DNA of 33,661 nucleotides, from positions 1 to 33,661 of the forward strand of contig JADZDA010000224.1 of the NCBI GenBank assembly GCA_020851255.1, written 5' to 3'. The notes beneath the pieces are model-generated. The model was not told the origin of the DNA and ran no database searches. It saw only the letters and a list, made by a program, of their open reading frames with translations. Within the stretch, counting starts at the first letter, position 1, and every line of letters begins with the position of its first letter. The DNA is from Burkholderiales bacterium. GTDB taxonomy: Bacteria > Pseudomonadota > Gammaproteobacteria > Burkholderiales > Casimicrobiaceae. Made by a program: the position numbers and the translations under genes. Positions 1 to 33,661 of the stretch are shown here, one piece after another.

Positions 1-501
1 AAGGCCGCGGTCGCCTACCTCCAGTCGCTGGGAGGCGCGGAAGTGACCGTCCGGGTCGACCCGTCGGATGTCGCGGCGGCGAAGGCCGACGCGGGTCCGC
101 GGCACCGGGGCCGCGCGCTGATGAGCGAGCAGGGCTGTCTCGGTTGTCATCGCGTCGAGGGCGAGGGTGGCGAAGTCGGGCCCGATCTCACCGCCGTCGC
201 GGGACGCGTCGAGCCGGCGCGCATCGCGATGAAGATCGCCGATCCCGCGCTGTGGATCGCGCAGGGCTATCCGGCGGGCCTGATGCCGCCGCGCCCGGAT
301 ATCGGCGAGGGTGATCGCGAGGAGATCGCGGCGTACCTGGCGGGGCTCGCGGGCAAGGCGTACAGCCCGACCGGCGCCGCTTCTCCCTGGTCGCACGAGG
401 GGGTTCGACTCGGTCTGGTGATCGCGCTGTTCAATCTCGGGATGCTGGCCGCGCTAGGCTGGGCGCGCCGGCGCGAGGCCCGGGCCGGAGGCGCCGCGTG
501 A
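1..501 (+). CDS. Membrane-anchored c-type cytochrome, C-terminal part (5' end outside window)
   Basis: The frame is open from base 1, so the true start lies to the left. The first dozen residues resemble the C-terminal helix of one cytochrome c domain. A second domain follows with heme motif CLGCH at bases 136-150, then a Pro/Met-rich stretch (LMPPRPDIGEGD) that could supply the axial Met. The protein ends in one hydrophobic segment followed by arginines, typical of a C-terminal membrane anchor with the hemes in the periplasm. It is therefore probably at least diheme and transfers electrons to or from a redox enzyme encoded upstream. Its stop overlaps the start of the next gene, indicating translational coupling. 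The family is clear; the specific partner is not visible. Confidence 0.8.
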   Translation, partial: KAAVAYLQSLGGAEVTVRVDPSDVAAAKADAGPRHRGRALMSEQGCLGCHRVEGEGGEVGPDLTAVAGRVEPARIAMKIADPALWIAQGYPAGLMPPRPDIGEGDREEIAAYLAGLAGKAYSPTGAASPWSHEGVRLGLVIALFNLGMLAALGWARRREARAGGAA

Positions 502-1265
502 TGGCGCGCCACACCTTCGCGCTGGCGGTGGCGTTGTGGTTCGCGGTGCTGGGAGCGCTCGCATTCGCGATCCGTCCGCCGATTCCCGCAAGCGTCCTGA
601 CGATCTACATGGCGCTGGTCACGCTCGGGATCGGCGTCTACGTAGCCGCGAACGAGGAACGCTGGCGCGCTTTCCTCGCGCCGATCTGCGCGGTCCTCGA
701 CGGGCGGGCGCCCCGACCGATCCGCTGGGCCGTGCTGTTCGCCTCGCCGATGCTGGTCGGCTGGGGCGCCTGGTGGTGGACGGCACCGTCCTGGGACGCG
801 CCCTACGAGCCGAGGGTCGTGCACCCGGAGCCCCCGGCTTCGTTCGTTTCACACGGCCGGCGGGTCGAGATCGCCGGTCTGGTCAATCCGCTGCGCACCG
901 CCGACACCGCGACGCTCGCGCAGCGAGTCGCCGAGGGCCGGGAGATCTACTACCGCAACTGCTTCTACTGTCACGGCGACGCCCTCGCGGGCGACGGTCA
1001 CTTCGCCGGCGCCTTTTCACCGCTGCCGGCGAATTTCCGCGATGTCGGCACGATCGCGATGCTGCAGGAATCCTACGTCTACTGGCGCATCGCCACCGGA
1101 GGACCCGGACTCCCCAAGGGCGGCGCGCCCTGGCAGTCGGCCATGCCGGTGTGGCAGTCCATGCTTTCCGAGGACGAGATCTGGAAGGTGGTCCTCTACA
1201 TCTACGAGGGTTCGAATTCCACGCCTCGCACCTGGGACGACGGGGCCGGCCATGCGAAACACTGA
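498..1265 (+). CDS. Cytochrome c protein with three N-terminal membrane segments
   Basis: The 255-aa protein has three predicted N-terminal membrane helices (roughly residues 4-25, 33-55 and 75-95), then a periplasmic monoheme cytochrome c domain with CFYCH at residues 155-159. A Met in the SAMPVWQSML stretch is a likely sixth ligand. The start is GTG 498 or ATG 501, both overlapping the preceding TGA. The last 14 bases overlap the next gene. I cannot name a characterised orthologue. The architecture suggests a membrane-bound electron carrier linking the cytochromes of this operon to the quinone pool or an oxidase, which is inference from context. Confidence 0.8.
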   Translation: MMARHTFALAVALWFAVLGALAFAIRPPIPASVLTIYMALVTLGIGVYVAANEERWRAFLAPICAVLDGRAPRPIRWAVLFASPMLVGWGAWWWTAPSWDAPYEPRVVHPEPPASFVSHGRRVEIAGLVNPLRTADTATLAQRVAEGREIYYRNCFYCHGDALAGDGHFAGAFSPLPANFRDVGTIAMLQESYVYWRIATGGPGLPKGGAPWQSAMPVWQSMLSEDEIWKVVLYIYEGSNSTPRTWDDGAGHAKH

Positions 1266-2805
1266 TCGCGGGACCTGTCGCCAGGCATTGCGGGCGGGCC
1301 TCGTGGCGTTCGCGCTCGCCGGTGCGGCGAGCGTCTTCGCCGCGGACGATGCCCAACGGGGCACGGGTGCCGGAACCGCGTTGCGGATGGAGCCGGTAAG
1401 ACCGACGCCGGTCGCCGCCGACCCGGAGACAGGCAAGCGTCTCTACCAGCGCTGGTGCGCGCAATGCCACGGCGACGAAGGCAAGGGCGATGGACCGGCG
1501 GCCGACTTCGTCTATCCACGACCGCGGGACTTCACGCTCGCGATCTTCAAGGTTCGTCGCACGCCGTCGGGCGCGCTGCCGACCGATCAGGACCTCTACG
1601 AGATCATCAGCCGGGGCCTCCCCGGAACGTCGATGCCCGCCTGGAGCCGGTTCCTGTCGGAGTCGGACCGCTGGCAACTCGTCCACCACGTCAAGACCTT
1701 CGACTCGCTCGGGCTCTTCAAGGAAGAGGCGCCGAAGGAGCAGGTCGCGATGGACCAGCCGCCGACCGTGACGGACGCGCTGGTCGCGCGCGGCAAGGCG
1801 CTCTATCAGGACAAGAAGTGCTGGCAGTGCCACGGTTCGCTCGGTCGGGGTGACGGTCCGTCGGCGAGCGGACAGAAGGATGAGTGGGGACATGCGATCC
1901 GGCCGGTCAATTTCACCAAGAGCTGGCGGTTCCGTGGCGGCGACCGCATCGAGGACATCTACCGGACGTTCTCGACCGGCTTCAACGGAACGCCGATGCC
2001 CTCGTTCGTCGACGCGATTCCCGCGACCGAGGACCGTTGGGCGCTCGCGGCGTACGTGAAGAGTCTCGCCCGGCCTCCGCGCACCGGGCAAGTGCTGCGC
2101 GCACCGCACGTCGCCGGCGAACTGCCGGACGACCCCTGGGCGGCGACCTGGGAGTCGGCCGAGTTCGCCGATTTTCCCCTCGCCGGGCAGGTGATCGAGG
2201 AGCCGCGCTGGTTCAAGCCGATGCACGACGTGATCACCGCGCGCGCCCTGTACAACGACCGCGAGATCGCGATCCTGCTGGAATGGGACGATGGCACGAA
2301 CGACACCGGTGCCGGCGGCAAGCCGGTCGATCGCGTGACGATCCAATGGGCGGCGTCCGCGCCCACCGAAGGCGAGAAACCCTATTTCCTGCTGGGCGAC
2401 GCGCGCCATCCGGTCGATCTGTGGCGCTGGAGCGCGTCCGGAGCCTTCGAGCGCGTCCTCGCGCGGGGTGCCGCGAACCAGTCACCGCGCGACAGCGGGC
2501 GGGTGCGGGCCGCCGGCAGCTACCGCGACGGCCAGTACCGCGTGATCCTGCGCCGTCCGCTCGCCGGAACGGAAGGCGAGATGGCGATCACGCCAGGTTC
2601 ATTCGTGCCGATCGCCTTCCAGCTCCAGGACGGTTACAGCGGCGAAGTCGGCACGAAGATGTCGGTGTCGACCTGGTACTCGGTGCTTCCCCAGCCCGAA
2701 ACGCCGATGTCCGTTTGGCTCTGGCCCGCGGGATTCGCGCTCGCGACCGTCGTCGGCGAAGTCTGGCTGATTCGCCGCCGCCGCGGCCCCCCGGAGGGCC
2801 GTTGA
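1252..2805 (+). CDS. Diheme cytochrome c fused to ethylbenzene-dehydrogenase-gamma-like heme-binding domain
   Basis: The 517-aa protein starts at ATG 1252, which places a signal peptide (RAGLVAFALAGAASVFA) at the N-terminus; an upstream in-frame extension would read through the previous gene. Two cytochrome c domains follow, with hemes at CAQCH (residues 69-73) and CWQCH (190-194). From about residue 270 to 475 is a domain resembling the gamma subunit of type II DMSO-reductase-family enzymes (EB_dh family: ethylbenzene dehydrogenase, selenate and chlorate reductases, NxrC), which binds heme b. It opens with a DDPWAATWESAEFADFPL stretch. A C-terminal membrane helix precedes an Arg-rich tail. 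Such subunits pass electrons between a Mo/Fe-S enzyme and cytochromes, so a NarG-like catalytic subunit may lie upstream of the window (inference). Confidence 0.8.
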   Translation: MRNTDRGTCRQALRAGLVAFALAGAASVFAADDAQRGTGAGTALRMEPVRPTPVAADPETGKRLYQRWCAQCHGDEGKGDGPAADFVYPRPRDFTLAIFKVRRTPSGALPTDQDLYEIISRGLPGTSMPAWSRFLSESDRWQLVHHVKTFDSLGLFKEEAPKEQVAMDQPPTVTDALVARGKALYQDKKCWQCHGSLGRGDGPSASGQKDEWGHAIRPVNFTKSWRFRGGDRIEDIYRTFSTGFNGTPMPSFVDAIPATEDRWALAAYVKSLARPPRTGQVLRAPHVAGELPDDPWAATWESAEFADFPLAGQVIEEPRWFKPMHDVITARALYNDREIAILLEWDDGTNDTGAGGKPVDRVTIQWAASAPTEGEKPYFLLGDARHPVDLWRWSASGAFERVLARGAANQSPRDSGRVRAAGSYRDGQYRVILRRPLAGTEGEMAITPGSFVPIAFQLQDGYSGEVGTKMSVSTWYSVLPQPETPMSVWLWPAGFALATVVGEVWLIRRRRGPPEGR

Positions 2806-2810
2806 GCGCC

Positions 2811-3482
2811 ATGCCGGTCGTCACGCCGGCGGCGAGGACCGCGCTCGCGCTCGTCGCGGTTCTGACGCTCGTCGCGGCCATGGTCGCGATGCCGGAACTG
2901 ATCGGACGGCGGTCCGCGGAAGTCGGGATCGCGGGCGGATCGTCGGATCCGGCCTGGCAGCGGCTGGACGCCGACGAACCCGCGCCAGGGTTCTCCCTGA
3001 CCGACCAACACGGGCACCGTGTCTCGCTGGGCGACCTCCGGGGCAGGGTCGCGATCGTGACCTTCCTGTTCACCCACTGCACCGACGTCTGTCCGGTGCT
3101 CCCGGAGATCCTCGCGCGAGTCGACGGGTACCTCGACGCGGTGGAGCGCGAGCGGTTGGTCTACGTCGGCGTCAGCATCGATCCGGCGCGCGACTCGCCG
3201 CAGCGGCTACGCGAGTTCGTCGAGACCCACCGGCTCGACGCCAGCCGCTGGATCCTGCTCACCGGCAGCGCTCGCGAGCTCGCAGCGGTCGCCGACGACT
3301 ACGGCGTCGTCGCGAGACCGGACAGTCGGCTGGGTTTCGTCCACAACACGGTGTTCGTCCTGATCGATCCCGATGGACGCCTGAGAACCGAATTCCACGG
3401 ACTCGCGACACCGTCGCCGGAGATCGCGAGGGTCGTCCGCGAAACGCTGTCGCCTTCACGACGGAGTTCCCGACCATGGTGA
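2811..3482 (+). CDS. SCO1/SenC family copper-binding thioredoxin-fold protein
   Basis: The 223-aa protein has an N-terminal membrane/signal segment (ALALVAVLTLVAAMVAM), then a SCO domain. The copper-binding CxxxC is C90-TDV-C94 within THCTDVCP, and the conserved His is H178 in GFVHNTVFV, so all three Cu ligands are present. SCO proteins deliver copper to the CuA site of cytochrome oxidases or act as periplasmic thiol-disulfide reductases. It starts 5 bases after the diheme cytochrome gene (a TTG at 2802 would overlap that stop) and overlaps the next gene by 7 bases. No oxidase is visible here, so its client may lie upstream, or be the cupredoxin downstream. Confidence 0.88.
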   Translation: MPVVTPAARTALALVAVLTLVAAMVAMPELIGRRSAEVGIAGGSSDPAWQRLDADEPAPGFSLTDQHGHRVSLGDLRGRVAIVTFLFTHCTDVCPVLPEILARVDGYLDAVERERLVYVGVSIDPARDSPQRLREFVETHRLDASRWILLTGSARELAAVADDYGVVARPDSRLGFVHNTVFVLIDPDGRLRTEFHGLATPSPEIARVVRETLSPSRRSSRPW

Positions 3483-4930
3483 AATCCCTCTACGTTCCGC
3501 TCGACAACTCGGCGCACTCGCTCGCCGGCGTCGATCTCGCGATCACGATCGCGCGCGCCTCGGGCGCGGCGCTCGCCGGCGGCCACGTGTACGCCGCGAA
3601 GCTGCACGACCGGCGGTTCCGGCAGATGGAAGGCGGACTGCCGGCGCCCTACCAGAAGGAGGCGAAGCTCGTCGAGCAGCGGGAAATCCACGACGACCTG
3701 ATCACGCGCGGTCTGCAGGTGATCTCGGACTCCTACCTGGACGTGTTCGACGCCCGCTGCCGGGCCGCCGGCCTCGAGGCGCGCCGCGTCCATCTCGAAG
3801 GCAGGAACTGGCAGCGGCTGGTCGAGGACATCGGCGCGAGCGACTGCGACCTCGTCGTGATCGGCGCGCTGGGACTCGGCGCGGTACCGTGCACGCAGAT
3901 CGGCAGCGTCTGCGAGCGCGTGGCGCGTCGCGTCGACCGCGACGTCCTGGTGGTCCGCGAGACCGAACCGCGCGCCGACGGGGCGATCGTCGTCGGACTG
4001 GACGGCAGCCCCGCGTCGTGGGGTGCATTGCAGACCGCGTTCGATCTCGCACCGATCCTCGGCCGTCCGGTCGAGGCGGTGGCCGTGTTCGACCCGCATT
4101 TCCACTACGTCGCGTTCAACAGCATCGCGAAGGTCCTGTCGACGGAGGCGGCCAAGGTGTTCCGCTTCGAGGAGCAGGAGAAACTCCACGAGGAGATCAT
4201 CGATTCGGGGCTTGCGAAGATCTACCAGGGGCACCTCGATGTCGCGGCGCGGCTCGCGAAGGAGCGCGGAATCGCGCTCGGGACGACGCTGCTCGCCGGC
4301 AAGTCGTTCGAGAAGCTGCTCCAGTACGCCCGCGACTCGCGCGCCTGGTTGATGGCGGTCGGGCGCACCGGCGTGCATTCGGACGCGGGCATGGACCTGG
4401 GCAGCGCGACCGAGAATCTGCTGCGGCAAGCGTCCTGCAACCTGCTCCTGTCGGCGCGCACGTTCGAACCGCCGGCCGAGCACGTCGCAGAGGTCACGAT
4501 GGCCTGGACCGACGAGGCCGAGCGGCGGATCGCGCGCGTGCCGGATTTCGCCCGGCCGATGGCGCGCAAGGCGGTGGTGCGTCACGCGGCAGCGCTCGGG
4601 CACACGATCGTCACCTCCGATGTCATCGACACGCTGATGGCGACGATTCCTGCCGGCGCCGTCGACCGGTACGCTGCGAAGCGGGGACTCGACGCCGGGT
4701 CGCTGCAGGGTGCCGGCGGTCGTTGCCCGTTCGCCCCGCGCGCCGACGCGCCGACCGAGGCCGCGTGGACGCCCGAGGCACTCGAGCGCCTCGGGCGCAT
4801 ACGGCCGGAATCGGTTCGCGACCACGCGAGATTGAGGATCGAGAAGGCGGCGCGGCGGGCCGGCGTCGGGCTGATCGACGCAGCGGCGGTCGAAGACGCC
4901 GAGCGCGCGGTCCAGGCGACGCTGGGATGA
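3476..4930 (+). CDS. Tandem universal stress protein with two C-terminal PCP_red-like repeats
   Basis: In this 484-aa cytoplasmic protein, residues 1 to about 165 and about 170 to 330 are two UspA-type alpha/beta domains. Each ends in a VIGALGLGAV or AVGRTGVHSD nucleotide-loop-like stretch. Residues about 342-392 match the PCP_red domain, the C-terminal module of the protochlorophyllide reductase B subunit: W-x-x-E/D-A, then a V/I-P-x-F-x-R core, then an Arg/Ala helix. A second, more divergent copy lies at about residues 431-480 (WTPEALERLGRIRPESVR). It starts within the end of the SCO gene and overlaps the radical SAM start by 4 bases. The Usp part suggests ligand or stress sensing; the role of the repeats is unknown, though association with tetrapyrrole or redox enzymes is suggestive. 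Confidence 0.82.
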   Translation: MVKSLYVPLDNSAHSLAGVDLAITIARASGAALAGGHVYAAKLHDRRFRQMEGGLPAPYQKEAKLVEQREIHDDLITRGLQVISDSYLDVFDARCRAAGLEARRVHLEGRNWQRLVEDIGASDCDLVVIGALGLGAVPCTQIGSVCERVARRVDRDVLVVRETEPRADGAIVVGLDGSPASWGALQTAFDLAPILGRPVEAVAVFDPHFHYVAFNSIAKVLSTEAAKVFRFEEQEKLHEEIIDSGLAKIYQGHLDVAARLAKERGIALGTTLLAGKSFEKLLQYARDSRAWLMAVGRTGVHSDAGMDLGSATENLLRQASCNLLLSARTFEPPAEHVAEVTMAWTDEAERRIARVPDFARPMARKAVVRHAAALGHTIVTSDVIDTLMATIPAGAVDRYAAKRGLDAGSLQGAGGRCPFAPRADAPTEAAWTPEALERLGRIRPESVRDHARLRIEKAARRAGVGLIDAAAVEDAERAVQATLG

Positions 4931-6231
4931 GCCCGTTCACCGCCGTCGGGCACCCGGAGGAGGGCACGCTGAACTCCCCGGGGGCGCCGCGGCCCCGGAT
5001 CGTTTCGTGGAACCTGACCCGGGTCTGCAACCTGGCCTGCGGGCATTGCTATCTCGACGCCACGCAACGACGCAGCGAAGCCGCCGACGAACTGTCGACC
5101 GACGAAGCGCTCCAGGTCGTCGAAGACCTGGGCAGGATGGCGCGCGGCGCGATGCTCGTGCTGACCGGCGGGGAGCCGTTGCTTCGCCGCGATCTGGATC
5201 GCCTGGTCGCCGCGGCGTCGTCCGCGGAACTGATGCCGGTCGTCGGCACCAATGGTCTGCTGCTCGGGCCGGCACGGGCGTCCGCGCTGCGATCGGCGGG
5301 AGCGGCCGGGGTGGGCATCAGCATCGACTCGGCCACGCGCACCTTCCACGACCGGCTGCGCGGCATGGACGGCGCCTGGGCCAGAGCGATCGACGGCGCC
5401 CGCGCGGCGCGCGCGGCCGGCCTGGGCGTCCTGCTCCAGACCACCTTGTTCGAGGAGAACCGCGGCGACCTGGAGGCGATGATCGGAATCGCGCGCGACG
5501 TCGGTGCGATGGCGCTGAACGTCTTCTTTCTCGTGTGCACCGGGCGCGGTGTGAGCCAGACCGACCTGTCGGGCGCGCGGTACGACGAAGCCCTGGCGAG
5601 AATCCTCGCGCTCCAGGACGCCAATCCGGATCTCCTGATCCGGGCGCGCTGCGCGCCCTATGTGCGACGCCTGCGTGGGTTGCGGGCCGGCGAGGGTGAC
5701 GCGCTGCACGCCGACTGGTCGAGCGCCTGCCTCGCCGGCCGCGAGTACTTCCGGATCACCCCCAGCGGCGACGTGACCGCGTGCCCCTACATCCCCGCGT
5801 CCGCGGGCAACGTCCGTGTCGCACCGCTCGACGCGGTCTGGGCCCGCGCGCCGGGCTTCCAGCGGCTCCGCGAGGAGACTCCGGGGGGCAAGTGCGGCGT
5901 ATGCGACTTCCGCGTGTCCTGCGGGGGGTGCCGCGCGCGGGCGTTGGTCGCGACCGGGGACCTGCTGGGCGAGGACGCGAAATGCACCTATGTCCCGGCG
6001 GTCACGGCGCTGCCCGAGCGTCGTGAACGGCCGGTTTCCGCCAACGCGGTCGCCTGGGACGAGGACGCTGCGGCGATGCTGGAACGCATCCCCGGCTTCG
6101 TCCGGGATCGGGTCCGCGAACGCACCGAGGCGGCCGCCCGACGCGAGGCGGTGGCCGTGATCACGCTCGCCTACCTGCGCGCCCGCAGGCCGGGTGCACC
6201 GGAGATCGCCGGCGCACGCCCCGGCGCGTAG
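4927..6231 (+). CDS. Radical SAM/SPASM protein (NirJ/AhbD-like) with C-terminal PCP_red-like domain
   Basis: This is a 434-aa protein. The radical SAM cluster motif is C34-x3-C38-x2-C41 (CNLACGHCY), followed by the LTGGEPLLR SAM-binding stretch. At about residues 270-350 there is a SPASM-type auxiliary cluster region with several Cys, including CGVCDFRVSCGGC. This layout is shared by NirJ and AhbD, which modify propionate side chains in heme d1 and alternative heme synthesis, and by peptide-maturing enzymes. Residues about 376-425 (AWDEDAAAMLERIPGFVR and following) form a PCP_red-like module like those in the preceding Usp. ATG 4927 overlaps the previous stop as ATGA. A tetrapyrrole substrate is inferred from family and neighbours; peptide modification is the alternative. 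Confidence 0.8.
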   Translation: MSPFTAVGHPEEGTLNSPGAPRPRIVSWNLTRVCNLACGHCYLDATQRRSEAADELSTDEALQVVEDLGRMARGAMLVLTGGEPLLRRDLDRLVAAASSAELMPVVGTNGLLLGPARASALRSAGAAGVGISIDSATRTFHDRLRGMDGAWARAIDGARAARAAGLGVLLQTTLFEENRGDLEAMIGIARDVGAMALNVFFLVCTGRGVSQTDLSGARYDEALARILALQDANPDLLIRARCAPYVRRLRGLRAGEGDALHADWSSACLAGREYFRITPSGDVTACPYIPASAGNVRVAPLDAVWARAPGFQRLREETPGGKCGVCDFRVSCGGCRARALVATGDLLGEDAKCTYVPAVTALPERRERPVSANAVAWDEDAAAMLERIPGFVRDRVRERTEAAARREAVAVITLAYLRARRPGAPEIAGARPGA

Positions 6232-6255
6232 CGACGCGACGCGCGTTCGGGTCGG

Positions 6256-7680
6256 TCAGGCGACCGCGCAGTGCCGCCCGACGCGTTGCGACGACCGCGG
6301 CTCGCCGGCCAGGACCGAGTCTATGCGGTCCGCCGCCGCGTAGCCGGCCGCGATGCACGACGCCGTGGAGACGCCGGCGACGTAGTTGCCGGCGATCGCC
6401 AGACCCGGATTGGCGCGTTCCGCCGTTCTCAGGGCCTCCAGCCGGGCGTGGTGATCGAGCCCCGGCTGCGGCAGTCCGGCGCGCCAGTACCTCACGTCGC
6501 AGAACTCGGGCTCGGCATCCGGGCGGATGCCGAGCAGGTCGCGCAGCTCGTCCTTCACGAGACCGACCAGGTCGTCGCGCCGCAAAGCCGCGAGTTCCGG
6601 CTGCCGCGCGCCGCCGACATAGGCGGTTAGCAAGACCCGGCCATCGGGCGCGCGTGCGCCGAACAGCGTCGAGGAGAAGAGCACGCCCAGGATTCCGCGG
6701 CCTTCGCCGCGAGGAATCAGCGCGCCCAGTCCGTCGAGGGGATGGGAGACCGCCGCGCGCGGCCATCCCAGCGCGACCACGGCGAGGGGAGGATGGTCGA
6801 GGGTCGCGAGCGCGCACGCGGCGGCCGGATCCAGTCGACCGAGCAGGCGGGCGGCGGTCGGCGCCGGTGTCGCGATCACCACCGCCCGCGCGGTGATGGT
6901 GGTCGCGCCGCGGTGCCCTCGGATACCGATCCGGTATCCACCGGCGGCGCGCTCGACGCGCGTGACGTCCGCGTCGGTCCGGATCCGCTGTCGAATCGTC
7001 CCCGCGATCGAGTCGCTGAGGTGCGTCAGTCCCCGGCGAAACGAAACGAGCCGTCGGGATGCGGGGCCGAAGCCGCGCCGCCCGGCGCGCAGCGCGAGGA
7101 GTACTCCCCGGGAGACGCTGCCATGCTCGCGTTCCAGCCGTTTGAGCTGCGGGAACAGCGCAACGACCGACAGTCGCTCGGGATCGCCGGCGTACAGACC
7201 GCCGACGAGCGGATCGAACACACGCCGCGCGAATTCATCGCCGAACCGCCGGCGCGCGAAGTCGGCCACCGTCTCGTCGCCGTCACGCGGTCGGATCCAC
7301 GGCTCGGCGGCGAGTCTGAGCCGCCCGCCGATCGAAAAGTACGAAGAACCGAGCAATCCGAAGGGCGAGGTCGGCAGCGCACGGATCACGCCGTCCCGGA
7401 CCAGGTAGCGGCGGCGTACGCCGTCGCCGCGATCGATCCGGTCGCCGGCGATGCCGAGCGATTCGATCAGTCCCTCCGCGTCCGGCGCGGGCAGCGCGAG
7501 ACTCGTGGGCCCGTGCTCGACCAGGTAGCCGTCGCGCCGCGCGGTCTCGACACGCCCTCCGACGCGTGGCGATCGCTCGAGCACGATGACATCGCGGCCC
7601 ATGCGCGTCAACGCGTAGGCGGCTGCGAGCCCTGACAGGCCCGCGCCGACGATCACCGCGTCGTGCGCTCCGATGTTCAT
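6256..7680 (-). CDS. hemG: Oxygen-dependent protoporphyrinogen oxidase (HemG/HemY type)
   Basis: The 474-aa FAD enzyme oxidises protoporphyrinogen IX to protoporphyrin IX, the penultimate step of heme synthesis. The N-terminal Rossmann FAD motif reads VIVGAGLSGLAAAYAL with a downstream ERSPRVGGR stretch. A conserved FDPLVGGLYAGDPERLS segment and the C-terminal FAD-contact region (GNYVAGVSTASCIAAG) are typical of the family, and the length fits. ATG 7680 begins directly before the FAD fold; a TTG at 7704 is possible but unlikely. It converges on the radical SAM gene (24-base gap) and diverges from the cupredoxin-idr operon. It plausibly supplies heme for the many c-type cytochromes around it. 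It is also called hemY or pgoX in other nomenclatures. Confidence 0.88.
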   Translation of the reverse strand: MNIGAHDAVIVGAGLSGLAAAYALTRMGRDVIVLERSPRVGGRVETARRDGYLVEHGPTSLALPAPDAEGLIESLGIAGDRIDRGDGVRRRYLVRDGVIRALPTSPFGLLGSSYFSIGGRLRLAAEPWIRPRDGDETVADFARRRFGDEFARRVFDPLVGGLYAGDPERLSVVALFPQLKRLEREHGSVSRGVLLALRAGRRGFGPASRRLVSFRRGLTHLSDSIAGTIRQRIRTDADVTRVERAAGGYRIGIRGHRGATTITARAVVIATPAPTAARLLGRLDPAAACALATLDHPPLAVVALGWPRAAVSHPLDGLGALIPRGEGRGILGVLFSSTLFGARAPDGRVLLTAYVGGARQPELAALRRDDLVGLVKDELRDLLGIRPDAEPEFCDVRYWRAGLPQPGLDHHARLEALRTAERANPGLAIAGNYVAGVSTASCIAAGYAAADRIDSVLAGEPRSSQRVGRHCAVA

Positions 7681-7699
7681 GGTTGCAGGAAGGCGGACT

Positions 7700-7716
7700 T
7701 GCAAACCCCGTGCCGA
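7700..7716 (-). promoter_or_regulatory. Sigma-54-like -24/-12 promoter facing hemG
   Basis: Read on the minus strand the site is CGGCACG, GGGT, TTGCA. The GG at 7714-7713 and GC at 7702-7701 are separated by exactly 10 bases, as sigma-54 requires, and only the first T of the TGGCACG consensus is missing. The predicted transcript start near 7689 leaves only about 9 bases before ATG 7680, which weakens the call. Confidence 0.4.
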
Positions 7717-7746
7717 CCGCTCGCGCCGGTCGGCCCTGCGGCATCG

Positions 7747-7760
7747 GGTTCACCGGAACC
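7747..7760. promoter_or_regulatory. Inverted repeat, possible activator site between two sigma-54-like promoters
   Basis: The half-sites GGTTC and GAACC flank a 4-base centre. The repeat lies about 120 bases upstream of the rightward -24/-12 element, a usual distance for an enhancer-binding protein. It is short, so this could be chance. Confidence 0.2.
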
Positions 7761-7878
7761 GCGCGACCGGTCAGAAATCATCCGCTCCGATAGAAAATCG
7801 TTCGTAGCCGGGCGATCGTCCGCGCCGTGGCGAAGGGCTTCCCCGGGGACGACGGGCAATGGGGCCAGGGATGCTCCG

Positions 7879-7894
7879 TGGCATGTGACTTGCA
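7879..7894 (+). promoter_or_regulatory. Sigma-54-like -24/-12 promoter of the cupredoxin-idr operon
   Basis: The sequence is TGGCATG, TGAC, TTGCA, with GG (7880-7881) and GC (7892-7893) exactly 10 bases apart. It differs from TGGCACG-N4-TTGCA at one base (T for C). The predicted start near 7905 leaves a 40-base leader ending in a good ribosome site (GAAGGAG) before ATG 7945. The related arsenite oxidase operons (aioBA) are known to be sigma-54 dependent. Confidence 0.65.
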
Positions 7895-7944
7895 GCATCG
7901 GGAGCATCGCGACGCCCTGTCGAAACAATCGAAGGAGTTCCCGC

Positions 7945-8664
7945 ATGCGATCTCATCGGATCACCCTCGTCCTCCTGGGCCTGCTGTTCGGCGCGAGCGC
8001 CTGGGCGCAGGGATACACCGTCACCGCCGCGGGCGCCGGGAGCGTCAGCGGCAAGGTCGCGGTCAAGGGCGCGGTCCCCGCGTCGAAGAAGTTCGCCATC
8101 ACCAAGGACAACGCGGTGTGCGGCAGCGGCGAGCGCGAAGTCGTCGAGGTGAACGTCAAGGGCGGGCAGCTCGTCGGCGCCGTCGTCTACGTCATGAAGA
8201 TCGACGCCGGCAAACCCTGGGGCGTCGCCGACAAGGCGCTGCTCGACCAGAAGGGCTGTCGATTCGCTCCCGAGGTCCTGGTCGTCCGGAAGGACAGCGA
8301 CCTGACGATCCGGAATTCGGATCCGGTGCTCCACAACATCCACACCTACGAGATCATCGGCAGCGTCCGCAGGACGATGTTCAACGTTGGCCAGCCGGAC
8401 AAGGGCGACATGAAGCAGCCGATCAAGGTGCGGCGCGCGAACGCGATCAAGGTCGAATGCGACGCGCACGACTTCATGCACGCCTGGGCGTTCGCCGCCG
8501 ACAACCCCTACTACGCGGTCACGAAGGACGACGGTTCGTTCACGATCGACGGCCTTCCCGACGGCGCCTACGAACTCAAGGTCTGGCACCCGGTGTTGGG
8601 CGAGAAGAGCGCCCAGGTGACCGTCAAGGGCTCGACCACGGCGTCCTTCGAGTACGCCAAGTAA
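7945..8664 (+). CDS. Exported cupredoxin-like copper protein at head of the idr operon
   Basis: In this 239-aa protein a signal peptide (LVLLGLLFGASAWA) ends near residue 21. The mature protein has a beta-rich body with putative type I copper ligands: H130 or H133 in VLHNIHTYE, and C172, H175 and M178/H179 in VECDAHDFMHAW. The C-terminal 50 residues (DDGSFTIDGLPDGAYELKVW) look like a carboxypeptidase-regulatory/transthyretin-like fold. This combination occurs in periplasmic plastocyanin-like proteins near cytochrome gene clusters. The start is set by GAAGGAG at 7931-7937. The peroxidase gene follows after 23 bases, so it is probably co-transcribed with idr and may carry electrons to or from the enzyme (inference). 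Actual copper binding is not proven by the sequence. Confidence 0.75.
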   Translation: MRSHRITLVLLGLLFGASAWAQGYTVTAAGAGSVSGKVAVKGAVPASKKFAITKDNAVCGSGEREVVEVNVKGGQLVGAVVYVMKIDAGKPWGVADKALLDQKGCRFAPEVLVVRKDSDLTIRNSDPVLHNIHTYEIIGSVRRTMFNVGQPDKGDMKQPIKVRRANAIKVECDAHDFMHAWAFAADNPYYAVTKDDGSFTIDGLPDGAYELKVWHPVLGEKSAQVTVKGSTTASFEYAK

Positions 8665-8687
8665 TCGCCCCCCAAGGGAGACGCTCC

Positions 8688-9782
8688 ATGAAGGCTCTCA
8701 AGATCACCTGCGCGATCGCGGTCGCGCTCGCCGGCGCGGCGGTTGTCTCGCGTCCGGCCCTCGCCCAGGCGGCACCGGACCTCGTGCCGTTGCCCGAAGC
8801 GCGCGCGAACGCGGCGATGGCGGAACTGGGCAAGTTCCTGTTCTTCGACGAGCGGATGTCCGGAGACGCCGCTCTGTCTTGCGCGACCTGCCACGACCCG
8901 AAAAAAGGATGGACCGACGGCCAGCCGCTGGGCCGCGCCTACCCCGCGTCGGAGTACTTCCGCAATACGCCGACCGTGCTCAATGCAACGCTCAAGGCGC
9001 GCTACCACTGGGACGGACGCCTGGACGGCGGCGACGCGGGGACGCTGGTCCGCGACCAGATGACCGAGTCGGTGTTCATGAACATGGACGCGCGACTCGC
9101 GCAGGAGCGCGTCAAGCAGGTGCCCGAGTACGTCGCGCTGTGGAAGAAATTCCGCAACGACGACCCGAACGGCATGCGGATCTTCAACGTCATCGGCGAG
9201 TACCTGAAGACGCTGACGTCGAAGAACGTGCCCTTCGACCGCTGGAAGAAGGGCGAGGCCGCCGCGATGAACGCGCAGCAGGTCGCCGGTTACGAGATCT
9301 TCAAGGGCAAGGGCGGATGCGTCGCTTGCCACAACGGGCCGGTCGGGTCCGATGGCAAGCTGCACAGAACGGGCGTACCCGCGAATCCCGCAATCACGGC
9401 CGAGCCGTTGCGGCATATCACGATGCTGCGTCATTACTCGACGAGCGGCATGCCCAACTACATGAACACGCACGACGACGTGGGATCGTACGCGATCACC
9501 AAGGACCCGAGGGACAAGGGCAAGTTCCTGACGCCGTCGATCCGCGAGCTCAGGTCGACGGCCCCGTACATGCACAACGGCACGTTCGCGACGCTCGAGG
9601 ACGTCATCGAATTCTACGATCGCGGCGGCGGCGTCGGGTCCGAACTCAAGCCGATCGGCCTTTCAGCCGTCGAGAAGCAGGCACTCGTGGCCTTTCTCCG
9701 CGATGGTCTATCCGGCGACCCGCAAGTCGTCGACAAGCCGACGCTGCCGGCCTATCAGGTCCGCGCGTTCGGCAAGAACTAG
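8688..9782 (+). CDS. idrP: Diheme cytochrome c peroxidase-like protein (IdrP-type), first copy
   Basis: The 364-aa protein has a signal peptide (ITCAIAVALAGAAVVSRPALA) and two c-type hemes at CATCH (residues 65-69) and CVACH (211-215). The FDERMSGDAALSCATCH entry and the TAPYMHNGTFATLEDVIEFYDRGGG block are hallmarks of the bacterial CcpA/MauG peroxidase family. In dissimilatory iodate reducers two such proteins, IdrP1 and IdrP2, are encoded with IdrAB and are proposed to remove H2O2 made during iodate reduction. The ribosome site is AAGGGAG and the next gene starts 10 bases after the stop. I cannot tell whether this one is P1 or P2 without alignment. Alternative: a stand-alone peroxidase. Confidence 0.82.
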   Translation: MKALKITCAIAVALAGAAVVSRPALAQAAPDLVPLPEARANAAMAELGKFLFFDERMSGDAALSCATCHDPKKGWTDGQPLGRAYPASEYFRNTPTVLNATLKARYHWDGRLDGGDAGTLVRDQMTESVFMNMDARLAQERVKQVPEYVALWKKFRNDDPNGMRIFNVIGEYLKTLTSKNVPFDRWKKGEAAAMNAQQVAGYEIFKGKGGCVACHNGPVGSDGKLHRTGVPANPAITAEPLRHITMLRHYSTSGMPNYMNTHDDVGSYAITKDPRDKGKFLTPSIRELRSTAPYMHNGTFATLEDVIEFYDRGGGVGSELKPIGLSAVEKQALVAFLRDGLSGDPQVVDKPTLPAYQVRAFGKN

Positions 9783-9792
9783 GGGAACAGCG

Positions 9793-10989
9793 ATGACGAC
9801 CAACCGATCCACACTCGTCGCGGTCGCGGTCGCGGCGTCGATCGCCGCCTCCAGCGCTTTCGCGCAGTCGCCGACCGGCCCAGGAAAGGGCGCGCCGGCG
9901 GCGGCCAAGGGCGCGGTGACCGCGTCGGCGAAGCCCGCGTTTCCGCCGCTCGGTCCGCTGCCCGCGGTGCCGGTCCCGTCCGACAACCCGATGACGCCGG
10001 CCAAGGTCGAGCTGGGCAAGATGCTCTTCTGGGACACGCGCCTGGGCGGCGACGCGTCGTCGCCGTGCGTCGTGTGCCACGAGCCGTCGAAGGGTTGGGG
10101 CGACGCCGGTGAAATCTCCCGGGGTTATCCGGGAACCCAGCACTGGCGCAATTCGCAGACGATCCTCAACTCCGCCTATTACAACAAGCTCTTCTGGGAA
10201 GGAAACGTCACCAGCCTCGAAGGTCAGGCGCCCGCGGCGGCGGAGGGCAACGTGGCGGGCAACGGCGATCCGTCCCTGATGGAAATGCGCATGCGCTTCA
10301 TTCCCGAATACGTGCGGCGCTTCAAGGAAGTTTTCGGCGTCGAGTGGCCGCGGATCACCCAGGCGTGGCAGGCGATCGCTGCGTTCGAGCGCACGATCGT
10401 CTCCGACGCGAAGAAGGTGCCGTTCGACCGCTACATGGCCGGGGACCGCAGCGCGCTCTCCGAGTCGGCGTTGCGCGGGATGGCGGTCTACCACGGCAAG
10501 GGCGCGTGCATCGAATGCCACAACGGCCCGCTCGCGTCCGACCAGAAGTTCTACTCGCTGGGCGTACCGGAGAACGAGGTGTTCAGGACCGACGCCCTCT
10601 ACCAGGTGACGCACCGCTGGGAGCACTACCAGAAGGGAGTCACGGAGCCGGGCTACCGGAACGCCGATCTCGACATGGGTCTCTACTACCAGACGAAGAA
10701 TCCCAAGGACTCCGGGAAGTTCCGCACGCCCAGCCTGCGCGAACTCAAGTACACGGCCCCGTACATGCACAACGGCGTCTTCTACACGCTCGACGAAGTC
10801 GTCGATTTCTACGACAAGGGCGGCGGAACGCTCGGTCCGAACAAGTCGACGCGGATCCGGCCGCTCGGACTGACCGCCCAGGAGAAGAAGGACCTGGTCG
10901 CGTTCCTGGAGTCGCTCAGCATGGACACGCCGTTGATCGTCGATTCGCCCAGACTGCCGCCGTACGCGCCGCTCAAGACCACCAAGTAG
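9793..10989 (+). CDS. idrP: Diheme cytochrome c peroxidase-like protein (IdrP-type), second copy
   Basis: This 398-aa paralogue of the preceding gene has a signal peptide ending near AFAQ. A low-complexity Ala/Gly/Lys/Pro linker (about residues 25-60) is absent from the first copy. Hemes sit at CVVCH (92-96) and CIECH (239-243). The conserved SLRELKYTAPYMHNGVFYTL block and YDKGGG are present. The two copies are clearly divergent, suggesting old duplication and separate roles rather than redundancy. It precedes the Rieske gene by 10 bases. The pairing of two diheme peroxidases with an AioAB-like enzyme is the main sign that this operon is iodate reductase rather than arsenite oxidase. Confidence 0.82.
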   Translation: MTTNRSTLVAVAVAASIAASSAFAQSPTGPGKGAPAAAKGAVTASAKPAFPPLGPLPAVPVPSDNPMTPAKVELGKMLFWDTRLGGDASSPCVVCHEPSKGWGDAGEISRGYPGTQHWRNSQTILNSAYYNKLFWEGNVTSLEGQAPAAAEGNVAGNGDPSLMEMRMRFIPEYVRRFKEVFGVEWPRITQAWQAIAAFERTIVSDAKKVPFDRYMAGDRSALSESALRGMAVYHGKGACIECHNGPLASDQKFYSLGVPENEVFRTDALYQVTHRWEHYQKGVTEPGYRNADLDMGLYYQTKNPKDSGKFRTPSLRELKYTAPYMHNGVFYTLDEVVDFYDKGGGTLGPNKSTRIRPLGLTAQEKKDLVAFLESLSMDTPLIVDSPRLPPYAPLKTTK

Positions 10990-10999
10990 GGAGCCGGAC

Positions 11000-11572
11000 A
11001 TGAACATCGCAAACATCGCGGATGGCCTGAATCGCCTCGACGATCACGGCGCCGGCGAGCGGGCCTGCATGAGCCGCAGGAATTTCCTGCTCGCGGCCGG
11101 GTCGGTTGTGACCCTCGCGGCGATGCCGGGACTCTCCGACGCCGCGCCACTGCATGCGCTGCGCGCGGACTACCCGCGTACGCGGATCGGCAGACTGTCG
11201 GCGCTGCAGCTGGGGGTGCCGGTCACCTTCAGCTACCCGTATCCGAACGTCCGAAACATGCTCGTCAAGCTGGGCGCCCCGGCCGGTGCCGGCGTGGGGC
11301 CGGCGAACGACGTCGTGGCGTTCAACCAGCAGTGCACGCACATGGGCGGGCCGCTCGACGGCACCTACAAGGCGCAACACCAGGTGCTGGGGCCCTGTCC
11401 GCTGCACCTGACGACATTCGATCTGACCCGGCATGGCATGGTCGTGTCCGGTCACGGTACCGAGAGCCTTCCTCAGATCCTGCTCGACGTGCAGGGAGAC
11501 GACATCTACGCGGTCGGCGTGCTGGGGCTGATCTGGGGTTATTCGGCCAATCTGGCCGGGCGGCGCGGGTAA
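11000..11572 (+). CDS. idrB: Rieske [2Fe-2S] subunit, iodate reductase/arsenite oxidase small-subunit family
   Basis: The 190-aa protein has a twin-arginine signal (MSRRNFLLAAGSVVTLAAM), so it is exported folded and probably carries the large subunit with it, as AioB does for AioA. Rieske ligands are C112-x-H114 (CTHMGG) and C133-x2-H136 (CPLH). The two extra cysteines that form a disulfide in bc1-type Rieske proteins are absent (Gly and Leu instead), as in some AioB proteins. ATG 11000 has GGAG upstream; ATG 11069 would start directly at the Tat motif and is an alternative. It lies 10 bases before idrA. Confidence 0.85.
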   Translation: MNIANIADGLNRLDDHGAGERACMSRRNFLLAAGSVVTLAAMPGLSDAAPLHALRADYPRTRIGRLSALQLGVPVTFSYPYPNVRNMLVKLGAPAGAGVGPANDVVAFNQQCTHMGGPLDGTYKAQHQVLGPCPLHLTTFDLTRHGMVVSGHGTESLPQILLDVQGDDIYAVGVLGLIWGYSANLAGRRG

Positions 11573-11582
11573 GGAGAGCACC

Positions 11583-14279
11583 ATGAGCGAACGCACCACG
11601 AACAGCGCCTACGGCGTCTTCGCGAAGGACTACGTCCCGCTGCCGCCGAAGAACGCCGAGGTCTTCACCACCGCCTGCGACTACTGCACGGTGGCCTGCG
11701 GCTACAAGGTCTACCGGTGGCCGGTCGGCCGCGAAGGAGGCCAGCAGGCGTCCCAGAACGCGGTCGGCGTCGACTTTCCCAACGCGCTGATGAACTCGGC
11801 GGCCTGGGTGAGTCCGTCGCAGCACAACATCGTCCGTCATCAGGGGCGACCTCACCACGTCGTCGTCATTCCCGATCGCGACAGCAAGGTCGTCAACGTC
11901 GGCGGCAACCACTCGGTCCGCGGCGGCACGCTCGCGCAGAAGTGCTACAACCCGGACAACCGCACGTCCGAGCGCCTGCTCTATCCGATGATCCGGGTGC
12001 GCGGCACCTTGATGCCGGTGTCGTGGGATCTCGCGACCGAGGTGATGGCCGACATCTCGAAGTACGTCATCGCCAAGTACGGCGAGCACGCGTGGGCGGT
12101 CAAGATGTACTCGTACCAGTACTTCGAGAACACCTACGCGATCACCCGGCTCGCGATGACCTCGATCGGCACGCCGTCGGTCGCGCCGCACGACAAGTGC
12201 GCGGGCACGAACGACGCGACCGGCCTGGACGATGCCGGTATCGACTCGTTCGCGGCGAGCTACCAGGACTGGGCCGACTGCGAGGTCGCCTTCTGTTCTG
12301 GCGTCGACCCCTACGAGACCAAGACGACGTTGTTCACGTCCTGGATGATGCCCGGCGACAAGAAGTTCATCTTCGTGACGCCGCACCAGACGATGGGCGT
12401 CGCGTGGGCGGTGAAGAACGGTCGCGGCCTGTGGCTGCCGATCGAGCCGGGCACCGACACGGTGCTGCATATGGCGCTCGCCCGTATCGTCATCGAGAAC
12501 AACTGGCAGGACCAGGCGTTCATCGACAAGTGGGTTGCGAACCCCTGGGAAGTCGACCAGGGATACGGCCGCGGGACCCGGAACACCGGCTGGCAGTGGC
12601 GGACGACCTGGGGAACCTGGCAGAGCGACTGGGAGGACTACAAGAAGTTCATCCTCGCCCAGGAGGAATCGAAACTCGACGTCGCCGCGAGGATCACCGG
12701 TCTCAAGGCCGAGGACATCCGCAAGGCGGCCGAGTGGATCGCCAAGCCGAAGGCCAACGGGGATCGGCCGAAGACCTCGTTTATGCTGGAGAAGGGCAAC
12801 TACTGGTCCAACAACTACATGAACACCGCGTCGCTCGCGAGCCTCGGGCTCGCCTGCGGCGCCGGCAACCGGCCGGGGCGGATGATCTCGCGCGGCGGTG
12901 GTCACCAGCGCGGCATGATGGGCGCCGGTGGTGGCTCGGGGTGGCTCAACCCCGAGAAGTACCCGGGACGGCGCAAGAAGGACTTCAACCTCGACCGCTG
13001 GCTGATGGCCGGGGAAGTCAAGTTCGCGTGGGTGTTCGGCACGACCTGGGTCGCGGCGATGATGGCGTCGCAGGCGCTCGCCGACCGGATGCAGCAGATG
13101 ACGCGCGGCAGTCCTCATCAGATCACCCATCTCGATCGCGCCGCGATCTTCGAGGTCCTGAAGAAACGCGTCGACAACGGCGGCATGGTGATGGTCGATT
13201 CCGACATCTATCCGTGCGTGCCGGTCGGAACGGAATTCGCCGACATCGTCCTCCCGGCGGCGACCTGGGGCGAGGACGACTTCACGCGCTGCAACTCCGA
13301 GCGCCGGCTGCGGCTCTACGCGAAGTTTTACGACGCCCCCGGCGATGCGAAGCCCGACTGGTGGGCGGTGGCGAAGTTCGCGCAGAAGATGGGATTCGAT
13401 GCCGACGGCAGTTACCAGTGGAAGACGTCCAACGACGTGTTCGAGGAGGCCGCCCGGTTCGGCCGGGGCGGCGTGCTCAACTACCACCCGCTGGTCGGCA
13501 AGGCGAAGGAGAAGGGGATCAAGGCCCACGAGTTGTTGCGCGGTTACGGGACGGCCGGGATCCAGACCCCGATCCGTGTGCGCAACGGCGAGCTGGTCGG
13601 CACGAAGCGGCTGCACGATCCGACCAACGACTGGGGCGAGATGGAACAGGCCGAGGTCCAGGAGAAGTTCCTCTACGCGTTCAACACGCACTCCGGCAAG
13701 GCGATCCTGCTCAAGAGCCCTTGGAAATTCGCCGGCTGGATCCAGTTCTACGAGGCGGTCAAGCCGCGTCGGGAGAAGGGCGAGATCTGGGTGACCAACG
13801 GTCGTATCAACGAAACCTGGCAGTCGGGCTTCGACGACCTGCGCAAACCCTATCTCGCGCAGCGCTGGCCCTACCCGTTCCTCATCGTCCACCCGGCCGA
13901 CGCGAAAAGGAAAGGCATCGAGTCGGGCGACTTCGTCCAGGTCCACAACGACACCGTGTACGTGCAGGTCGGCCAGCCGCAGGGTGTGCTCGACCCGGAT
14001 CTCAATTTCAACAACCTGCTCAAGGACGGGCATATCAAGACCACGCAGGGGCAGTTCGTCGCCGTCGCGATCGTCAGCGACGAAATGCGCGAAGGCGTCG
14101 CGATGGCGAATTTCAACTTCCCCGGCGCGCCGGCGAACTCGGTCGTCTCGGCGGTACCCGACCCGGTGACCAACAACTACCGCTACAAACTGGGACGCGG
14201 CGTGCTGACGAAACTGGGCGAGTCGCCGTACAAGCGCGACTTCACGGCGATGAGCCTCAAGCCGCGCAACATCGCGTAG
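11583..14279 (+). CDS. idrA: Molybdopterin oxidoreductase large subunit, probable iodate reductase catalytic subunit
   Basis: The 898-aa DMSO-reductase-family protein is closest in pattern to AioA/IdrA. The cluster motif C32-x2-C35-x3-C39 with a Ser near 111 in place of a fourth Cys is the [3Fe-4S] arrangement of this branch. SVRGGTLAQKCYNPDNR and the GGGHQRGM region match bis-MGD binding stretches. It lacks its own signal peptide, consistent with Tat co-export on IdrB. R437 and H441 align with arsenite oxidase Arg419 and His423, but the position of the arsenite-contacting His195 appears to be Ala207 (KCAGTND) by hand alignment. With two IdrP-like peroxidases alongside, dissimilatory iodate reductase is the best call. 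Arsenite oxidase is the alternative. The reaction would be iodate reduction in the periplasm. Confidence 0.78.
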   Translation: MSERTTNSAYGVFAKDYVPLPPKNAEVFTTACDYCTVACGYKVYRWPVGREGGQQASQNAVGVDFPNALMNSAAWVSPSQHNIVRHQGRPHHVVVIPDRDSKVVNVGGNHSVRGGTLAQKCYNPDNRTSERLLYPMIRVRGTLMPVSWDLATEVMADISKYVIAKYGEHAWAVKMYSYQYFENTYAITRLAMTSIGTPSVAPHDKCAGTNDATGLDDAGIDSFAASYQDWADCEVAFCSGVDPYETKTTLFTSWMMPGDKKFIFVTPHQTMGVAWAVKNGRGLWLPIEPGTDTVLHMALARIVIENNWQDQAFIDKWVANPWEVDQGYGRGTRNTGWQWRTTWGTWQSDWEDYKKFILAQEESKLDVAARITGLKAEDIRKAAEWIAKPKANGDRPKTSFMLEKGNYWSNNYMNTASLASLGLACGAGNRPGRMISRGGGHQRGMMGAGGGSGWLNPEKYPGRRKKDFNLDRWLMAGEVKFAWVFGTTWVAAMMASQALADRMQQMTRGSPHQITHLDRAAIFEVLKKRVDNGGMVMVDSDIYPCVPVGTEFADIVLPAATWGEDDFTRCNSERRLRLYAKFYDAPGDAKPDWWAVAKFAQKMGFDADGSYQWKTSNDVFEEAARFGRGGVLNYHPLVGKAKEKGIKAHELLRGYGTAGIQTPIRVRNGELVGTKRLHDPTNDWGEMEQAEVQEKFLYAFNTHSGKAILLKSPWKFAGWIQFYEAVKPRREKGEIWVTNGRINETWQSGFDDLRKPYLAQRWPYPFLIVHPADAKRKGIESGDFVQVHNDTVYVQVGQPQGVLDPDLNFNNLLKDGHIKTTQGQFVAVAIVSDEMREGVAMANFNFPGAPANSVVSAVPDPVTNNYRYKLGRGVLTKLGESPYKRDFTAMSLKPRNIA

Positions 14280-14376
14280 GCGATTCCAACGCCGCGGCGC
14301 GGGCGCGGACGACATCGGCGCGTCGACCGGGCGGACCGGTCACCCGCGGAGTCCGTCCGTCGCCCCGCCAACGAAA

Positions 14377-14400
14377 GAGGCCCCTCGCGGGGCCTCGTTC
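14377..14400. terminator. Hairpin terminator between idrA and tRNA-Ser
   Basis: The stem GAGGCCCC/GGGGCCTC (8 bp, loop TCGC) sits inside a longer inverted repeat at 14365-14408 with one mismatch. On the minus strand it follows the tRNA and is trailed by a short T-rich stretch (TTTCGTT). It could also end the idr transcript from the plus strand. Confidence 0.65.
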
Positions 14401-14402
14401 GT

Positions 14403-14492
14403 TGGCGGAGAGATAGGGATTCGAACCCTAGATACGATTCCTCGTATACTTGATTTCGAGTCAAGCGCCTTCGACCACTCGGCCATCTCTCC
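14403..14492 (-). tRNA. tRNA-Ser (anticodon CGA)
   Basis: The acceptor stem GGAGAGA pairs perfectly with TCTCTCC, followed by discriminator G and an encoded CCA (14405-14403). The anticodon stem is CTTGA/TCAAG with loop CTCGAAA, anticodon CGA at 14458-14456, reading UCG. A long variable arm (TATACGA, GGAA, TCGTAT) and T-loop GGTTCGAATCC confirm a serine tRNA. Its 3' end points toward the idr operon. Confidence 0.97.
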
Positions 14493-14503
14493 GGCAGGGA
14501 CCG

Positions 14504-14509
14504 ATTATA
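14504..14509 (-). promoter_or_regulatory. -10 box of tRNA-Ser
   Basis: There is a perfect TATAAT on the minus strand, 11 bases before the mature tRNA 5' end, in a GC-rich surround. No convincing -35 box is visible at 16-18 bases. Confidence 0.55.
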
Positions 14510-14527
14510 TCGCACCCGGCCCCCGAG

Positions 14528-14555
14528 TAGACCGGTGGCGGGCGGGTGCTAGACT
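14528..14555 (+). promoter_or_regulatory. Possible sigma-70 promoter for the CHASE2-caspase operon
   Basis: TAGACC and TAGACT, separated by 16 bases, match 4 of 6 at each box. This is the only AT-containing pair between the tRNA and the cyclase gene. Confidence 0.3.
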
Positions 14556-14606
14556 CGTCGCCGGCGCCGTGGGTGCTCCCCATGGCGCAGGACGACTTTC
14601 CCGCGC

Positions 14607-16394
14607 ATGTTCGCTTCCGAGACGCCCGCCGCGCCGGCACGCTCGCCGTCCGGCCGCTTCGTGCCCGCGGGCGCCTCCGCCGCCATGCTCGCAGGCGCCG
14701 TGATCGCGGTTCTCGGGCTGGCGGCGCCACTCGATCGAGCACTGGGCGACAATGCGTTCCGCGCGCTGCGCGGAATGCCGTTGCCGCCGACGGTGCCGCC
14801 GATCGTGGTCGTCGCCATCGACGAATCCTCGGTCGCGGCGCTGCCCGAGCCGATCGTGCTGTGGCACCGCCACCTCGGCGCGGTCCTCACCGCCGCGGCT
14901 GGCGCCGGCGCGCGGATCGTCGGCGTCGACGTCGTGCTGCCCGATCGCAGTCTCGCGTCGATCTCTCCGGATCTGGATCGCGCGCTCGTCGACGGCGTGC
15001 TGCGGATGCGGCTCGCCGGCGGTGTCGTGCTCGCACTCACCGTCGACGGGGCCGGCGTGCCGCGCGCGGTCCACGCCCCGCTGCTCGCCGCGGCCGGACC
15101 GACGGGAGCCGGCTACGCGTTGTGGCGCCTGGACAGCGACCGTGTCGTCCGTCGCTACGACGAGCGGATGGGCGCGCACGGGGAGACCGTCGCCATGTTC
15201 GCCGGCCGGATCGCGCGCGCGCTCGCCGCGAACCCGCGCGAAGGAGGGATCCAGTACGCGCTCGGCGACGACGTCGAAGTCCTGTCCTTCGGCGAGATCC
15301 TGCGTCTGGCGCGCATCGGCGACGACGCGGCGCTCGCCGCGCTGCTGCGAGGCAAGGTCGTTCTGATCGGGTCGACGCTGCCATTCGCCGATCGCGTGGC
15401 AGCGCCGATCGCGCTGGGAGCGGGCGCGCCGGCCGGTGATGTGCCCGGCGTGCTCGTCCACGCACAGGCACTGCGCACGCTCCTGGCCGGTCGGACGGTG
15501 CGCACGCCGCCGGGATGGGTCGTCTGGACCATCGCGGCAGCCCTCGCGGCGGCGGGGTGGCTCGCCGGCGGGCGTCCCTTGCGGGCGGCGGTCGGCGTGG
15601 TCGCCGCGGCGGCGCTCGCGGTCGCGGTCGCCCATGGCGCACTCGATCGTGACATCGCGCTGCCGACCGGCACGTTCGCGGCTGCGTTCATCGCGGCCGT
15701 CGTCGCGCGCACCGCGATCGAGGCGGCGTTCGCCTGGCGCGAGCGTGTCCGGCTACGCCACGCGTTCGGCGGCTACGTGAGTCCGGCGGTGATGGCGGAG
15801 ATCGAGTCGGGACGCCTCGCCGGTCTCGCGAGCGCGCGCCGGTTCATCGTCGTGCTGATCCTCGACGTCCGCGACTTCACGACGCGCACCGAACACGAGC
15901 CGCCCGAACGCGTGATCGCGACGATCAACGCGCTGTGCGAGCAGGCCACCGCGGCGATCCATGCGCGCGGCGGCACCGTCGACAAGTTCATGGGTGACGG
16001 CATCCTCGCGTTCTTCGGCGCACCGGCGCCGCTCGCCGACCCGGCGGCGGCGGCGTTCGACTCTGCCGTCGACATCCTCGCTCGCGTGCGACGGTTGGGC
16101 GAGCGCCTGGCGGGGTCGGGCGAGGCCCCGCTCGCCATCGGGATCGGCCTGTCCTGCGGCGAGGCGGTCGTCGGCCATGTCGGCGCCGCGTCCCGACACG
16201 CGTACACCGCGATCGGCGATTGCGTGAACGTGGCGTCCCGACTCGAATCGCTGACCAAGACGATCGGTCATCCGGTCGCGATGACCGCCGAACTCGCTTC
16301 CCGGCTGGCCGGGCGTTCCGGTATCGTTGCGCTCGGCAGGCACGACATCAAGGGGCACACACCGGTCGAGGTGGTCGGATGGAAGCCAACCTAG
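14607..16394 (+). CDS. CHASE2-domain adenylate cyclase (class III)
   Basis: The 595-aa membrane protein has one N-terminal helix and an extracytoplasmic CHASE2 sensor domain (about residues 35-295, with the IVVVAIDESSVAALPE signature). Two or three helices follow (about 300-380), then a cytoplasmic class III cyclase domain. Metal-binding Asp420 (ILDVRDFT) and Asp464 (KFMGD) are present. Purine-selecting Lys460 and Asp538 (IGDCVN) favour ATP over GTP, and the transition-state pair Asn541/Arg545 (NVASRLE) is intact, so it should be active and make cAMP in response to a periplasmic signal. It overlaps the next gene by 16 bases, heading a four-gene operon with two caspases. Confidence 0.88.
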   Translation: MFASETPAAPARSPSGRFVPAGASAAMLAGAVIAVLGLAAPLDRALGDNAFRALRGMPLPPTVPPIVVVAIDESSVAALPEPIVLWHRHLGAVLTAAAGAGARIVGVDVVLPDRSLASISPDLDRALVDGVLRMRLAGGVVLALTVDGAGVPRAVHAPLLAAAGPTGAGYALWRLDSDRVVRRYDERMGAHGETVAMFAGRIARALAANPREGGIQYALGDDVEVLSFGEILRLARIGDDAALAALLRGKVVLIGSTLPFADRVAAPIALGAGAPAGDVPGVLVHAQALRTLLAGRTVRTPPGWVVWTIAAALAAAGWLAGGRPLRAAVGVVAAAALAVAVAHGALDRDIALPTGTFAAAFIAAVVARTAIEAAFAWRERVRLRHAFGGYVSPAVMAEIESGRLAGLASARRFIVVLILDVRDFTTRTEHEPPERVIATINALCEQATAAIHARGGTVDKFMGDGILAFFGAPAPLADPAAAAFDSAVDILARVRRLGERLAGSGEAPLAIGIGLSCGEAVVGHVGAASRHAYTAIGDCVNVASRLESLTKTIGHPVAMTAELASRLAGRSGIVALGRHDIKGHTPVEVVGWKPT

Positions 16395-17275
16395 CGAAAC
16401 ACCGCGCCCGCGCGCCACGCGCCCGCGGTGCCGGACACGCCGCGGTTCGTCGGGCCTGCGCGCCCGGGGCGATCGTGGCCATGGCCGCGTTCGCGGCCAT
16501 GGCCTCGGCGCAACCGGTGGCGGTGGTGACGGACGTCACCGGAGCGGTCGCCAGCTCGGCCGGTGGCCCGATCGCGATTCTCGCTTCGGTCTCCGCCGGC
16601 GAACGCCTGCGATTGGCGCCGGCGTCGCGAGTCGCATTGCTCTACTACGGCGATGGCGCGCAGTACGACGCACGCGGCGCCGGCGAAGTCGTCGTCGAAG
16701 CCTCGAAGCCGCGCGCGGAGTCGGGCGCGTTCGTCGAACCGCGGCGCGATTCCGCGACACCGGCGGTCCGGCTTCGCACCGCGGACGTGGCGCAGGGCGC
16801 GATCGTCATGCGAAACCTGGGCCTGCGCGTGGTCGCACCCGAAGCGCAGGTGTACTCGCTCCGGCCGGAGCTCGCCTGGACCGACTCGCGCACCGAGGCG
16901 ACCTACGAGGTCGCGCTCCTCGACGCGACGGGCCGGCCGGTCTACGAGACGACGACTCGCGAGCGATCGGCGGCCCTGCCCGACCACGTAGCGCTCGTGC
17001 CCGGCGCCTCCTACGCGTTGCAGGTGACCGCGCGCGTGCGCGCGGCGGTCGCCCAGGTGGCGCGTGCCGAGTTCCGCATCGCGCCCGCCGACCTGCGCGA
17101 GCGGGCGGACGCCCTCGCGCCCGGACGACCGGCCGCCGCGATCGCCGACCGCGTCGCCTACGCGCTTTGGCTCGAACAGAACGAGTTGCCCGACGAGGCG
17201 CGGCGATGGTGGCGCGATCTCGCGCGCGTTCGACCCCACGACGACGCGCTGCGGCGGCGGGCCGGCGGGCGATGA
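16379..17275 (+). CDS. FecR-like exported protein with TPR-like C-terminus
   Basis: In this 298-aa protein a basic N-terminus and hydrophobic stretch (IVAMAAFAAMASAQP) form a signal peptide or anchor. Residues about 40-110 (VTDVTGAVASSAGGPI, then GERLRLAPASRVALLYY) have the glycine-turned beta pattern of FecR-type periplasmic domains. The middle part resembles an Ig/Fn3 fold (YEVALLDATGRPVYE) and the end has a single TPR-like pair (YALWLEQNELPDEARRWW). ATG 16379 overlaps the cyclase; its stop overlaps the next start as ATGA. Function is unknown; FecR-like proteins beside CHASE2 and caspase genes suggest a periplasmic scaffold or sensor. Confidence 0.65.
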   Translation: MEANLAKHRARAPRARGAGHAAVRRACAPGAIVAMAAFAAMASAQPVAVVTDVTGAVASSAGGPIAILASVSAGERLRLAPASRVALLYYGDGAQYDARGAGEVVVEASKPRAESGAFVEPRRDSATPAVRLRTADVAQGAIVMRNLGLRVVAPEAQVYSLRPELAWTDSRTEATYEVALLDATGRPVYETTTRERSAALPDHVALVPGASYALQVTARVRAAVAQVARAEFRIAPADLRERADALAPGRPAAAIADRVAYALWLEQNELPDEARRWWRDLARVRPHDDALRRRAGGR

Positions 17276-19068
17276 GCGTCGGCTGCACGTCCCGCCGGGC
17301 GTTCCTGCGTTCGCTGGCGGCGCTGTCGATCGGGGCCGTGCCCGGACCGATCGCCGCGGCGACCCGCGATCCGTCGCGCGTGGCGCTCGTGGTCGGCAAC
17401 GACGCCTCCCCGGCCGCGCCGCTCGCCAACGCGGTGAACGACGCGAACGCCGTGGCCGCCTTGCTCGAGAAAGCCGGATTCGGCGTCGAACGGCGCGTGA
17501 ACGCGACACGCAGCGAGCTCGTCGCGGCCGCCGGACGTTACGTCGAGGCCGCCGCGCGCAGTGAGATTTCGCTCGCGCTGTTCTACTACGCCGGTCACGG
17601 CGCGCAGCTGGACTGGCGCAATTACCTGTTGCCGGTCGACGCGCGGGTCGACACGGCGTCCGACCTGCCTGCGCAGGGCGTGGACATGGGGTCGCTGCTG
17701 GTGCGACTGGGTCGTGCGAAAGGCCGTTCGTACGTCGTCATCCTCGACGCGTGCCGGGACAATCCGTTCGGACCGTCGTTCCGTCCGTCGCAACCGGGTC
17801 TGTCGCAGTTCGACGCGCCGCCCGGCGGCTTGCTCGCCTTTTCGACGGCGCCGGGCAGCGTCGCCGCCGACGCCGCTACCGCGTCGGGCCGGGCCGGTCT
17901 CTACACCGAGAACCTGGTCCGCGAACTTTCGGTCCCCGCGACCCGTCTCGAGGACGCGTTGAAACGCGTGCGGCTCGCGGTGCGCGTCGCCTCGCGCGGG
18001 GCGCAGATACCATGGGAGTCCACGTCGCTCGAAACCGACGTGTTCCTCTTCCCCTCGGGCCGCAGGCTGACCGAAGCGGAGATCGAGTCGGCGCTCGAAC
18101 GCGAGCTCGCGAGCTGGAACCGCGTCAAGGGGTCGAAGAACATCGACGACTGGATCGTGTTCCTGCGCGAGTGGCCGAGCGGCCGGTTCGCCGAAGTCGC
18201 CCAATCGCGCCTCTCGCACTTCGCGGCGCGCGACGAGGGTGCTCGCCTCGCCGCGCGGATCGCCGCTGCCGCGACGCCGCTGCCCGCGATCGGCTCCGCG
18301 CCGAGCGTGACGCTCGCGGCGGCAGCGCTCGCCGACGCGCCTCCACGCGAGCCTGCCTCGGTCGTCGCGGCGGCGGCACCCGCTGCGCCGGCGGTCGCGA
18401 TATCCATGCCGCCAGCGGCGCCGGTGCCGTCCGCGACTTCGATCCTCGACATCGCGCCCGGACGACCGGTGCCGGCGCTGATGCGTCCATCGGCCAACCC
18501 GAACTCGGCCGGCACCTACGTGCTCGGACGCCGCTTCGAGGTCGGCGACCGGGTCGTCTACCAGCGCAGCGATCCGGTCTACGGCGGGGAAAGGGAGACC
18601 GTCGATTGGCGCGTGACGGGCGTCGACCTCGACGGCGACCGCGTCGAGCTGAACGACGGCTTCATCGTCCTCGATTCGATGGGCAACCCGCTGGTGTGGG
18701 ACGGCGTCGTCTACGAGCCGCGATTCCAGGCGGTTCCGTCCGAGTTCCAGCTCGGCAAGCGCTGGACGACGCGCTACGTGGCGTCGCGCGCCGGCCAGGC
18801 GCCGTTCGAGGCCTACTACGATTATGTGATCGCCGCGCGCGAGAGGATCCGCCTGCCGTTCGGCGAGGTCGAGACCTTCCGCGTGGATGGCGAGGGCTTC
18901 CAGGTTCGATCGGGCCAGCGGCTGACGATCCAGCACTGGCTGGTACCGGGCGTCAATTATTCGCTGCGAACGGACAACCGCCGATACGATGCCCGCAGCC
19001 TGCGCGTCGTCCGGGCGGAATTGCGCGAGATGGTCTCGTGCCGCCAGGTCCGGTGGGCACCGGCGTAG
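17272..19068 (+). CDS. Tat-exported caspase-like (C14) protease, first copy
   Basis: The 598-aa protein has a twin-arginine signal (TSRRAFLRSLAALSIGAV; RR at 8-9). The caspase p20-like domain (about 40-260) has catalytic His109 in YYAGHGAQ and Cys161 in LDACRDNPF, both intact. A helical region (about 265-320, SWNRVKGSKNIDDW and LREWPSGRFAEVA) is frequent in bacterial caspases. An Ala/Pro linker (about 330-400) leads to a C-terminal beta-rich domain (about 405-598, from NPNSAGTYVLGRRFEVGD) that I do not recognise. It is fourth-base coupled (ATGA) to the FecR-like gene. Target proteins are unknown; caspase homologues of this kind usually cleave after Arg/Lys or Asp. Confidence 0.85.
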   Translation: MSVGCTSRRAFLRSLAALSIGAVPGPIAAATRDPSRVALVVGNDASPAAPLANAVNDANAVAALLEKAGFGVERRVNATRSELVAAAGRYVEAAARSEISLALFYYAGHGAQLDWRNYLLPVDARVDTASDLPAQGVDMGSLLVRLGRAKGRSYVVILDACRDNPFGPSFRPSQPGLSQFDAPPGGLLAFSTAPGSVAADAATASGRAGLYTENLVRELSVPATRLEDALKRVRLAVRVASRGAQIPWESTSLETDVFLFPSGRRLTEAEIESALERELASWNRVKGSKNIDDWIVFLREWPSGRFAEVAQSRLSHFAARDEGARLAARIAAAATPLPAIGSAPSVTLAAAALADAPPREPASVVAAAAPAAPAVAISMPPAAPVPSATSILDIAPGRPVPALMRPSANPNSAGTYVLGRRFEVGDRVVYQRSDPVYGGERETVDWRVTGVDLDGDRVELNDGFIVLDSMGNPLVWDGVVYEPRFQAVPSEFQLGKRWTTRYVASRAGQAPFEAYYDYVIAARERIRLPFGEVETFRVDGEGFQVRSGQRLTIQHWLVPGVNYSLRTDNRRYDARSLRVVRAELREMVSCRQVRWAPA

Positions 19069-19070
19069 GC

Positions 19071-19080
19071 GGGAGAGGGA
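19071..19080 (+). promoter_or_regulatory. Ribosome binding site fixing the GTG start of caspase 2
   Basis: The GGGAGAGGGA purine run lies 5 bases before GTG 19086. No ATG exists in frame near the Tat signal, so this site decides the start. Confidence 0.6.
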
Positions 19081-19085
19081 CGAAC

Positions 19086-20765
19086 GTGGTCCCCGGCGGC
19101 GCGCGAGCAGACCACGGGCCGGGGCCCACCGGTACGACGCGACGCGAATTTCTCGCGAGCGCCGCGGCGGCGACGCTGCTGACCACGACGGGGCGATTCG
19201 CCGACGCGTCGTCGGGTGGCCCCCGGGTCGCTTTGGTCGTCGGCAACGACCGTTATCCGACCGCGCCGCTGGCCAACGCGGCGCACGATGCGAGAGGCGT
19301 GGCCGGCCTGCTGACACGCGCCGGATTCGATGTCGACCTGCGCATCGATGCCAGGCGGGCCGAACTCATCGCGGCGGCCGAGCGGCTCGCCGAGTCCGCG
19401 CGCAGGCCGGGCACGAGCTTCGCGTTCTTCTATTTCGCCGGTCATGGCGTGCAGCTCGACTGGCGCAACTACCTGCTGCCGGTGGACGCGCGTGTCGACT
19501 CCGCCGACGATCTCCCAGGGCAGGGATTCGAACTGTCCGCCTTGCTTTCCGGACTCGGTCGAGCCAAGGGACGCACCTACGTCGTGATACTCGACGCCTG
19601 CCGGGACGACCCGTTCGGCTCCGGGTTCAGGACCGGTCAGCCCGGACTATCGCAATTCGACGCGCCGCCCGGCGGTTTGGTCGCCTTCTCGACAGCGCCG
19701 GGTCGGGTGGCCGCCGACGCCGCCGGCCCTTCGGGACGCGGCGGGCTCTACACCGGTTACCTTCTCCGCGAACTCGACGTGCCGGGCGTGCGCATCGAGG
19801 ACGCCCTCAAACGGGTGAGGCTCGCGGTGCGGCTCGCGTCGCGCGGAGCGCAAGTGCCCTGGGAATCGACCTCGCTCGAGGCCGACGTCGTCCTCGTGCC
19901 GGCGGCCCGGCGGGCGACCGCGGCGGAGATCGAGGCCGAGTTCGAGCGGGAACTCGCCGCGTGGAACCGCGTCAAGGTCTCCGACGACGTCCGGGACTGG
20001 ATCGGTTATCTGCGCGAATGGCCGGGCGGGAAATTCACCGAGATCGCGCAGGGGAGGCTCGCGCGCCTCGCGGCACGCGACGAGCTCGCGCGCGCGGCGG
20101 CGGAGCGGGCGCCCGCTCCGCCGGCAGGGGCTGAGCAGCCGCGCGCGCTGGTCATCGGCGCCGGCGCTGCGCTCCCTGCGCTGCTCGCGGCTTCACCGAA
20201 TCCGAACTCCGCCGGCACGTATCCGCTCGCGCGCGCCTATGCGATAGGCGACGAGGTCGTGTACCGGCGGACCGACCCGGTCTACGGTGGACCGGAGTCG
20301 TTGCTCCGGCTGCAGGTGACCCGGGTTGAGGAGGACCGGGATCGTGTCGAGTTCAACGAAGGCCAGCTGGTGATCGACCTCATGGGCAACATGCTGGTAT
20401 CGGAGGGCGAGCGGTTCGAGCCGCGGTCGCAGGTCGTTCCCGCCGTGATTCAGGTCGGATACGCGTGGACCACCCGTTTCTCCCGCCTGCGCGATGGTGC
20501 GCGGCTCGACGGGTACTACGATTTCCGCGTCGTCGCGCGCGAGCGCCTCGATTTCGCGTTCGGATCGTCCGAAGCCTTCCGCATCGAGGGGATCGGTTAC
20601 GACAGCACCGGGACGCGACGCAGGATCCGCCACTGGATCGTCCCGGGACTCAATTTCTCGCTGCGCAGCGACGTCGAGGTCGTGGACGGGCGCAGCCTGC
20701 GGGTCCGTCACGCGGAACGGCGCGATCTGGTGTCGTGCCGCCAGGAACGCTGGCTGCCGGCGTGA
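19086..20765 (+). CDS. Tat-exported caspase-like (C14) protease, second tandem copy
   Basis: The 559-aa paralogue of the preceding gene begins at GTG 19086. It has a twin-arginine signal (TTRREFLASAAAATLLTTT; RR at 19-20). Catalytic His120 (YFAGHGVQ) and Cys172 (LDACRDDPF) are intact. Domain order is the same, but the Ala/Pro linker is much shorter. The C-terminal domain again starts with PNPNSAGTY and ends SCRQERWLPA, parallel to SCRQVRWAPA in copy 1. High similarity throughout shows tandem duplication, while differences near the active site (RDNPF versus RDDPF) could shift specificity. The 17-base gap from copy 1 implies one transcript. Confidence 0.85.
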   Translation: MVPGGARADHGPGPTGTTRREFLASAAAATLLTTTGRFADASSGGPRVALVVGNDRYPTAPLANAAHDARGVAGLLTRAGFDVDLRIDARRAELIAAAERLAESARRPGTSFAFFYFAGHGVQLDWRNYLLPVDARVDSADDLPGQGFELSALLSGLGRAKGRTYVVILDACRDDPFGSGFRTGQPGLSQFDAPPGGLVAFSTAPGRVAADAAGPSGRGGLYTGYLLRELDVPGVRIEDALKRVRLAVRLASRGAQVPWESTSLEADVVLVPAARRATAAEIEAEFERELAAWNRVKVSDDVRDWIGYLREWPGGKFTEIAQGRLARLAARDELARAAAERAPAPPAGAEQPRALVIGAGAALPALLAASPNPNSAGTYPLARAYAIGDEVVYRRTDPVYGGPESLLRLQVTRVEEDRDRVEFNEGQLVIDLMGNMLVSEGERFEPRSQVVPAVIQVGYAWTTRFSRLRDGARLDGYYDFRVVARERLDFAFGSSEAFRIEGIGYDSTGTRRRIRHWIVPGLNFSLRSDVEVVDGRSLRVRHAERRDLVSCRQERWLPA

Positions 20766-20807
20766 CGGCCCGCCGGGCGGCGCCCGGTACGCCGTGTCGT
20801 CGACCGC

Positions 20808-22958
20808 TCAGATCGGCGAGCAGAACGCGATGCCGCCCGCGCCCTCGGGCACCCAGCCGCGGTTCACCATCGCACGACGCACCGACAGGTCGGGCGTGTG
20901 CCGGTGGTTCGCGTCCTGGCGGTTGTTGAAAAAGCGGTAGATCGGCAGCGTGCCATCGCGGCAGTTTCCGAACGCGTCCGGCACCTCGATCCAGAACGCC
21001 TCGGAGAGTTCCAGGAGCCAGAGGCCGGGCCAGCGCGCCGCGACGAACTGGCACTCGGCCGGGCTCGCGCTGAAGAAGTGGGAGTTGATCAGCCCGGTTC
21101 CGTAGAAGCGGCAGACCGGGTGCACGCCCGGCGGCGCGAGGAACGGACTCGGATAGCCGAAGAACACCGAGCCGGTCCGCTGGAAACCCGCCGGATGGTT
21201 GACGTCCAGGTACGCGATCTCGTCCAGGCTGGCCGTCATGAAATAGTGGTCGAGGATCGGGCTGTAGTATTCGAGCACCGGGATCGCGTTCGGCGGCACG
21301 ACCGCGGAGAACGGCGGCGTGCTCGCGACCGCGGCGCCGGCGTCGAGCAGTCCCGCGCCGCAGATCCCGCCGGCACGGCACGCGGTCCCGAGCGGGAATT
21401 CGCGCGTCGTGCCTTCGAGGATCGACTGTACGCGGCCCGCGGTGAGCGTCGGGTTGCGCGCGAGCATCAGCGAGACGGTTCCGGACACGAGCGGCGCCGA
21501 GAAGCTCGTGCCCGCGGCGATCGCGTAGGCCGGATCGCCGGGCGTGGTCGCGCCTTCGGCGTAGGTCGACACGATCAGCGATGCCTCCGTGTCGCCGTCG
21601 CCGCCGGGCGCGGAGAGCGTGACGCCGCGTCCGTAGTTCGAGTAGCCGGTCCGGTCGCCGGTGTTGCCGGTCGCGCCGACCGTGATGACCCCGCCGCAGT
21701 TCGCCGGCGAGAAGTTCTCGACGTCGAAGGATTCGTTGCCGGCCGACGCGACGACGACCGCACCCTGCGCGAGCGCGTCGTCCACCGCCTCCTGGACCGC
21801 CTGCGAGCATGCGCCGAAGCCACCGAGGCTCATGTTGACCACGCGCGCCGGATTCGGATTCGGCGGCACGCCGGCGATCGCCACGCCCGACGCCCACAGC
21901 ATGCCTTCGAAGACGTCGGCGTCGGTGCCGCCGCACTTCGCGAGCGCGCGCACCGGCAGGATCCTCGCGGCCCAGTCCATGCCGGCGATGCCGGTGCCGT
22001 TGTCGGTGTTCGCGGCGATGAGGCCGGAGACGAACAGGCCGTGGAAGAAGCTGTCCATCGCCGGGAAGCCGCCGCAGTCGCCGTCGAGGAGCCAGTCGCC
22101 CTCGTCGCGCGGGTCGGGGTCGCGCCCGTTGCCGTCGCGCGCGCGCTCGGCGTCGATCACGAAGTCGTAGCCGGGCAGCACGCGGCCGGCGAGGTCGGGG
22201 TGCGGCAGGATGCCGGTGTCGATGACGGCCACGGTGATTCCGGCCGACCCGCGCTGCACGTCCCACGCGGCCGACGCGTTCACGCCGGCGACCGGATCGG
22301 TGAGCGACCACTGGAACGCGAAGAACGGGTCGTTGGGCACGGTCTGCGCGAGCATCCGTCGCACCGGATCCGCGTACATCACCGCCGGATCCTGCTGCAA
22401 CGCCTGCGCCATCGCGGCGAGCGCCGCCGGCTTCTGCGCGACCGCGATCGACGCGAGCCACACGTTGCCGACCTTGCGCTCGGCGGCGATCGGCATGCCG
22501 ATCAGCGCGGCGAAGCGCGGGGCGAGCGCGCTCCAGTCCTCGGTGACGCCGTCGGCGAGCCGGATCATGAGTCCGCGACCGGGTGCGTCGAACCGCGGCG
22601 GGATCGTGGCGGATTTCGACACGCCGGCGGACCGGGCCGGCTGCGCCCACAGCACCGCGCGATCCTGGCGGAGCAGCTTCGACAGCCGCTGGGCTTCGCC
22701 CGCCTCCACCGGCGCGGGCAGCGCGAGCTCCAGCGCGCCGGTACGCGTGGTCGACGCGACCGCAAGCGTCGTGCCGGCGATCGCCTCGAGCCTCGCGCGC
22801 AGCGCCTCGGGCAGCGTTCCGCGCGGCGCGGCCGCCGGATTGACCATGACGCGCAACCCGGAGACCGACTCCGCCGCCGCGGGCGTTGCGGTCACCGCGA
22901 CGACGAGCCCGGTCAGGGCGGCGAGGGCTTGCGCGAGGACTGCGGATCGGGCGTTCAT
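20808..22958 (-). CDS. Exported S8 subtilisin-like serine protease with C-terminal DUF5648-like domain
   Basis: In this 716-aa protein a signal peptide ends near PAAAES and a propeptide-like region runs to about 215. The S8 domain carries Asp247 (VIDTG), His306 (FFHGLFVSG), Asn in SAGNES and Ser487 (GTSFSAP). The His box departs from the usual HGTHVAG, but the His is kept. Cysteine-rich inserts suggest disulfides and an extracytoplasmic location. Residues about 565-716 (VLEYYSPILDHYFMTAS and following) resemble DUF5648, a module common on secreted hydrolases. A strong ribosome site (GAGGAG) precedes ATG 22958. It converges on the caspase operon with a 42-base gap. Confidence 0.9.
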   Translation of the reverse strand: MNARSAVLAQALAALTGLVVAVTATPAAAESVSGLRVMVNPAAAPRGTLPEALRARLEAIAGTTLAVASTTRTGALELALPAPVEAGEAQRLSKLLRQDRAVLWAQPARSAGVSKSATIPPRFDAPGRGLMIRLADGVTEDWSALAPRFAALIGMPIAAERKVGNVWLASIAVAQKPAALAAMAQALQQDPAVMYADPVRRMLAQTVPNDPFFAFQWSLTDPVAGVNASAAWDVQRGSAGITVAVIDTGILPHPDLAGRVLPGYDFVIDAERARDGNGRDPDPRDEGDWLLDGDCGGFPAMDSFFHGLFVSGLIAANTDNGTGIAGMDWAARILPVRALAKCGGTDADVFEGMLWASGVAIAGVPPNPNPARVVNMSLGGFGACSQAVQEAVDDALAQGAVVVASAGNESFDVENFSPANCGGVITVGATGNTGDRTGYSNYGRGVTLSAPGGDGDTEASLIVSTYAEGATTPGDPAYAIAAGTSFSAPLVSGTVSLMLARNPTLTAGRVQSILEGTTREFPLGTACRAGGICGAGLLDAGAAVASTPPFSAVVPPNAIPVLEYYSPILDHYFMTASLDEIAYLDVNHPAGFQRTGSVFFGYPSPFLAPPGVHPVCRFYGTGLINSHFFSASPAECQFVAARWPGLWLLELSEAFWIEVPDAFGNCRDGTLPIYRFFNNRQDANHRHTPDLSVRRAMVNRGWVPEGAGGIAFCSPI

Positions 22959-23024
22959 GGGGGAGCTCCTCGATCGTGGCCGGCGGCGACGCGGTTCACC
23001 GGCGTCACCGGAATCCCACCACGA

Positions 23025-23040
23025 TGCAAGATCGATGCCA
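23025..23040 (-). promoter_or_regulatory. Sigma-54-like -24/-12 promoter of the S8 protease
   Basis: On the minus strand the sequence is TGGCATC, GATC, TTGCA, with GG and GC exactly 10 bases apart. The predicted start near 23014 leaves a 56-base leader before ATG 22958. It shares TGGCAT-N5-TTGCA exactly with the idr operon element. Confidence 0.5.
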
Positions 23041-23108
23041 TCGGGGCGTCACCACCCCAGTCCGATCGATGGTATCGAAAGGCGCCGGACGTGTCAGGCG
23101 GCAGGCGG

Positions 23109-23924
23109 CTAGGAAGCGGTCTCGCGGCGCAGCGCCGACCGAAAAGGCGACAGTAGCGTCACCATCTGCGCGAAAACCTTGGGGGTCGCCGCGAGGACCT
23201 GGCCCCCGTACAGGTAGTCGCCTTCCCCGGCCAGGTCGCCGATCAGGCCGCCGGCCTCCAGGATCAGGAGGCTCCCCGCCGCGACGTCCCAGGGGTTCAA
23301 CCCGACTTCGAAGAAGCCGTCGTACCAGCCGGCGGCGACGTAGGCCAGGTCGAGCGCCGCGGCGCCGGGGCGGCGGATCCCGGCCGTGTGCGTGATCATC
23401 TCGCGCATCATCGCGAGATAGGTCTCGAGGAAGCTGCCGTCCCGGAACGGGAAGCCGGTGCCGATCAGGCAGTCGCGCAGGTGCTGCCGCCGGGAGACCC
23501 GGATGCGGCGGTCGTTGAGGAACGCGCCCCGGCCCCGCGTTGCGGTGAAGAGGTCGTTGCGGATCGGGTCGTAGACGACGCCCTGGGTGACCGTGCCGCG
23601 GTGGGCGAGCGCGATCGACACGCAGTACTGGGGGAAGCCGTGCAGGAAATTCGTGGTCCCGTCGAGCGGGTCGATGATCCAGACGTACTCGGAGGCCGAG
23701 TTCTCGCCGCGCGCCGTGCCTTCCTCGGCCATGATCGCGTGCTGCGGATAGGCGCCCAGCAGCGTCTCGACGATCGCCGCCTCGGCCGCGCGGTCGATCT
23801 CGCTGACGAAGTCCTTCGGACCCTTGGTGCTCACCGTCAGGGCGTCGAGGTCGCGCGAGCCTCGGTTGATGACGTTGCCGGCGCGGCGGGCCGCCTTGAC
23901 GGCCGTCGTGAGCATCGGATGCAT
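23109..23924 (-). CDS. suhB: Inositol-1-monophosphatase family protein SuhB
   Basis: This is a 271-aa protein. Metal and substrate residues are intact: Glu67 (AEEGT), Asp85 and Asp88 ([11 protein letters not shown]), and a C-terminal NPWDVAAG Asp. It hydrolyses inositol monophosphate; in E. coli SuhB also joins the rRNA antitermination complex. The start is ATG 23924, with Met also at codon 4. It is divergent from trmJ with a 63-base gap, an arrangement also seen in E. coli. Confidence 0.95.
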
Positions 23925-23975
23925 GTCGGTGGGAGGCGGCGCAGGCGCCGCGTCCAAGAGCGGGAGTCGAGCGGG

Positions 23976-23982
23976 TATTCTA
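23976..23982. promoter_or_regulatory. Overlapping divergent -10 boxes between suhB and trmJ
   Basis: TATTCT reads rightward and TAGAAT (5/6) reads leftward over the same seven bases. The rightward box is 6 bases from ATG 23988, which would give a leaderless trmJ mRNA. No good -35 is visible for either direction. Confidence 0.35.
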
Positions 23983-23987
23983 CGCCG

Positions 23988-24743
23988 ATGACCGACGTCG
24001 CCGGCCTGGGGCCCGATCCGCTCTCGTCGCTGGACGTGGTGCTGGTCGTGCCCACCCATCCGGGCAACATCGGGGCCTCGGCGCGCGCGATGCTCGCGAT
24101 GGGCGTCGAGCGCCTGACGCTGGTCGCGCCGGCGCGCTTCCCCGACCGCGAGGCGTCGGCGCGCGCGTCGGGCGCCGATGCGGTGCTGGAGAACGCGCGC
24201 GTGGTCGCGACGCTCGACGAGGCGCTGGTCGGCGTCGCCTGCGCGATCGGCTACACGGCGCGCCCGCGGGAATTCGCCGGCGAGGTGCTGTCGTCGCGCG
24301 AGGCCGGCGCTCGGGTCGCCGCGGCGCTCGCGGCCGGCCGGCGCGCGGCGCTCGTCTTCGGGACCGAGATGTCGGGGCTCTCCAACGAGGAGCTCGCGCT
24401 GTGTACGACCGCGGCGACGATCCCCGCGAATCCGGGCTTCGCGTCGCTCAACCTCGCGGCCGCGGTGCAGGTCGCGTGCTACGAGGCGCGGGTCGCCGCC
24501 CGCGGCGACCGGGTGTGGAGCGCGCCGCGATTCGCGCCGGCGACACGCGACGCGGTGGCGAGCCTCGACGAGCACGCGCAGCGCACGCTGACCGCGATGC
24601 GATTCCTCCATCCGGAGATGCCGAAGCGGCTGATGCCGCGGCTTCGGCGCCTGTTCGCGCGCGCCGGACTCGAGCGCGAGGAAGTCAACATCCTGCGCGG
24701 CATCCTCGCGCGGATCGACGGCCTGATCGAGCGACGCCGATGA
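23988..24743 (+). CDS. trmJ: tRNA (cytidine/uridine-2'-O-)-methyltransferase TrmJ
   Basis: The 251-aa SPOUT-family methyltransferase 2'-O-methylates position 32 of tRNAs. Family stretches are [16 protein letters not shown] at the start, [14 protein letters not shown] in the middle and the knot-forming [20 protein letters not shown]-terminal helical extension ends with [11 protein letters not shown], as in TrmJ proper. In E. coli trmJ lies directly before iscR; here seven genes intervene. Its stop overlaps the next start. Confidence 0.95.
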
Positions 24744-25294
24744 CCGGGGATGCGCCGCTGGCGGCGTTGCTCGCCGACGTCGCGCGCCTGGGCGGCCGCG
24801 GCGGCTGGTTCGCGCGCGTGGGCGAGCCGCTGGACCCGGCCGAGCGCGAGCTGGCGGCCGCGCTGGCCGCGACGCTGCCGGTCGCCGGCCGCGTCGAAGT
24901 CGTCGCGATCGGCGACTGGCACGCGGCGCTCGTTTTCGAACAGGCGGCGGACAACGACGGCGTCGACTGGGCGCTCGCCGAGGCGGCCCGCGAGTCGCTG
25001 TGGGACGCGGCCGGCGCCGGTCGGGGAGAGTCCGCGCTGGCGCAGGCGCTGGACCGGGTCGCGGTCGCGGTCGACGACTCGCTCGCCCGCGCGCTCGAAG
25101 CGGGTCGGCCATCGGACCGCCATCCGGAGGTCTGGGCCGCCGCCGCGCGCGGCGCCCGGCTGGTCGTGCACGACGCGGCGCTCGCCGAGCTCGCCGGGGC
25201 GCCCGCGGATCATCCGGCGCGCGCGCGCTACGCGCTCGCCGCGCGCGGACGCTGGGTGCTGGGCTACCACGCCGGCCGCTATGGACTCGCCTAG
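24740..25294 (+). CDS. Hypothetical protein, 184 aa
   Basis: I do not recognise the family. The protein is acidic and Ala-rich, apparently soluble, with no signal peptide or membrane segment. The most structured part is a beta-like [15 protein letters not shown] stretch (about 53-67) followed by helices with [16 protein letters not shown]. It overlaps trmJ by 4 bases (ATGA) and the next gene by 14, so coupling and third-position GC support it as real. Confidence 0.55.
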
Positions 25295-26378
25295 GCCATC
25301 GATCCTGCGCTGGCCGCTGCGCCGGCGCGCGGCGCAGGCCGACGATCGTCCGCCCGGCGATATCCGTTGCCGCAACTGCGGCGCCGACGCGGCCGGCGCG
25401 TATTGCCCGGCCTGCGGCCAGGAGACGCGGATCGCCCTGCCGAACGCCACCCAGTTCCTGCGCGACGCGGCCGGCCGCTACGTCGCCATAGACGGCCGGA
25501 TGTGGCGAACGCTCGTCCCGCTGCTCGCGCGTCCCGGATTCCTCACGCGCGAGTACCTGGACGGACGCCGGCGTCGCTACATCCGGCCGGCGCGGCTCGT
25601 GCTCGTGCTCGCATTGCTGCTCTTCGCCGTCGCGCGCTGCTCGCTGCCCGACGACATCCTCGAGGCGTCCGGAGAGGTCGCCGCCGGCGCCGAGCGTGCG
25701 CCGGCGCCGCCGGGCCCGCCGGCATCATCGAAGCCCGCGGCGACGTCCGACCAGGGGCGCACGCCGCGGGTCGTCGTGGACACCGGCAACGAGAGCAGGG
25801 TGGCCGATGCCGTGGTGTCGTTCGACGGCGAACCGCTGCACGTTTCGCTGGGCGGCCTGCGGTTCGACGTCGACGAAGACTTCAGCATCCGCGTCGATCC
25901 GGCGAGCGTGGCCGGTTCGCCGATCGGCGAGCGCATCGCGCGGCGGCTCGACGCGTACAACCGGCTCGATCGCACCGAGAAGGCGCGCGAGATCGTCGCC
26001 GGCATGCTGCGCTACGGACCGTACGCGCTCGTCGCGCTGCTGCCCGCTTTCGCACTGATGATGCAGGCGCTCTATCCGTTGCGATCGGCACGGCACCCCC
26101 GGCGGCCGCGACGCTACGCGGAGCACCTCATCTTCGGAGCGCACAATCACGCGTTCGTCGCCCTCGTCGTCGCGCTGGTCGTGATCGTGCCCTGGGTGCC
26201 GGTCGCCGGCCTGCTCTCGGCCTGGCCGCTCGCCTACCTGCCGCTCTCCATGCGGGCGGTCTACGGCGGCGGCGCGATCGGCGTGCTGGCGAGGTCGCTC
26301 GTGATCGCGGTCGCCTACGCGGCGCTGTTCGTCGTCGCGCTGCTCGGGCTCTTGTTCGCGGCGGTCGTGCTGCGCTGA
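25281..26378 (+). CDS. DUF3667-like zinc-ribbon membrane protein
   Basis: In this 365-aa protein an N-terminal zinc ribbon C-x2-C-x8-C-x2-C ([18 protein letters not shown], about residues 30-47) is followed by a short basic region with [16 protein letters not shown], a first helix ([13 protein letters not shown]) and a large Ala/Pro-rich exposed loop (about 130-235). Three or four C-terminal helices follow. This is the layout of the DUF3667 family, whose function is unknown. ATG 25281 lies inside the end of the preceding gene. Confidence 0.7.
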
Positions 26379-26425
26379 CACCGTCCGATGGGCGCGCAGA
26401 TCCCTCCACCCCCCGATCGGACGCC

Positions 26426-27601
26426 ATGGCACGGATGAGGCTGGTCGCCGAGGATATCGCGGTCGGGACGCCGCTGCGATACGACGTTTTCGACGCCCAG
26501 GGGCGCATGCTGCTGTGCGCCGGATACGTGATCGAGAGCGCGGGCCAGATCGAACGGCTGATCGAACACGGACTTTTTTCCGACGCGTCGGCGGTGCGCC
26601 AGGCGCGCGGAACGGGGTCGGAGCCCGCCGACGCCGTCGACGTGGGGGTCCGCGCGGCTCGTCCGGCGCTCGAGACGATGAGTGCGATCGACCTCGTCGT
26701 CGAGGCGCGCCGCCGGCTGGGGTCGGCGCTGGCGGTCCCGGCCGATGCGTCCGCCGCCCTCGTCGCGGTGCGCGATGCCGCGATCGCCGTCGAGGACGCC
26801 TGCCGCTACGACAGCGATGCCGCGCTCGCGACGATCCTCGTGCTGCGCGACGACCCGTACCCGATCCGCCATGCCGTCGACGTGGCGCTGCTCGGCGCGA
26901 TCCTGTCGAAGGAGCTCGGCCACGCCGAGTCCGTGCGGCGCGCGATCGTGTGCGCCGCGCTGACGATGAACGTGGCGATGACCGAGTTGCAGATCACGCT
27001 CTACGCGCAGGCTGCGCCGCTGGACGACGCCCAGCGGCGGGCGCTCGTCGCCCACCCGGTCGAGTCGGCGCGCTGGCTCGAGTCCGGCGGGCTGACCGAC
27101 CGGTTGTGGCTCGACATCGTCGCCCAGCATCATGAAGCCGCCGACGGGTCGGGCTATCCCGCCCGGTTGCACGCCGCCGACATCCGCCCGGAAGCGCAGG
27201 TGGTGTCACTCGCCGACCGATACTGCGGGATGGTGTCGGAACGCGCCTATCGGGCCGGCGCATCGCCGACCGCCGCGCTGCGCGAGATCTACCTCAGGCA
27301 CGGTGCGGCGATCGACCCGAAGCTGATCGGGTTGCTGGTCAAGGAAATGGGCATCTATCCGCCGGGCACCGCGGTCGAACTCGCCAACGGCGAACTCGGC
27401 GTGGTCGTGCGCCGCACGCTCAACCCGGGGCAGCCGATCGTTCGCGCGCTGCGGACCGCCGAAGGGAGGCCGCTGCCCGGCTGGCCCAAGCGCGTCACCG
27501 CCGATCCGATCCACGCGGTCCGCGGCGTCCACGAGGGGCGCACGCGTGAGCTCGGGGCCGACGCACGCAGTCTGTGGCCGGCGACGGTGCAGGGACCCTA
27601 G
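26426..27601 (+). CDS. Degenerate HD-GYP domain protein (cyclic-di-GMP-related)
   Basis: This is a 391-aa cytoplasmic protein. A small N-terminal domain (about 1-60) precedes an HD-GYP domain (about 145-310). The HH(E)-DGSGYP signature is intact at 235-245, as are the later Asp in SLADRY and R in SERAYR. The central HDIGK motif reads LTMNVAM (179-185), so the metal-binding HD pair is replaced by Met-Asn. Catalysis of cyclic-di-GMP hydrolysis is therefore doubtful; a binding or regulatory role is more likely. ATG 26426 is used, with ATG 26435 as an alternative. Confidence 0.8.
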   Translation: MARMRLVAEDIAVGTPLRYDVFDAQGRMLLCAGYVIESAGQIERLIEHGLFSDASAVRQARGTGSEPADAVDVGVRAARPALETMSAIDLVVEARRRLGSALAVPADASAALVAVRDAAIAVEDACRYDSDAALATILVLRDDPYPIRHAVDVALLGAILSKELGHAESVRRAIVCAALTMNVAMTELQITLYAQAAPLDDAQRRALVAHPVESARWLESGGLTDRLWLDIVAQHHEAADGSGYPARLHAADIRPEAQVVSLADRYCGMVSERAYRAGASPTAALREIYLRHGAAIDPKLIGLLVKEMGIYPPGTAVELANGELGVVVRRTLNPGQPIVRALRTAEGRPLPGWPKRVTADPIHAVRGVHEGRTRELGADARSLWPATVQGP

Positions 27602-27673
27602 GTCGGCCGCGCCGGTGCAACCGGGCCGGAACCGCAGCAACGACGCGGTCCGCCGGCCGGAACTGCGCCGGCG

Positions 27674-28513
27674 TCAGGACCGCGCGCCCAGCCAGGCCGA
27701 GATGTCGTCGATCACCTGGTCGCGAACGTCGTCGAGCAGCAGGTGGTGGTACGCGCCCGGGTAGGTCTTGAGCGTCTTGTCGCGGCTGCCCGCGAGCGCG
27801 TGGAACGCGAGCGTGCCGTCCGGCGGGACGATGCGATCGTCCAGGCCGTGCAACAGCAGCAGCGGCGTCTGGAAGTCCTCGGCCTCTGCCATCACGCGCT
27901 CGATGCCCTGGAGCATGGCGGAAGCGAGCGCGGGCGTGATCCGCCCGAGCTGCATCCGGGGATCGTCGCGATACCCGGCGACCGCGGCCGCGTCGTGCGC
28001 GAGCGCCGCGAGGTCGAGGCCCGGATCGAGCCGTACCTTCGGTGCGGCGATCCGCAGCACCGGCAGCAACCGGCGCAGGAACGCGGATGCGCCACCCGCG
28101 TCCAGCGCAGGCGCGACCGCGACGATGCCGCACAACGCGTCGTGCGGCCGCAGGCCGGCGGCGAGCGCGAGCAGGCCGCCGAAGCTCCCGCCGACGACGA
28201 ACACCGGTCGGCCGCGCGCGTCGTCGGCGGCGAGCGCGACCACGCGGGCGAGGTCGTCGCGCAGCAGCGCGAAGTCACGTGCGTAGAGCCGGGGTCCGCC
28301 GGATTCCCCGTGGCCGCGCAGGTCGAAGGCGACGACGTCGAAACCCTGGCTCGCCAGCGCCTCGTAGAACGGCACGTACGGTCCGGCACGCCGGTGCTCG
28401 CCCAGGCCGTGCACCGAGACGACCGCGGCACGCGCCTCGCGGCCGGGCGTCCAGCGCTCGACGGCGAGCGGGACGCCGCCGGACGCGACCCCGGCCGCCG
28501 GCACGGGTGTCAT
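27674..28513 (-). CDS. Alpha/beta hydrolase, monoacylglycerol lipase/lysophospholipase type
   Basis: In this 279-aa protein the oxyanion-region HG is in VSVHGLGEH, the nucleophile is Ser110 in GGSFGG, and the acid is likely Asp in LHGLDDRIVPP. The catalytic His is in YPGAYHHLLLDD. FDLRGHGESGG is typical of the PldB/monoglyceride lipase group (Hydrolase_4). No signal peptide is seen, so it is cytoplasmic. It lies downstream of dctM on the same strand with a 46-base gap and could be the last gene of that transcript. The substrate is unknown. Confidence 0.85.
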   Translation of the reverse strand: MTPVPAAGVASGGVPLAVERWTPGREARAAVVSVHGLGEHRRAGPYVPFYEALASQGFDVVAFDLRGHGESGGPRLYARDFALLRDDLARVVALAADDARGRPVFVVGGSFGGLLALAAGLRPHDALCGIVAVAPALDAGGASAFLRRLLPVLRIAAPKVRLDPGLDLAALAHDAAAVAGYRDDPRMQLGRITPALASAMLQGIERVMAEAEDFQTPLLLLHGLDDRIVPPDGTLAFHALAGSRDKTLKTYPGAYHHLLLDDVRDQVIDDISAWLGARS

Positions 28514-28559
28514 GGGTGGCGGCGCGACCGCGCGGGTGCGGCGGCCACACGGCCGGCGA

Positions 28560-29882
28560 TCAGGTGAGCCGGTGGACGAGCCACAGCGACAGGATCGGGA
28601 AGAACACGAGCAGGGTCACGCGCACGGCGTCGGAAATCAGGAACGGCACGACGCCGCGGAAGGTCTCGGACATCGGCACGTCGTGTGCGAGGCTGTTGAT
28701 GATGTAGACGTTCATGCCGACCGGCGGCGTGATGAGCCCGATCTCGACGACCATCAACGCGATGATCCCGAACCAGATCGCCTTGTCGGTCGGGTCGAGG
28801 CCGAAAAAATCCATTCCCAGGACGATCGGCAGGAAGATCGGAACCGTCAGCAGGATCATCGACAGGCTGTCCATCAGGCAGCCGAGGACGACGTACACGA
28901 TGATGATGAGGAACAGCACCGCGATCGGTGCGAGTCCCAGACCCACGACCCAGCGCGCGAGCTCGCCGGGCATCTGCGTCAGCGCGAGGAAGACGTTCAG
29001 CACGTCGGCGCCGAGCAGGATCAGGAAGATCATGCCGCTCGCCTCCGCGGTGCCGACGAGGCACTCGACGAACTCCGCCCAGCGCATGCCCCCCAGCCAG
29101 GCGGCGAAGACGAGCGAACCGACGGTGCCGATGGCCGCGGCCTCGGTCGGCGTGAACACGCCGCCGTAGATGCCGCCGATGACGACGACGAACAGCGTCA
29201 CCACGGGCCAGACCTCGCGCAGCGCGGCGAGCCTCTGCGGCCATGGGACCGGCGCGTTCGCCGGACCGGCGTCCGGCTTGAGCCGGACGTAGATCGCGAT
29301 GGCGATCAGGTAGCCGATCGCGGCGAGGATGCCGGGGACGAACGCCGCCATGAAGAGCTTCGCGATGTTCTGCTCGGACAGGATCGCGTAGACGACGAGC
29401 ACGACCGACGGCGGGATCAGGATGCCGAGCGTTCCGCCGGCGGCGAGCGCGCCGGTCGCGAGCGCCGGATGGTACTTGAGGCGGCGCAGTTCGGGCAGCG
29501 CGACCTGGCCCATCGTCGCCGCCGTGGCGAGCGAGCTGCCGCAGATCGCGCCGAACCCGGCGCAGGCGCCGACCGCGGCCATCGCGACCCCGCCGCGCCA
29601 GTGGCCCATCAGCGCGTTCGCGGCGCCGAACAGCGCGCGCGACAGCCCGCCGCGGCTCGCGAACTGGCCCATCAGCAGGAACATCGGGATGATCGACAGG
29701 TCGTAGACCGAGAATCGCGCCCAGGCGACCGTCTTGAGGTAGGCGAGCAGCGGCGACCAGCCGGACATGGTCACGTAGCCGGCCACGCCGGTGGCGAGCA
29801 TCGCGATGCCGATCGGCACGCGGACGGCGAGCAGCACCAGCATCGCGCCGAACATCAGGAAGCCGAAGCCGACGCCGCTCAT
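28560..29882 (-). CDS. dctM: TRAP transporter large permease subunit (DctM)
   Basis: The 440-aa protein has about 12 hydrophobic helices. Family stretches are ACAGFGAICGSSLATAATMG, GGTLGILIPPSVVLVVYA and GVFTPTEAAAIG. It is the channel-forming subunit that couples sodium or proton entry to uptake of an organic acid delivered by DctP. ATG 29882 overlaps the end of dctQ by 4 bases. Confidence 0.95.
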   Translation of the reverse strand: MSGVGFGFLMFGAMLVLLAVRVPIGIAMLATGVAGYVTMSGWSPLLAYLKTVAWARFSVYDLSIIPMFLLMGQFASRGGLSRALFGAANALMGHWRGGVAMAAVGACAGFGAICGSSLATAATMGQVALPELRRLKYHPALATGALAAGGTLGILIPPSVVLVVYAILSEQNIAKLFMAAFVPGILAAIGYLIAIAIYVRLKPDAGPANAPVPWPQRLAALREVWPVVTLFVVVIGGIYGGVFTPTEAAAIGTVGSLVFAAWLGGMRWAEFVECLVGTAEASGMIFLILLGADVLNVFLALTQMPGELARWVVGLGLAPIAVLFLIIIVYVVLGCLMDSLSMILLTVPIFLPIVLGMDFFGLDPTDKAIWFGIIALMVVEIGLITPPVGMNVYIINSLAHDVPMSETFRGVVPFLISDAVRVTLLVFFPILSLWLVHRLT

Positions 29883-30436
29883 CTCGATGATCCTGGCAGC
29901 GCGAGTTCCTCGTCCGCGGGGGCTGCGCGCATGGCCCAGTGCCGCCAGGCCGTGTACAGGCCGACGACCGCGAACAGCGCGAAGCAGGGCACCATCGCGG
30001 CGAGCGCGATCCACGTCGGGAACGCGAGGATCGTCGTCTGGTCGTTCGCTTCGGCGAGGCCGATCGTCCCGAAGACCATCCGCCAGGCGATGACGCCGGC
30101 GAACAAAGCGATCATCAGCGCGCCGATCGTGTCGAGCGCCGCGCGCACGACCGGCCGGGCGCCGGTCGTGAAGAAGTCGACGATCACGTGGCCGCCGCGC
30201 ATCTGTGTCAGCGGCAGGAACGTCGAGACGCAGATCGCGGCGCCGATCTGGACCAGCTCGTAGTCGCCGGGCACCGGCGCGGCGAAGAGCCAGCGGCCCA
30301 CGATCGAGACCAGCGACATCAGGGTCACCGCGACCAGCAGGACGCCGCCGGCGATCGCGAAGGCGCGCGATGTCGCGAAGAGGACGCGGCCGATCGGGTC
30401 GGTCGGCGCGCGCTTGAGCGTCAGCGGTTCGGACAT
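29879..30436 (-). CDS. dctQ: TRAP transporter small permease subunit (DctQ)
   Basis: The 185-aa protein has four membrane helices. The conserved RWLF, then P-G-x-Y-E-L, then MRGGHVIVDFF stretches mark DctQ. It pairs with DctM in the inner membrane. No clear ribosome site precedes ATG 30436, and a terminator hairpin lies 12 bases upstream, so its expression probably depends on read-through from dctP. Confidence 0.93.
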   Translation of the reverse strand: MSEPLTLKRAPTDPIGRVLFATSRAFAIAGGVLLVAVTLMSLVSIVGRWLFAAPVPGDYELVQIGAAICVSTFLPLTQMRGGHVIVDFFTTGARPVVRAALDTIGALMIALFAGVIAWRMVFGTIGLAEANDQTTILAFPTWIALAAMVPCFALFAVVGLYTAWRHWAMRAAPADEELALPGSSR

Positions 30437-30448
30437 CGGCGGCGGACG

Positions 30449-30478
30449 AAAAACGGGCGCGGTGTGAGCCGCGCCCGT
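30449..30478 (-). terminator. Rho-independent terminator/attenuator between dctP and dctQ
   Basis: On the minus strand the stem is ACGGGCGCGG/CCGCGCCCGT (10 bp, perfect) with a 6-base loop, followed at once by five T. It lies just after the dctP stop and would reduce transcription into dctQM. Confidence 0.85.
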
Positions 30479-30497
30479 CGACGGAGGCTGGCGCCGG

Positions 30498-31529
30498 CTA
30501 GCGCGCCGCCTCGTACTTCTTGATGAGGTCGAGCGCCGCCTGCAGCAGCGCCTTGCCGTCGTGTCCCTTCGCGGTCACGTCCTTCGCCCATTCGTCGTCG
30601 AGCTTCGACGTCGCCTTTTCCCACACCGCGAGTTCCGACGACGGGATGACGTAGAACGTGTTGCCCCGGTCGGTGGCGAGCTTGCGCGCCGGCGGCGCCG
30701 AGGCGTCCCACTGCTTGCCGAACGCGCGCGCCAGCGGCGCGCCCGAGTTGGCGTCGATGACCCGCTTCAGGTCCGCCGGCAGGCCGTCGTACTTCGCCTG
30801 GTTCATCGCCAGCGTGAAAACCGCGGTGTACAGCGCGCGCGTCTTCGGATCGGTGTCCGAGTGGAACTTGGTGAGCTCGTGCGCCTTGATCGACGGAATG
30901 ACCTCCCACGGCAGCAGGTAGCCGTCGACGACGCCCTTGGACAGCGCGTCGGCCAGCGCGGGCAGCGGCATCGCGACCGGCGTCGCGCCCAGCGTGGCGA
31001 GCAGCTTGTTGGTCTGCCGCGTCGGCGCGCGCATCTTCAGGCCCTTGAAGTCGGCCATCGTGCGGATCTGCTTCTCGCGCGAGTGGACGTACCCGTTGTC
31101 GTGCACGTTGACCGCCAGCATCTTGATGCCGGGGAATTCGCGCCGGGCGTACTTCTCGTAGTACTCCCACGCCGCCTGGCTGGTCGCCTCGGCGTACGAC
31201 GAGATGAACGGCAGCTCGAACACCTCCATCAGCGGGAACCGGCCGGCCGTGTAGCCCGGCAGCGTGAAGACGATGTCGGCGATGCCGTCGCGCGCCTGGT
31301 CGATCAGCTGCGGCGGTGTGCCGCCGAGCTGCATCGCCGGATAGATCTGGCATTTCATCCGGTTGTTCGATTCCTTCGCGATCTTGTCGCACCAGGGCAC
31401 GAGCAGCGTCGAGGGCGGCATCGCGCCCGGCGGCCAGAAGTGATGGACCTTGAGCGTCACCTCCTGCGCGGAGGCGGGCAGCGCGGCGAGCGCGAACGCG
31501 GCAACAGCGAGCGTGCGGACGAACGTCAT
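30498..31529 (-). CDS. dctP: TRAP transporter periplasmic substrate-binding protein (DctP)
   Basis: The 343-aa protein has a signal peptide (LAVAAFALAALPASAQ). VKVHHFWPPGAMPP-type opening, FKGLKMRAPTRQTNKLL with the conserved substrate-binding Arg, and GATPVAMPLPALADALSKG are typical of DctP proteins. Ligands in the family are C4-dicarboxylates, 2-oxoacids and aromatic or sugar acids; the sequence does not show which. A strong ribosome site (AGGAGGAG) precedes ATG 31529. It is transcribed first, ahead of dctQ and dctM. Confidence 0.92.
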   Translation of the reverse strand: MTFVRTLAVAAFALAALPASAQEVTLKVHHFWPPGAMPPSTLLVPWCDKIAKESNNRMKCQIYPAMQLGGTPPQLIDQARDGIADIVFTLPGYTAGRFPLMEVFELPFISSYAEATSQAAWEYYEKYARREFPGIKMLAVNVHDNGYVHSREKQIRTMADFKGLKMRAPTRQTNKLLATLGATPVAMPLPALADALSKGVVDGYLLPWEVIPSIKAHELTKFHSDTDPKTRALYTAVFTLAMNQAKYDGLPADLKRVIDANSGAPLARAFGKQWDASAPPARKLATDRGNTFYVIPSSELAVWEKATSKLDDEWAKDVTAKGHDGKALLQAALDLIKKYEAAR

Positions 31530-31543
31530 GGACTCCTCCTGGG

Positions 31544-31569
31544 GGCGCCGGTCTTCGGCGAAGCCGGCG
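31544..31569 (-). other. Stable hairpin in the dctP leader
   Basis: Nested arms CGCCGG/CCGGCG and CTTC/GAAG surround a 3-base loop, just upstream of the dctP ribosome site. It has no T-run, so it may protect the message or modulate translation rather than terminate. Confidence 0.45.
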
Positions 31570-31587
31570 GCGTTCTCGGGTCGCGCC

Positions 31588-31615
31588 AGTGTAGCAAAGG
31601 GCGTGTCGGAGTCAC
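31588..31615 (-). promoter_or_regulatory. Candidate promoter for dctP
   Basis: On the minus strand GTGACT and TACACT are separated by 16 bases, each 4/6 to the sigma-70 boxes. The start would be near 31581, upstream of the hairpin. Confidence 0.4.
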
Positions 31616-31699
31616 CGTCCGGCGAGGAGAGCGCGGAGCAGCGCCGGGTTTCGGGCCGGGCCGAGCGCGTCCCTTGATCCGCGTCAACCCGGGGCCCCA

Positions 31700-31724
31700 A
31701 TAGTTGAGTGAATCTATCGGAAAT
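31700..31724 (+). promoter_or_regulatory. IscR type-1-like operator upstream of cysE
   Basis: The 25-base site has half-sites ATAGTTGAGT and TATCGGAAAT with a GAATC centre. By hand count it fits about 20 of 25 positions of the E. coli type-1 IscR consensus. It ends 15 bases before ATG 31740. Confidence 0.6.
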
Positions 31725-31739
31725 GAGAGAATGACCGGC

Positions 31740-32495
31740 ATGTTCGACCGCCTGCGCGAAGACATTCGAGTCGTATTCGACCGCGACCCCGCGGCGCGCA
31801 CGCGCTGGGAGGTGCTCACCTGCTATCCGGGGCTGCACGCGCTGGTCTGGCACCGGGCACTGACCCATCCGCTCTGGCGCGGCGGCCTGCGCTGGCTGGC
31901 GCGCTTCCTCGCCCACATCGGCCGGGGGCTGACCGGCATCGAGATCCATCCGGGCGCGACCATCGGGCGGCGTGTTTTCATCGACCACGGCATGGGGATC
32001 GTCATCGGCGAGACCGCCGAGATCGGCGACGACACGACGCTCTACCACGGCGTCACGCTCGGCGGCACCTCGTGGAACAAGGGCAAGCGCCACCCGACGC
32101 TGGGGCGCAGCGTGGTCGTGGGCGCCGGCGCCAAGATCCTCGGGCCGATCCTGGTCGGCGATGGCGCGAAAGTCGGGTCGAACGCGGTGGTCGTCCGCGA
32201 CGTGCCGGCGGGCGCGACCGCGGTCGGCATCCCGGCGCGCGTGGTCACGCCGGAGGATGCCGAGCGGCGCGAGCAGCAGGCGGCGAAGATCGGCTTCTCG
32301 GCGTACGCGATCAGCGGCGACGTCGACGATCCGATGGTCCAGGCGATCCACCAGTTGCTCGATCACGCGGCGAACGCCGACGCGCGGATCGATCGCCTGG
32401 TCGAGCGGCTGCGGAAGGGCGGGATCGAATGCGGCGATGACCGGGCCGTCGCCGACGGCTTCGACCCGAAGCGGATCAACCGGATGCTGGGCTGA
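31740..32495 (+). CDS. cysE: Serine O-acetyltransferase CysE
   Basis: The 251-aa protein acetylates serine with acetyl-CoA, the first step of cysteine synthesis. The N-terminal helical domain opens [18 protein letters not shown]. The left-handed beta-helix of hexapeptide repeats ([18 protein letters not shown] and onward) contains the active-site [18 protein letters not shown] stretch and the [15 protein letters not shown] loop. ATG 31740 matches the usual family start; ATG 31731 is an alternative with less room for a ribosome site. Its location next to iscR-iscS couples cysteine supply to cluster assembly. Confidence 0.93.
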
Positions 32496-32524
32496 CCCGC
32501 GCCGCGTCGGAACTTTCCCGGGAG

Positions 32525-32549
32525 ATAGTTGACCAAAACATTCAGGAAT
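32525..32549 (+). promoter_or_regulatory. IscR type-1 operator 1 upstream of iscR
   Basis: Half-sites ATAGTTGACC and ATTCAGGAAT flank an AAAAC centre, about 22 of 25 positions to the E. coli type-1 consensus by hand count. It overlaps the -35 box of the candidate iscR promoter, fitting autorepression by [2Fe-2S]-IscR. Confidence 0.8.
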
Positions 32550-32557
32550 CGTACGAT
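32529..32557 (+). promoter_or_regulatory. Candidate iscR promoter
   Basis: TTGACC and TACGAT are separated by 17 bases, 5/6 and 4/6 to consensus. It overlaps IscR site 1 and sits just left of site 2, about 115 bases before ATG 32675. Confidence 0.6.
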
Positions 32558-32560
32558 TCC
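32545..32560. repeat. Perfect 16-base palindrome in the iscR promoter
   Basis: GGAATCGT is followed by its exact reverse complement ACGATTCC. It bridges the two IscR sites and contains the -10 box. Confidence 0.7.
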
Positions 32561-32585
32561 TTGGTTGACTGATTTGATGGGATAT
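32561..32585 (+). promoter_or_regulatory. IscR type-1-like operator 2 upstream of iscR
   Basis: Half-sites TTGGTTGACT and GATGGGATAT flank a GATTT centre, about 19 of 25 positions to consensus by hand count. It starts 36 bases after site 1, echoing the multiple sites in E. coli. Confidence 0.6.
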
Positions 32586-32674
32586 AGGCCCGGGACCGTT
32601 GTCCTGGACAAACAACCCGCCTGCCGGCGTCACCCATGGACGTGCACCGGCGGGCCCACCTCCGGGAACTCGTC

Positions 32675-33148
32675 ATGCGACTGACTACGAAGGGGCGGTT
32701 CGCCGTCACGGCGATGATCGATGTGGCGATGCACGGCCAGCGCGGGCCGGTCACGCTGTCCGCGGTCTCGGATCGCCAGAAGATCTCGCTCTCCTACCTC
32801 GAGCAACTGTTCGGCAAGCTGCGGCGGCACAACCTGGTCGAGAGCGTCCGGGGCCCCGGCGGCGGCTACAATCTCGCGAAATCCGCCGAGCAGATCTCGG
32901 TCGCCGACGTGATCCTCGCGGTCGACGAGCCGATCGACGCGACCCAGTGCGGCGGCAACGAGAATTGCCTCGACGACAAGCGCTGCATGACGCACGACCT
33001 CTGGGCGGGACTGAACGCGCACCTGTTCGCCTACCTGCGCGGCGTGACGCTCGCCGAGCTCGTGCGCAAGCAGAACGTCCCGACCGACACGGCGGTCGTG
33101 CGCGACCATCGCCCGCGCAGCCGGTCGACCGAGCCGGTCGAGGCGTAG
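32675..33148 (+). CDS. iscR: Iron-sulfur cluster regulator IscR
   Basis: The 157-aa Rrf2-family repressor senses [2Fe-2S] status and controls the isc operon. The winged-helix part opens [18 protein letters not shown]. Cluster ligands Cys92, Cys98, Cys104 and His107 ([16 protein letters not shown]) are all present at the same positions as in E. coli. ATG 32675 matches the family start; ATG 32636 in frame would add 13 unusual residues. iscS follows after 25 bases. Confidence 0.97.
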
Positions 33149-33173
33149 ACGACCCGGGGAGCAGGTGCCGACG

Positions 33174-33661
33174 ATGAAGAAACCGATCTACCTCGACTAC
33201 TCGGCGACGACGCCGGTCGACCCGCGGGTGGCGCAGGCCATGATCCCGTGGCTGACCGAGCGCTTCGGCAATCCGGCGTCGCGGTCGCACGCGTACGGCT
33301 GGGAGGCCGAGGAGGCCGTCGAGCAGGCGCGCTCGCGGGTCGCCGAGCTGGTCGGGGCCGACCCGCGCGAGATCGTCTGGACCTCCGGGGCGACCGAGTC
33401 GATCAACCTCGCGCTCAAGGGCGCGGCGAACTTCTACAAGGACAAGGGACGCCACCTGGTCACGGTGAAGACCGAGCACAAGGCGACGCTCGACACCGTC
33501 CGCGAACTGGAGCGCCAGGGCTTCGAGGCGACCTATCTCGACGTCGGGCCGGACGGGCTCGTGGCGCTCGACGCGTTCGAGGCGGCGCTCAAGCCCGGCA
33601 CGATCGTCGCGTCGGTGATGCTGGTCAACAACGAGATCGGCGTGATCCAGGACGTGGCCGC
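33174..33661 (+). CDS. iscS: Cysteine desulfurase IscS, N-terminal part (3' end outside window)
   Basis: Only the first 162 codons are visible. The protein starts [19 protein letters not shown] and contains [15 protein letters not shown] and [11 protein letters not shown]; the His in TEHK is the PLP-stacking residue. These are diagnostic of IscS, which removes sulfur from cysteine for cluster assembly and tRNA thiolation. The PLP lysine and catalytic Cys lie beyond the window. A GGGGAGCAGG ribosome site precedes ATG 33174. Confidence 0.97.

Follow-up and report, generated by a model that had tools for sequence, protein, structure and literature searches.

The locus at positions 7945–14279 of the window, which denotes the whole analysed stretch of 33,661 nucleotides, is probably an operon for dissimilatory iodate reductase that is more complete than its counterpart in the studied isolates, comprising in addition a predicted copper carrier (termed CUP) and a bd-like/cytochrome module. 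The sequences identify IdrA, IdrB, IdrP1 and IdrP2 as orthologues of the characterised iodate reductase proteins, and the copper protein is a new part of the locus. The five genes (Table 1) form a single run CUP–IdrP2–IdrP1–IdrB–IdrA with intergenic gaps of 23, 10, 10 and 10 bases. A tRNA call at 17707–17800 (anticodon atc) lies inside a caspase-like gene and was taken as false.

Table 1. Features of the operon and of the DNA upstream of it, in window coordinates
Feature	Position	Strand	Remarks
cytc1, C-terminal part of c-type cytochrome	1..501	+	start on contig C63, same genome
cytc2, membrane-anchored c-type cytochrome	498..1265	+	
Di-haem cytochrome c fused to EB_dh (type II DMSO reductase gamma-like)	1252..2805	+	PF09459 60 bits; TIGR03477 99 bits, under cut-off 169.85
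SCO1/SenC protein, copper chaperone family	2811..3482	+	PF02630 90.7 bits
Universal stress protein with PCP_red domain	3476..4930	+	position kept in relatives
Radical SAM/SPASM protein with PCP_red	4927..6231	+	NirJ2/AhbD-like, under their cut-offs
Protoporphyrinogen oxidase-type flavoprotein	6256..7680	-	TIGR00562 291 bits, over cut-off
Sigma-54 (-24/-12) promoter match TGGCATG-N4-TTGCA	7879..7894	+	50 bases before CUP start codon
CUP, exported, predicted copper protein	7945..8664	+	239 aa, first gene of operon; hydrophobic N-terminus resembling Sec signal
IdrP2, MauG-type di-haem protein	8688..9782	+	CCP_MauG (PF03150) 116 bits; two CxxCH; Tyr310 at axial-ligand position
IdrP1, MauG/MbnH-type di-haem protein	9793..10989	+	CCP_MauG (PF03150) 131 bits; two CxxCH; Tyr340 at axial-ligand position
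IdrB, Rieske [2Fe-2S] subunit	11000..11572	+	Tat signal SRRNFL; TIGR02694 111.5 bits, above cut-off
IdrA, molybdopterin catalytic subunit	11583..14279	+	898 aa; C32-x2-C35-x3-C39; TIGR02693 452 bits, above cut-off; no evident signal peptide

Identity of the reductase and of its peroxidases

The original prediction described two peroxidases, a Tat-signal Rieske protein and a molybdoenzyme in one run with gaps of 10–23 bases, and the open reading frames and gaps were confirmed. It had also regarded the position of the peroxidases ahead of B and A as a variant, which did not hold because P2-P1-B-A is the published order: PMC10989891 lists idrP2,P1,B,A as the arrangement in Pseudomonas sp. SCT, Denitromonas iodatirespirans IR-12 and M. 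iodofontis, and PMC8801600 states that idrP1P2 always precede idrAB. The window displays this synteny, which Reyes-Umana et al. use as a criterion. The idr motifs given in PMC10149662, namely CX2CX3CX70S in IdrA, CXHX18CX2H plus a Tat signal in IdrB and two CX2CH in each IdrP, are present in the window translations; in IdrA, Ser111 follows C32, C35 and C39 after 71 residues, one above X70.

In a tree built by a quick search without bootstrap, the window IdrA falls into a 28-row clade (SH-aLRT 99) together with Denitromonas iodatirespirans IR-12, Azoarcus and Aromatoleum. The seven AioA-side rows, four of them labelled AioA from 32–36% identity, constitute a separate group (support 100). Thus, the 898-aa protein, whose placement had been proposed as a test, groups with IdrA and not inside the arsenite oxidases (AioA). 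It is 78% identical to IdrA of the proven iodate reducer Denitromonas IR-12 and about 30–36%, at most 36%, identical to the AioA-side proteins. Among the residues His, Glu, Arg and His, which we take to be the four arsenite-site residues of arsenite oxidase, His203, Arg437 and His441 are kept and Glu is replaced by Asp211, so that the arsenite-site set is incomplete. Asp occupies this position in 82 of the 86 IdrA-side rows and Glu in all seven AioA-side rows.

Both window peroxidases cluster with P2 and P1 of the other idr loci compared, Pseudomonas sp. SCT not being among these, and do not fall outside the IdrP clades, the outcome specified beforehand as contrary to the prediction. Some P2-labelled rows of the P1/P2 tree sit among P1; these are probably fragment loci retaining P1 alone, where the best P2 match is P1. 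The best NCBIfam models for both proteins are MauG and MbnH, each below cut-off, and the top PDB match of IdrP1 is the di-heme enzyme 6e1c, presumably BthA. Tyr is found at the axial-ligand position in 70/74 P1 and 73/74 P2 rows. In classical bacterial cytochrome c peroxidase the high-potential haem carries a Met axial ligand, from which IdrP1 and IdrP2 depart by their Tyr, and Tyr ligation has been tied to bis-Fe(IV) chemistry (PMC6405878). The axial ligand suggests that IdrP1 and IdrP2, whose functions are called unclear in PMC11445184, are MauG-like; the name “cytochrome c peroxidases” may therefore mislead.

The leading, predicted copper protein

The putative copper ligands of CUP are H130 and C172-x2-H175-x2-M178. 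The His and the Cys-x2-His-x2-Met motif are invariant in all 22 CUPs aligned and correspond, at the level of sequence, to the type 1 set His...Cys-His-Met. The predicted model (pLDDT 91.2) adopts a cupredoxin fold and is matched by Foldseek to amicyanin, pseudoazurin and plastocyanin; CUP was not hit by any NCBIfam model or by any of the cupredoxin models in Pfam. The assignment of CUP as a cupredoxin-like, predicted copper protein rests on this modelled fold and on the conserved ligands.

Upstream DNA sufficed for this comparison in 63 further idr loci. CUP precedes idrP2 as the adjacent gene in 17 of them, distributed over proteobacteria and five other phyla, and is missing from this place in 46. 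The recurrence of CUP together with P2-P1-B-A in 17 other loci excludes a chance arrangement. The idrP2 start codon lies at most about 110 bases from CUP in 15 of the 17, with an overlap in L086; the gap amounts to about 400–445 bases in L075 and L078. CUP is otherwise rare: in a sample of 249 genomes from the phylum of the window, 3 contained it at E<=1e-20, and two of these carry idrA. The original prediction had judged the copper protein unfamiliar in described idr loci; it is indeed unmentioned in the published passages on idr loci that were searched, and yet it recurs as described. CUP does not precede idrP2 in the loci of three isolates with demonstrated iodate reduction (L035, L056, L061), and at E<=1e-20 it was not detected in their genomes, which indicates that it is not needed for the chemistry. 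A single clade of idr-linked CUPs was rejected (23 CUPs, p-AU 0.006), the Planctomycete CUPs lying outside the main clade.

The upstream bd-like/cytochrome block and its predicted regulation

The window and contig C63 of the same genome (86% complete), whose adjacency we infer, together contain an idr-type two-component system, a bd-like membrane protein, c-type cytochromes, a copper chaperone and haem genes. In proteobacterial relatives, CUP is accompanied by the bd-like block with its own sigma-54 site. The strict sigma-54 pattern occurs once in the window against 0.01 matches expected, and one of 100 shuffles contained a match; in the same slot, it is present in 7/9 CUP-containing beta/gamma loci, window counted. 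A relaxed pattern yielded 25 matches in 1,565,612 bases (both strands); of these, 17 are located shortly upstream of CUP, idrP2 or the bd-like gene, the locus labels used being crude (L158 does contain CUP; in L103, CUP lies 8 kb upstream). Before the bd-like gene, this pattern was found in 7/8 loci, own genome counted. HK and RR of locus L044, whose bd-like copy is CydA-like with 14 hydrophobic segments, have matches at 48–52% and 59–61%, respectively, in their idr-adjacent counterparts of Denitromonas and Azoarcus, and at 64–68% and 74% in the genome of the window.

The block might be a mere neighbour of idr serving another pathway, a possible reading that we rate as rather doubtful. It occurs away from idr in two genomes (G340, G348) and in one, G037, that has no IdrA match; moreover, the genome of L025 contains type II DMSO reductase alpha matches, one of which exceeds the cut-off, and the genomes of L042 and L066 contain weaker ones. 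However, the block possesses its own sigma-54 site and idr-type two-component genes, the bd-like gene is located directly 3' of idrA in the Rokubacteria loci L066 and L068, and among proteobacterial idr genomes, which are related to each other, the block is found in 11/12 with CUP versus 2/23 without. Assignment of the EB_dh block to a type II DMSO reductase (Nxr/Nar-like) was rejected, as the search at E<=1e-60 gave no alpha subunit for the window's genome. In the CUP-containing genomes of Nitrospinota, Myxococcota, Hydrogenedentota and Planctomycetota, the block was found in 0/7. Since PMC3578206 reports that the quinol-binding residues are missing from the bd-like proteins of nitrite oxidisers, the bd-like protein here is only a candidate quinol oxidiser.

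Mechanistic scenario and comparison with known systems

We propose the following scenario for the iodate reductase operon with its CUP and bd-like modules. The two-component system would sense iodate and turn on both operons, upon which electrons from quinol might pass via the bd-like protein and the c-type cytochromes into the periplasm. IdrB and IdrA would reduce iodate to HIO, which then disproportionates as in the published model, and IdrP1 and IdrP2, with their MauG-type Tyr at the haem-ligand position, may clear peroxide or another reactive oxidant. CUP, copper-loaded with the help of SCO, would shuttle electrons within the periplasm, with IdrP1/P2 as the most likely acceptors and IdrB as a possible one.

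Azurin or cytochrome c partners arsenite oxidase in the opposite electron direction, and the NCBIfam family closest to the window subunits is named arsenate reductase (azurin). By analogy, CUP could donate electrons directly to IdrAB, standing in for the small cytochrome c551 that adjoins idrA elsewhere, but we consider this unlikely. A small cytochrome c gene directly follows idrA in 1/9 beta/gamma loci with CUP versus 8/14 without (Fisher p 0.04); however, these 14 omit six loci of the clade, five of a divergent subclade and one short of downstream DNA, and restoring the five gives 9/19 (p 0.10), kinship uncorrected. Across all assessed loci (4/18 vs 9/44, p 1.0) there is no exclusion, so that a strict alternation of CUP and cytochrome c551, suggestive in the hand-picked beta/gamma part, was rejected for the whole set. 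CUP is also paired with di-haem peroxidases where IdrAB does not adjoin (L163, L200), although such pairs are no proof of an idr-free partnership, because the genomes harbouring them (G316, G348) hold idr elsewhere.

It appears quite improbable that CUP is a substrate instead of a carrier, with MauG-like IdrP1/P2 modifying its residues as MauG does those of preMADH; MbnH likewise modifies its partner protein. The below-cut-off MauG and MbnH models and the prevalent Tyr, with its link to bis-Fe(IV) chemistry, would fit such a function, but both peroxidases precede idrA in 45/46 assessable loci without CUP, and the invariance of the putative ligands fits a redox copper site. That the operon encodes an arsenite oxidase (Aio) or acts on some further oxyanion, iodate not being its natural substrate, is hardly credible, since the above-cut-off NCBIfam names of both subunits are opposed by the tree, the identity values and the neighbourhood, di-haem peroxidases being absent from the three annotated Aio neighbourhoods viewed.

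For the iodate reductase operon with its additional modules, the bd-like/cytochrome block offers testable candidates for the electron route from quinol to IdrAB, the idr cluster having been described as devoid of a quinone oxidoreductase (PMC8692401), and CUP is a possible partner protein for IdrP1/P2. The isolates studied to date are suggested to represent a form without CUP and the bd-like block genes. More tentatively, and with chances somewhat short of even, many uncultured iodate respirers may possess a self-contained supercluster that forms a single sigma-54 regulon and includes a dedicated bd-like quinol:cytochrome c oxidoreductase, which would be the missing quinone oxidoreductase, as well as a copper carrier and genes for haem and copper supply; the isolates' form would then be a reduced derivative borrowing from the host.

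With AioBA, the window enzyme shares the superfamily, the [3Fe-4S] cysteine motif, the Rieske partner and three arsenite-site residues; it differs in the low overall identity, in Asp211 and in the accompanying peroxidases. IdrP1 and IdrP2 resemble MauG, MbnH and BthA in the best models and in the Tyr at the six-coordinate haem ligand position but score under the MauG and MbnH cut-offs. CUP shares its fold with amicyanin, pseudoazurin and plastocyanin (Foldseek probability 1.00) and the Cys-x2-His-x2-Met spacing with the copper motif of amicyanin; in contrast, with 239 aa its beta structure extends well past the ca. 100 aligned columns, the identity is 11–18%, and none of the cupredoxin family models matches. 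The bd-like/cytochrome c/cupredoxin set of Nitrospina, Nitrospira and Kuenenia (PMC3578206) likewise combines a CydA-like protein with c-type cytochromes, a gamma-type subunit and cupredoxins, but adjoins NxrAB instead of IdrAB, and no match at E<=1e-20 was obtained in the 3 Nitrospinota genomes searched. Compared to the four-gene idrABP1P2 island of Pseudomonas sp. SCT, Denitromonas iodatirespirans IR-12 and Azoarcus DN11, the operon is led by CUP with the adjoining bd-like/c-cytochrome/EB_dh/SCO/haem block, and the next called gene 3' of idrA encodes a CHASE2 cyclase instead of c551 or moaA; the order P2-P1-B-A, the IdrA clade of IR-12 and a homologous two-component system are common to both.

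The idr operon and its catalytic subunit

The five genes of the original prediction are borne out as a single run on one strand, separated by gaps of 23, 10, 10 and 10 bases. For both IdrA, the molybdopterin catalytic subunit, and IdrB, the Rieske subunit, arsenite oxidase models were the top-scoring ones reported, while the leading cupredoxin-like protein (CUP) had no NCBIfam match and in Pfam matched only weakly to beta-domain families such as CarboxypepD_reg.

Genes of the idr operon in the window
Gene	Position	Strand	Basis
CUP	7945-8664	+	ORF
IdrP2	8688-9782	+	ORF; CCP_MauG match
IdrP1	9793-10989	+	ORF; CCP_MauG match
IdrB	11000-11572	+	TIGR02694 (arsenite oxidase model), above cut-off
IdrA	11583-14279	+	TIGR02693 (arsenite oxidase model), above cut-off

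The location of the peroxidases ahead of B and A, originally considered a variant, is identical to the published arrangement: M. iodofontis, SCT and IR-12 have the order idrP2,P1,B,A (PMC10989891), and idrAB is stated to follow idrP1P2 without exception, the accessory genes named being moaA and those for a two-component system and a c551-like cytochrome (PMC8801600).

The nearest PDB relatives of IdrA are arsenite oxidase subunits (AioA); AioA proteins are ca. 30% identical to it, and plasmid-borne proteins of Azonexus and Thiothrix 79% and 75.5%. Scanning named genomes with a six-row profile provided the best 80 loci of 492 relatives, a selection in which deeper IdrA branches are consequently under-sampled and which includes Denitromonas iodatirespirans IR-12 (78%), Aromatoleum toluvorans, Roseovarius azorensis and Notoacmeibacter marinus. 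In a 93-row tree from a quick search without bootstrap, the window protein falls, as predicted, together with that of the iodate reducer IR-12 into a 28-row clade (SH-aLRT 99), apart from the seven AioA-side rows (support 100), three of which are annotated as AioA and four labelled so by us. The two sides are distinguished by 38 positions (agreement in at least 95% of one side and 6/7 of the other). The cysteine motif is kept whole in the window, and Asp (D211 in the window) occupies, in 82 of 86 IdrA-side rows, a position which we take to be part of the arsenite site and which is Glu in all seven AioA-side rows. The genes constitute a real and probably functional iodate reductase operon of the known kind. 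A divergent IdrA sister pair from a Vibrio sp. THAF190c plasmid and genome G014 (L017, 9001-11652; L023, 9491-12145; 47–49% identical to the window) retains the P2-P1-B-A run and is devoid of Asp211.

Occurrence of the leading cupredoxin

The leading cupredoxin of the idr operon is undescribed but recurrent. In line with the original suspicion that the copper protein lies outside described idr loci, no cupredoxin or cytochrome bd tied to idr was found among the papers listed by literature searches or by term searches, varied from paper to paper, of PMC8692401, PMC10989891, PMC11445184, PMC10149662, PMC8801600, PMC10746228 and PMC10100899; PMC8301774 and PMC7925997 contain both iodate and cupredoxin, and not idrP1. 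CUP directly precedes idrP2 in 17 of 63 other assessable loci (those with 4,300 bases or more before idrA; 22 others fell short of this length), which belong to betaproteobacteria (seven), Nitrospinota (three), Planctomycetes (two) and one each of a gammaproteobacterium, a Rokubacterium, a myxococcal genome, a Hydrogenedentota genome and a bin without stated phylum. In 15 of them CUP and idrP2 overlap or the distance from the CUP stop to an idrP2 start codon is at most about 110 bases; the gap is ca. 400–445 bases in L075 and L078. Close CUP copies (66–73%) also occur in the genomes of four further idr loci that are truncated at a contig end (L026, L027, L029, L036); the genome of L036 has a CUP-P2-P1-B run on another contig. 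Beyond idr, CUP is rare: it was detected in three of 249 sampled genomes of the window's phylum (E≤1e-20), two of them with idrA.

The CUP tree unites 20 of 23 idr-linked copies and four others in one clade (95/90, bootstrap unsettled). The position of the Planctomycete copies outside this clade and the rejection of a single clade for all idr-linked copies (p 0.006) indicate that CUP joined idr more than once, with one source for most copies. CUP presence and absence require at least eight changes on the IdrA tree. Two genomes, Sulfuritalea bin.273 (G328; L038 and L051) and a groundwater betaproteobacterium (G302; L042 and L085), harbor two different idr copies each. In a Deltaproteobacterium (L102, 12700-13737) an IdrP2-like gene follows rather than precedes idrA and is succeeded by a divergent cupredoxin.

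Promoter and flanking genes

The strict sigma-54 pattern matches the window once (0.01 expected), at 7879-7894, 50 bases ahead of CUP. The same slot contains a strict match in seven of nine beta- and gammaproteobacterial loci with CUP, the window included, and 10 of 12 sigma-54 positions in the other two. A relaxed pattern, applied to both strands of idr and control loci (1,565,612 bases), yielded 25 matches, namely eight before CUP, seven before idrP2 in loci lacking CUP, one before idrP2 of L103, one before the bd-like gene of L044 and eight at other places, including one immediately ahead of the NT-26 Aio small-subunit gene. CUP is therefore located between the idr promoter and idrP2 in the beta/gamma clade.

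Upstream of CUP the window encodes cytochromes c, an EB_dh-type (type II DMSO reductase gamma-like) subunit fused to a di-haem cytochrome, a SCO copper chaperone, a stress/PCP_red protein, a radical SAM protein and protoporphyrinogen oxidase; at least the last two precede CUP in L024, L025, L031, L042, L045, L064, L091 and L158. The radical SAM protein and the universal stress protein (3476-6231) each carry a PCP_red domain towards the C-terminus, and both recur beside CUP-type idr. Farther upstream, the relatives fetched encode a cytochrome-bd-like membrane protein and a two-component pair of histidine kinase and sigma-54 response regulator; the counterparts of all three in the window's genome form the end of a second contig (C63) stopping within the same c-type cytochrome gene that the window's start cuts (homologous residues 4-138 on C63, 134-295 in the window). 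Among Rokubacteria, L066 carries the block downstream of idrA, and L068 a bd-like gene and part of that cytochrome gene before its contig ends. The bd-like gene has a sigma-54 site of its own in seven of eight loci, and the block adjoining the operon is probably co-regulated. Of 48 idr genomes examined, with 50 of the 80 loci as input, 16 encode the bd-like protein, the copy of G302 with an internal stop; so do three of 249 sampled genomes of the window's phylum, two being idr carriers. Among proteobacterial idr genomes it accompanies 11 of 12 with CUP versus 2 of 23 without, counts that are not independent as the genomes are related.

According to PMC8692401 the idr cluster lacked a quinone oxidoreductase, and the bd-like/cytochrome block is a candidate for this missing component. 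However, bd-like proteins of nitrite oxidisers are described as devoid of quinol-binding residues and enigmatic in function (PMC3578206).

Downstream, a tRNA-Ser (14403-14492, - strand) is separated from idrA by 123 bases, its 3′ end facing idr, and L026 has an equally oriented tRNA-Met ca. 110 bases after idrA. This placement is consistent with island insertion at tRNA ends; the lack of any tRNA in the locus in 11 of 12 relatives scanned counts against it. The CHASE2-adenylate cyclase and caspase-like protein farther downstream (14607-16394 and 17272-19068) have no match in the idr loci compared.

Putative function of the cupredoxin

The putative copper ligands His130 and Cys172-x2-His175-x2-Met178 are kept in all 22 aligned CUPs, including four copies after idrA or 8 kb off, and the AlphaFold2 model (pLDDT 91.2) matches cupredoxins, amicyanin and pseudoazurin among them. 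Apart from idr loci, CUP relatives adjoin di-haem peroxidases without neighbouring IdrAB in L163 and L200, with idr elsewhere in both genomes. They also lie next to SCO on plasmids of Sinorhizobium and Phyllobacterium, accompanied in Phyllobacterium by oxidase genes. A second bd-like/cytochrome/EB_dh block in the L066 Rokubacterium is followed by a cupredoxin related to CUP (L203, 395-5936), with no idr gene within the stretch fetched; other relatives, e.g. L160-L162, had no idr, peroxidase or bd-like gene within theirs. The recognisable settings being electron-transfer ones, a role of CUP as electron carrier is favoured, and the peroxidase-CUP pairs favour IdrP1 and IdrP2 as its presumable partners. 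Both IdrP proteins carry Tyr at the position held by Met in classical peroxidases, and thereby resemble MauG and BthA (PMC6405878).
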